From Bryoerythrophyllum caledonicum (taxonomy: Eukaryota > Streptophyta > Bryopsida > Pottiales > Pottiaceae): a DNA stretch of 64,000 nucleotides. The position numbers were made by a program, and so were the translations under genes. Below are positions 1 through 64,000 of this stretch, piece by piece (positions within the stretch are counted from its first letter, which is position 1; every line of letters begins with the position of its first letter). Location of the stretch: positions 1,674,001 to 1,738,000 of the forward strand of contig OZ020525.1 in assembly GCA_963971425.1 (NCBI GenBank). Reading direction: 5' to 3'. The notes beneath the pieces are model-generated. The model worked only from the letters and a program-made list of their open reading frames with translations. It did not search any database and was not told the origin of the DNA.

Positions 1-929
1 ATATTAGAATAATTAATTAGAATAATTTTGAAAGTGGAGACAATTATTCTGTTTATTAAAAAGATACATGCCTTTAAACTGCATTTGATTCTATACAAAA
101 AATATACATTTTTAGATTTTTAAAATGAAAGAAATACATATTTTACCTTATCCCAAAATGCCGCAATATTTTTCCTTTTTGATAAAAAATCCTCCTATAA
201 AATAAATCACACATCATATGCTGGATATTTATAGATTTAAATATCATTTATTTCAAGGAATTTCATGTAAAGCATTGTCACAATCAAATTATTCATGTAA
301 TATAAGCACTTGTAATACAAATTGGTAGACAAAAATTGATGGCTACAACTTACAGACATTGAATGCAAAAATCAAAGATTTAAACAATGGTAGTTGATTA
401 TAGAAGATAATCTTTGACATACAACTATATATTGGATTGATCAATTTTATAAAGATAAAAAAGATTAGAAACCTTATCACCATGAGAAAGACGCCGATGG
501 ATACGGACATGTCGCTGATGATTGAAAGAAGAAAAAAATTCATAAGAACATTTATCACATTTTTGCAATTGTAGTCTTGATGGTGATATCAATGGCCAAT
601 TAGATAAATCAATGAGATGATCTATACTAACATTTTGTTTTCCTGTTTAAATTAAGAAGGTATATCCACTAATTAGATTTTATAAACATAGTGAATAATA
701 ATTCTCACAAATAATAGTTCAAAACTATCAATGGTAATTAGGACCCATGAGAATCTATTCATTCACCTTGATTTTTTGTTAATGCATAAGTAGCTACAAC
801 TTGTGGGTTATTGATTTTCGAAGCATTGTTTTGATGTTATATAATAGAATGCTTCAAAAATTAACATATGTTATATTAAAACATACATATAATAATATTA
901 GTAACTTAGACTCTTGCTTATCAATAATT
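1..929. other. AT-rich spacer, no gene seen
   Basis: Strongly AT-rich DNA with only short, unconvincing open frames. I see no RNA gene, clear repeat or domain-bearing ORF here. Confidence 0.6.
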
Positions 930-1541
930 TTATTGTAATTTTTGGCATGAATGCATACCTTGATGAGGTTCTATGTTTGCATTGTCCCCTTGACAATCAC
1001 AAATATCAATATCAACTTTCAAACTTTTGATACACTTGTTCATAGCTTGTTGATGTTCTAATATCTTTTGAAGAGGCTTTTCACTAGGTCTACTAGAAAA
1101 AGATACATATGGTTCACAACCCATTGTTTGGCGGATGAAAGTATCTAATGATTCATGCACCTTCCCTTCTAAAGATGGTACATCAATACTTTTCTTGTTT
1201 ACAACTTTTGTAGTTTGTTGAGAATTAATTTCTTTTTCTATGCTACTAAGAATTTTTGTTTTAATTTGCTTAGATCCTATTTTGTCCAAGGATTTGATCT
1301 TGATTTCTAATACATTGGAATCAATAGCATCTGTGTTATAAGAACTTAAATATTGTAGAGTTTTCTTATCTTGTAGTGTTTATTTTCCATTATCTGCACC
1401 ACTTGATTTTTGAGGATCAAAATTGCTTAGTTTCATTTGAAGAGTGCCTAAATAATTTGATATTTTTTTAGTGTGATCATTGTAGAGTTTATTTTCTTTA
1501 ATTGATAATTTATCCTTCTCCATTACATCTTCTAGATCAAT
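930..1541 (-). pseudogene. Broken coiled-coil ORF, unknown family
   Basis: A minus-strand frame stays open from about 1541 down to 930 except for one in-frame TAA at 1380-1382. The product is lysine-, glutamate- and serine-rich and probably coiled coil. Upstream of the stop it contains KDKLSIKENK and HTKKISNYLGTLQ; downstream it contains IGSKQIKTKILSSIEKE and a short Cys-rich tail (DICDCQGDN). The upstream limit is another stop, so no natural start is visible. I recognise no family. It lies just outside the left end of the 12.7 kb transposon. It could be a gag-like or transposon accessory remnant, or an exon of a decayed host gene. Coding status is inferred only from the long open stretch. 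Confidence 0.35.
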
Positions 1542-1947
1542 TTACAACTCTGAAACTTGAAGATCTAAAGTTGAAAAATGCTTCCATCATCATAATATTG
1601 TTACCTTAAATGGCATAACAAATGAGCCTTGCAAACATCTTTATCACTCACAAATGAATTGTTGAACTTTTCTTTTATTTTTGCACATGTTTGATAATTC
1701 ATGCAATAAGTTGATTACTGAATTTTTTTTTCCAAAATCTTAACAATTAGAAAGAAGAAATTCTTAATCACTTTACTTTCAACCGAATTCAAATTGAAAG
1801 ACAATAACGCAACATTGATTTGCTTTGGCATATTGATGTCAATGTCTTTGGCTTTTACATTAAGCATGTGATTACATTTATAGCCATCACATTACAAAAC
1901 TCATTGTTATTTGTAGAAAATCTGAGTTGCTTGATCCTTATTACTTC

Positions 1948-1951
1948 AAAC
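1948..1951. other. Target-site duplication AAAC (left)
   Basis: AAAC lies directly outside the left terminal inverted repeat. The same four bases lie directly outside the right one at 14650-14653, as expected for the target duplication of a DNA transposon. Four bases is short, so chance agreement (about 1 in 256) cannot be excluded. Confidence 0.6.
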
Positions 1952-1982
1952 AACACGCAATTAAGCAATTATGCACTTAGCC
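1952..1982 (+). repeat. Left terminal inverted repeat
   Basis: These 31 bases begin AACACGCAATTAAGCAATTA and match the reverse complement of 14619-14649 except for one A/G difference near the inner end. The inner bases TGCACTTAGCC run directly into AAGTGCAC, giving a subterminal palindrome that could be a transposase-binding site (inference). Confidence 0.85.
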
Positions 1983-2549
1983 AAGTGCACTGGTTGGTGG
2001 TAGAAAGCCGCAAGTTATTTGCCCATAACTTTTTTTTAAATCAAAATTTGGCAAAATTTTAGTATGTTTTTTGTCAAATTTTTTTGGTGTTTGTTGTATC
2101 ATACATTGGCATCTTTATGTTCATATCAGTAATATATTTTTTCCATTCGCTAACTTTTTTTTGAAAATATATGATTTCTACTCTAGTTTACAAATCATGC
2201 TACAAAATTATGATCATGTGCCCAAAGAGATTATAAATGTGTTATGAGTTATTATAGGATTTTAGAGTACTGCACTACAAACACAATGTGTAAGAGATAC
2301 AAAAATATATATGCAAATTCCTAAGACAGTGTAAAGTACCTCACTGTATTTTATAATGCAAAAACATACATGATCAAGCAATTCCACACTATTGCTGAGG
2401 AATTCTAAAATCAAACATATCATATGGACCACCCAATATATAAATATATACCACCAACCGAACGATAGACACATCTCAAACTGCATAATACTAACGTACT
2501 TGCCACCTAAACTGCGTGCATGCTCTACTATAGTATATAGCTCCACGGC
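1983..2549. other. Left subterminal region of the transposon
   Basis: Non-coding AT-rich DNA between the left inverted repeat and the stop of the leftward gene. Its length is close to that of the matching right-hand region (14077-14618). It probably holds the 3' UTR and terminator of the leftward gene. Confidence 0.5.
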
Positions 2550-5500
2550 TCACAACTCATCTGCTGGCGGAACGACTCCCTCCACGTGTCCAATGGCGCT
2601 ACCTACCATAGCGGATAGTTCATGATCCTCCACTGGACGATCTCCCACATCTTCGATGCCAATGGACGCACACTCAACAAATCGGTAATTGCCAGGAACA
2701 CCCTCCCGCGTATGCCTTACCCTATCATCATTATAGAAAAAGCCATCCTTTGCATTGAAGGACATCTCTCGCTCTGATGAGAAGGCCCCCTGAAATGCAA
2801 TGATGTCCTCGGATACGCTAGATCTTGGAACGGGAGGCAAACCTGGTCCGGTATCACTCTGAGTACCTCCGAACGTCTCTTGTGTCTCCGATACAGGCTC
2901 TGATTGAGGAGGCATCGAAGGCTGTCGAATCCTCCTCTGCACCGAAAAAAATTCACATGAATCCAATCCTTCTTCCTCCATCTCCAACCTAGGACCATCA
3001 AATGTACGCCCCCGTCCTGCCCCTGCCGCCAAACTAACATCTACTACACCTGTAACTTGCATATTCTCTATAGGTGTTGCAGACGTCGCCCCTGAAGTAT
3101 CTCCCACCGTCCGCTGCGTTGATGGAATTCTCTCTCCATCCTCATCGGCGTCTGAATCACTGCCAGATGAAAAATCTTCAGTGGTACCTGAACGTGGCAA
3201 TCTCTCATGTAAACCACCTCCATCCTCATTGTCCTCTTCATTCCTCACTCCACCAACCACATCTTCGGTCTCAGGTATGGTGTTGCAACCAGTACTTGTT
3301 CCACCAGTCCTGACCAACAATTGTCCTTGGAAATTGTCGGACAACTCATTGTACAGGAATGAAACTCTGTCTGTACAATCGTCAATGATGAAAACCTCAG
3401 ATCCCTGGAAATCTCGTTCAATGATCGTGGGAATGGCCGTAGATATGTTACACGCCACTAAACCCCAACCACGGGGCAAGTATGAGCCCACTAGTCTTGC
3501 GAGCTCTGATGGAGATCTCTCAAGTGAATCAACTTCAGAGGGTTGGCGTGCCTCACTCCAGTGATCCAAGAATACAAGTGGAAGTGGAACGTCTCCAGAA
3601 ACATAGTTCGGGCCAGGAGATGTACCCACAGGGTGCTGCATACAAATCACAACATCGCCAATCGGTTGTACTACTTGCTCCAGACGCCCATTCTCTGTAA
3701 AATCAAGAGCATAGGGATTAACCGAGTTGGGATCAAAGGCCCAGCATCCACGTCGCGTAGTACATCCCTCTGGAAGCTTCACCTTCGTGAAAAACTCCTC
3801 ATTGGCATACACAGCCGCAGGTAACAAGAAGATGACGTTCCATCGTTCAATATTTGCCATCCATAATGTCAGCTGTGCAAAAGCTGCGGATAATTGGGCA
3901 TCTCCCCAATGACCATCTCCATGCCTCCCACCGCCACGTCGACAATCAATCACCCACAAACATGGTTTCCCCAACTCTATGTAGTCGGTGCGGAATAATC
4001 CTCTTCTACACCGAACCGAAAGAAGATTCTCTGTGTCGCTCTGCCCTGGCCTCTTGACTTCCATCTGCCATTCCCAATTAGCAGTAGTCAATTCTCCCAC
4101 ATCCACGGACAGTCCAATGTATCCACGCCCCCCTGCTGCAATGTCACCATAATGAAACCTGATGGAAGGGGGGATGAGGTAGCCTATGTCTTCCAGTTTA
4201 GACACCTTCCCTCGCACAGGAGCACTCCAAGCTTTTTTCGTGGCAACATTCAAAAGCTTCCCAAAGGTATCAAGTTGTGCACTACTCCTCGGAAAATACT
4301 TCGCTACACGGATACGAAAGAACTCTTCCATGGAATCAGGTGTACTTTCCTTGTTCTCCACCATCAACCAACGGATCGAATTCATCACAGCTTCTCGTCT
4401 CTGATATCGGTCAACCACACCGGCAATCGTACGAGGATGTGGATTCTTGTCTTTTACACCGTCGAAGTAATATGCTTGAGAAGGTCTTACTCCATCCTCC
4501 CTCACCGGCTTCGCTGCAGCAGACTTTGCCAACCGAAGATAATATGGATTCGGAACCCTACCTAGAGGCCTCAACCAATTCTGCGTCATCTCCTTTCTTG
4601 TTGGTCGTACGTCCACATTTGGATCCAGCTCTTTCTTCCTCGCCATGTCCTTCCACTTGTCCTCTTCTTCCTTGCTGTAAAAGAGAATGCCGTCTTCGTA
4701 GTCCTTGCATACTTGAATGATAGCTTCGAAGCAGTCATTGCTCGGATTCCATGCATGATTGGTCAGATCCTCCATGTTTTTGGCCAACCTCTTCACCGTG
4801 ACAACTCCATCCCCCTTGGGCAACTTATGCACTGCACTTGCCGCACTCACCAAAGCAACAGCCCTGCGTGCATCGTCCGCACGTAGTGTGCTATCAGGCC
4901 TCCCGTATAGATTCCAAATCTGACGGAGCTTCCTCAAATCCTCCTCCATGGTAGAATATGAATGTCTCTGGAACTCCGCCACGTTGATCCGCGCAGACTT
5001 CTCAATGTAAAAGCGACGATCATCATACACCACAAAAGAGGCCTCCCGTCGCTCAAACGTGTCCAGATACTCGTTTAAAGACATAGTACCATCTCTCCAC
5101 TGCTGCTGTGCAAACTTACAAGCTGCTACTATGTGTTGCCCATCCACCGGTTCCCAAATGATATGATCTTGAAGCCAAGAATACTGGGATCCCATAGCAC
5201 CCTGTGCAGATGCACTCCCGTGTGCAATGAACATGCGCTCAAACTCTCGTGCGGTTCCTACCAACGGAAATGGCAGCTCTTCCTTCTCAACGACACCATC
5301 ATCGGTGGTAGTATGCACGATGTATCTGATCGGTCGAAGTACCAATCTACTCACCCGAGTCGCGGATTCTGGGTCCCGTAAGCGGTTGAATACTTCTATG
5401 ACCCTCTTCTGTGATAAAACCCGGTGGTTGGTTTCTGGATTCTCCACAGAGACAATGCGGTCTATGTGTGCCTTAAACACAAAATTCCCCCACACTGATC

Positions 5501-6494
5501 CTTTCGCAATCTCCTCTGTTGTAGGCACTGGTGCTTTTAAATTCATTGGAGTTGGTAGATCCTGTGGTATCTCCGCATTGTCTTCAAAATCCTCTGGTAT
5601 ACTGTCTGGAAGGTTGTGAAAATCTTCTTCCTCCGGCGCCATGGCTGACAAATCAGCTAAATCTCCCGGTGCAGATGTAGGGGCCCTACGATGACCATCA
5701 GACGTCCTGAGCCCCGACCTAGGAATCCTGGCACCTGATCTTGCACTTCTCCCAATCAACCTCCTCCCACTTGGATCCAAACTTGATGGGCCTTCTCTTG
5801 AACCAGAAGCTACATCACTGTCAACACGTCGTGGCCTCTTCGTAGGACGTCTACTCGTTAATGGAGGATTCGGTAATGTCTGTACCTCAGAAGTTGTGGC
5901 GGGATGTTGGTCTCCACTTCCTCTCCCCCCCTCCAGTGGTCGCCAATCCAGTTGCAACGGCTCAGCAAGAATTCGATAAACTTCTGTTTCTTCCGGTTCC
6001 GCTGGTGGGGCTTGAGTTGTCGCACGTGATGGGTCCCTCTCCCGAAATGCCTCATATCGAATATGTTCCTCCATAATCTTCTTAGCCTTCAGCACCATCT
6101 CCGATGATAACGCTAAACAGGCTAAGACGTTGTTGTGTCTAGCAGTACGTACTGCAAGAGAGATGTTCAACCAAAACGTCTGCAATGATTTGAGGAATTT
6201 CACTTGACCTGGATTTTGAAGAAGATTCAAAGGGACAGGTGCAAGAAGCAACTTCTTCGAAAGAGAAGTCTTCACCTCCGATTGACCTGGACCCACTGCG
6301 CAAGTAATGTATACCATATCATCACGTCGAAGAGTGATTGCTTGGATTTTGCCAAAACTCTTCCCCAACGCCGATGTACGCTTTCCCAACTCAAAGGGAT
6401 AATCTGTCACCCACAAGAAGGCGTTCGACTCATCCACTTCCGCGATCCACCAGCCGTGGCTCTCCCAGATTCTATCAATATTTGGTGGTGCCAT
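2550..6494 (-). CDS. 1314-aa transposon-encoded protein, unknown family
   Basis: Single open frame of 1314 codons plus stop, starting at the ATG at 6494 (MAPPNIDRIWESHGWW). The frame stays open for 47 more codons upstream, but that stretch reads into MITE-like DNA, so I prefer the internal ATG. Visible layout: a globular N-terminus (residues 1-150); a Pro/Ser/Arg-rich linker (about 170-310) with basic runs that could be nuclear signals; a globular core from about 330 (VWGNFVFKAHIDRIVSV) through about 840-890 (WVIDCRRGGGRHGDGHWGD, then VIFLLP); a segment at about 1005-1050 with GWGLVACN and EVFIIDDCTDRVSFLYNEL; and an acidic, Ser/Gly-rich tail. The last two core blocks faintly resemble the fold of beta-class DNA methyltransferases, but the catalytic DPPY/NPPY motif is not evident. 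It is divergent from the DUF7869 gene in the same element, so I infer an accessory or second transposition protein. Function unknown. Confidence 0.75.
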   Translation of the reverse strand: MAPPNIDRIWESHGWWIAEVDESNAFLWVTDYPFELGKRTSALGKSFGKIQAITLRRDDMVYITCAVGPGQSEVKTSLSKKLLLAPVPLNLLQNPGQVKFLKSLQTFWLNISLAVRTARHNNVLACLALSSEMVLKAKKIMEEHIRYEAFRERDPSRATTQAPPAEPEETEVYRILAEPLQLDWRPLEGGRGSGDQHPATTSEVQTLPNPPLTSRRPTKRPRRVDSDVASGSREGPSSLDPSGRRLIGRSARSGARIPRSGLRTSDGHRRAPTSAPGDLADLSAMAPEEEDFHNLPDSIPEDFEDNAEIPQDLPTPMNLKAPVPTTEEIAKGSVWGNFVFKAHIDRIVSVENPETNHRVLSQKRVIEVFNRLRDPESATRVSRLVLRPIRYIVHTTTDDGVVEKEELPFPLVGTAREFERMFIAHGSASAQGAMGSQYSWLQDHIIWEPVDGQHIVAACKFAQQQWRDGTMSLNEYLDTFERREASFVVYDDRRFYIEKSARINVAEFQRHSYSTMEEDLRKLRQIWNLYGRPDSTLRADDARRAVALVSAASAVHKLPKGDGVVTVKRLAKNMEDLTNHAWNPSNDCFEAIIQVCKDYEDGILFYSKEEEDKWKDMARKKELDPNVDVRPTRKEMTQNWLRPLGRVPNPYYLRLAKSAAAKPVREDGVRPSQAYYFDGVKDKNPHPRTIAGVVDRYQRREAVMNSIRWLMVENKESTPDSMEEFFRIRVAKYFPRSSAQLDTFGKLLNVATKKAWSAPVRGKVSKLEDIGYLIPPSIRFHYGDIAAGGRGYIGLSVDVGELTTANWEWQMEVKRPGQSDTENLLSVRCRRGLFRTDYIELGKPCLWVIDCRRGGGRHGDGHWGDAQLSAAFAQLTLWMANIERWNVIFLLPAAVYANEEFFTKVKLPEGCTTRRGCWAFDPNSVNPYALDFTENGRLEQVVQPIGDVVICMQHPVGTSPGPNYVSGDVPLPLVFLDHWSEARQPSEVDSLERSPSELARLVGSYLPRGWGLVACNISTAIPTIIERDFQGSEVFIIDDCTDRVSFLYNELSDNFQGQLLVRTGGTSTGCNTIPETEDVVGGVRNEEDNEDGGGLHERLPRSGTTEDFSSGSDSDADEDGERIPSTQRTVGDTSGATSATPIENMQVTGVVDVSLAAGAGRGRTFDGPRLEMEEEGLDSCEFFSVQRRIRQPSMPPQSEPVSETQETFGGTQSDTGPGLPPVPRSSVSEDIIAFQGAFSSEREMSFNAKDGFFYNDDRVRHTREGVPGNYRFVECASIGIEDVGDRPVEDHELSAMVGSAIGHVEGVVPPADEL

Positions 6495-6552
6495 AATGCA
6501 ACACTCAAAAAACCTGTATATCATTACAAAACGATAGTCACTATTAGTATGG

Positions 6553-7640
6553 AATAAGAATTTTTGAACCACCACTGATTGCACAATTTTTTTGAACATG
6601 CAACACCCCTTGTCTACGTTTAAAAATTTTTGCACTACGGAAGATCTAAATCCAATACCATTGTGTTAAGCATGTTGTTAGTTCTTTGGTGAAATAGCAT
6701 ATTAATCCAAATCAATTATTTTCACACATTGTCACACATTTTCGGCCAAAGTACTAAAAACACTTCTACCTTTCTACATAAATCTTCGAGATCTTCGTAT
6801 GATTCACTTTTGATTTTTCCTACGGCATTATGTCATGTAAACCTTCTAATTGACCATTTAGATTCTAATTTCAAACAAAATGAAGTTAAAAAATAAATAA
6901 ATAACATGAATTAAGAATTTTTGAACCTCCACTCATTGTACAATTTTTTAGAATATGCTACACTCCTTTTCTACCTCTAAAAACTTTTGCACTATACAAG
7001 ATCTAAATCCAATAGCATCGCGTGAAGCATGTTGTTAGTTCTTTGGTAAAATAGCATATCAATCCAAGTCAATTATTTTCACACATTGTCACACATTTTC
7101 GGCCAACGTACCAAAAAAACCACTACCTTCCCACATAAAATTTTGAGATCTTCGTATTATTCACTTTTGATTTTTCCTACAACATTATGTGATGTAAAAC
7201 TTCTTATTGACCATTTGGATTCTCATTTAAAACAATATCGAGTTCCCCAAAAAATATAACGTGAATTGAGAATTTTTGAACCTCCACTCATTGCACAATT
7301 TTTTTGAATATGCTCCACTCCTTGTCTACCTCTAAAAATTGGTACATAGCAAACTAACATCATGATTAACATTATGGTAATTAATTGAGACCCTTTAAAA
7401 TGCAAAAATTGGACACCAATTGAAGTCAAAGTCTGCTGATCCATAAAACGCAGGGATGAAAATGAGCCTATTCTCAATTTCAAACATTATAATCTTTCAA
7501 TCCGTGCGGTCAAACTTTATGAAATTTTGTGAGTATATTACTTAATAGGTGTTTATTGAGATCCTGCGGTTAAAACTATAAAAAAACCTTCATTTTTTCA
7601 TCCAAGATAATTGCACTAAAACAAGCATTTTTAAGGAGTT
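6553..7640. repeat. Rearranged MITE with internal triplication
   Basis: Sequence of the same family as the TTAA MITEs elsewhere in the window, but without clean ends. The motif GAATTTTTGAACC followed by CCACTCATTGCACAATTTT starts near 6555, 6914 and 7269. The segment has therefore been tandemly duplicated with a period of about 355-360 bp, the third copy being partial. It sits directly upstream of the 1314-aa gene and probably separates that gene from its original promoter. Confidence 0.6.
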
Positions 7641-7853
7641 TTGGTTGAGATATTCACTACACCATTTATGGACTATGGTACTTTGGGTATCAATAGAGAG
7701 GGTATCACATCCAGGGTATGAATTCATGGGTACAAACATCCGGTTATCAACATATATTGGATCAGGGTATCAATTAGGGTTTCAAATTTAGGGTTTTGTT
7801 TAGAGGGTATCAACTGAGGATATCAATCCTTAGACCCTTGGGTAGTGCAAGGA
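7641..7853. other. Degenerate GGGTATCA-rich spacer
   Basis: A short stretch in which GGGTATCA and close variants recur several times (about 7685-7830). No coding potential is evident. Confidence 0.4.
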
Positions 7854-7875
7854 GGGGTGTGCGCGCGCACACCCC
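7854..7875. repeat. 22-bp perfect palindrome, copy 1
   Basis: The half-site is GGGGTGTGCGC followed by its exact reverse complement, with a CG-alternating centre. An identical 22-mer is at 8445-8466, on the other side of the assembly gap. Confidence 0.85.
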
Positions 7876-7996
7876 TGCCATAGTTCTGTGGAGGCTGTGA
7901 GCGTGAGAGAGGGTTTGGAGGAGGGAGATGCTTGTGAGAGTGTTGTGTGTTTGTGAGAGAGGGCTTGTGAGAGGCTTGTGGGTTCGTGAGAGAAGG

Positions 7997-8196
7997 NNNN
8001 NNNNNNNNNNNNNNNNNNNNNNNNNNNNNNNNNNNNNNNNNNNNNNNNNNNNNNNNNNNNNNNNNNNNNNNNNNNNNNNNNNNNNNNNNNNNNNNNNNNN
8101 NNNNNNNNNNNNNNNNNNNNNNNNNNNNNNNNNNNNNNNNNNNNNNNNNNNNNNNNNNNNNNNNNNNNNNNNNNNNNNNNNNNNNNNNNNNNNNNN
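7997..8196. other. Assembly gap of 200 N
   Basis: Exactly 200 N, a conventional placeholder length, so the true gap size is unknown. Flanking DNA on the left is rich in GTGAGAG-type purine repeats, which probably broke the assembly. Confidence 0.98.
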
Positions 8197-8444
8197 GCTG
8201 CCGCGCAGGTTACTAGTGATTGGGGTTACTAATGATTGGGGTTACTCATCATGATGCTACTCATCATGATGGTTTTGGGTATGGCTCACAGAAACTCCGG
8301 GCGCAGAAACTTTTAGTGTTGATTGTCATGGTGTACAGGAACCCACGAAGCTCTTTCTCACTTTCGTCGAGAGGAATCACGAAGGTCCTTGCATGAGGTT
8401 TGAGCCAAGAAGTTTTTGGATGAATGGAGGAGCACCAGGAGTTG

Positions 8445-8466
8445 GGGGTGTGCGCGCGCACACCCC
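8445..8466. repeat. 22-bp perfect palindrome, copy 2
   Basis: Identical to the palindrome at 7854-7875. The pair encloses the assembly gap and could be the ends of a small inserted element or two hairpin sites of the transposon. Confidence 0.85.
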
Positions 8467-8538
8467 ATGAGGCGTTACGCGAACGCCATGGGGAACGAGG
8501 GGACTAGGGTTTGGTTTTAGGGTTTGGGTTTCTAGTTG

Positions 8539-8618
8539 TGGCGGCTAGGGTTTGGTTCTGGCGGCTAGGGATTGGTTGCGGCGGTTAGGGTTTGGCTGCG
8601 GCAGCTAGGGTTTGAACT
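8539..8618 (+). repeat. 20-bp tandem repeat, four units
   Basis: Four 20-bp units close to TGGCGGCTAGGGTTTGGTTC, each with one to several substitutions. The core TAGGGTTTGG resembles plant telomere-like or telo-box DNA. The units lie in the central region between the two divergent transposon genes. Confidence 0.75.
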
Positions 8619-9723
8619 AGTGTGCTGATGTGCCATTCCATAGATTTAGTGCCACACTACGGGCTACTCACATTACTGAAGTTTTCAGTGGGTTTTGGTG
8701 TCACTTTGATGTTACTAGTTGACTGACTAGTTGTAAACAAATAACTTCTGTTGTATTTGTAATTTTTGAACATACTGAAGGTGTCCTCGTTTGTATGCTC
8801 AAATATTGGTACTGCTGACCTTACACTATTGTAAATCTGACCGATCTATTATCATCATAAACCTAACCCTGGAGTTCCCTCGGATTCAGAATTGAAACAA
8901 GGTTAGAAGCTTACCAAATTTGCAGAAGTCTCCTCGATGTGCAAATTTCCTTCAATCTACACGGTCCACACAAAGTTGACAGAAGTCAGTGACTGAAGTA
9001 AAAACGCACATGGCCTTGAGCTTTCGATTGCAAGAGAGCTTACCTTAGGTACTGGGAAGAGAAATGACCTCCAGATTTTCACAGAAACCTTATATCCATG
9101 CTGGAAACTTGTGCCTGAAGTATACTAGTCAAAATTTGACTTTCGAAATTTGGACCTTTTGCTTTGTATTTTCTTATGTTTAAAATTTTTACATAATATA
9201 TTAAAATTTTGGGCTATATGTAATACGAAGATACATAGGAGTTTTTATCACATAGTTTACCATATAAATTTTATGCATGTGTCGCAGGTAAAGTGGGAAG
9301 GGTTGAAAAACATGTCCAATAACGACAGAATGGTGATTCAATGTTTAACGCCATCAAGCATCAGTGCGTGTACCACTAATACCTGCTACGTATCTTGAGG
9401 TAAACATTTATTTTTATACAAGTTTAAGATTGATTATTGATTGATCTTCTATACTATGTTGTTTGTAGAATAACTTTTATGTGGATGTACAAACCTTTCT
9501 TTTATTAGGGATTGTAACAAGTTCCAATGGTTGCAGTAATAGCTCGTAGACAACATGGTTCATTTTCTTCCCTAGGTTCAGTGGATTCCCTCCGTTTTCA
9601 GTTCACTTGGATTCAAAAGATTGCATCACACCTGATCTAGATTCATTATCATCATGTCAAGACTGATATAAGTTCCATTTTACACCAATGTTTAAGGATA
9701 CAATAGAGGTGTAGCATATTTAG
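8619..9723. other. Central spacer of the transposon, no gene seen
   Basis: About 1.1 kb without a convincing ORF. It may contain the original promoter region and 5' non-coding exons of the rightward DUF7869 gene, but I cannot define any splice junctions with confidence. Confidence 0.4.
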
Positions 9724-10662
9724 CCCCTAAAGGATCATGTGTCATAAATAAGATTTTTCAAAATTTAGGCACGTTCCTATGGTGTCAGTTTCCAACATTC
9801 CTTCTTTGAAAATTTTACTATAGAAAGGCATTACCAAGACTTCAGTGGAAAAACAATTTTTACCTTAATTGGACATTTGATAAAAAAATATAAGGGTTTT
9901 GAATTTCAAATGGGGAGAGCGGGCAAGTCCGACACGTCCAAAAACTTTTGCTTAGACACTCTGTTAAATGTGAGATTTTCAGTACTTGCAAGTAATATTA
10001 TTTCCTTTGATGTTGTCAAAATAAGTTCTTGTCTTTAGTGAAAAATAACATACCAACACAAACATTTTCACACATTGTCAGCCAGTGTTGGGCAAGGTAT
10101 CCACAAAACGTCTTGTTTTTCAAATAAAACCTAGATATCTTTTTATTTTTTAGTTTTTATTTTTTCCAGAACAATATGTGGTGTAAACCTTCTTATTGAC
10201 CTTTTGGAGTACCAATCTAAAACATATTAAGTTCACAAAAATCTACAGAGTGAATTAACAAATTCCGAACTTCCACTCCTTGCTCAATTGTTTTGAATAT
10301 GCTACACCCGTTCTCTACCTCTAAAAATTGGTGTACAAGGAACTAACATCATGCTTAACAAGATGGTTATGGATTTAGACCTTCTGTAGTGCAAAAATTT
10401 GACACCAAGTGAAGTCAAAATCTACTAATCCACTCCACGCAGGAAAGAAAATGAACCATATGCTTGACTCAAACACTATTATCTTTCAATCTGTGCGGTC
10501 AAAGTTTATGAAATTTTGTTTATATATTACTTAATAAACCTTAAGTGAGATCCTACGGTCAAAATTAGAAATTAAATTTTTCGTCTCCATTTTTGTTTAT
10601 TGCATTAGAATCCAACAATTTTGAAGTCTTTTTTGTGTAAGACTGTCAGTGTACCTTCAGGG
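9724..10662. mobile_element. MITE, TTAA family, nested copy
   Basis: Begins CCCCTAAAGGATC after TTAG (a changed TTAA) and ends ACCTTCAGGG before TTAA. It is 939 bp and closely resembles the copies at 33973 and 53878. It inserted inside the 12.7 kb transposon, ending only about 180 bp upstream of the DUF7869 ORF, so this MITE copy is younger than the transposon. Confidence 0.8.
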
Positions 10663-10845
10663 TTAAAGACTCCGTGCAAGGAATTCATGCTCTACAAATT
10701 CTAATTTTTTTCATTTCAAAGCAGTTTTATCAAAAAGTCCAATTTCATCATCATATTTTGAACAGTAAATATGTGTTTAGAAACATTTCTTTTATTAGAT
10801 GAATGGTGCTTTGAAGGTTTAGAATTAGTACATGTATTTTGACTA

Positions 10846-13800
10846 ATGTGCAGCCATAATGTTCCTATGTTTTTAATAGTGATAATGGAGAGCCGCACGA
10901 TTCAGACTCCTTCGATACGGCCACACATCCAAATGGATAATATACATTCCAATAGCTCAGTGGGGGCTCGTTTAGTACGAGCAGCACGTGCAAGGCAAAT
11001 TCAACAGAGATCTGTTGGGATCATGACATCTGAATTAGATACGGCCGTAGAATTGCTTTCTGAGAGAGGAGATGTGGTGGGCTTAGCAACTAGGGAGCAT
11101 GCATTCAAAAGTGGCATGGAATTGAATGGGTCGAAGTTGTTCCCATACGAGGTGGCGGTGCGTATCACTAGGGTAGATGATGCATTGCATTGGACCGGAG
11201 AGATTGTAGGAGAACGCCTTGGCATGTGTATGGGCTTGATCATTCGTTGGCATCGGTCTTTGCTACGTGTAGTGGCTGTAGAACCTGATATTACAGGTGT
11301 CCATGGTGACATTGGATCACAGATAGCGCCTGCACAAGTGATGGCTCCAGAATTTAATTTCCCTGAGTTCATCAACACACCTGGATCCACCCAGAGGTCT
11401 CGACGCAGTAGTCAAGCTTCTAACGCCATAGATGAAAATTCGCCGTTTTCCCAGCCTACTCCCTCAAATATCCAAGATTTGCCCCATGTAGATGGATTTT
11501 CTTATCTGAGACCAGCACGTCGTCCCTATTCTATGCAAAATAGGAGAAGGAGAGATTCAAGGGAGACATCATTGACAGAAGCTGGACCATTCAAGGTATC
11601 GCTTAGAAGCGTGCAAATTGCAATGGCACAAGGAGGATGCAAACGCAATTGTTTGAGGGACGTTCCAGCAAGGTATCTATTGGACATGCGATATAATGCA
11701 TGGGCTACTGAGTTTTCAGTACGAAGTACGTGGATGAGACAGATGTTGGTTTCTTTTTATACAAGGACGGAAGGAACTCGTCGAGATAAGTTTGTAACAA
11801 AGTTAGATGGGAAAGAAATTTGCAATGCTTGCTACGCTCTTGGGGTTGGATATTCACAGAGGCGCTTTAAGCAATTGAAGAAGGACTGTCTAATATATGG
11901 GAGAGTGACATCGATTCACGGCAATACCCTTTCAGATCCGATCAGAGAGAGCACTAGAATGTCTGCAGCAGATGCTTGCTTTAAATCATTTGTCGATGAA
12001 GCTGGTTGTCCTCAACCTCATCGTTGTATTCGCCGTAAGAGTGACAACGAAGTGGTGCCTCTCATTCTCCTTCCTATGAATACAGCCAAATTTGATGTAT
12101 TCAATTACGTGAACGAGGAGGTCAAGAGAATTTGTAATGGAGAAACCATTTCTATGAGTTCGTTCCGGAGGATGTGGCGCATCAAATATCCCCACGTTCA
12201 GGTACCTCCATTCTCAAGATTCTCAAAGTGTTATCATTGTTGGGAGTATAAATGTGCCATGGAGGGAACCACCAATGCGGATGCAAGGATAAAGATAAAG
12301 GAGTTGTTTATGTTGCATCTGCGCAACCAGATGGAAGAACGTAGGCATTATTGGATATTCAAGAGGTCGTGTTATATTAGCCCTGAGTTGTACATGTGCA
12401 TCATAGTGGATGGCATGGACCAAAATACGACCATGGTACCGAGGATGCGTCAGACTGTGAAGAACATTGAACACCGATTTGTGAAGACCCATCTATGTGG
12501 TGCTCTTGTACATGGGATTGGTTTATATTGCGACGTGTGGTTTGGGGCTCACCACAAACACGATAGCAACCAAGTCGTGAGTACATTGTTGTACGTGATA
12601 GGAGATGTGTTGCGGAGGAGGGGCTTTTTGCCACCAACACTGCGAATTCAGGCGGACAACTGCACACGTGAGAACAAAAACATTTATATGTTTGCTCTAT
12701 GTGCTACATTGGTGGGATTGGGGTTTTTTCAGGAGGTAGAACTATCTTTTCTCATAGTGGGCCATACACACGAAGATATTGATCAACGCTTCAGTTGTAT
12801 ATCAAATACGTTGAAGAGGTCGGACGTGGATTCGTTGAAGGAAATGATGAGTCTTATAGAACGAGGAACATCCCCTACGGAGGCATTTGTTAGCGCGCGG
12901 CTGCTAGAGAATGTATGGGATTGGAAAATGTTCATAACTCCTCACTTATTGACAGGTCAGGATTCATTGGTGGGCATAACATTTCCGCACCACATGCGAT
13001 TCTATATGGACAATCGAGAAGGGACTCGTGAGGTTCGAGTACAACACAAGCATTATTGCAAGGATCCATGGGGACCGGAGGTAGGGACGAAAACTTTGAG
13101 GTCATTGCCAAATAGGGATGAGCGACCATCGTTTGCGGAAGTATTTGCAGCGGACGAACGGGAGTTGAAGGCGTTGGATGACTTCATTACATATAAACAA
13201 AGGTGCATTCAACGGTTGCAGCATGAGGACAAGAATCGTGAGGCAAAAGTAGAGGCTGAAAGATTGAAACTCTATTTAGCTCAATTTCCACACAAAGACC
13301 GTAGCAATGAGCATCGTACCTCACCGTTTTGGCCTTCAGAGTTTTCCAACATCGGACCTACAGAGAGTGCATCTTTGGATGTAATGGATGGTGCAAGTGA
13401 AGAAAATCGCGAGGTACATGTCGTAGAGCAGGTAGTGGCCATGCTTCCAAATGCCGAGGCTCGAGGATACTTTGGTCCTCGTAGAGGAAGACCCTCTAAT
13501 CAAGCAGTGCGTAGGGCACAACAAATAGAGCGCAACTATGTTGAGGAACGCGCCGAAGAAGGAGCAATGTATGAAGGTAATCACGACCCATTTCCACCAT
13601 TTAATCCACAATCTGATATCCGTTGTGGACAGTTTGTAGCCTTGAGTGTTGATCGAGCAGAGATAGAAGGCGGTGTACCATTCTATGTGGGGAAAGTGAT
13701 TGAGGAAGGAAAAAACCGATGGAGACTTAAGATTAAAGTTTGTTGGTATTGGCCCATCATCCAAAGGGGGGTTGCTGATGGACATGGATCTTCTGCACAA

Positions 13801-14076
13801 CGATATGCGAATTGCATGGATTCATTCTGGGAGCCATCTGGGGAGAACCATAGTTGGGTAGAGAAAGATGCATGCATTTTTTCATGGGTAGACACACCGG
13901 AAAGAACCATGTCCGGGGCCAACGGGTGCAGAAAGCGCAATGTATTTGGAGTGCAAGTTGAAAGCAGGATTCGCATTCTTCAATCGGCAAAGGCTCACAT
14001 CCTACAATATATTGCAATGCAAACCGAAGCTATCGATGACGACCGTTTGCAAGCAGCCCTAAATTCTATGGAGTAG
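10846..14076 (+). CDS. DUF7869-type protein, candidate transposase
   Basis: Single open frame of 1076 codons. The ATG at 10846 is the first in frame; MESRTIQTPS at 10885 is an equally good start, because the first 13 residues read like spliced-out or upstream DNA. Residues 1-230 are variable and Arg/Ser-rich. From about 250 the DUF7869 layout appears: a Cys pair (CKRNCL), DGKEICNACYALG near 321-333, FSKCYHCWEYKC near 459-470, then the conserved core with IIVDGMDQN (519-527), KHDSNQ (571-576), QADNCTRENKN (602-612) and VGHTHEDIDQ (638-647). Spacing of D522 or D525, D604 and E643 or D646 fits an RNase-H-like DDE/DDD active site, which I infer and have not shown. The product would act in the nucleus on the element's inverted repeats. 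The ORF is complete and undamaged. It is divergent from the 1314-aa gene. Confidence 0.85.
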   Translation: MCSHNVPMFLIVIMESRTIQTPSIRPHIQMDNIHSNSSVGARLVRAARARQIQQRSVGIMTSELDTAVELLSERGDVVGLATREHAFKSGMELNGSKLFPYEVAVRITRVDDALHWTGEIVGERLGMCMGLIIRWHRSLLRVVAVEPDITGVHGDIGSQIAPAQVMAPEFNFPEFINTPGSTQRSRRSSQASNAIDENSPFSQPTPSNIQDLPHVDGFSYLRPARRPYSMQNRRRRDSRETSLTEAGPFKVSLRSVQIAMAQGGCKRNCLRDVPARYLLDMRYNAWATEFSVRSTWMRQMLVSFYTRTEGTRRDKFVTKLDGKEICNACYALGVGYSQRRFKQLKKDCLIYGRVTSIHGNTLSDPIRESTRMSAADACFKSFVDEAGCPQPHRCIRRKSDNEVVPLILLPMNTAKFDVFNYVNEEVKRICNGETISMSSFRRMWRIKYPHVQVPPFSRFSKCYHCWEYKCAMEGTTNADARIKIKELFMLHLRNQMEERRHYWIFKRSCYISPELYMCIIVDGMDQNTTMVPRMRQTVKNIEHRFVKTHLCGALVHGIGLYCDVWFGAHHKHDSNQVVSTLLYVIGDVLRRRGFLPPTLRIQADNCTRENKNIYMFALCATLVGLGFFQEVELSFLIVGHTHEDIDQRFSCISNTLKRSDVDSLKEMMSLIERGTSPTEAFVSARLLENVWDWKMFITPHLLTGQDSLVGITFPHHMRFYMDNREGTREVRVQHKHYCKDPWGPEVGTKTLRSLPNRDERPSFAEVFAADERELKALDDFITYKQRCIQRLQHEDKNREAKVEAERLKLYLAQFPHKDRSNEHRTSPFWPSEFSNIGPTESASLDVMDGASEENREVHVVEQVVAMLPNAEARGYFGPRRGRPSNQAVRRAQQIERNYVEERAEEGAMYEGNHDPFPPFNPQSDIRCGQFVALSVDRAEIEGGVPFYVGKVIEEGKNRWRLKIKVCWYWPIIQRGVADGHGSSAQRYANCMDSFWEPSGENHSWVEKDACIFSWVDTPERTMSGANGCRKRNVFGVQVESRIRILQSAKAHILQYIAMQTEAIDDDRLQAALNSME

Positions 14077-14618
14077 ATAGTGTGCCTTTTTTAGAGTATA
14101 CTAGTTGTGTATGGTAATTGATATATACTGTATGTGTAAGAGTAGTATATTCTAAGGGTGATGTAAGACGTTATGTCATTAATCCTTTAGAGTAAAGCTG
14201 TGTTTACTATCGGTGCTAAGTCCAATTGTTGAAGCATCTATATTTAGTTTTCACCATTGTATGCATTATGTACTATGTAGAATATCTTTTAATCAACTGC
14301 CAACCCTTGCAAAAAGTATGTTTTTTTGTAATTACGTCTGTTTATATATTACAATTCTTCAAATCTATCTTTGGAATATTGTGAAACTATATTAAATACA
14401 CATTTATCTAGTATTAACGAAGGGATACCACAAATTAGTTGAAAATGCCAAAAAATCGCTTCCAATATGAACAACCATAATTGTACATAATATTGTTGCA
14501 GAAGCTCAATTTTTTTTCCTTAGGAAAACATTTTTTTTCTTTGATTTTTTTTTTTTTTTTTCAATTTTGCCACTTTTGTTCGCAATGGCCGCCGTTGTAC
14601 CCAAGTGCACTTTTAAAT
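14077..14618. other. Right subterminal region of the transposon
   Basis: AT-rich non-coding DNA between the DUF7869 stop and the right inverted repeat, including a long T-run near 14540-14562. A second copy of CCAAGTGCAC lies at 14601-14610. It probably holds the 3' end of the DUF7869 transcript. Confidence 0.5.
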
Positions 14619-14649
14619 GGCCAAGTGCATAATTGCTTAATTGCGTGTT
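14619..14649 (-). repeat. Right terminal inverted repeat
   Basis: The reverse complement begins AACACGCAATTAAGCAATTA and matches the left repeat at 30 of 31 positions. It is followed by AAAC (14650-14653), the repeated target site. Confidence 0.85.
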
Positions 14650-14653
14650 AAAC

Positions 14654-17600
14654 ATGAAGATGTAAATCAATTGTCTTTTAAACCTGGCACATTGTCAAGG
14701 CTTTACAAGACTTCAAAACCAATAATCATAGAGTGATAAAATCCATAAATTATAAGCCTTATATATATGTATTAAAAAAATTCAAAGGAAAATGAGTTCA
14801 TTCAAATGTTTATAAAATATTATAAACTACAATAACTACATATTGATTGATCATTTGCAATCAACTTCAGTGATATTTTAACAAGATTCTTTTGTTGAAG
14901 ATGTTGAATCACTCATTTTTCTTTTATGCATCAACAAATTCAAGTGCATTTACATTGTTACAATATCAATAGCAAAATAAATTGGAAACGGGAATCAAAT
15001 TTAAATTGCACCAATTCCACCAAATGTATTATGATGGTATAATGTAATATTTTCATGGAGTAATTTAATTGTGAATTTATGCTATTTCCAACAAACATTA
15101 CTTATCAATTAATGGTCTTACAATGGTTGTGTAGAAATCCATTGAGCTCATTGATGATTTAAAGCACAGCTTTGTTCACTACAAAATTCTACATTCATGC
15201 TATTAATACCATGAATACTTGATTCCTATTTTGTATATAAAAATTGAAACTCTTCATGTAGGAATTATTCTATAGGAATTCATTACATTGCATAATAAAA
15301 CTGTAATGCATGGGCAAAAAATATGTCTTCCTCTATAATCATTTCTAAGATATCTACTGAAGCTTGACACAATAACTCCTCATTTAAAAAATAAAGCTTA
15401 TTGAATTATTTTTTAAATATGGTCTTTGAGTAATCAATTCTCCAAGTTACTGGCAACAACCAACAAGACTTAAAAGGTCATTAAATACAACTTGTAATTT
15501 CATGAAGAATGTTGATTTCTTTCATTTTTTTATTGCATCTTTGTGCATATTATATAAGTCTTAAGGATTTAAATTCAACACTGTAGTGCCAAATATTTTA
15601 TTATTTCTAATGATAGTTATTGGCATAAAAACTATTGTAAATTTTTTTGTTTTCATTTGAGTATAAAAGTAATTATTTTTTAATAATTATTGTAATTACT
15701 TTTCAAATCCAACCCTTGCATACAATATTCTTTCTTATATTGATTGAAAATTTTACCTGTAAATAATACAAATAGATATTTAGTTTACACCTTTAAAAAA
15801 TTTCCACCATTTGAGATCATAGTAGATGTAAATTTGTTCCAATGTAATAAGTTACTAATTCTATAAATATTAAGCTTCCATGAGAATAATAAAATTTCAT
15901 AATAGAATATACAATTTGCACAAACGTTTTTTGATCCCTTTTGTGTGATTTATCAATGTATATAAATTTTAATGCCTAAGGTATTAATGAAAATTTGATC
16001 ACTCTACTAATTTATGAAAGTCATATATTTTCTAGAAATTATCTAAACTTGATTTAAGTTTTTATTACTTAGATTGAAGGAACTACACCAAACATCAAAC
16101 ATACATGTATAATTAATCAAAACATTGAATACTTGAGAAACCCTAATTTTACCTATCCATCTATAATTTTTTTTGGTTTCATTGTTGCCTGATACATGAT
16201 ATGCATGAGCATTTTCTCAAAGTTGTAACAATATTAAAACAATTTTGTTTGTAAACAATGTCTTAAATTTTGATGTTACAAGAAATGGATCATATAGTTT
16301 TCATCAATAAAATATCTAAGAATTATTAAAAGTCATTAAATCATTGGTGAAATAATGTGTAACCATCATTGTCAACACACTAGAATCAATACACAAACAT
16401 TAACAAGTGTATTGTAAAGTAACTTCAACTATTGAAAAAGTACATTTCATAAATATATAATGATGCATTTGGTAGATAGTCATGTTCATAGATATATTTC
16501 TCTTCAATACCAAATCAACAAATGTCCAAAGAAAGAAAAGGTTGCATCTAAAAAATATATAACATATAAATATAATATATACAAAAACAAACAATTTTTT
16601 TTTTTACACATATAATTTTGAATTTTGATTTTGATTGTATTATTGTGTTTCTTAATTGTAAAAGAATATTCAAATTTCAATAAGACACTTTATTAAGTGT
16701 CACTTGAAAGATACTAAACAAAACTTGCCATGTAAGAATCTTTAAATAACACCTTACTAGGTTATCATTGAAAGGTTTTGATGATAAAAATTGACTTGTC
16801 ATAGACGTACACAATTCTTTTACATTATCATAATGGATTAGTGGAAACCCATGTCCTCTAATACAATATGTAGAATCATAATTTTAGAATTGTATGTGTA
16901 GCAATTATATTTCCGGTACCATCCAAATCTAGAAATTTAGAGGCCGATATTCAAATTTACTATTAAATCTACAATTTGTAAATTAACAAGATTCAAAGAC
17001 ATGTGAACTTAGATGAATCTGAAAAAAATAAAAAATAAAAGATCTAATGAATGAAGTAAATATGTAAATAAATAAATAAATACATAATAAATCAACTAAT
17101 TTATTAGTTGATAATTTTTAGGATTGTATGTGTAGAAATTATTTTTCTATGTGTGGTATGTAATGGTATTCCAAAATTAAATATTTATTCTATTATAAGC
17201 CAAATTCTAGCAATACATTATATTTGAAGGATACCTCCAAATGACACATTTCTATCAAAGGGCATGTTAACGGTTTAAAAAAAGGAGGACTATATGAAAA
17301 TAAATTCTATTAAAAAAAGAAGAAGAACTTCGGCTCCCTTGTAAAGTGTCTATTCCTTCAATCACTAAATCCATGTTGACCAGACATTAGTTTAGTAGTA
17401 TGGAATCTAATTCTATTATACATATAGACAAGTATAGACCTCCATTGTCTTTGACGAAGCAAGGACAATCCCTAATGAAGTTGACGTATGTAAATGCAAA
17501 ATTCAAACCACTTTACAAAAAATTACATCATCAGTTTAGAGTCAAATGGAAATTGCCTACAACTATCAAAGCACTTTGTTGTAAACAATATAATTATGCA

Positions 17601-17924
17601 TCACACATTTGTCATCATCCAATTCTTTTTAAAAAAAACAAAAAGTTTTTAGAAGCCGCCACAAAGGAAAATACAAAATAGAATTGTCTATATGAAAAAT
17701 TGTCCTTAGATGGACAATTGCCAACTTTCGTATGTATTTGTTCCTACAATTTGTTAATAGTCATAATATACACAACACAGACTGGAAACTACTAGCAACA
17801 TATTAGAAAAGGAATTTGGCCCTCTCAATAACCAAATGAATCTATGGCATGAATGCAACATACTCCCAACAATCACCTGTAATGATTTCCGCCTCAATCA
17901 CTTAGATCAAGCAACGGCGTTCAA
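14654..17924. other. AT-rich spacer, no gene seen
   Basis: About 3.3 kb of very AT-rich DNA. Open frames are short and of low-complexity composition; I can support no gene, RNA or mobile element in it. A short hairpin (TTGTCC/GGACAA) near 17700-17720 is close to where the Helitron's 3' end would be expected. Confidence 0.5.
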
Positions 17925-20900
17925 CGAGTCTAGTGCCATTGTACAGTTTGTTTGATGCATTCAAATTAACGGAAAGCATCATGGGTATACCAACTTTGAG
18001 CATAAGTTTATAAAGTCGCTACTTGACGACTTCTAGCGCATTCTAGAAGACACTTGAAATTACGTTGGCGCCATCTTCATTGTCCACTTTGACAACACTC
18101 AAATAAACTTGATTTGCCCCAGAAACCATTTCACACAACAACACCAATTTCTGATATGCCATCGTTGCACGCAGCAAAAATAGAGCAACTGCTTAAAAAA
18201 TCTTTACCGTCACGACCAGTTGCAATTTCTGAGTAAATTGTGTTGATTAGGCCCTTCATAGTTTGCTAAAGTAAGACCATATTTGACGGACAACAAACAT
18301 AATCTTCCTCAACAATGTCAAACTTGCCCTCTCTAAGCGCAAGAAGTCAATCCGCAAACGTCTGATTTTCCAAGCCAGCAAACGTTATAGAGGCTAAAAC
18401 ATCACACATATTTCAATGTAAGTTGCAAACTTCAACATGGATCTACAGAGAGGACTCTTTTATTAATGTTGCAACAACGTGTCAACGTCGTCGCAAGCCC
18501 TTTACAAATAGTTGTAGAAACTTGCCTAAAATCAGAAAAATTTTGCCGCACATCATGAAAGTGATTCTTCCAAAGAGCAAATATTGTCTGGTTATGTCGT
18601 AGGGCGTACACTTGACAGCCTCAAAAGCAAGCTTGTGGACCACAAGCGCCTTGTCCCAAAGAATGAGTTTTGTCTATCATAGTCGTTTTGTCAAATCACT
18701 TTGGATGCAGATGCTATGCTCAATAATCGAGTCCAGTTAAATCTTGAATGAGCCGTCCTAAGTTTGTGTAGCAACCATGCGGCAATTCTGGACAAAGCAA
18801 GAGCCATCGCAATCTGATTTTGTTCATGCACGGACTTCATGATTAGATTCTTCAAGTACGTCTTTCTGGCACCACCTAGTCCATTAATAAAATAAATCAT
18901 GTCAAAGATGTCAAACATGATTGTGTTGTAAATGTCTTGTTGCTTGTTATTGAATGTTTTAATATGTTGTAGAACCTCTTCTATCAATTGTGTGCCATTG
19001 CTATTGAGTTGCTTCAAAATTAGCTAACAATTACTTTACATGACATGTAGGCTGCAACAAATTAAAATCTTTCAATTTAAGCAATCAAATTCAATGCGAG
19101 TATTGATTGCAAGAATTTGAGCAATTAAGTTCAATGCAAGACTGTAGATCTACTTCTTTGAGAACAACTCCACTCTACTTTGTTGTAATTGATACCAACA
19201 ATTGTTTGATAAACTTTCACGAAATTGCTTTCATAACGTTGTGGGGCTGCTCGTGGTCCATGAATCTTTATGGTTACAAAAAATAAATGGAGTTGCAATG
19301 CATGACTGCCAAATTACAACACTACAGTCTTATGGAGGAATTGCTCCCACTTTTCATCATTTCTCGTAAAATTCAAGTGCAACACATATAACTTTGAAGG
19401 TATCAAAGACAATGCCTTCAAAGGTACGTTGCAGGTTTAGAAAGGATGTTGTGCCCTTCACCACTGCCGAAAGTATCCGGAGAAAGTATCTTTTGCCGAC
19501 CAATGGATGACAAAGTGGAGATGCTCTATTGCAAATCCTTCTTTTAGATTGTCCATTTCTTCTATGGCTACTAGGTGAAACGCACTGGGAAGTCCACGTA
19601 GAATGTCTAATTGGCAAACGGCATTGTCCAATTTGTCTCAAACCATTCATTCATAGTTGTCTTCATGGCTTAATCCGCATTAAGTATATCCGCCAAATTT
19701 TTGACTGCATTATAAATCACATATGATCATTTTGTAGACGGACTTGCAAACGTTGAACTGCTCCAAAACCATCATGCATTAGAAATCCAAATATCCTCCA
19801 TGCTGTTGAAATATCGAGCATCAATATTTCTTGAATCTTGTTGATGCTTTTTTAGACTAGAATTTCTCAATCGTTACCTTTGGAAACGTGTGTAAAAACG
19901 TACTTCACAGTGGTGATCACCGAACATACTTATAGAAAAAAAATAGAAATTATTTCAAAAGATCAAAATAATAATTTTATCTTTAAACTGTAACGTACAA
20001 CAATGAACAAAGGGCACAAAAATTTACCTCGACCATATTGTGTGCGTTGTACTTTGACACCAAATATAGATTGTGTGGTACTATTCAATGGTTGTCAATA
20101 TGACAACCTTTATTGTCAACGGATAAGTGTATGTTGTCTCTAATGATGTATACAAAATAGTCATCTCTATTGACTCATGTTTCTTTGCGTAAGTCATGAG
20201 GGTACCGCTTGGTACATTTACCATCTTATATGCAAGGGGCGTTAGGATTCGGCGCATTGCACGACATTTGCACCAAGAAGCATCTCATTGTCTTGTACGC
20301 CTTGGAGTGAGTAACTGAATTTGGAAGTTTGGCAATTACTATTGAATCGATCTCCTCTATAGTCCTCAATTTTGATTGGTCGTCAAGAATCAATAACATG
20401 TATGTGCGCGAAAGATCTCTTTTTAAAATTCATTCATCCAAATGTACCATAACACATTGCCAATACTTTGTGTCCTTCAAAATTTGCCATCAGGTATTCG
20501 AGTCTCAAGTTGAAGACACGTACAACTAAATCCGGAGAATCATGTGATGTCTAATCGGGTATAAGTTCTATGGTTATCTTGGGCCATTTTGGGTCGCATG
20601 TGAACGTCACGAAAAGGTCTGCCTATCCAAACATGCACACTATGGTCATGGCGTCCTAATAGCGATGATTCATTTGACACCTGCCCACAAAAAATGATGA
20701 GAAAAAAATAAACATTTGTCCAATTGGTAATGGATTGTCGTCTCTAATATTTAAAGCATCCACCACTCTTTTGTAAAGTTCACATTGCATGTCGTTTCAA
20801 TTATTATTGATAAGCTTCAATTGGTTTTATTCATCATATTTTCATGCAACCGCCATGTACTAATGTAGCAAGTGATCAACATAATTATGCACTCGTTGCA

Positions 20901-21990
20901 ATTGCGTTGGTGAAGAATATTTGTGTTAATCTAGATCTGCGTCACTCTCCTTGATTTGCCCTTGCCTCTGACACCATTTGGATCTATTTCCGCAAACTTT
21001 GAGCCTTTAAATTTAAAGCCTTTCGATAGGATGTTTGGGGACTATCTTTGACGCCTATGTAGAAAAAGAAGCACATAATGCAGTGAAAAATATGCAAAAT
21101 GTAAGGTTGTAAATTGTAATCCGTTGAAGAGGCCCATTTACCATATTGACAACAATATCCCAGTCTAGTGTTGTGCAATTATAGCCGCTGCCAACAATGA
21201 TTGCACCAAACTCATTGGCTACAGGGATGTTGTACTTTTGTCCATCTTGGGTCCATAGAGCCAATAAACAAAATACTAGGTCCATAATCGCTTCCTCTAT
21301 CAATTGTGGATGTAAGGGTTGTGCTCTAATAACATGTTCTGGAACAATTCCATTATATTGCAATCTAGACTTTCAAAGTTCCCATTTGTTCATTTAGAAT
21401 AGTTTGCTTATTCACAATATATAACTGAAAAACTTGTAATTCTCCCTTTTTTGTTGATAAAAGGTTGTCATTCTATAATTTAGCGGGCCTTGAATACAAA
21501 AGGTGTAGTTTCCATCTTAAGCAAAGCGCCAATCAATATTGGCACCTAGAGGTGTGAACACCAAAGCGTTGTTGTATGTTTGAATAGATTCTCTAGAATA
21601 TTTTATTTTCATGTGTCTGCTTGCAGAAATCTTTGTGGTGGGCGAGGAGGCGCCATTAGTTATCGAAGCTCAACTTTTCCTTGATCACAAGATATAGTGA
21701 ATAATAGCTTGGCTAGTATGGAGCTTCTTCCGGTGATGCGCTCTTCTAGCTAATGCAATGCACGACAAGCGTCACAATGGATGTTCATTGGCTAAAGTAC
21801 ATGTTGTATGATGCCAACCGCACCATCAATTACACAACCACTAACGACATATCCAGGATTGCAGCATGTGCTGCTTGACGTGCTTGACAATCATTCTCCT
21901 AGACAGCCGCAACAACTTTCTTTGTTTACTCGCGCCCCCCTCCCGCTTTTGAAGTTCGGCATTACGTGCTTGACACTCATCATTTATGCA
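17925..21990 (-). pseudogene. Helitron Rep/PIF1-helicase remnant
   Basis: Read on the minus strand, this 4 kb carries Helitron RepHel motifs in the right order but with many frameshifts and stops. Near 21990-21860 there is an N-terminal basic RQARNAELQKRE-like stretch. Near 21250-21130 is NIPVANEFGAIIVG then DIVVNMVNGPLQRI. Near 20632-20575 is DLFVTFTCDPKWPKI, followed by VFNLRLEYLM and a decayed HUH motif (FAHIHV) near 20410. Near 19510-19363 are GKRYFLRILSAVVKGTTSF and TFKVICVALEF. The PIF1 Walker A is damaged (FINGLGGARKTYL, near 18890), then LILWDKALVVHKLAFEAV near 18670. LKVGIPMMLSVNLNAS and NGTRLV lie near 17990-17930. Known Helitrons transpose by rolling circle using these two domains; this copy is dead. 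I could not fix its TC and CTRR ends. Confidence 0.85.
18691..19017 (-). pseudogene. Helitron PIF1 helicase fragment, longest open piece
   Basis: This is the longest open segment of the Helitron remnant (108 codons). It contains LNSNGTQLIEEVLQHIKTFN then the Walker A region INGLGGARKTYL, where the usual GxGGTGKT has lost its glycine-threonine pair to A and R. It continues with IAMALALSRIAAWLLH, matching the helicase Ia segment, and HKLRTAHSRF. The lost Walker A residues alone would abolish ATP binding. Confidence 0.8.
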
Positions 21991-24900
21991 TTTGGTAAAT
22001 TGATCTCAAGCAAGCCAAGTTTGGCAAGCTTGAACAGTTTCTTCTTGAACAATAGACATTATGACTTTCAAAAGACAAATCTTCCATTTTACATTTCAAA
22101 TTCACATTTTTGTTTTGGCTTTAAACTTCATATTCTATATAGATTGATCCAAACAACATTTTGATGCATTCAGAAGGCTCAACAACCGTCTTAGATAATC
22201 CACCGGCAACTCTTTCAGTTCCAAAAAATTATTAAAAATTCACTTTCAAAGGATTAAAATCCCAAGTAAACTTTTTCCATTTTTTTCCTTTTATCCAAAA
22301 ACATTTTCAAAGAATACGAAAAAATATTTGTTGTAAGATTTTTCCAAATTGCAGCTAAAAGAAGTCGACACATATTAAATACACACCATTGGTAACTATC
22401 AAATGATGCAAGAGACCATCAGCACACACGCACAACCACTCAACCCCAACTACCGACGCACACAAATAACATTTTCTTTCCCATATATTGCTCTTGTACT
22501 ATCAATTGCTTTGCATCCATTGTGATACAACAGGCTTTTCCACAAGATTGGTGGAACACTAGGAGACCAAATCATCAACACCACTGATGTTACAACCAAA
22601 TTGGCGCCCAACCAAAGACGGCTACGAGACAAGCAACATCGCAACTGCGAGGACATTGCCATGCTACTTGCATCACAACACAAGCACAACAATAATCAAC
22701 AACAAGACCAACCCCAGGACCAGCCAACGCAACACACATCCGGGAGGACAATCAACAAGTCAACAACAACTGACACCGCCTCTACCAAGAGGAAAACCCC
22801 CCAACAATAGATTAGAAGATCAACCTACTGGTCAGATAAGGAAGGAACGAGGCTATTTTGCGAGCGTAGAGTTGCAAACAGAGAGCGGTGAGCCTTGGTT
22901 CGCGAGCCTAAAGCGCACAAAGTAGGGAGTTTTGAGAAAAAATAAAAGTTTCTTTAATTATTTTGGAAAAATACTAAATTTAGTACGTCACTGTCCTATC
23001 ACCGTGGAATAGGTGGCTAAAACATTAGACAAGCCAAAATAGTTTTCGACAATAAAGAGATTTCAAGAGGAAAAAATTGCAAGCCATCAAAAGAAAGGCC
23101 TATGACCGTGGTGATAAGGTTATATAATGATGAAAAGATGTGATTCCTAAGGCGAAGAAGATAGAAGAGAAGTTAAGATAAACGGGTAGACAGTGAGAGA
23201 GTAGACAAAAAGTTGGTAGCAGGAACACAATTGAGGTGGATAGAAGAAAATGACTGTAAAAAGCACTGTTATGGACAGACAATAATTGATATGGATAAGA
23301 GAGTTTATATGGGGAAATGGTGAGAAACAAGGAAAATGAGAGGGTTATGGTTTAGAGATGGAAAGGGTCAGTTCAAGGTAGTGATATTGTTTAGGGGAAG
23401 TTTGATAGAGATTGAGCTAGGACATGATGTTTGTGAGAGGAACAACGAGGCTTGGAGGGGTGCAGAGAGGAGTAGGAAGACCAAAAATCAATTCTAAAAG
23501 TGTGAAATACATGTGCACTAAACATCCATCCCGTCATTTTCATGTGATATACAAGAAACTTGTCATGAATAAAATATTGAGGTGGCTTTTTTAGTCTCAC
23601 CGCAATACCCTGTAGAGTTCTGAAGTTTATTTACACACCGTAGTGTATTAGAAGCAAAATCTGAAGGACTTGTTTAATCTCATTCCACGTGAAACTAGGA
23701 GCGTACATAAAGACATTTAGGTCCTGGTCAAATCCACATACTATGGTAAAGATGTAGTAGAAGTGCTTGCAGTATGTCCACGCATCGCTCTAGTCATGTG
23801 ACTTGTTTGACATCTCCATGAATTATGGAGAGCCACAAGACGGGAACTAGTTAATCGTCAACGTATAATGTGAAACCTTTGAAATGCTACTAGACTATAA
23901 AGTAATAATGCAGCCAAGTGCTAGAGGCGGTACCACAAGGATGTCGCAGATCTTTGCAGCTTTTGATAGTGTAGAGACACAATTATTATGGTATTTAGTA
24001 GTTAGAGCTTTAAAATTCATGTGGATGTTCTTTCCAAATCTCATAGTGGGGTAGTCTAAAGGATTGGGAGGAGGAAGGTAGTCCGCGAGGTTCATTGAAA
24101 TGCCTTTGCTGAATAGCTTTTAAGGATACATCTCCACACGCTTAGCAAGTCTAAAGCCGCCGCACTCAAGAGTAAGTATCTTGGATCTGCTAAGGTTTGT
24201 GCCCTTCTTCACTAACCAGACGTTTAGAGACGGGATTTTAAACAACTCACAATCATTGAGGGCTGTGAACACAATAATAATTATTATCTTTGTAGAAGAA
24301 AAACTACATCTTCTCTAGTCTGGTCTTCTTATCATTTTCCATGAGGCCGATATAAGTTGGAGTAGCCATAGGTCGCCTATTCTACAGAATCCTTGCTACA
24401 CGTTTCTTTTTTCCCTACATGACAAAGCAAGTCTTTGTTGAGGTCTTAGAAAGTCTTGCAATGTGCCATTGCTCCTCGTCACAATGAGTCTCGCAAATAG
24501 ATTTCACATTTTTCACAAAAGGCAAAGAAGCTGGAGTCTTAGACAAATCAACCTTGGTTGGAAAAGGTCTGCTTTTGGAGGGCGTGTCAAAGTCATCAAC
24601 TATGAGATCAATAATCTCAGATTATTATGCCATCTCCTAAGCCATGGACAGAATAAATAAATCTTGTCCGGGCAATAGGAGTCAAATTGAGAACATTGAG
24701 GGAGTTTTGTTTTTCGTTTCACCAAAAAAAAATCTTCTTCACCTTCTAGATGAGGATCTTGTGTGCAAAAAGTTTCTGCACAAGGAATTGTGGCAAGAGT
24801 TGCACAAAGAACCTTTGCATTCCCGATGTGCTGAGAAATACAATAGACAATACGAAGTTGCAGTTCTTTTTTGACAGGACCAGTTCCCGGTTTCTCACCC

Positions 24901-25734
24901 TTAAGAAACTGGTAGTAGGCAACCACTTGCATGAATCTGTGGACCATGTCATCAACAACAACAACATACAAATTGTTCCCTCTTTTGCCGGATAGTTGTA
25001 GCCATTTGCTGTGAACCATCTATGTCAAATTACATGTCGGCATTTCGGCCATCTTAACATCGGACATATCCTTCCATGAGGAATTTTCATTAGCAATGAC
25101 ATGGCAAGTGAAGTTGAAAGTGCACACAGAGATTCAAAGTGACTATAGTAGTGCATGGGAAGATGTAGTAGAGCGTGGTCGATGTCAGTGACGCTTAGGG
25201 ACTAGAACCAAACATAATCATTTGACGCCATCAACGATGAATGCTATATTCTACTGGGCTCTTATAAGCAGCCAATGTCTGCATTGCAACAAGCTCTTAT
25301 AGATATATTATACTACCCAATAAATGCTAAGGACTACACTCTTGAAAGCGTTGATACTCCAATAGAATGTAGGGGAGAGCGTGGGCAAGAACGTTGCCAA
25401 TGCGAGCTACGTTCAATTTGCAGAAAAAACGACATCTGCAGTGATACTATGAAGAGGCAGCCGATATCGGCGGCCTATAATTGGGATAGGAGAAAAACCA
25501 AATAAATGAAAATTCTCAAAAAATCATGGAAAAAAATAGAAAAAAATAATTTAAAAATGCATTGCCAATGTTGGCACTACGTCATTGTAGAACGGAAAGG
25601 GAGAATTAGTAATAAAGTAGATTGCATTACCAATGTTGGCGATCACATAATTTTGACCTTACTTGATGGCATATTTCCCCAATAGTAGAAGGAATTTCTA
25701 GAAGAAGTCTCCGACAACGACACTTTTCTTAAGG
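21991..25734. other. Repeat-rich spacer with short degenerate ORFs
   Basis: No gene that I can identify. A sequence TTGGCGCCCAACC at about 22601 looks like an LTR-retrotransposon primer-binding site, but I see no LTR pair or gag-pol motifs. A minus-strand ORF at 24600-25019 (139 codons, with GKRGNNLYVVVVDDMVHRF) is the longest open stretch; I recognise no family and it may be a transposon fragment. Confidence 0.4.
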
Positions 25735-26440
25735 GCCTTTCATATATTTAGAAAAGGAACTTTCAAGGGGGTGTTGATATCAACATTCCTCTAGGAGGCC
25801 TTTCTAATGTTTAAAAAGGAAACCTTCAAAGTGGGTGGCGACATGGATAACCCTAGAGAGGGCCATCACACTGTTTAAAAAAGGGAATTCTATAGAGGAT
25901 GCTAACATTGGCACCGCTTCAGAGGACCTTTCCAATATTTGAAATGGAACCTCTAAAAGGGACACCAACATTAGAACCTCTTTATATGATCTTTAATGTT
26001 TATTACTGAAACTTTAGAAAGGCATACCGAAGCACGACATCGGCATCTCTCTAGAAGGCCTCTCCAACGTTTGGAAATGGAACCTCTAAAAGAGGTGCCG
26101 ACATCAGTACCCCTTAAGAGAGTTTTTCCAATGTTTAGAAGGAATATCTCCAAAAGGGGTACCGTCAACAAAATCATATTGCAGGGCCTTTCGAATGTTT
26201 ATTAAGGGAACTTCCAAAATGAATGCTGACATCGACACTCTTCCAAAAGGCCCTTCCAATGTTTGAAGCGAACCTCTGGAAGAGCTGCAAACCTTGGCAT
26301 CTGTTGAGGTGGGTCCCTTCAATATTTTATTAAAAAAACCTCCAAAAGAGGAGCCGACATCGGCGCCCCTCAAGAGGACCCCTTAAATGTATATTAAAGG
26401 AACCTTCAAAAGGGCAACCGACATTGGCTACCTCTAGAGT
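25735..26440. repeat. Degenerate ~63-bp tandem array, about 11 units
   Basis: Roughly eleven diverged units of 62-70 bp. Each has the form GGCCTTTCCAATGTTTA, then AAGGAACCTTCAAAAG, then GTGCCGACATCGGCACC and CCTCTAGAG-like bases. The GCCGACATCGGC part is itself palindromic. Similarity between units is modest, so the array is old. There is no matching protein repeat that I trust. Confidence 0.75.
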
Positions 26441-26700
26441 TTGCAACCACGCTCTAGATAATTTGAAGAGAATTCCGAAATGATATTACACTTTATCATA
26501 GGATGTTGTATGTATGAGTTATTTGCGGATGAAGTTATGACTTTCAAAACTTCAGCCGTTGATAACTCATTCGTAAAGTGTTGGATGATAAAATGTAATA
26601 CCATTTCGGAATTCTTTTCACATTTTCAACAGCGTGGTTGCACACTTTAGAGGTATCCGATGTCGGCTGCTCTTTTGGAGGTTTCCTTAATATACATGTA
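26387..26700. repeat. Large imperfect inverted repeat, ~150-bp arms
   Basis: The left arm (about 26387-26536) and right arm (about 26548-26700) are reverse complements along their length, with scattered mismatches. Both contain GCAACCACGC, AGAATTCCGAAATG and GAATGAGTTAT-like or GTATGAGTTAT-like blocks. The loop is only about 11 bases (around GACTTTC). The left arm includes the last unit of the 63-bp array, so a diverged unit reappears inverted in the right arm. Confidence 0.8.
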
Positions 26701-27339
26701 AGGAGTTTAAAAGATGTGTTATTAAATGCTTGGTGATTAAAGGATTGATATTGATTATATAACACATATTTATGAATGCCAATTTGGGCCATCAAAGTTC
26801 TTTCCTAAAAGTGTGTTGTACTGTACACCCTTATTGTAATTGCATACACTTTGAAGTGTTTGCAACTTTGTTCACCTTTCATTTACTCCTTTTTGGACTT
26901 CAATATTTTGAGAATTTTTTCCTAAGAAAATTTCTTCTGCATACGCATAAGCACGCGCTTGTGTAAACAAATCACTACCTAACTTGGAGGTCAAGTTCAG
27001 CACTCCAATGCTAAATACTTTTACAAATGGATTATATCGATTTTTTACTTCATGAATTGTTGTAAAATCCAATGATTTTTTTTAAAAGCGTTTTCTAAAA
27101 GTCTTGGAAATCTATATTATACGATTTTTTTTTTTCAAAACCTAATCGTTTAGTGGAATAGTTGGTTTTAAAAAAAGAAGGAATAGTAGAATTTTGTGAA
27201 AGTGAAAAGGAGTCAACTTGTATGTCATCCCCCACTTTATGGTCTTATCTTAGTAAGTGGGACTACGAGGATAGGGTGACGATGTGACTTGGCTTTAAAA
27301 AGTGTGGAGAAACTTTTGGTTAGCTCTTTGAGAACATAA

Positions 27340-28247
27340 CCCCTAAAGGACCAAATGTTCTTCTGGGGGACGATTTTGATTTTGGGCAGGTTCTTAAAAT
27401 TTGATTAACATTTTCTTAATACTAGGTTGTCCCTAATAAGAGCTTTGTGGAGGTATTTTTATTATTATTTTTGGATTCGTGGTTTGAAAGTTAGTACCAC
27501 TCAAAGTTAAAATTGGGGACTCTAGGCAGCTCCAATTTTTTTCTAAAATTTTCTATCAACATTGAGATTTTTCATAAATGAAGAGAATATTACTCTTTTT
27601 GAAGATGCCAAAAGAAATTCTTGTCTTTAGTGTGGAAACACATTTTAACCCAAGGCAAACATTTTTACACATTTCCGGCAATTAAGGAAAAAAACTTGAC
27701 CTTTTCTACATAAAACCTAGAGATCTTCCTATTTTTTAGTTTTTATTTTTTGTAACATCAACATGTGGTGAGAACATTCTTAGTGACCGTTTGGATTATC
27801 ATTCTAAAATTTATTAAGTTAAAAAAAAATAAACGTGAAATGGCAATATTTGAATCTCCACTCCTTGCACACTTGTTTTGAATATGCTACACTTTTTCTC
27901 TACCTCTAAAAATTGGTGCATAGGGAGCTAACATCATGTTTAACACAATGGTAAAAGATTTAGACCTTGTGTAGTGCAAAAATTTGATACCAAGTGAAGT
28001 CAAAGCCTGCTAATCCACTCAACTCGAGGAAGACCCTAAACCATTTTTTTGACTTCAAAAACTATAATCTTTCAATCCATGCCGTCAAAGTTTTTGAAAT
28101 TTTCTGAGTATGTTACTTGGTAAGTTTTAATTGAGATCCTACGGTCAAAACCATAAATATAAGGTTTCGATTCCTTCCTGACTCATTGCACTAGAATCAA
28201 CAATTTTGAAGTGTTTCTCGTGTGAAATTGTCACGGTCCTTTAGGGA
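27340..28247. mobile_element. MITE, TTAA family
   Basis: Starts CCCCTAAAGGACC after ATAA (a changed TTAA) and ends near GGTCCTTTAGGG at 28246. The interior matches the other copies (for example CACTCCTTGCAC, GTCTTTAGTG, TGATCCACT-like blocks), while its first 150 bp are shared with the short MITE at 41799-42011. Confidence 0.7.
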
Positions 28248-28559
28248 CTAAGGTACAGCAAGCTTAATCTTGCATTCTAAAGGGCCCAAGAGCAGTGATT
28301 GTCATGCCTTTCATTGGTGTAGCAAGAAATCCCTCATGTTCTCTTTCTTTCGGTATTTCAATCTCACCCTACCTTTTTCATTTCTTTCCTCTTTAGAAAG
28401 GACTTTCAAGAAAACTCCAATGAGTGGAAAAAAGAAACAAAATAATAAAATAGACGTACGTAGAAATACGTGTAAATACGACAACCCTCGTAACATGTAG
28501 GAATACGCGTAGGAATGAAACAGATACGGAATTCAAATACCTAGTCTACGAACATTCCT

Positions 28560-29638
28560 TTACACTAAAGAGTTGAATTTGCCAGAGACAGCGACGAAGA
28601 GTGTCCGTTGTCGCAAACACTGCTCCGTCTTCTTCTTCATCGCGCCATAGCCATTAGGGTTTCGCTCCCTCCACCGCAATTCGCCCCGGCTGCCGCATCT
28701 CTTCCTTCGCCGCCTCCAGGTACGACTCCACTCTCCACTCTCCTCGTTTTTCTGAAGGTTTCGCTGCAGCAAGCCCTAGTGGTTTCAAGTCTACGCGTTC
28801 TGTGAGGTCTGGAATTGGAGGAGGTGTCAGGTCAGTAGTGTTGTAGTGGTCTGTGGAGGTTTTGGCATGTGGAATTGGAGGAAGGACTGGTGTGGAGGTA
28901 AGTGTAGGTTTGCGTTTGTTTGAGGAGTGCAATTGCATGAGAGGAGGCAAGGAGACGTGTCAGGTTGAGTTGAGTGCGGTGATTGCTTTTTGTTGTAGAG
29001 GTTAGTGGAGTGCGTGGAGTTCACGCGTTGTTTGAGGAGTGGAAATGGACGGAGGAGGTTGCCGAAGTGTCAGGTTGTTATATGATTGCGATTTTGAATG
29101 AAGTGCATGCGGGCCATGGAGCGTGATGACTGTGCGGTGAAGGGAGTGGACGAGTCTCTGCTTAGGAGCTGATGATGCATTCGGTGTGGTTCTTTGCGGG
29201 CGTTGTGCTTGATCTGTTGCATAAGTGCAAGAGATGTAGCTGGAGACGATGCTGCTCCTTTCTTTGTTGATGTTGATGTTCTTCGTGTGTGGATATTTTG
29301 ATTGCTGCTACACTGATTCTGTCTGGTTTGTGCATATTCTTGAGTTCCAGTTTGTCGTGTTTGAATGGTGGAATTTTGTAGCGTTTTTTTATTTGGTGGA
29401 GTTTGTGGAAGGTTTTTTGAAATTTGAGTCTGATTCTTCTCTTATTGAGAGTGTGTAGCTGTTTCAAAGTGACTGGGACTTAAGGTCGTTAGTGTTGTGT
29501 GCATATGCCTTTTTATGGAGAGAAGAGGTCGATGTGGCGATTTGTGCAGGGTGATGAGGTTGTGAAGTTGCGTCGTGGATGGAGATGGTGTTGAGAGTGC
29601 GGAACGAGGAGCGTGTTAGAGGCAATTAAAGAGCAGCC
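28560..29638 (+). promoter_or_regulatory. 5' UTR and leader intron of the SMPD4-like gene
   Basis: A GC-rich start near 28560-28719 (with TTAGGGTTTCGCTCCC) ends in CCTCCAG|GTACGAC, a good donor at 28719/28720. A good acceptor, TTTGTGCAG, ends at 29549, about 90 bases before the start codon. I infer a non-coding first exon and a leader intron of about 830 bp, common in plant housekeeping genes. The transcription start is not determined. Confidence 0.5.
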
Positions 29639-32600
29639 ATGGTCGGGCGAATGTCGTTGCCCTCGGATGCGGACGATGACGCGCAGAAGCTGCAAGACTT
29701 CTTGATGCAAAGCACGAGTGGCGACATAGTGGCAGCATGCCAGGCGGTGGAGGCCCAGCTCCAAACCGTCGGTGGCGAGCATGTGCGGGACTTTTATCGT
29801 CTCTGTTTCCCCATACTGCTGCGGAAAATCTTTGGTTTCGAGGACTCCAGTGCCGCGCAGCCGGCTTCCTCAGCCGGGGGTTGGCTCGCTCAGGCCTCTG
29901 TACCGGGAAATGAGGCAGCTGCGCGGGCCTTGATCGCTCTTTTGTCACCGCGTGGGTCCTTATTTTCGTCTCTTCTTGCTGTGGACAAGGAGAATTTTGT
30001 GCGGTATGTCTTTCCAATGGAGAGGTTGCCAGAGTGGGTCAGGAAGCTACTCTCGCAGGAGAAAGGGGCTCAAGTCTTGTGCCAGGTTTCAGGTCTGTAT
30101 AAAAGCCGCATTATCGAGGATGCGAACGGGTGTATGCAGGTCAGTTTTGCCTTACCTTCGTGTTGGTCTGATACTAATTACAGCAAGGATGCATGTCGCG
30201 GTGAAGAACTGGTTCTGAATACGGAAATTTAATCAGTGTGGAGTCTGAAAACTTTAGACAGTATTAACGAATATATTTGACTTTCAAGTTTAATTCAACC
30301 TCCAGTTTATGATTTCTAATATGATTATAGATTTCATTCTGGTATGAAATGCACGAGCTAGTTCATTGGGAAGGTTCACCGTGGATATGGTTTCTGTTTT
30401 GGTGTTTGACATAGACTAATACCGCATTCAACCTTTTTCGCTGCCCGTGTATTAAATGGTTTTCTTATGTATTCGATATTTTGTTGAATTGCATGTTTGC
30501 AGGATTTTTGTGTTCCCTCTTTGCGCTTTATCACTTCACTGATATAAATTTGGATAATCAATTGCAGGTTCATTTGGACGTCTTTGAGTACTACATGTTT
30601 TGGTTTGCTTACTATGCGGTCTGCAAGGACACAAATCAACCTCAGGGAACAGCAGTAGGAAGGCGCAGTCGATTTACACCATCTCGATCAGTTCAGTTTC
30701 GAATGCAACTCGAGAGTTGGGCGTCCTCCATCCCTCGTTTATCTCACTCCCCGCAAGCAATAGAAGCTGGTGGCAGTCCTTATCTCCAGCTCTTGAAGCT
30801 CTATCTTTCTCATTTTGTCATCTTAAGTAACCCAGCTAGAGGGTATCCTGGGCGGGAGTTGCTTCTAGGTGATGGCGGTGGCGCAACGCACGGGGATATT
30901 CTTATCTATACTCTGGTCGAATTTTGGCTTGTTGACGATGATCCTTCTCCTTTACCTTTGGCTGTCAGGCAATCTCTTGGTTTCCCAGCAGGGGGAGCGG
31001 CGCCAGTTTTGAGCTATATTCCCCCTGGAACAGATTTGACCGATTCCCTCAAAGTTTTAATGAAGTTTCTTAATAGCAATTTGCGGTCATCCATAGGCGA
31101 GCAGACAATGGCCAATTTGTCGTCTCCAATTATAGATTATAGTCTAAATTTTCGTAGGAAGTTATCTGACAGTCCCTCTGGACTGTTTTCCTCTCCTCTT
31201 TCGCCCTTACCCTCTTATGGAGCTCCTCAGTTCCCTTCACCTTCAAATCCATATTTGCAGGCTTTGCATAGACCTTTGTACAGATTCCTACATCGAGCTT
31301 TTCGGCTCTGGCCAATAGGCACGTCCGTCAGGAAGATATCTCAGGTTGTGGACGTATGGGTAGATTACTTAGAGCCGTGGAACACAGGGTTGGACGCGGC
31401 AAATGCCAGGGAGCAAGCACAGCAACATTGGCAAAAGGATGCAGTCAAGGGGGGAAGCAAGGAGTCTGGTTCGAGGCTATCTCCAAGTTTGTCTTTGAAG
31501 AAACGTTCAGATGGAAGTTCTGTGATTGGTTTTACCAGTTCAAAGGCCTTGGATCGCAGGGTTGCCGTTGAGTCGTACACCGAACTTTGGCAGGTACCCA
31601 GCTATCATGGTCCTACACAAGCCCTATTTCCATTATTTTGCTCATCGTGTTGAGGCTTCAGGTGACTAGAATATTGACAAGAGTATTGACACAGGTGACT
31701 AGAGTATTTACTGAGACTAATTGTAAAGAGGGCTGTGGATCTTTGCCGTTTGATTTCACTCTTGAGTTTTGCTTGAATTCTGGATGGCACTGGCAAATGC
31801 ATATTTGTTGCGTTCCTCGTTGAATACTCATCTATGGAGTTTGCTTCTATGCTATCTGGATGTACGTATGCAACGTATTTCGAGGTAGGGAGTAGGTGCT
31901 TTGATTTCTTGGCTAATGTTTCTAAACTGGCTGTCAACTGTTCGCAGGGTTACGTGTTGGCTAATTACCTCTTTTACACTTCTTTAGTGACGAACTTCTT
32001 GGAGTTTGCTCTGAAGTTTGTGCATATAGATCCCGAGGCTATTTTTCAAATGGTTCATAAGGTATGACACTGTGTTACGACTCTATCTAACGAAAAATTT
32101 GTACAAAAGCATCCGATCTTTAAACTTCAAATTTGAGATCTTTAGGCGTACGTCTTCCACCTAGTTTTGTCCCTCTAGCTTCTGAAAGGTCTTCCATCAG
32201 TGCAGTCCGAAATGTTGTCAATTAATGGTCAACCCTTTAGAGAATGCTTCCATGCTTGACGTCGATGTGGTTGAATCAGGTGTTATCTGTTTTAGCAAAA
32301 TCCAAGGATCTGATTGAACTTCTGCGCAAAGTAGATGTTGCGTATGGGGCACACATCTATGGCCGTCCACATCAGCGCAATAATGTATTGCTCGAATTAG
32401 CTCCCACTATTCAGGAGCAGTTACAGGTGACCTAAGAATTTGCTTCTTCGTTTTAAGATTCTCTGAACAATATCTTGTTTTGTTTCTTAAGTTGATGGAC
32501 TGTTTTTCTCTTATTCAACAATACATCTTTTCTGTTACAGATTTTTTTTGTACTTACAGCTTATTTATCAAGACCTTTTCCTCCCTCTTCCATGTATTCT

Positions 32601-33735
32601 GTTGCCACTTTTATGGAGGTTGAAGTAGGATCTGAGTAGATGTGAGTGTTCACAGCACAGACGAGAACTTCTAATGCTGATAGAGGTCATTTTTGACATG
32701 TAGGACTGGGAAGAGGGTGCTGAGATGGACGAGGAGCAGGAACGAGGGGATGGACTCATTTTACGTTCACCACTTCGAAACAAGCCTCCTCAATTACGGC
32801 TGTTCAGCATGAGCGACAATGGAGGCAACCGCCTTCTCCAGGTTTGCTCTTTTTCCATATATTCCTATGTTTAAATTATGTTGACTAGAATTGGTTGTGG
32901 CTTGTTCTGAGAAGGAAATGAGTGCACTAGTTTTACGATGTATATGTATTGCGAAAGAGCCCTGTACGTTCTTCTTTACTAACCTGGATTGGAGGTCGAA
33001 AAAATTCCTGACTTCATCAGATGCATCCTTTATTGTTGTTGGCAGGCATTATTCATGCGAGCTGAAGTAGAGATTCAAGCATCATCAAGCGAAAAACCGC
33101 CATTAAGTGCACCTTTATTGGAGTCTGTGAAAGATGTTGCCCGGACGATCTTTGACATGAACAGCCTGTCAGGAAGTCCTTCAGGAGTTTTTCAACCAGC
33201 TTACTGTCAATCTCCAATTGCATCTCATGCAGAAAAATACAGTAATCGTGAGGATGCATCTACCCGCAATCTAGGTCTGCAGCGCCACTCTTGGCAGGAC
33301 GTCAAGTACAAAGGAGACTGGATGAGACGGCCAATTGAGAGTACCGAGGTGGCGTTTCTCGCACGATTGTTTGTAAGGATTTCAGACGCAATCAACACTA
33401 CGCTAGGCCTCACAGGTCCTGTTGCTGTGAAGAGCAGCGAAGCTCCTGATGCAAGAGAAGGTGTTGTTCAAGGGGACGCTGTCCCCTCGGAACCCTCCGA
33501 AGAAGTCGCCCTTCCTAGCAGAGGTGAGATCAAATTCTCCGATATAGTAGATTTTGTCAAGAACATGCTCTGGCAAATTTTGTTAACTCTTCAGCTAGAG
33601 GCTAGAAATCGGGGTTGGCGAGTCAATTTGCGGTTCATGGCTGAGAATAAGTTCCTGGTCCTCAGTATGTTGGCCTTGCTTTTATACTGGCTTGTTCGAG
33701 CAGTCATCTGCTTCGTTGCCAACTTCTTTAGGTGA
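29639..33735 (+). CDS. SMPD4-like neutral sphingomyelinase homologue
   Basis: Six coding exons, all joined in phase 0: 29639-30139, 30568-31593, 31948-32061, 32280-32426, 32704-32841 and 33046-33735. Together they encode 871 residues, the usual length for the SMPD4 family. All junctions are GT-AG. Recognisable blocks: VFEYYMFWFAYYAVCKD (start of exon 2), SYTELWQ|GYVLANYLFYTSL across the exon 2/3 join, FALKFVHIDPEAIFQMVHK, then LAKSKDLIELLRKVD, EQLQ|DWEEG and LLQ|ALFMRAEVEIQA. A hydrophobic helix near the C-terminus (from FLVLSMLALLLYWLV) fits a tail-anchored ER or nuclear-envelope protein. In animals SMPD4 is a membrane-bound nuclear-envelope and ER protein reported to hydrolyse sphingomyelin; the plant role is unclear. 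The TGA stop lies within AGGTGAGT, a perfect donor consensus, so an alternative extra exon is possible. Confidence 0.85.
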
Positions 33736-33972
33736 GTGTCACTGCGGGTATTGTAGAGTATTTTTTAAGGGCTAGTAGTGAGAAACCTGTACGAAATGTT
33801 TCTCTTCTTACGTACCTAATGTGGGTCTGCCCGATCTACTAAACGGGGTTCTTTAGAGAGCTGTGCAAGGTTTAAGAGAATGTACAGTACATGAAGCCTT
33901 TTATACAAAATAAAGGTGGGATTTTGGCGGCATCTACAGAGAAGGTATCTCGCTCACCAACTTCTTGTTTAA

Positions 33973-34917
33973 CCCCTGAAGGACCAAGTGTCCAAAACGG
34001 GCTTTTTGAAAGTTCGGTCAGGTTCCTACGCTGTCAATTTCCAACATTCATCTTTGAAATTCTTACCATAGAAGGGCATTACCAAGACCTTAGTGGGAAA
34101 ACAATTTTTTCCTAAATTGGACATTTGATGAAAAAGTTATAGGGTTTTTAATTTCAAATGGGGAGGGCGGGCACCTCGGGCACCTCCAAAAACTTTTGAT
34201 AGGACACTCTATTGAAAGTGAAATTTTCAGTACTCGCAAGTAATATTATTTCCCTTCATGTTGTCAAAAAAAAGTTCTTGTCTTTAGTGAAAAATAGCAT
34301 ACCAACCCAAGTCAAACATTTTCACACATTGTCACTCATTGTCGGGCAAGGTACCAAAAAAACTTCTTCTTTTCCACATAAAACCTAGAGATCTTCATAT
34401 TTTTCACTTTTTATTTTTTCCACAAAAATATGTAATGTAAACCTTCTTATTAACCATTCGGATTATCAATCAAAAACATATTAAGTTGAAAAAATATTAA
34501 AGTGTGAATTAACAAATTTCGAGCCTCCACTCCTTGCACACTTGTTTTGAATATGCTACACCCTGTCTCTACCTCTAAAAATTGGTGTGTAAGGAGCTAA
34601 CATCATGCTTAACAAGATGGTAATAGATTTAGACCTTGTGTAGTGAAAGTTTTTGACACCAACTGAAGTCAAAGTCTGTTGATCCACTAAACGCAGGGAA
34701 GAAAATGAACCATTTGCTTGACTTCAAACACTATAATCTTTCAATCTGTGCCGTCAAAGTTTATAAAATTTTGTACATGTATTACTTAATAAGCCTTTAT
34801 TGAGATTCTACGGTCAGAACTAAAAATCAAAGTTTTTGTTACCTTCTTTATTCATTGCACTAGAATCCATTAATTTTGAAGTGTTTTTGGTGTAAAACTG
34901 CCTTGGTACCTTAGGGG
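33973..34917. mobile_element. MITE, TTAA family, complete copy
   Basis: 945 bp, starting CCCCTGAAGGACC and ending GGTACCTTAGGGG, flanked on both sides by TTAA (33969-33972 and 34918-34921). This is the best-preserved copy and fixes the family's ends. It carries no ORF, so it would depend on a transposase elsewhere. It lies about 240 bp downstream of the SMPD4-like stop and could supply 3' transcript sequence. Confidence 0.9.
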
Positions 34918-35078
34918 TTAAGTGTCTCAGTTGTCTAATTTTCTGATGCTTGCGCCACACTGTATTTTGAGTGTCAGTTCTATATCTACGTTAGGCTCTC
35001 GCAATTCTCTCGCAAATTTATCGGCTTCACTTGCCAAATTCAACATTCATTGCTCAACAAATCGTTTGCAAACATTAA

Positions 35079-36016
35079 CCCCTAAACTACCAAGTCATTT
35101 TCAAACCAAAAACACTTCAAAACTGCGCGTTTCAATGCAATAAGTAAGGAATAAAACCAAAACTTTTATTTCTATTTTTGTTCGTATGATCTCAATTAAC
35201 ACTTATTAAGTAACATACTCACAAAATTTCATGGACTTTTATACTGCACAGATTGTTAGATTGTAGTGTTTGAAGTACAGAAAATGGTTCATTTTCTTCC
35301 TCGCGTTTAATGGATCAGGAGACTTTGGCTTCACTTGGTGTCCAGTTTTTGCACTACACAAGGTCTAAATTCAACACCACCATATTAAGCATGATATTAG
35401 TTCCTTGTACAACAATTTTTAGAGGTAAAGAAGGGGTGTAGCATATTCAAAAAAATTGTGCAAGGAGTGGAGGGTTCAAAATTGTGGATTCATGTTTTTT
35501 TTTTTTTTTTGTGAACTTAATTTGTTTTTGATTGAGAATGAAAAGGTTTACACCACATAATGTTGTGGGGAAAATAAAAAGTAAAAAAAGATGACGATCT
35601 CTAAGTTTTATGTGAAAAGGAAGAAGATTTTTTGGTACCTTGCCCAACAATGAGCAACAATGTGTGAAAATGTTTGACTTGGACTAATATGCTATTTTTC
35701 ACTAAAGACAAGAGATTTTTCTTGATAATATGAAAGGAAATAATATTATTTGCTGCTATAGAAAATCTCACATTCAATAGAGTGTCACAGTAAAAGCTTT
35801 TGGAGTTGCACGACGTGCCCGCTTTCCCCATTTGAACTTCAAAACCCTATAAATTTTTTATTAAATGTCAGATTGAGGAAAAATTGGACTCACACAAAGC
35901 TTTTAATAATGTCCATCTACAATAAAAACATTTACAAAAAATGTTATAAATTGACACAAGAGGAACATGCCCAAACCTTCAAGAGTTCCCCAAGGGGACT
36001 TTTGGTAATTCAGGGG
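35079..36016. mobile_element. MITE, TTAA family, inverted copy
   Basis: 938 bp flanked by TTAA (35075-35078 and 36017-36020), in the opposite orientation to the copy 160 bp to its left. The two could pair as a large stem if transcribed together. Confidence 0.85.
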
Positions 36017-36743
36017 TTAATTTCTTGTACTCCTACCGCCCCACTCGTATAACATCACAAAGACTGTAGAAGCGGAATCAAACTAGAAAAGCAAGGTGAA
36101 AACATGGCAGAGGAAAGAGAGTACAAATACACTGCTCTGAATATTAACCCTCTGAGTATTAACCCAATTTATTTTTTAATAAGATACTAAAATCAATTTA
36201 CATTTAATAGTTTTGTAAGTCCCACCTGTTCTCTTTGCTTCACTTAACAAAGTTAATTACTAGCTACACTGCTATGAATATTAACCCTTGAACGCCGTGC
36301 AAGGTGCGGAGTGGTGCCGCAAAGGCATGTTTAGGGCCTCTTTGGTGTTAAAGCCCCTCAAATTCAATATCTAACTACACTAACCCACTCCAGTTTTTCC
36401 TAATAGGTTGACAATAGTTATCATCAATAAAACAAGACAATCCATTATTGAATTCTCTGATGAAGAAAACCAAAGTCTAACACACATCCGAATGTATTTC
36501 TAAGGACATTGTGTAAAGATGTTCTACATAAAACTAAATTCTTAATTCTCATGGTTGAATCATTTACATTCTAATCAATAACATCTATACGACGATAGAT
36601 TCATGGGGATTAGAAACAAGGTGGATAGGAAAAGAATCTCATATGAGAGCTCAATCCAAGTGCTTCGGACACAGACACGGGATCATTGCACGATACTGTA
36701 AAATACTCGGGGGCGAAGTTCCAGGCGAGAATAATATCCAGAA
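36017..36743. other. Spacer with nested TTAA motifs
   Basis: Contains several short TTAACCC motifs (36150-36160, 36279: TTAACCCTTGAACGCCG), probably ends of decayed MITEs of the second family. No convincing gene. Confidence 0.4.
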
Positions 36744-36941
36744 TTACAACATTGATGAGTGGAATCCGTGGAACCCAGACGAGCCGCTGATGGTCGACCA
36801 CGGATCGATTGGCTGCGAACTCTGTGCCTCTTGCGACTGCCAAGATATTTCCACCATTTCCATGTCCAGGAAGTCTCCCAGCAGCGCTGCCTGGCCTTCG
36901 TTGCCGCGCCGACGTGGGCGACGCTTCGCCTGGTACTTCAT
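36744..36941 (-). CDS. Possible 65-aa protein, divergent from the sigma gene
   Basis: A short GC-rich ORF that starts 289 bp from the sigma factor start, in the opposite direction. The product begins MKYQAKRRPRRRGNEGQAAL and continues GDFLDMEMVEISW, with a Ser/Gly/Phe-rich end. Its basic N-terminus and acidic middle look protein-like, but two other frames are also open here. It could be a real small gene sharing a bidirectional promoter, a first exon, or chance. I recognise no family. Confidence 0.3.
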   Translation of the reverse strand: MKYQAKRRPRRRGNEGQAALLGDFLDMEMVEISWQSQEAQSSQPIDPWSTISGSSGFHGFHSSML

Positions 36942-37229
36942 GCTGTCCCTTTTGGCCCACAGTCCCTCTATTTTACTCTGGCAGGAGGTGGCGCTAGAAT
37001 ATGCATCGATTCAACGCCGACTCTTGGGATCTTGACCGACTTGATCTGCGGGAAACTTGTCGTGAAGGTTCTAGTATCGATTGGAGCTGGTGATCGTCGT
37101 CTAGATTTGTTGTATTTATTGGTGGAGTGAAGGATGTGAGTTTCGATCAGGTTCGGAGGGTGACTGGTTTTTGAGGACGACGGTTGAATTGGGTTGTTTG
37201 GTCGGTCGGCGGGGATTTGGAGGAAGGGT

Positions 37230-39620
37230 ATGGAAGCGGTGAGACCACATGTGGGCTGTGTCGTGCCGTACTCGAGGTGTGGTGGTTCCAGTTTGTTGAG
37301 GTTTTCGGAGAATTGTGTGTCGTCTGTGAGGCGGTTTCGGAGCGATGTGCCGGGCGGGTGCGCGCCGAGGCGGCAATCGGTTGTTGTTGTTGCTGCTGCG
37401 GCGGGGGCGGGGGCGGGGGAGAGTGAGTTGAAGAAGGTGTCGCGGAGGAGGGCGCGCGGGCGAGTGGCGACGGTGCAGGCGGTGGACCCTGACGCGGACC
37501 CCGCGGCGCTGATGAGCGCGAGCCTGTACGAGCGCCTGGAGGAGGCGTACCGGCGCCCCTCGTTCGCCACCCTGGTGAGCGATTTCAGGGCGAAGCTCGG
37601 GGAGCGCGGCGACGCGGATCTCGACTCCTACTTTGGTGTAGATTCTGGCGACGAATTGCAATCTAGGAACGAAGCGTTGCCGGGCGACGACAACGACGCC
37701 CCATTCCTGAGCAATGCGGGGAAAGTGAGCCGAAATGGCAAGAATGCAGTTTTGGAGACGACGAGCTCGTCTTCTTCGTCGCCGAAAGCGGTGAAGAAGC
37801 GTGGCCGCAGGCCGAATGTTGAGGGGAACAGGATTTTGAAGATCACGAAGAACCCCATCACGCGCAGGCCGAGGAAAGTATCGGTGAAGCTAGGTGGGGC
37901 GGAGGAGCGAGAGATAGAGCAGGTACCCGCAGAGAGCGCAGAAACCGCAAGCGAGGCGGAAGAGCGAGAGATCGAGCAGCCGGTTGAGGAGGCGGTTGCA
38001 GAGAGCGCAGTAGCAGAGCGCGGCGGCAAGCGGCGGTTGAGTTTGAGGAGCCGCATAGCAATGAAGCAGAGCAAGCAGAGCTCCTCCGCCACTGTCCTCC
38101 ACCACCCCGACACTCTGAGTCCTGAGGACCAGCTTCTGTGGTCGCAGGAGGTCGAGGATCTGATCAATAAGTACAGCACCTCGCTGGACCTCACGGCGCC
38201 TCTCTGGGATCACCTGGACCGCGGCCTGCTCTCCGCCGCGGAGGAGAACCGCCTCGCCGTCCACATGAAGCCCACGAAGGTGCTAAAAACACCGTCTCTC
38301 TCGTCGTTCCTTTAGAGTTAAGGCTCGACCTAAATTTCTCACCGTGTTATCTTCAAATGCAGAAACTTATGAAGCTGGAGAAGGCTCTGGTGAAGCAGCT
38401 GGGGAGGGAGCCGACCGATGAGGAATGGGCGTCTGCCGCCGGAGTGGATCTCTCAATCTTGCGCCGGAGACTCGCACTCGGACGCGCCGCTCGAACCAAA
38501 CTTATCCAGGTTTGTAGCACTCATCACTGCAATTCAGCAATGCCATGAATGTAGATCATAACTCTACAATTTCACATTCACACAGTTCACCTAACCAGTT
38601 CAAACCACTGCATTTGTTCTGAAGTGCATTCACGAAGCGTTGTTGTTGTGAGCACCGGAACTTGATTTGGTGTCCTCATGGATAGGGATGGCTGAAGGTT
38701 CGTTACGTTTGCTGTGGTTTGGTTTGCAGAGGAACTTGCGGTTGGTGCTGTCGCAAGCCTACAAGTACCACAAAGAGAGCACGACCCTGTCTATCCCGGA
38801 CTTATGCCAGGAAGGCGTCGTAGGCTTGATGCAAGCTGTGGACAAATTCGACCCGAGCAAGGGCTACCGATTCTCCACATACGGCATCTACTGGATCCGG
38901 AACTCCATCCTGCGAGCGCAGACCAAGTCCGGCCACATGCTGCGGTCGCCCCACAACATCTCCACGGTAAACCTGGCCCCTCCAGCTCGTTAATTGTCAC
39001 CGCGCTCTCCATGCCGCACACCTGAACTAGAGTCACTGACCTGTGAGAGTGGTTGGTTGTACAGCAAAGGGTGAACATCAAGCGCGCGAGGGTGGAGCTG
39101 GAAGAGACGCTGGGCAGGCCGGCGACGAACGAGGAGATTCAGCAGCACCTGGGCATCGCGGCGGACCGCTTCCGGGACATCCTCCGGACCAACGTGCGGC
39201 CGTCGTCGCTGCACGAGCTCGACCGCGTCACGGGCCGCGAGAAGGTGGAAAGCCTGGCGTGCGACGAGGACGCGCTGTCCTCCTACGCCAGCAGCACCTC
39301 CATGGTCCAGTATGGAATAGACGACGTGGTACGTGAAGATGAAGCACACCAACTGGTGTGAATAATCAATGTTTGCTTCGTAAGATTACTCACAAGTGGT
39401 GTCTGTTTGTTTGTTGTAACAGCTGGATTCGCTAAGGCCGAAGGAGAACCTCGTGTTGAGGCAGAGATATGGGCTTGATGGGAAGGGGCAGCGCTCGCTG
39501 TCGGAGGTGGGGCTCATCTTGAACTTGTCTAGAGAGATGGTGCGACGCCACGAGCTTCGAGGTATCCTGAAACTCCAGCACCCAACTCGCGTGGAGTATC
39601 TTCGGATTTACTTGAATTAA
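37230..39620 (+). CDS. SIG5: Plastid RNA polymerase sigma factor, SIG5-like
   Basis: Five exons, all joined in phase 0: 37230-38279, 38363-38509, 38730-38966, 39065-39328 and 39423-39620, giving 631 residues. I chose the first true ATG (37230). The N-terminus is Ser/Arg/Ala-rich with few acidic residues, as in a chloroplast transit peptide, followed by a long variable region with acidic EEREIEQ repeats. Conserved sigma-70 regions follow: 1.2-like at about 290-399; region 2 in exon 3 ([47 protein letters not shown]); region 3 in exon 4 ([24 protein letters not shown]); region 4 in exon 5 ([41 protein letters not shown]). It would direct the plastid-encoded RNA polymerase to promoters. SREMVR and the RVEYLR ending are, as I recall, features of SIG5, the stress- and light-responsive class; the subclass is less sure than the family. 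Confidence 0.9.
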
Positions 39621-41000
39621 CGGGAACACAACAACACGTCAACATGTGAGAGTAGCTAGGATTACTGTGTGTATAAACCATGACATGGAGATGCAACTCC
39701 TGGTCACGCTACATGTAACATACAATCTAGATGCCAATTTTGAAGAGATGTAGACACATCCACAAGATTAACGATTCTTTTTCACCTCCTCGGCTGTTTA
39801 ATGCAAGTGATGAAGTTGGTGGAATAAACAGCTTGATTCATTTTCATCAGCTTTCTCTATGATGGCAGCTTTTAGAATCCCTTACTGCATACTAGGTTTA
39901 GGTTTCCCTATGAGATGGGGATGTATGGAAGAAGTCTCTCAAGGCTGAAATTAACATGTCTGAGTTATGGAAATTTCAACTGAAAACGAGTGGAAGAATG
40001 AACAAGTTAGTATTTCCATGGACTGTAGCAGCCATGATCTCTGTCATCATGCTCTACTTCTCTGCTTGTGTGCTGAAATTCTTTTGATGGAGCTATGAAA
40101 GGACAAGCTGTAAGAATATTTTGAAACATCGCACAATCGGAAAGCAAACCAGAAGGGATCCTGAAAAGGAACATAAAAATCATGCGTGAATTCATGTTCG
40201 GCTTCATATGATGTATAATCCGTGTCAATTACAGAAGAAATATGGTACCCAATAAGGGTTTGCTGGACTTCATAGGTGAGTTCACAGGCTGTTGGTTTTG
40301 ATGACAAGTCAATGAATATGCTGCATTTGCTTTGAATGGTGAACATTACCCCACATATCTGCATGATCAGTGTACTATGGCATGGCAGGGACTGTAAGGT
40401 GGGTGCCCCTTCAAGGCAGCAATGTGTAACTTAATTGAAGAGAGGCAGGACGTCGACGGAACTCATGTTAGAGCAATCAATAACCACTGCCTCACGCTTG
40501 AGGTTCGCATAATAAGGAACATGATACGGTAACTTGGTTTTCCTCCCAGTGTTGCTGACAAACCTTTGTTTTTTAACTCAATCATGCAGTACAATCTGAA
40601 CGAGGAAACACATGTTTCTTTGCAACTACTTGATGATTAGAGATTGAGGGGTAAAAAAGGACGAGCGGATCATTTTTGGATGCTCTAGAAAGTTTTTTTT
40701 GTGAAATCACAAGATCCCTGGGAGTAGTTTCAGCAGTGCGAGTTACAAAAGCTTGGTCTTCCTCCAAAACTTGATCCACCAAAAGCTAATCCACCGAAAT
40801 CCCATCCGGCGAGTTGCAGTTGTCACCGAAGTTTACACATAAATTTTACACATTTCCTTAGTGCTCGGAGTAGATTCCACGCATTTTAGAGATGCAAGAA
40901 CAGTGTCATGCCATACTAATTCCACCGTTGTCACTAAGGGGTTAAGAAAAATTTGGGTGATCATACTTTCAAAGGCATGCCATTGATATGTCATGCTTAA
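39621..41000. other. Spacer downstream of the sigma gene, no gene seen
   Basis: About 1.4 kb, presumably including the sigma 3' UTR. Open frames are short and uninformative. Confidence 0.5.
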
Positions 41001-41794
41001 CCCCTAAAGGACCAGAGTTCCCTCCGGGAACACTTTGAGTTTCAATTGAATCCCTTAATCTCAAATTTTTGCATGATATTTTGAGATTTTTTTATTAAAT
41101 GGGCAACTTTTTATAGCTTTCGGTTGACATAATTATTTGTAGAAATTTGACTTACGGTTGAGAAGTTACAAACATTTTTCAGTATCATATACAAATAGTG
41201 TAGCAGTTTAGTATGACATATAATAAATAGTGTAGCAAAGCTTTAATCAATTTAAGTTCAATGAAAGTTTGATTTATTCCCATTTAATTTTTTTTAAAGC
41301 CTCTTGGAAAGGGAATGGAAATCTTTGCATCTACCTCACGGATTTTCGAATTATAAAAATATGAGAAGGATATGATAAATGCAAAACTTGTTAGTGTATT
41401 GTTAATTCTAAGCACATACTTGCTTTGCAAAAAAATTAGGGACATCTTCTACCCGACTTCTACTTCTAAAATTTGGGGCAAAATCCTTTTTGAGTTAAAA
41501 TTAGAAATTCACGGCTCGTAGTACAAAAATTTGCCATAGAATGTGGTCAAAGTTTGTTGAAGGTGTTTAGTATGACCTCAAGAAGAGTTTATGTCTCACT
41601 TCAAACTTGACTAATATCTTTCAATCTATGTTGTCAAACTCAACAAAAAAATTACCACACCCTTGTACACTCTTGGTGCAAGATCCTATGGTTAGATATG
41701 TAAAAAATGTGTTTATTTGCATTTTGTGTTGGATGCATTGAATCTTGGAGTTTTCAATGAGTTTGGGTACTCAAATGTCAAAGAACTTTAAAGG
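41001..41794. mobile_element. MITE, TTAA family, diverged long copy
   Basis: Starts CCCCTAAAGGACC after TTAA (40997-41000) and ends at the TTAA of 41795-41798, with a weak right end (ACTTTAAAGG). It abuts the short MITE that follows, sharing that TTAA. Confidence 0.65.
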
Positions 41795-41798
41795 TTAA

Positions 41799-42011
41799 CC
41801 CCTAAAGGACCAAATCTCCTTTGGGGAGATTTTTCGATTTTTGGGCAGGTTCCTAAATTCGAAAAAAAATCAATTTTTTTTTGAAATTTTTATTCTATAT
41901 TGCACCTTATAAGAGCTTCGTGGAGGTATTTTTTAATTTTTTTTGGATTCACGGTTTAAATGTTAGTACCACTTCTAGTTTTTGAGGGAAATTGTAAAGG
42001 AACTCTAGGGG
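41799..42011. mobile_element. MITE, TTAA family, 213-bp copy
   Basis: Starts CCCCTAAAGGACC and ends AACTCTAGGGG, flanked by TTAA on both sides (41795-41798, 42012-42015). It is an internally deleted member that shares GGGCAGGTTC and GAGCTTCGTGGAGGTATTTT with the copy at 27340. Confidence 0.85.
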
Positions 42012-42317
42012 TTAAGGGTGTCTTCAAACTCCCATAGCAAATTGCAACGTGTTGGAAGCATGAATCAAATTGAAGCAATCCAACGTCTAAACGTGATTGC
42101 ATCAAATGAAATGTTTTATTCTTTTATTTTCATTTCCTTAAAATCATGATACAGACATGTAGTTCATCTCCGTATAATTGGATCTGCAATCCACAATGTG
42201 TCCAATGCAAGACTATATGTGTAAGTTGTAGTATATTGAAACTGTATAAATGCTAAAAAAAAAAAATCAACGTAAATCGTAGCACTGTGATAAGACATGT
42301 TTTGATGTCACAGTTAA

Positions 42318-44102
42318 CCCTTAAACGCCGATGAGCTTTTTTGGCATGTGAGGATCTATAAGTGTTCTAGATCACACACAATGGCATTTACGCAATGGTT
42401 ACATTTCAGAGCAAAAATCTACGAACTTGTTTCACGGAAATCAGTACAGCTCGTCGATGCTTCCACCGATTGCAATGGCGATGGTCTCAAAAGATGCCCA
42501 TCTTCCTCCACCTCTAAGTCATGATCAATTTTTTTCCTTTGAAGTGGTATGAAACGCTTTCTATAAAGGCTTTTGTCCATAATCGACCCATACATGGTCG
42601 ATCGGCCTTAAAGGTTAAGAGATTACATATGCTTCTAGTATTGAATTGCATAACGGACAATTCATAACATGGAGCATCCCCTTGTATCACTGACAATGGT
42701 ACATAAAATATGAGCTGTATACATGCTATAATCTCGTGAATGAACTGTCTGATGTACACAATACTTTGGAGACACTGAACCATTTTGTATGGTTGATATC
42801 AAAAACAGAAAAAAGTTTACAAAGAAAAATCAACAGAAAGTCCAATGAAAAAATAATATACACCAGAGACATGGCTGGACGTTAATATAATAACTTGCTA
42901 TTCATCCCTTTGTTTCTTTTTTTTACGTTATTATATATTACCATGGAGGTCTGCAACAAAAATGGATTAGAAAGAAGAATAGAGAGGGAGCAATACAAAA
43001 CAAAATATAAACAATATTTTAAAAATAAATATGAATGATTATTTTTTATTGTTTCTTGCAATAAACAAAATTGTTGAATCTCATCATGCCAATATTCCCA
43101 TATTAAATATGGATATGGGCCGAAGTAATGCTGCGAACTCCTATCACTACACAATTCACCTTATGTAGTCTGGACTAATCTACATCAAACACATGCATGT
43201 CAAATTTTGAGAGAGTATTTTTTTTCAAGCAAGTATGTGCGAATCAAACAGTGTAGAAATTCCAACTACTACGATCCACACAACATAGAGTAAACGATGT
43301 ACTAATTTCCTCTGATAACAATGATTCACCTTTGTCATGTGAGGATTATTCATCTTTGTCAGTATAAAAAAATTACTACCAACTTAACTCTTAAACGACC
43401 GAGTCTATGACCGTGGCATCAATCTAAATTTTCAATCAATTGTATGCTCTAGTTTCTCATCAAATATAAGTGGAATTTTATTTTTTTTAAATTCAGAGAT
43501 GAGATCATATATCTCAATCATGTTACAAAATCACAGATTTTTATGTGGAAATTTGAATTTATTGTGATTTTCTGAAGAAAAAGTGAAGAAAATTCATATT
43601 AAATACAAATTATGCTAAAAATTTCTGAAAATTTCACCAAAGGTGGACATTATAGTGCCAAAACTTGTGGTGTAAATGAAAGTTCCGTGTTCAACTAAAA
43701 TTGGAACCACGGTTATAGGTCCAAGTTTAAATTGCAATAACTTATTCAATTTTACGTATTTTTTAAATTTTCAAGATGGTATGGAAACAAACATCATTAG
43801 CTTCATTTCATTAGTTGGACTCAAATTCAAAAAATATCATTTTGATGGCTTGAATTCAGATCTATAGCTAAAGCTAGAAGTTTCTCAATTTTACTGTATG
43901 GAGATCGGTGTCACAAGCATTTTCTTTCTTAGATAAAATATGATTACCTCAATGAGGCCAGTTTCATCATCATCTAATGCTTGTACTGTACATACAAGGA
44001 ACTCTCCTAAAAAAAATTGGATGAAAAATAGTTATTTACGTTGATTACCATCCAACAATGTCATCCGATAAGCCAATTTCTGGCTGCTTCGGCGTTTAAG
44101 GG
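42318..44102. mobile_element. Second TTAA family element(s), CCCTTAAACGCC ends
   Basis: The outer ends are CCCTTAAACGCCGA and its reverse complement, each flanked by TTAA (42314-42317, 44103-44106). Inside are further end-like motifs: CGGCCTTAAAGG before TTAA at 42615-42618 and CTCTTAAACGACCG after TTAA at 43384-43387. The span may therefore be two MITEs (42318-42614 and 43388-44102) rather than one 1.8 kb element. No ORF of note. It ends 42 bp beyond the stop of the neighbouring minus-strand gene, that is, in its 3' UTR. Confidence 0.7.
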
Positions 44103-44144
44103 TTAACCATATGGACAGAAAGTTGGTATGAAATGTGATTGTTT

Positions 44145-45372
44145 TCAAGACACTTGGGCAGCCTCCTTCTTGAGGGTGGCGTAATCCGTAAGCATGGTTG
44201 AGAGCTTCTTGTCGCCTTCAAGCACATCCGCAATGGCATCCAGTGTTTGCTTCACTTTCTGGGTCTTGGCCTCCACCTTCAAAGCCAAGTCTTCTGCTTC
44301 TTGGGCCGTGAGCTCGGCCACATGGGCCATGGCTTCTATTTCATCCGCCAGTTTCACCACCAGCCTCGCTCCCTCCTCCACAAAGTCCGCAACTCGGTCA
44401 ATATCCTCTGCCATCAACCATGTCTCACATTTGTGAGGTTCTAACATTAATTATTTCACCACTAATTGGACTTGGAAAATACTTCATTTTGAAGCTAAAA
44501 TGCAAGCAAAGTTTGTGAAAATTCTGCCTACTTTTAATTCCAATTTTCTCATTTTAGCAAAAGAGATGAGCTAAGTAGGGTTTCAAATTTTGAACTTTAG
44601 TGACAGCTTACTTTGAATCATCAATGATATCCCAAGAAACAAGAAATGGTTGAACCATCAATGGTCATTATTAGTGGAAAAACTAACACGCAGACACATG
44701 AGCACAAAATGTGGTATAATAATATAAAATGACCCACTTTCAGCTTGCTTTATGTAGGGTCTGTATCCGCCGTTGCAAAACCTGAGGAAATAGCTTAATC
44801 TGCAAACAAAATCAAAGATTCAGGAGCTCATATTTCAACTTTTTGTAGTCTGCAGGTCATCAAATTTGTTGACAACATCACAAGATGCCAAACAACGCAC
44901 AAGTGATGTTGCCGGATATGAAACAAGCCAATGATTTGTAACTTACATAGTTGAGAAAACATTGAAACCCTTTGTAAAAAACCCAGCACCATGTTCTGAG
45001 ACCCTGAAAGAATTACACGCAACGTTATGCATTAACTCAACTGTTTAAGCTTCAAATTCGCACTTTTCAACACGCAAATGATGGCACGCCATGTGAGATA
45101 AGTTACCTGAGATTTTCTGCTGGATGCACTGGGGAATAAGATGTTGATCCAACTGTCGCCAGCCTCTGGCTCTCATGCACCAGCGGTGGCGATCCATCCG
45201 TGGACGCCGTGCCTATTGCCGAGTTGTCGCTGTATTCTGCAGAGTCCATGGTGGCTCCAACTGTCATCAAGTTATGGCCGCGATTTCCAAGGAAAATTGC
45301 ACAGCATGAATCCGGGAAGCATGCAATGGCAATAGTTATGGTGAGTTGAAGCCCAGGGCTATGTTCAGACAT
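44145..45372 (-). CDS. Small coiled-coil protein, plant-specific type
   Basis: Four exons on the minus strand: 45372-45107, 45003-44947, 44799-44738 and 44407-44145. All junctions are GT-AG, the split codons join cleanly, and the total is 648 nt, giving 215 residues plus stop. That agreement is the main support for the model. Layout: a variable N-terminal 85 residues, with a hydrophobic patch near residues 9-28; a short conserved-looking hydrophobic block (GAGFFTKGFNVFST, YFLRFCNGGYRPYIK); then a long amphipathic coiled coil (RVADFVEEGARLVVKLAD through LDAIADVLEG). It reminds me of a family of uncharacterised plant proteins with a FFSKGF-like block and VE/VA-rich coils, but I cannot name it with confidence. 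An internal ATG at residue 42 is an alternative start. A TTAA-family element has inserted just past the stop. Confidence 0.65.
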
Positions 45373-46135
45373 GGAGTCGAGGTGTAAGAAGACGAAGCTT
45401 GATGTGCAAATTAGGGTGAAGTAAAAGCCAAGTCTGTTCCCACTTCACCACATCATCAATTCTGCTGTCGATTGCTTCACGCTTCTATGATGTCTTGCTT
45501 TTGACTCGTCAACAACATCAATGGAAGCGTTTCCCTTTGTTGCTTTTGCCTTCGTTTCCTTGCTTCAAGTGCAAGGGGTGTAAAGGGCGACACATGAAGT
45601 GGATGACATAACTCCCAAAAGGAGTAACTTTACTCTTTCACATGATGAGGATCACATAACTCACACACGAGGTTTACTCTTTCAACGAGAGTTGTATCCA
45701 CATTAGTCATGTGTCTTTTGCACTCCTAAGCAGCGTGCATACACATCACACCATTAAAAAGAAGGCAGTCATAATGACCTCCACACACAAAACACACCCT
45801 TGCCAACTTCAAGTGACTCGGTGGAGGACCAATTTGGAGATTGGCCAGTTCAAACATGAATAGGGTTTATACTGGTTTTTTGGAGTTACTGAATTTCTTT
45901 AGCAGTTCCAATCATGCTTGGGAAACTTTTTGTGCAGTTCGGTGTGAAACATGGATTACCCACTTGAAGACTGCACAGTTTCGTACAGTTCCAGGAATGA
46001 TTTTGTACAGTTCGTATGCAGTTTGATGTTGGTTTGGATTCCTCCGGCAGAGGATGGAGGGTGTTTCATTGTTGTTTTCAGTCACTTGGAGGAAATTAGG
46101 TTTAAGAGCTCCAATTTGGTGTTAGGTTAGGGAGG
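45373..46135. other. Spacer between the coiled-coil gene and U2
   Basis: Probably the promoter of the minus-strand coiled-coil gene, plus the 3' flank of U2. No coding region is supported. Confidence 0.45.
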
Positions 46136-46331
46136 GGGAGGGCTGCGCCGGCCAAGGAGGTAGTGCTAAACCAAGGCGACGCTCGCGAGTCCGGGTAGCA
46201 AGCTACCGAATGGACCCGCACCCGAGAAAAATTAGATTAATATCATGAGGGACGATGTCCCTCGTATCAGATATTAAACTGATAAGAACAGATACTACAC
46301 TTGATCTTAGCCAAAAGGCCGAGAAAGGTAT
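46136..46331 (-). ncRNA. U2: U2 spliceosomal snRNA
   Basis: The minus strand from 46331 begins ATACCTTTCTCGGCCTTTTG and continues with the invariant branch-point-recognition region (AAGTGTAGTATCTGTTCTTA). Stem-loop IIa/b bases, an Sm-site-like AATTTTTCT, and two 3' stem-loops follow before about 46136. The 5' half is essentially the universally conserved U2 sequence, so a functional gene is likely. The 3' end is estimated from the usual length (about 196 nt). U2 pairs with the intron branch point in the spliceosome. Confidence 0.95.
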
Positions 46332-46410
46332 GCTTGAGAAGACTTACCCGCCCCTTCTTGTGCTCCCAACTTCGCCTCCCCTCGACAATGCGCATGGGAC
46401 TAATCTGCAA
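46332..46410 (-). promoter_or_regulatory. U2 promoter region, weak USE-like motif
   Basis: Plant snRNA genes normally carry an upstream sequence element (RTCCCACATCG) about 70 bp before the start and a TATA box near -30. Here AGTCCCATGCGC lies about 58-70 bp upstream of U2 and partly matches. No TATA box is evident at -30. The assignment is tentative. Confidence 0.4.
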
Positions 46411-46436
46411 CAAGCGTCTGACTCACTCCTGCTTTT

Positions 46437-46465
46437 TTCAGTGAGAGCAGCGTGCTCTCACTGAA
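46437..46465. repeat. 13-bp perfect hairpin
   Basis: TTCAGTGAGAGCA, a GCG loop, then the exact reverse complement. It lies between the U2 promoter and the 3' end of the THA8-like gene. A nearby direct repeat (CAACTTCGAAGT, at about 46508 and 46533) follows. It may terminate or process the THA8-like transcript (inference). Confidence 0.6.
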
Positions 46466-46777
46466 ATGTACCACTGCTGCATTTTCAAAGCAGGCACTTC
46501 TCTACGCAACTTCGAAGTAGGCATTTTTCTACACAACTTCGAAGTCAAGATTGATCAAAATATGCCTTATTAAGGTGGCAGAGCAAGGTGTTACATTGGA
46601 AGGACAACATTTTATGAAGGCCAATTTGTACCTCTACTTTAGCCGACGAAACGATGAGTATCAAGGAATCATTGAAGGACGGAAAGCTGCCCATGAAGAT
46701 ACTTGTCGAATGTGATGACATCAAATTGATGTCATCAAGTATGTTGGATTCCAAAGAAAGGTGAAACCATGATTGTA

Positions 46778-48122
46778 TCATAAGCCAAGTTCGAAAACCA
46801 TTCTCGAGAACGGAGGCGGGTTGTCTGGGTAATCTTCAGCACAGTGCTCCATTACAATCTTGAGCTTGTCAAAATCCCCTGCTTTCTTTAGCCCACGACA
46901 CAGAATCTCGTACGCGATGTACTCTGGCTTTTCCTCCCCTTCCCTAATTTGCTGATAAACTTCATGTGCACGGTCAATGTTGTCATTGCGGATGTAAGCT
47001 CCCATCAGCTCTGTGAGTATCATCGCATTCGGAGAAATGCCCTCTTCTTGCAGCTCTTGGTAAATCTGCTCCACATCCTGAGAGAAAGAATGGTCATTCT
47101 TGTCAATACATGAAGAGCTGGACTGGCCATAAACCATTCCTACAAACCTTCGAAATCAAACATAACATTCGTGATTAACGTCAGACTAATTTACCAAGCC
47201 GTTGGTGATAATGCATTGTCTTTCCTAATTGCGGGTTATCTGGTGTAAAGAGGACACACCTCCATCAACTTGTTCTTTCCCAACGTGTCGATCATTTCTC
47301 GATACAAAAATACATCAGGCTTATACCATTCTTCCTTACGCACCATGTTGAAGACCTGCAAGAATGTGTTAAGGTCGTGAGATTCCCATAAACCTGAACC
47401 TTTCAACATACATACATTTCCTAATATGTAATTCGTGCCAGCATCGGTATGCCAATTTAGAGAAAGTCGGAAAACACGAACTCCATAGGGAACCAATGCT
47501 AAAGAGATTCCAGCAGACCAAGATATGTTGCACACTTGCGTCCGGGTGAAAGGGGAAAAAGTTGACCTGCTTGGCAAGTGAACACTCCTCCTGGCGACGA
47601 AGCTCCACTAGCACCATTAGTAAATCCATCTTGAGCAACCGAGAACCGCTGGTTTGCAGAACCTAGAGACACAAAAAAGGACAATATCTTAGGTCTGAAG
47701 GCAGGTAAAAATGCAACAAATTTTGCAAGAAGTATAGCAAGAGATATACAGGCAAGAGATGTAGCAAATTTTGCAAGAGACGTAGCAAGTTTTTTTACCT
47801 TTTTCTCCTTCTGTTTGTCGCCCTTGCATTGCTTGAGCTCGAACACGACCTGCAGGGCTTCCTTGCTGACGCCCTTGCGCTGGCGCCAGAGCGGGCCGCG
47901 GGGCTTGCCCTTGGCTTTCAGGCTGCCGCTGCAGCGCACCTGGAGGAGGTGATGGGAGGTTTGGGGGCGGAGGAGAGGGGAGGCGAGGAACGACGGAAGA
48001 GCAGGGCGCAGCAGGAGCGAGGGAGGGGCGGCGTGAACTGGAGCATGGACGCGGCGGAGAAGGAACGAGGGGAGCGGCAGCAGCGTGCGCAGGGCGGTGC
48101 GGAGCGAGGGCAGGGCGGCCAT
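46778..48122 (-). CDS. THA8-like organellar PPR protein
   Basis: Four exons on the minus strand, all phase 0: 48122-47799, 47662-47567, 47355-47260 and 47077-46778, encoding 271 residues. The N-terminal 60 residues are Leu/Pro/Arg/Ala-rich with almost no acidic residues, typical of a plastid or mitochondrial transit peptide. Then KPRGPLWRQRKGVSKEALQV, SRLLKMDLLMVLVELRRQEE, EWYKPDVFLYREMIDTLGKN, and two clear PPR helix pairs (VEQIYQELQEEGISPNAMIL; AHEVYQQIREGEEKPEYIAY). This order is that of the THA8 family of short PPR proteins, which bind RNA and help splice group II introns in organelles. The length fits the family. I chose the ATG at 48122 because upstream codons show no conserved features. 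Its upstream DNA is a tandem repeat with telo-box motifs. Confidence 0.88.
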
Positions 48123-48234
48123 GGCGTGCAGCAACAGAGGTGATACCGATCTCGTCAATCCTCCGACATGTTCACAAAGCCGAATCTGCAGAAACTCCAC
48201 CAGCTGAGAAAGGGAACAGCAATTCACGAACTCA

Positions 48235-49230
48235 AATGCTCTGTCTCACCTAAAACCCCTAACCCTAAAATCCCACCTTCGCTTCACCTGATTGGAAACG
48301 AATGCTCCAAGTGACATGAATGCATTACACAATGTAACCCTAATATGCTGAGCAACAATGTCAAACTCTTCGCCCCAAACTCTTCGTTCTAAACCCAGCA
48401 CTGATAAACTGCGCTCTCTCTCTCACCTTCGTAGTGAGAATCTTCTCCTTAACGGTGGAATCCTTGTAACCCTTAGAATGCTGTGACTCACCTAAAACCC
48501 CAAAACCTAAAACCTGACTACCCGACCACCAAATTCTCCTCCCAAAATCCACCTTCCCCTCTCCTACTTAAAAACGTTGCAAACCAGTCCCTGTGACATG
48601 AATGCATCACACACTGTAACCCTAATATGCTGAGAACCTCTTCGCCTTCGCTCTTCATTCTAAACCCACCACTGAGAAACTGCTCCCTCACCTTCTCAGT
48701 TCACAAGTTCGCCCCTGAGACCTAAAACCCTAAACCCTGACTCCCGACCCAACACCAATCCAATTGTCCACCCAAAACCCACCTCCAACACGAGAATCCT
48801 TCGAGTGCAATTTGCTCGTCCACCTTCACCTCACCTACTTGGAAACAGACGTTGCAAGTCAGTCCCTGTGACATGAATGCATCACACTGTAACCCTAATA
48901 TGCTGAGAACCTCTTCGCCTTAACTCTTCATTCTAAACTTACCACTAATAAACTGCTCTCTCACCTTCCCAGTTCACAAGTTTGGCAATCTTCGCCCCTG
49001 AGACCTAAAACCCTAAACCCTGACTCCCCACCCAAAACCCAGATCAACTCTCCACCTGAAACCCACCTCCAACCCTAAACTGCAATTTGCTCGCCCACCT
49101 TCACCTCACCTACTTGGAAACAAATGTTGCAAGTCAGTCCCTGTGACTTGAATGCAGCTCACACTGAAACCCTAATATGCTGAAACTCTTCATTCTAAAC
49201 CTTGAATTGGGCTGCAGGAGGAGTTGGCTC
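48235..49230. repeat. ~275-bp tandem repeat with telo-box motifs
   Basis: The phrase GTGACATGAATGCA...CCCTAATATGCTGA recurs at 48311, 48593, 48868 and 49143 (spacings 282, 275, 275 bp). Each unit also contains CACCTACTTGGAAAC-like bases and AAAACCCTAAACCCTGACTC, which matches the plant telo-box AAACCCTAA. The array is immediately upstream of the THA8-like gene and so forms its promoter and 5' UTR region. Confidence 0.8.
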
Positions 49231-49289
49231 ATCCGAGGCATTGCATATGCTATCTACTTCTGTCATCATCATCATACTACTAAAATCAT

Positions 49290-49390
49290 AATCTACGCAG
49301 TGGACCACGCAGTGAACCGTGCAGTGAACTATAGAAAGGCTACAGTCAACCGTGCAGTTAATTGCGCAGTCAACTGTGCAGTGAATCATG
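49290..49390 (+). repeat. Short degenerate CAGTGAAC/GCAGTCAAC repeat
   Basis: About seven irregular units such as GCAGTGAAC, GCAGTTAAT and GCAGTCAAC. Low-complexity; no coding role seen. Confidence 0.6.
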
Positions 49391-49483
49391 TTACCTTTTT
49401 TTTTTTTAATAGTTTATGACATAAAAACTACATTAAAATGGTTGGACTATTGCGTTGCAAAACAAGCGCCAATTGCTAGTTAA

Positions 49484-50384
49484 CCACTAAAGGCCCAAGA
49501 CATTTTTCCCTCCACAAACACTCCAAAACTGCCACTATTGAAAAAGTAGCAAGTGAAACTTTTTTTTTGAAGTAAAATTTTGGGCTTTTAATTGTAAGAT
49601 CTTGAAATAGACTTCCATATACCCTTGCCATGTTTTTTATGGCTGCAATCCACCGCATGGGTATGCGGATAATAGCGTTTGAAGTCAAAAAATAGGTTCA
49701 TTTTCTTCCCTGCGTTGAGTGGATCAGCAGGATTTGACTTCACTTGGTGTCAAATTGTTGCACTACACAAGGTCTAAACCCCTTACCATTGCGTTAAGCA
49801 TGATGTTAGTTCCTTGTACACCAATTCTTGGAGGTAGAGAAGGGGTGCAACATATTCAAAACAAGTGTGCAAGGAGTGGAGGTTCAAAAATTGCCGATTT
49901 GCATTACATCTTATTGTGAACTTAATATGTTTAAATATGATCATCAAAATGGTCAATAAGAAGGTTTTCACCTCATATTGTTGAAAAAATAAAAAGTAAA
50001 AAATATGAAGATCTCTAGGTTTTATGTAGAAAAGAAGTGTCAAAATGTTTGACTTGGGTTCAAATGTTTTTCCTACACTGAAGACAGGAGTTTATTTTTG
50101 AAATCTTCAAGAAGCAAATATTCTCTATGTGTGAAAAATCTTGATGTCAATTGAAACTTCTAGGAAAGTTTTTGGAGCTGCTTGAAGTCCCCAATTTGAC
50201 TTTGAAGGCTAATAACTTTTATTTGATCAATCCAAAAATTTATTAAAATTTAAAATTTAAAATTTCACAAAGCTTTTATCATGATCAATTTATTATTAAA
50301 AAAATCTTAAACATGGGTTTTTTTAAGTTTAAAAAATCTGCCGAAAAAAAAACGTCCCACCAGGGTTAAATGGGTCTTTAGGAA
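49484..50384. mobile_element. MITE, TTAA family, inverted copy
   Basis: Starts CCACTAAAGGCCC after TTAA (49480-49483) and ends near GGTCTTTAGG before a diverged TTAA. Interior blocks match the 35079 copy in the same orientation. Confidence 0.7.
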
Positions 50385-51552
50385 TTAAGAACTAGGATAG
50401 GATAGGATTCAAGGATTAAACTCATAGCATAGTGAAATAGAAAGTTATAAAACAAGTCAATGACTCAATCAACTTCTAAATGTTCATGCATCCATATCCC
50501 TTTAAAAATGGATGACCATTCTTGGGTCGTTTATAGCACGTTTATTCTTGGAGCAAGGTGCTACATGCCACCTCCATGAAGGTGGTATATTCAGGCGAGA
50601 TATAGTGATTTCCATGAATTGACGTCGCAATGAAATATACCTTGTGTGTAGATGATGTTCGGCATGATCTATGACACTCGTAAATTCTCTCTAACCTTGA
50701 GAGCTCCATTGGCCTTAAAGGAATACATTGGACTTTGAACAACATCTTTCATGCTCTTTCCAGTTTTTTTAATTGTCAATGGGCAATATTTCATCCACAT
50801 CTTTTAAAGAGGTGTTTATCTTATTAAAACTTGCATATTATTTGAATATTTTTAATGTTATATAAATATTTTCTAATAACGGATATCAAGTTTGGAAGTA
50901 AATATATCCATTTTTAGTATGAGCAATTAGGAATTATAGACTTGGCCACAAGATCCAATCAAGATCCTAGTAGTAGTTTTTGGATGTAAATTTCTACTAC
51001 ATATTATACATCTCTTGGATCTAAATAGTATATTTTTTATTTTTTGAAACTATATATTGGCTTGACATCACATTATTAACTCGTTGTCCCCTTGTTCCAA
51101 CACTATAGTGGGGGTAAAAGTAGAAAAATGAGAGGAATGACAAATGGCCTTATCAAAGAAAATAAACTCTGGAATCTCTCAAATCACTTATGTTCAACTT
51201 TAGCTAAAAATTAATTACAATGGAGATTAGGGAGCAACTCAAGTATGCCCAAAATGCACCACCATTGCAAAGGAGAAGGTTTATCTAGCAAATGAATGTT
51301 ATTGAGCATGCTAGAATTCAAGAACCTCAAGATGTCAACCATAAGACTCCAACTTTGACCCCTATTTTACACCAATTCTTTACATTAAATATTTAAGTTT
51401 GACAACGTGTAACATACTCTATCCAGTTTGGTGTTACTATTGTTCATTTTGGTTGGCAATTGGAATGGAGGTTGCTACTCTATGTGGCTTTGGTATAAAT
51501 GAAGCCCACTTCATACTAGCGTTTGGACATAATAGACATCGACAAATGGAGT

Positions 51553-51699
51553 AGATTATGTAGAATGTCATCTAGGCTCTTGATAAATTTAGATTTTGAA
51601 TAGATTATGTAGAATGTCATATAGGCTCTTGGTAAATTTAGCCTTTGACTAGATTATGTAGAATGTCATTTATGCTCTCGATACATTTAGCTTTTGATA
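51553..51699 (+). repeat. 49-bp tandem repeat, three units
   Basis: Three consecutive 49-bp units starting AGATTATGTAGAATGTCAT at 51553, 51602 and 51651, with a few substitutions each. Confidence 0.9.
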
Positions 51700-52339
51700 C
51701 AAGATTGGAAAGTAGTGTTAAAATTAGTAAGAGTTTAGTGAATAGGGTTAGAAATCTAATGGTGGAAAAAGATAACAATGAGAATGTGAACTTAAAAGTT
51801 TGAGGTGTTACCAAAAATGATACTAAGAAATTACAGAAACCCAACTAACTATTTCTTTCATTTGTGTGGATTTTTTTCAATTATAAATTTAATAGCATTT
51901 ATGTTTATTGTTTATTTATATTTTGTACTAAGTGATTTTAAAATTTAAAATTTATAAACTTTTTTATATCAAATATTTATAATATTTTGTATGAAACTTT
52001 AACGAAAAATATACTTAGAAGTATAAATAATTATAAAAATAATTAATGTATATAAATCAAATAATAACAAGTTTTTTTCACTTCAAAAGCAATAAGTTTT
52101 AACCTTTAAAAAGTTATTTTCATTTTTGGGGATTGTTTTCTTTTTGCGCCAAATTCCTACAGTCTTAATTCTTATCATATACTTTTGTGGTTTAAAAATA
52201 AACATGGCATGATAGTAGTTTGGTGAGCATGTCGATATTTTTATCATTGGTTTTAAAATTAAAGTTAGTTTAATTCAAGTGCATAATTGGGAAGTTTGGG
52301 CAACACGTAAATCCTCCCAATAAATTTTACTCATTGTAA

Positions 52340-52677
52340 GATCTCCCATATGAATAAAAAATATTACCTTCTTTAAAGGTGTCAATAAAAATTCTTGTCT
52401 TTAGTTTAAAAGATATGTTTAAACCGAGATGAGACATTTTCACACACTTTTGGACAGAAGAGAAAATATCTTTCTCTTGCGTTTCAAATGGTATGATCTT
52501 CATATTCGTACAATGAATTGCAACCAAAAGATTATGGTTAGTTCATATACAAGTCTATTTTAAGATCGTATGGTGAAAAATCCAAAACTTCACTCTAAAA
52601 TGCAACTTTCATGCCTCCTTTCCATAATGGAAAATCTTGACTAGTTTTCAAGTGAAATTGTCAAGGAACTCTTGGGG
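52340..52677. mobile_element. Truncated MITE, TTAA family
   Basis: Contains the family blocks ATTCTTGTCTTTAGT and GTGAAATTGTCAAGGAACTC and ends GGGG before TTAA (52678-52681). The left part is missing or too diverged to see. Confidence 0.6.
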
Positions 52678-53877
52678 TTAAAATATAATTCACTCTTCAG
52701 AGGAGATATGTTTTGAGGTGGGCTTTAAGAAATTTTGCATATTACATATAGTTGACAGTTCAATTTAAAAAGCTTGAAATCCTCAAGGAAAGTGTTGAAA
52801 AATAAATGGTATCTGGAAATACAAGTTAAATTTTCATTGGACCAATAAAAAAAACTCACATAATTTCGAGAAAACCTTTTGGAAAGTTATTTATAAATTC
52901 TTAAAATTGATTATTGGATCTTTATAATAAAAAATAGTAAAAATAATTGTTTTTGAAAACAAAAAATTCAACGTTGTCACTCTCATATTGAAGTGCTTAC
53001 CAGATTCTTATGACATCTTGAAATTGAGCTGAATTATTTTTAGCACAATTTAGACTTAAATTGGAATCTGATTTATAAATTTCAATTAAACTCAACCTTG
53101 GGTGAAGAAAAAATTGTTCATCAAAATCAAATAATCCAAATTTTCCAAAAATGTCAAATAGTACAATTATATTGTTTGTGTTGATTTGCTTGTTAAGACT
53201 CTTGTTACAAAATTAGAGTAGTGTATTCAATTTGTGTAACAAAATCAATTATTGTGAAATTAGAAGAGGTTTAAAGATTGAAATGCAATAATTTTTAATT
53301 TAGAAAATATCCTCTCGTAATAAAAAAATTTAAGACAAATTCCAACTAGATTTTCAAGATATTGCATATTATGTAGTCAATTTATTTTTATTGTTGTGGA
53401 CATATGGAGGGAATGAAACCATTATGAATATAACAAGATTGCTTTAATGATTGTTGTCTAAAATATTGTTTTGAACCCAAACTTAAATTTAAAAAACAAG
53501 CTTTTGTTCAAAACATGAATGACAATAGAATTAGTGCCATAAAAAATACTAGTAAATTTTTATACTAAGTCATGTAATTAATTTGTCATATTGTTTCCAA
53601 AAATTTCAACTAAAAATTGCTTGATTAAAAACAATTAAAACCCCACTTTTTTGTAGTCAATTTCAAAATTATGTCATAAAAAGCTGTGTTGAGTACATGT
53701 AGAATTCATTGTGTGTATATATATTTAAGCCTTTCCAACTTATGAAGCATTGCTTATGTATATGTTGAAATCTTTAATTTTAATATGATTATAAAATGTG
53801 AAAGAAATCCATTATGGCAACTTTTGAAACCTCTAAAAATTAAAAAACAAAACATCACAACCATATGATACATTTAG

Positions 53878-54829
53878 CCCCTAAATGAAAAAAGTCCTAA
53901 GGTGGGCTTTTGCAAATCTCAGGCACGTTCCCATGGTTGCAATTTATATTTACAATTCTTGCAATTTTGTACAAAGATGCAAGTAGACAAGAACTACACA
54001 AGAGTATAATTTCTATTCTTAACGGACCTATGGAAAAAAAGTTACGCCATCTAAAAGAAATACTTCTTGAGTGCAGGCATGTCCGGCAACTCCAATACAT
54101 TTTGCTAGGACACTCTTTTAAATGTGAGATTTTCAGTGTTAGCAAGTAATATATTTCCTTTCATATTGTAAAAAAACATTTTTTGTCTTTAGTGAAAGAT
54201 TGCATTTTAACTCAAGTCAAACATTTTCACACATTGTCTCCCATTTACCGGCAAGGTACCAAAAAAACTTCTTCCTTTCCACATAAAACTTGGAGATCTT
54301 CATTTCTTTAATTATATTTTTTCTACTACAAGATGTGGTGTAAAACTGCTCATTGTTTTGATGATTGTTTAAATTCTCATTCTAAAACATAACAAGTTCA
54401 CAAAAAAATAAAACATGAAATGGCAATTTTTGAACCTCCACTCCTTGCACAATTTTTTGTATATGATACAACCCTTCTCCACCTGTTCAAATTGGTGTAT
54501 AACAAACCAACATCATGCTTGATATGATGGTAATGAATTTAGACCATGTATAGTGTAAACATTCGATACCAAGTGAAGTCAAAACTTGTTGATCCACCAC
54601 TCAAGTCAAGGAAGAAATTGAACCATTTTCTTGACTTCAAACACTACATTATTTCAATCTGTACGGTCAAAGTTGATGAACTTTTTTGAGTATGTTACTT
54701 AATAAGTTTTAGTTGAGATCCTACGGTTAAATCTAGAAATAAAAGTCTTATATTCCTTCCTTACTGATAGCACTAGAATCAACAGTCTTGAAGTGTTTTT
54801 CATGTGAAATTGTCAAAGAATTTTAGGGG
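53878..54829. mobile_element. MITE, TTAA family
   Basis: 952 bp, starting CCCCTAAATG after TTAG and ending TTTTAGGGG before TATA, so both TTAA copies have changed. The interior is the same as the 33973 copy. Its right end is only about 10 bp from the likely 3' end of the LINE. Confidence 0.75.
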
Positions 54830-55131
54830 TATAAAGTAGAAGAAGAAGAACGCCGGTCTCCGAAGTAGGCCGGCGTGAATAAAGTGTCTGTTCGTTCCAC
54901 TACTAAGACCATGCCCACAGGACAAGGAATAAGTGAGCAGGAACTACTTCCCTCTCTCGAGAGTAGACACTATGTAACAAGAGACCAAAGAACCACAAGT
55001 CAACCAACCAATCAATCAATCACAAATCAAGCAACTAGCCAACGAACTAACCACAAACCAGGCAAGTAGTCAAAACCCTAATGACCAACTAATCATGAAA
55101 ATCAAGGCGGAGGGAGAATTTAGGGGGGGTC

Positions 55132-58100
55132 CTATGTATCGGGGAGGGCTTGGTTGTTTTCGATTTTGCATTTATGTAGAAGAATGGACATGGCATGTTG
55201 GATAGCTATGGTGTTAATGTTTTTAAAGGATGTTTTAATTGTATCAATGGGTATCTTGAAGGTGTCTTCTAGAGTTTTCATAGATGGGATAAAGGTGGTG
55301 GCTCGAGCGCCAGATGTGATTACTATAAGGGGGTCGACATTCCATCCGAGGGCGATGATGTCGTCAATAAGGGGTTGGTATTTGTCTATTTTGTTTTGGA
55401 TTGTTTCCGGGGAAAATCTATCGTTGCAATACGTGAATTCAATGAATTGAATGGTGTAGTCTTGGTTGACGTTATCGGGTGGTGGGTCATTGTATGGTAA
55501 TCCTTTGACACAAAGGATGTCCGGTTTGAGCCGGGCGTTGCAATGACATCTTTGGGTCGTACATGAGCATGGGAGTAGCCACGGGGGGACCGTATTTTCT
55601 TGTGGGTTGTTATTGAAAGTGCCGGCATTCATTAGTATAAAATAACTGGATTTATTGTAGGAAGTGATTAGTTTTCGGACTTCCCATACCGCTTTGTTAT
55701 GTCTTTTAACAATTAGGGAGTGTATGTGGTGGTTTTGGCATTTGAGTAGGACATGTAGCCATGTATCGGGGTCCGTTGAGGGGCATATGGGGCATGTTAT
55801 GGATGGAAATCTTTCTATTCCAAAGAAGAGTTGTTTACGGGCATTTCCCATGCATTGACCGGTACGGAACTTGATAAGGCATGTTATTTGTGAATCGGTG
55901 ATGATGGGGTTTTTCCAAAAGTTTGTAGAGAGTTCATTGTCTATGTCATTGTTGTTAGTCCACTTTTCTATGTTAGGAAAGTTGTCTGTGATTGTGTCAA
56001 GATTGTTATGTAGGTCTTGTTTTTTGAGGTATTTGCTGAGGAATCTGACCGGGCCTTTATCAGGGGTGTCTTCTTTGGAGGGCCAATCTTCTTTTTGGAA
56101 ATAATAAGGGGTGGCATGGGTGTGTTCATGTGGGTCTTTGGCATTTTTATGTGATTTTTCTCTTCCTTCTTTTGCAAGTTTATCCGCTTGTTCATTGCCA
56201 TCAATATTAGCATGGGCTCGGACTTTGTGGAGGGTTGTGATTTGTTCTCTTTTTAGTATCATTTGGACCATTGATTCTAGTATGATTCGGTCGGGGTGAC
56301 TATTATGGAGGGTAGGATGTGTTATTTGGGTGTTTAATAAATATAGTGCGTTAATGCAATCTGTAAATATGTGCACCGGTTCATTGTTGTATTTTGTTGA
56401 GACGATTTCTAGTGTTTTGTGGATGGCCATTAGTTCTGCTCTGAGGATATTTTGCAATCCATGTAGTCTTTTGGCTAGTTTGATTTCTTTCGCAGCGTTG
56501 TATATTCCATAGCCGGCTTTTTCTCTGCGCCACGACCCCGGGCTAATTTGTTCTGGTGGTTTAAAGGAGCCATCAGTATAATAGCTTTGTGCGGGGTTAA
56601 ATTTTGGTGTGGTATGAGTCGGATATTTTGGAAGAGGGGGCGGTGTGATGAAGTAGTTTAATGTATTGTTAATATAATTTAGTTTTGACCATTTTTTGCT
56701 TCTGTTGACGGGTGTTTGCATTGGCGTTGGTGGGGCCAACTTTGTGAGTATCCGGTGTACGTTTAGAGTCTTTGCTATGGAGGAGAGTTCTTCTAGTTGC
56801 TCTAGGGTGCCGAGGGTTTGATCTTGGTGATGGACACATATTATTTGTAGTGTAGATGGCTCGATTCGGGGTTTTTTTAGTTCGGGTGGGATAGTAGTTT
56901 CTTCGTATGATATTGAGTCGGCCTCGAATATTGTAATGATATGGGAGTCTGGAAATGGGTTTGAGTGTTGGTTGTTGTTTTGGTACCATTTGTTGTTTGG
57001 TGTGATGATGATTGTATTTGTATTATTTGGATCTTGTTTGGCGGCAAGTCGAGCCCAATGTATTGCTTGTTCCATATCTTTCTCGTTGTGGGGGTGAGCT
57101 ATACCATTGCCAATCCATTTATAGTCAAAGGCCTTTCCTAGGGATCCGAATATTTTGTCTCTTTCATAAGGTGAGTAGAATTTTTTTAGTTTGGTAGAAC
57201 ATGTAACCGGGGAGGAGAAATATGATTGTTCGATGTTGAAGGATGAGATTAGTAAGTCTAAAATGGGAGTGGGTATTGTGTATTGTGAATTTTTTAGGGG
57301 GTTAGTTTTTGGTATTCGGTATTTATACCTTTGGTATAACCAGATTAGTTCGGTTTCAAATGATTGGGTTGTTGGTTCAATGTTTGTGGGGGTTTTTAAT
57401 TTTATATTGTATTGATTCCATAACCATTGGAGTCTAGTAATGGGTATGGTGTGTAAGTGTCGGCCATTTTCTTCAAATAGGTGTGCTTGATCGTTATCTA
57501 TTAGGATTGTGTTTGAGGATGTAAGGATATCTTTTCCGGGGTTGCAATCTGTTGTGTAAATGTTTAAGAGTGGAATAGTTATGGGTGGTGTTACAGATCT
57601 TGGGTCTGAAAGTTGTTCTTGTGAGTGGTGGGCTTGGATGATATCAGAGTATGTTTTGTGTTGGATTTTTTGGTAGTATTATTTTAATTTTTCGGTGTTA
57701 TGTGTGGTGGTATTGGTGTCGTGTCTTGGAAATAGGTCTCGTTGGGGGAGCCATTTATTGTATACGTTATCATTGTATTGCCATTGGCATAAATATTTTG
57801 TGTAGGTGTTTTGTATGTTATTTGTGTCTATGTGTTGGATATGTTTATGGTGTATGATGCTGTTAATGGGATATGGGATAGGGTTTTTGAGGATGTATGT
57901 TGGGGGGCGGGGATGGTATGTATGTGTGGGGTTAGGGGGATTGATTGGTGTAGGAATATTTCTTGGGATGATGTTATTGTTGAGGGTAATGAATGGATCC
58001 TTAAGTGTATGCGAGTATGGGTGTATATTACAAGAAGCATGACACGTGGTGGGGCATGTTGGGTGACAAAATAGTTGTTTAGCAACATATAGGGCACTTT

Positions 58101-60650
58101 TTAATAGTTTGGATGGGGTGAAGTGGTAGGTTTTGAAGTCTTCATTGTTCATGATATGTGTGCCGTTGGGTAAAGTAATTTGGGCTAGTTCAAAAATATT
58201 TTTTGAGAGGAGTTTTTGGGAGAGTTGGGCATTGAATGCGTTGTGGTTTGGTGTTTCTTGGTGCCATAGTATTTCTAGTGTTGTAGGATTAATGAGGAAG
58301 CTTGGGAGTGTACTTTTAAGGTGGGCTTTAGCTATGTGTTTTAATAGGTAGAGTGTTCGAGTTATTGGTGATCTTATGTAGTCGTTTTTTTTAATTCTGG
58401 GTATGTTTTCAGCACCACCGTGTTGGGCAAGGACATAATGCGTTAATCCATTATATATTTTCCCAAGTCGGCCTTTATCGTATAAAGCGTTTTGTAGTTG
58501 TTCACCTATACATCGGAGATATGCATTTTTGAGGGAGAAGGCTTCAAGTCCAAATAGGTTATGTGGAAGTTGGGTAAGTGCATTCGACATACATTTTGGA
58601 AGTCCGCATATGGTCTTTTGTATGGCTATTATCTTTTGGTCAAGTTTTTTGATAGTTGGCATAGAGTATGGTACCCCGTAGAAACTCTATGCTACTCCTG
58701 GGCGTAGTACGGTATCAATCATTTTTATTTTTTGTTTCATGGTTGCCGGACATGTCGTTAGTTCTTTGCATTGTTTAATGAGTTTTGTGGTTGTTATGTG
58801 AATTTGTATTTTCCATTTTAGTGAGGGGACAAGGTTTATACCTAGGTATATGTATGGTTTGTTTTGGTGTAGTATAGGGATCGGTTGATTACGGTAATTG
58901 ATGTTAGAAGCTTGCATTAGGGCTTTGAACGTGGTAGGGTTTAATTTGGATTTGTTTGGGCATCTGGTAGCGGCGCATTTAGGGACGCCTACGTCCATAC
59001 CGGTCCATTTGCAATATCTATTAATTTTATTGAGTTGTATTTGGATCGATTTAATTTTGTTCGTTATGGCGGCAAGGTCATCCGCATATGCGGCAGAGTT
59101 TATTGTGACTTGTGATGTGCCAAAAGTGTATCCATTGTTGCCTCGTTCTAGCCATCTGAGTAGTGGTTCTAAGAATATAATGAATAGGTATGGGCTAAGG
59201 GTGTCTCCTTGTATAGTGCCTCTTTGAATGGGTATAGGTTTTGTTTTCCCAAAATGTTCGCCAGTGTAGTACGTGGATGACTAAGAGTAGATGTTTCCAA
59301 CGAGTGTAGTTGCATCTTTTGGATAGCCAAGGTCCGTCATTATTGCCAGTAGTCGGGCATGGTCTATTGAGCCGAAGGCATTTTTAAAGTCAACGTATAA
59401 TATGTATATATCTTGGTTTGTAAATTTTGCGTCTTCTAGTGCAGCTATTATAGTTTGTAATTGTCGAGCGGTGCTTCTCTCTGCTCTGAATCCTTCTTGA
59501 CTATCATGTAGGATTTTGAATTTTTCACCATATGAGGATAATATAGAGGTGAGTGTACTGGTAAAGAGTTTATATATTGTGTTAGCTAGTGCAATTGGTC
59601 TATGGTTGGGTAGTATAGATGGGTCGCCTTTTTTGTATATTAAGATTGTTGCACTTGATTTCCATGAGGTCGGTATTTGTTTTTGTTTATAGTAGTGATA
59701 AAAGAATAGGAATAGTAATTTATGGAATCTTGGGGGCATGTTTTTGAGTATTGAATTTGGTATTCGATCTGGTCCTGGTGCTTTGTTATTTCCAAGATTT
59801 TGAAGGCATGTGTCGTATATGGCTCTATTAAAGTATTTGTGTAGTGGAATTTCTGGTTCACCTCTTTTGTCAAGGGTATATCCATCTAGGTCATGCCACG
59901 GGTATTGGCGGACTGCGCATGTGCATTCGATTGGGTGTTGTGGTTGGTAGTTACATGTTGGTATTGTTGGACTATTGATTTTTGTTTGTTGGTTGAATAT
60001 TTCATTCGCAATGTCTTCGGGGCTAGTTAGGATATTGTTGTATTGGTCTTTGATGCAATCCATTGGTGGGGATTCAAAGTTCTTAAAGATTTTCTTGTTA
60101 ATTCTTTTTGGACTAATTTCATGTTGTTGTCTATATTTTGAGATGGCTTTTTTGATGTTGTCTTTAGCGTATTTTGAGGTTACTTTCCGGGCTTGTATGT
60201 TGGCATTTTTTGCAATTAGTGCAATATCCTTTATCCAAGCGTCATGGGGAAGATCCGGAGGCGGCGGGGTAGGTATTTGGATGTGCTATAGGGTTAGTAA
60301 TACATTGAGTATGGGGTGGTTGCGCCATTGGGGGTTGGTCTTTGCAATTCTAATGGTTTTTCGTATAACATGGTATGTGGTTAGGTGTTGTTTCTAGGTT
60401 TTGGAAAGCTTGCGGGGTAAATAACCTCCTTGTTGGGAAGTTCGATTCGTCGATTGGGGTATAGGGTTGGCTTTGCAAGTTTTTTCTAGTGTGCCAGAAA
60501 TTTCTTTAATGAGTTTGTCTAGGGTGTGGCATGCTTCTTGCCATTGTACTCGTGATAGTTGACTATTGTTTTCCAGAGTGTTTATGAGGGAGTCTATTTG
60601 TATGGAGTTTCCTTCAAAGAATTTTGTGTTGAATTTTTCTATATTGTTTT
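55132..60650 (-). pseudogene. LINE reverse transcriptase-RNase H, five in-frame stops
   Basis: A single minus-strand frame runs from about 60650 to the stop at 55132, broken only by TAG at 60394, 60286, 59281 and 58687 and TAA at 57679. RT motifs: NKAPGPDRIPNSILKNMP, YVDFKNAFGSIDHARLL (motif A), RGTIQGDTLSPYLF (motif B) and AYADDL (the catalytic motif, near 59090). After RT come a conserved-looking PGVA-SFYGVPYS region, a connector with FYSPYERDKIFGSLGKAFDY (near 57190-57120), then RNase H with YYTDGS, RAELMAI, FTDCINALYLL and KVRAHANIDGNEQAD, and a short Cys/His region (CPICPSTDPDTWLHVLLKC) that could bind nucleic acid. All four RT/RH catalytic acidic positions I can identify are present, so damage is limited to the stops. 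Confidence 0.9.
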
Positions 60651-62129
60651 TTGGAATTGGATTGAGTATGCGTATAGTGTCTTGTTTGAGATTGTAGGGG
60701 TTCGATTGACTATTGTGTTATTTGGGATGTGTAGTTGTACAAGTGAGTGGTCCGAGTTGAGAATGACATCCTTGCTTGTTGTAGAGGTGTATTGTGTATT
60801 GTTATTTGTACTTATATAGAATCCATCTATTAGACTCCAATCGCTGTAGTTATAGCCACCTTGTCTAGAGAATTGTGTATTAGTATTGATGTATGTGAGG
60901 TTTAAGTTTTCTGTGAAACGGCGCCATTGATAATCCAAGGTTTGAGGGGGGATGTTGTGATTTCCATTTTGGCGACCAATTAGTGCTATGTCTCTATTGA
61001 AATCACTACATAGTAGGTATGTGTGATTGGGGTTATTATTAATTTGGGATGTAATAGTGTTTTGTATGTCCGTGATAAATCTAGCATCTTCGGGGTGGGA
61101 TGGCATGTACATGTGAAGGATCAACCACGGTTGTAGCGGGTAGTTATTGATTTTGATTATTTGAATGTAAGGTGATATGTGCATTGGGGTAGGAATTTTG
61201 TTGATGTTGCCCGGGAAGGCATATTTTTTGTGTATTAACGTAAGGAGACCCCCACGGCCCGGAGTGTACGGTCTCCGTTGTTGAATGCATCTTGTAAGTG
61301 CGTGAGTATTATTAAAGATAAGTTTGTAGTCTTGAAATATGTTTTGTATATATTTTGTAGATTTTGTGGCGGTTAGTTTTGTTTCTTGTATGACTATGAG
61401 GGCTGGTGGTGTGTCTGTGTGTGTGGCTAGAGTTTGTAAACTAGGGAGGGCAGTATTTAATGAGGAGGCATTCCATGTGACTATATATGTATTTTCTTGG
61501 TTTGATATAATGTTTTGGTTTTGTGGAAGGATGTAGGGGGGTGGTGGAGGCGGATGGGTGTATTCTGGCATCGGGTCTAGGCATTTTAATGATTCATTAA
61601 TAAGGTTATTAGGGAGGTAGGGGAATTGTAGTTTTATTGTTTCTTTTGAGGGGGGTATAGTCTGCCTATGTAGGAAGTCATATAGTTCATTGTGTATTGT
61701 GTTTGTATGATGTATGATGTTTTGGTTATGTTCAAGAAATATTTTATAGGGGTGCGGAGTGTGAATGTGTTGTTCTGGTGGGTTTTGTAGATTTAATAGG
61801 GTTTGTAGGAGTGTATTAGTCCAAGTGATCGTGTTTACGTTTTGTGGGTTTAGAAGGTGGTTACATTCATCTATATGTGGATGGGTAGTGATTACTAAGG
61901 CATATAGAATGTGGGGTGGTGGATGCGTGTTTTTTTGCTGTATGTATTGGGCAATGTTTGGGTGTGTGGAGTTATGTGTGTGGTGTAGTGTGTGTGTGTT
62001 TATTATGAGAGGGGCGAATGATTTTGCAATGTGTTCATATTCCGGTTGTAATTTTATGGTATTAGGTATGAAGTATATTTTGGCGTTTTTCTTATGTGAT
62101 GGGGGGTGTCTTTTTAATATATTAGGCAT
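60639..62129 (-). pseudogene. LINE AP-like endonuclease domain
   Basis: A 496-codon open frame from the ATG directly after the 2A-like motif (62129). The N-terminal 200 residues are His/Asn/Pro-rich and variable. The endonuclease/exonuclease/phosphatase fold follows: TWNASSLN (about 218-225), IQETKL (247-252), LLCSDFNRD (372-380), LIDGFYI (433-439) and NSDHSLV (458-464), which supply the Glu, Asp/Asn and SDH catalytic residues. This enzyme nicks target DNA to prime reverse transcription. The frame ends at 60639, but the next frame continues the same protein (PIPKNNIEKFNTKFFEGNS), so a small indel near 60650 separates it from the RT. Confidence 0.9.
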
Positions 62130-62325
62130 AGGTCCCGGGTTGGTTTCTATGTCTCCTCCAAGAAGTAGTATTAGTTTGTAATATGTCTGTTTAGTACTGT
62201 ATATTAACGCTTTAGTTTTTTGTTTATTTTTTGGGGCTTTTGTTTTGTTGGTATGGTCATGTTTGTTTGTGGATGGGTGGTTGTTTGTATTTTGTATGAG
62301 GTAAATGAGTTTTTTTTTGTTATTT
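62130..62325 (-). other. LINE leader with 2A-like motif
   Basis: Upstream of and in frame with the endonuclease, a roughly 65-codon stretch (Lys/Thr/Asn-rich, KTKALIYSTK) ends in YYKLILLLGGDIETNPGP, directly followed by the Met at 62129. GDIETNPGP fits the 2A consensus DxExNPGP exactly. At such motifs the ribosome releases the upstream peptide at the final glycine and continues from the proline, giving two proteins from one ORF. 2A-like sequences are known from viruses and some animal and trypanosome LINEs. A TAA near 62331 bounds the leader; no ATG is visible within it, so either it starts further upstream via splicing or frameshift, or this copy is truncated. Confidence 0.8.
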
Positions 62326-62329
62326 ATTT

Positions 62330-63515
62330 ATTTGGTGGATGTGGTTGTGTTTATCTTTGATTTTTTATGTGTCCATGTGTTTATTTGCGTAGTTGCTTTT
62401 GTTTGATCAGTGATACGTAGGTGTATGTGTGTTTGTTTGTATATTTTTGTGGTTGAGATTGGCCATGTGGCATGAGGTTATTATGTGTATGATTATTTGT
62501 ATATGGGCTTATGTTGGTATTCGGGGGGATATTGAGGTTGTTTTTATATGTAGGTATGTTAGTATATATGTTGGAATTTATATATTTATTTGTTTTGGTG
62601 TTAGTGGTAGATTGTATGGTTTGTCTTGATGTTTTATGTGTATTTTTTGAATGATTTTTTGGGTTGTTTATGGTTTCATTATTTATGTACGAGTGTGTGT
62701 TTGCTTGCGAGGGCTTTGTGATGTTTACATTTTTGTTTATGTTTTTGAGTGTTGTGTTTGGGTGTGTGTTTATGTTGGTGTGCCTTTGTGTGAGGTTTTT
62801 TTTATATAGGTATATGCGTGTTATTGGTGGTGTATAGAGGTGGATTTTATTTTTATATGTTTCTAGTTGTATGGGTGGTAGGGTGTTTGTATGTGGGCGT
62901 GGGTTGGTACGCGTATGTTTTTGTTTTTGTAGGCATGTTTTTTTATGTGGTGGTGTTTGTGTGGATGTGTATGTATGTCTGTTTGTGGATTTATTGTGTG
63001 TGTTTATATATATGTGTGGGTGGATGTATGTTTGTGTGTGTGTCTTTTTGTATTTGTGCGTGTATGTGGTTGTGTATGTAGGCATATTTGTTTGATTATG
63101 TGTATGTATTTGTGTTGGTGGGTGTATGTATATTTGTATGGGAGTGTGAGTCCCCGTAGGTATGTATTTGTTTGTATGGGTATGTGTGAGTATTGGTGTG
63201 CTTATGTGTGTATGTATGTGTTTTTTTGTTTTGGTTTTTTTTTGGCATATGTTGTATGGAGGTACGTATGTGTGTATGTGTAGGTATATATGTCTATACA
63301 TATATGTGTACATATCCATATGTACGTGTATGTGTATTGGTATATGTATTTTGTGTTTGTATGGGTTTTTGGCCATATTTGTAGCATACTGTATTTGTAT
63401 TGTATATAATTCGAGGTATAGTGATGGTATGGTATACTAATGTGCTTGTATTCTACTGGTATTCTACTATCCGAATTACTGTGGTAAATATGTATTACCG
63501 TGTGGTCTTTGTTCT
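62330..63515. repeat. GT-rich low-complexity tract, 1.2 kb
   Basis: The plus strand is rich in TGTGTATG, TTTGTGTG and GTATGTAT combinations, irregular rather than a pure microsatellite. The minus strand reads open for 331 codons (63376-62381) as a His/Thr/Asn/Tyr/Ile-rich sequence, and several plus frames are also open. I regard these as consequences of composition. It lies upstream of the LINE and may be part of its 5' region or an expanded simple sequence. Confidence 0.7.
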
Positions 63516-64000
63516 TCACATGTTTGGCGGTGTATCTTCAATTTGTCTTGGCTTGACTCTTCCTTTGATGGCTTTCATGGCTTCAATGGTGGCTTGCATG
63601 GAGTTTTGGATGCTCTCCATTTGAGCAACTAGTTCTTCGTGTAGCTTGTCGGTGTACTCTCGATTTTCTCTTCTCATCTTCTTGTTGTTTTCTTCCAATG
63701 CTTCTACAAGGTCTTTCTTTGTCACGTTGGTGTTGGTGGAAGAAGGGGCATCTTGAATTTTGAAAGTAGCAACGGTATTAACCATGGCGGTGTTGATGTC
63801 ATTGAATCCAAACTTCTCTACTTGTTCTTGAGTTGGTGGTTCCACTCCTTCCAAGCTTCTCCTATGTGGAGCAAAGTCCACATGGTTACCTCCCATGTGG
63901 ATAGTCCTCTTCACGAATTTCCTACACACAATAGGGTTAGCACATTCCACATTGGCACTTCCATTATGTCTCTCTCCATTCTCTTTATGAAACCAAATAT
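63516..64000 (-). CDS. Partial coiled-coil ORF running off the window
   Basis: Open on the minus strand from the window edge (64000) to the stop at 63516, about 160 codons, so the start is outside the window. Visible: CANPIVCRKFVKRTIHMGG, HRRSLEGVEPPTQEQVEKFG, then a coiled coil (KKDLVEALEENNKKMRREN to QMESIQNSMQATIEAMK) and a basic tail (GRVKPRQIEDTPPNM). It could be a retroelement gag or LINE ORF1-like protein, given its neighbours on the same strand, but it has no zinc knuckle or RRM that I can see. Family unknown. Confidence 0.5.
   Translation of the reverse strand, partial: IWFHKENGERHNGSANVECANPIVCRKFVKRTIHMGGNHVDFAPHRRSLEGVEPPTQEQVEKFGFNDINTAMVNTVATFKIQDAPSSTNTNVTKKDLVEALEENNKKMRRENREYTDKLHEELVAQMESIQNSMQATIEAMKAIKGRVKPRQIEDTPPNM

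Follow-up and report, generated by a model that had tools for sequence, protein, structure and literature searches.

Element boundaries and genomic surroundings

The window, i.e. the whole 64-kb stretch of DNA that was analysed, contains between positions 1952 and 14649 a 12.7-kb element bounded by terminal inverted repeats (TIRs) of 32 bp. The left TIR (1952..1983, forward strand) starts with AACACGC and its inverted alignment with the right TIR (14618..14649, reverse strand) gives 31 identical positions out of 32. Both are directly flanked by the tetranucleotide AAAC (1948..1951 and 14650..14653) and, among the flank duplication lengths from 2 to 11 that were tried, 4 is the sole matching length; when the flanks are joined in silico without the element, one AAAC remains. 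A 27-bp core of the TIR, allowing at most 3 mismatches, has two sites only in the 64 kb, which are the two element ends, and was matched in none of 100 shuffles. In 20 windows simulated with a first-order Markov model, the longest exact inverted match was 15-19 bp.

Between these ends, two open reading frames are arranged divergently and point outwards: ORF-B (2550..6494, reverse strand) and ORF-A (10885..14076, forward strand). Each has one stop, which is terminal, and start codons were set at the Met conserved among relatives, giving proteins of 1314 aa and 1063 aa respectively. The initial annotation, which described a large DNA transposon with inverted terminal repeats, a 4-bp duplication (AAAC at both ends) and two outward-pointing genes, both intact, is therefore supported on these points. 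It also mentioned symmetric subterminal regions; this has to be corrected, because the similarity of the element ends is confined to the 32 bp of the TIRs and ceases beyond them. A shared motif, AAGTGCAC, has 5 matches in the window versus 1.96 expected (4 of 100 shuffles reach 5). As for the suggestion that the element was recently mobile, the perfect AAAC duplication and the intact ORFs speak indirectly in its favour; no other copy was seen in the 64-kb window.

The inverted and direct repeats in the middle of the element consist for the most part of nested copies of a TTAA-ended dispersed repeat of about 950 bp, which starts with TTAACCCCT and ends with AGGGGTTAA. A near-complete copy is inserted at 9719..10666 on the forward strand (TTAGCCCCT...AGGGTTAA; 84% like 33968-34921), and partial, internally duplicated copies lie at 6549..7646. 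More copies are present elsewhere in the window, at 33968-34921, at 35075-36020 and near 27.6, 49.7 and 54.1 kb. The element also includes 200 N (7997..8196) that correspond to a gap or a mask and are absent from the initial annotation.

Exons of a sigma factor were detected in the window (Sigma70_r2, E = 1.7e-17; Sigma70_r4, E = 3.2e-11; Sigma70_r3, weak, E = 0.0036), split across several frames, which we read as the pattern of a nuclear gene encoding a plastid sigma factor. Two of the three ORFs tested gave weak matches to mit_SMPDase, one of them below the curated cut-off. These sigma-factor exons and mit_SMPDase ORFs indicate that the DNA is nuclear and belongs to a photosynthetic eukaryote, which is probably a land plant. 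CpG observed/expected ratios were 0.70 for the element, 0.62 for the right flank, 0.82 for the host gene region, 0.75 for the non-LTR sequence and 0.25 for the left flank (1951 bp, AT-rich); this indicator was dropped, since the values give no clear conclusion.

ORF-A, a candidate DDD transposase

The ORF-A protein (1063 aa when started at the conserved Met, 1076 aa when started at the first ATG) was initially annotated as a DUF7869 protein, and this assignment is confirmed: DUF7869 (PF25273, E = 7.6e-51) is the only Pfam domain detected, with conserved Cys pairs upstream of it, and is present in all 12 aligned members of the family. Scoring of 7982 candidates gave a list of relatives that is a lower bound, with at least 11 proteins of 53-84% identity, at least 8 of which cover at least 96% of the query. 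None was confirmed by a pattern scan of viral contigs and prokaryotic genome contigs. The family alignment contains near-invariant stretches including VDGMDQN, QADN.TRENKN and GHTHEDIDQRFS. In RNase H-like transposases, the three catalytic acids are carried by such conserved stretches. ORF-A is thus a candidate DDD transposase, in which the invariant acids are compatible with a DDD pattern composed of D522 or D525, D604 and one of E643, D644 or D646 (first-ATG numbering). The structure model of ORF-A is poor (mean pLDDT 39) and had no match with E <= 0.001 among PDB folds, so that a putative RNase H fold rests on the reading of these motifs. Agenet, chromo-barrel and Tudor matches to this model were weak (E 0.9-2.8) and were set aside.

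ORF-B, a predicted methyltransferase-like protein with apparently lost catalytic motifs

From the N- to the C-terminus, ORF-B comprises an N-terminal domain, a low-confidence linker, a ParB/sulfiredoxin-like region, a helical region, a methyltransferase-like domain and an acidic tail. The ParB/sulfiredoxin-like region (5094..5519, reverse strand; residues 373-514 in the 1361-residue numbering of the ORF) is conserved in relatives and contains NPETNHRVLS ... IIWEPVDGQHIVAAC, which by eye we take to be a ParB/sulfiredoxin-like motif. The relatives of ORF-B are 37-64% identical to it and have a conserved core; a pattern scan of viral contigs for them confirmed none.

The initial annotation called this partner protein unrelated. 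Its C-terminal domain is however predicted to adopt the fold of beta-class N6A/N4C DNA methyltransferases, as shared by M.BceJIV, M.RsrI, CcrM and M.MboIIA. The predicted domain lies at 3306..4028 on the reverse strand (model residues 823-1063, i.e. ORF residues 870-1110 in the 1361-residue numbering). Confidence in the model is moderate, with a pLDDT of 58 and a pTM of 0.32. When the methyltransferase part is divided into 25 blocks of ten residues, 13 of them reach pLDDT 70 and 6 fall below 50; the ParB part is mostly at 59-71. A phage protein titled ParB/Sulfiredoxin is also among the fold matches, with a bad superposition as a whole (519 columns with gaps, rmsd 23). The VIA rows for the model are occupied by the methyltransferase domain and are uninformative on the ParB and N-terminal folds.

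Sequence comparisons gave no match to Pfam for ORF-B up to E = 1, no Pfam ParB in any of 10 family members, and no match of the ORF-B core to PDB sequences up to E = 10; profile-profile comparison of the family with active methyltransferases was negative (probability of 1.2% at best). Given these negative profile-profile and PDB searches, both the link to methyltransferases and the placement of the motifs described below rest on the predicted fold. Matches of the family to Pfam, NCBIfam and PHROGs concerned single members of ten (best E of 0.1, 0.0091 and 0.0018, respectively) and were taken as chance; the best one in PHROGs is the unannotated phrog_35330.

The catalytic motif of these enzymes has the general form (D/N/S)PP(Y/F/W). 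All five active beta-class enzymes that were compared carry DPPY, together with D-x-F-x-G after strand 1. The corresponding positions of ORF-B were placed using the structure model and the aligned ranges, in an alignment of 17 rows. At the DPPY site, which follows the strand matching strand 4, DCRR occurs in 15/15 covering rows (P0026 and P0027 end short of this site). For strand 1 and the loop that follows, the matching 15-residue stretch (in the window, GWGLVACNISTAIPT) shows D-x-F-x-G in none of the 12 covering rows of the 17. Because both motifs are replaced, ORF-B probably does not methylate DNA and, as DCRR is invariant, the predicted methyltransferase domain has probably been retained for a purpose different from methylation.

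Superfamily placement

Target-site duplications are of 8 bp for hAT, 3 bp for Harbinger and 3 bp for CACTA, and consist of TTAA for piggyBac. Those of Mutator are of 7-12 bp and that of Tc1/mariner is TA (PMC10741241, available part). The 4-bp AAAC, seen at one copy, disagrees with all six superfamilies, and none of their Pfam transposases was found in ORF-A. Sola elements, in contrast, are described in the available parts of PMC10741241 and PMC9033089 as elements with a DDD transposase that duplicate 4 bp of their target and have TIRs of 11-1124 bp, as being mostly of 2-9 kb with some over 15 kb, and as occurring in the moss Physcomitrella. The AAAC duplication and the 32-bp TIRs (31/32) found here fall within this description, as do the size and the plant occurrence of the element and the candidate DDD pattern of ORF-A. 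The initial statement that the element fits no superfamily thus gives way in so far as the described traits of Sola fit.

The closest known case is Sola1-1_Ec32, a 21.5-kb element of the brown alga Ectocarpus. Opposite to its transposase, the other strand encodes a protein of 1104 aa combining ParB-like and DNA methyltransferase parts, with predicted 4mC or 6mA activity and a proposed role in marking the element's own DNA (PMC12477816, available part). The present element shares with it a large size and, in ORF-B, an opposite-strand gene with a putative ParB-like region and a methyltransferase-like domain predicted by the model, in addition to the 4-bp duplication and candidate DDD transposase that are Sola traits. 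It differs by its size (12.7 kb), by the length of the partner (1314 aa) and by the loss of the methyltransferase motifs. Going by titles and the opening of the abstracts, PMC12477816 was the only one of this kind among the matches listed by a literature search for transposon-borne ParB/methyltransferase proteins.

We consider the element to be an autonomous cut-and-paste transposon, likeliest of Sola1 type, in which ORF-B would be a pseudoenzyme that aids transposition or blocks host silencing (probability of about 0.55). The part of the initial statement that still has some standing is the idea of a separate superfamily, made of DUF7869 elements with a ParB/pseudo-methyltransferase partner and resembling Sola by convergence or gene exchange. 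We hold this to be clearly the less probable placement. The likeness to Sola concerns described features, DUF7869 and the accessions tried are unmentioned in the literature searched, and the available part of PMC10741241, where Sola termini are described as very variable, does not report AACACGC ends for them. Nevertheless, the element agrees with Sola in the lengths of its duplication and its TIRs, in its size, in its candidate DDD pattern and in its occurrence in a plant, and an opposite-strand gene for ParB and methyltransferase parts recurs in one Sola1 family.

Second genes are also known from other elements. Fanzor1-carrying Sola2 elements have, besides their second gene, AT-rich duplications of 4 bp, and some Mariner elements of giant viruses carry methyltransferase genes, whose enzymes were recognised by methyltransferase domain matches (PMC3627910, available part). 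The former resemble the present element as Sola-type transposons with a 4-bp duplication but encode Fanzor instead of a ParB/methyltransferase protein, and the latter also have a methyltransferase gene aboard, but with domain-level matches that ORF-B lacks.

Possible roles of ORF-B

In the proposed mechanism, ORF-A would cut at the AACACGC ends and join with a 4-bp stagger, and ORF-B would bind the DNA of the element by means of its ParB-like region and its methyltransferase-fold domain, without methylating it. The pseudoenzyme might then help transposition or keep host silencing off the element, by analogy with the job of VANC. VANDAL elements are Mutator-like elements. Their VANC proteins bind noncoding regions and induce the loss of silent marks (PMC10398659, available part). 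In both systems, a DNA transposon of a plant would encode a second protein with a supposed role in sequence-specific protection. Among the papers listed by the literature searches, no precedent for anti-silencing by a pseudo-methyltransferase was found.

Other functions of ORF-B can be weighed against this pseudoenzyme reading. That it is an active DNA methyltransferase, placing 6mA or 4mC marks on the DNA of the element itself, would agree with its predicted fold and with the proposal made for the Sola1-1 protein of Ectocarpus (PMC12477816, available part), but the replacement of DPPY by DCRR in every covering row and the missing D-x-F-x-G make it quite improbable. We judge it just as improbable that ORF-B is a passenger gene with no role for the element: accessory genes do occur in giant algal transposons, mostly with no known function, yet the same type of partner is found in the brown-algal Sola1 (both PMC12477816, available part), and the frame of ORF-B is intact over 1314 codons with a core conserved in relatives. 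Less unlikely than these two, though still doubtful, is a core subunit of transposition, acting in end recognition or target choice and needed at every jump, rather than a regulator. The intact state of ORF-B beside ORF-A and the conservation of its relatives at 37-64% identity would suit such a subunit, whereas the larger divergence of ORF-B relatives compared with those of ORF-A (53-84%) would be expected if ORF-B were a regulator engaged in an arms race, a weak argument as the two sets are unpaired by species.

Finally, returning to the pseudoenzyme reading, we tentatively propose a more specific scenario, to which we give a minor share of belief: a phage-type fusion of ParB and methyltransferase may have become a conserved pseudoenzyme in plant Sola-like elements, where it would recognise the DNA of the element, perhaps spread along it, and block host DNA methylation, as an anti-silencing system independent of VANC.

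These results connect DUF7869, an uncharacterised domain, with a transposon whose ends are complete and whose probable place is near Sola. They also describe a transposon-borne protein, ParB/methyltransferase-like according to its model, in which the predicted catalytic sites appear to be gone and the residues that replace them are conserved. If ORF-B shields the element from host methylation, it would represent a second anti-silencing system in plants.

A dispersed TTAA-ended repeat

A dispersed repeat of about 950 bp, whose ends in the window are TTAACCCCT...AGGGGTTAA, was found at 9719-10666 (nested in the 12.7 kb transposon), 27606-28252, 33968-34921, 35075-36020, 49668-50313 and 54069-54830, with 72-84% identity among the longer pairs of copies. 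Two copies lie in facing orientation at 34-36 kb. This repeat is possibly a non-autonomous transposon that targets TTAA.

Surrounding genes and a probable retrotransposon

The minus-strand ORFs at 55132-60063, which contain an RNase H domain (E 1e-13) and a reverse transcriptase domain (E 7e-11), probably represent one non-LTR retrotransposon broken across several frames. Exons of a sigma-70-type factor, probably plastid-targeted, were identified at 38201-39617 by the Pfam domains Sigma70_r2 and Sigma70_r4; the ORF at 37194-38315, for which the Pfam search returned no match, may be the first exon of this gene. Host ORFs at 30481-33735 have weak mit_SMPDase matches (E 2e-6 and 1.3e-4, the latter below the curated cut-off).

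Centre of the transposon and ORF-A

The 12.7 kb element carries in its centre two identical copies of a perfect 22-bp palindrome, GGGGTGTGCGCGCGCACACCCC (7854-7875 and 8445-8466), which are spaced by 569 bp and flank the gap of 200 N at 7997-8196. The low-confidence predicted model of ORF-A, the candidate DDD transposase with a DUF7869 domain (10885-14076, plus strand), gave Agenet, chromo-barrel and Tudor fold matches, all weak (E 0.9-2.8). If these matches are real, a part of ORF-A would be a chromatin reader, which could guide insertion.
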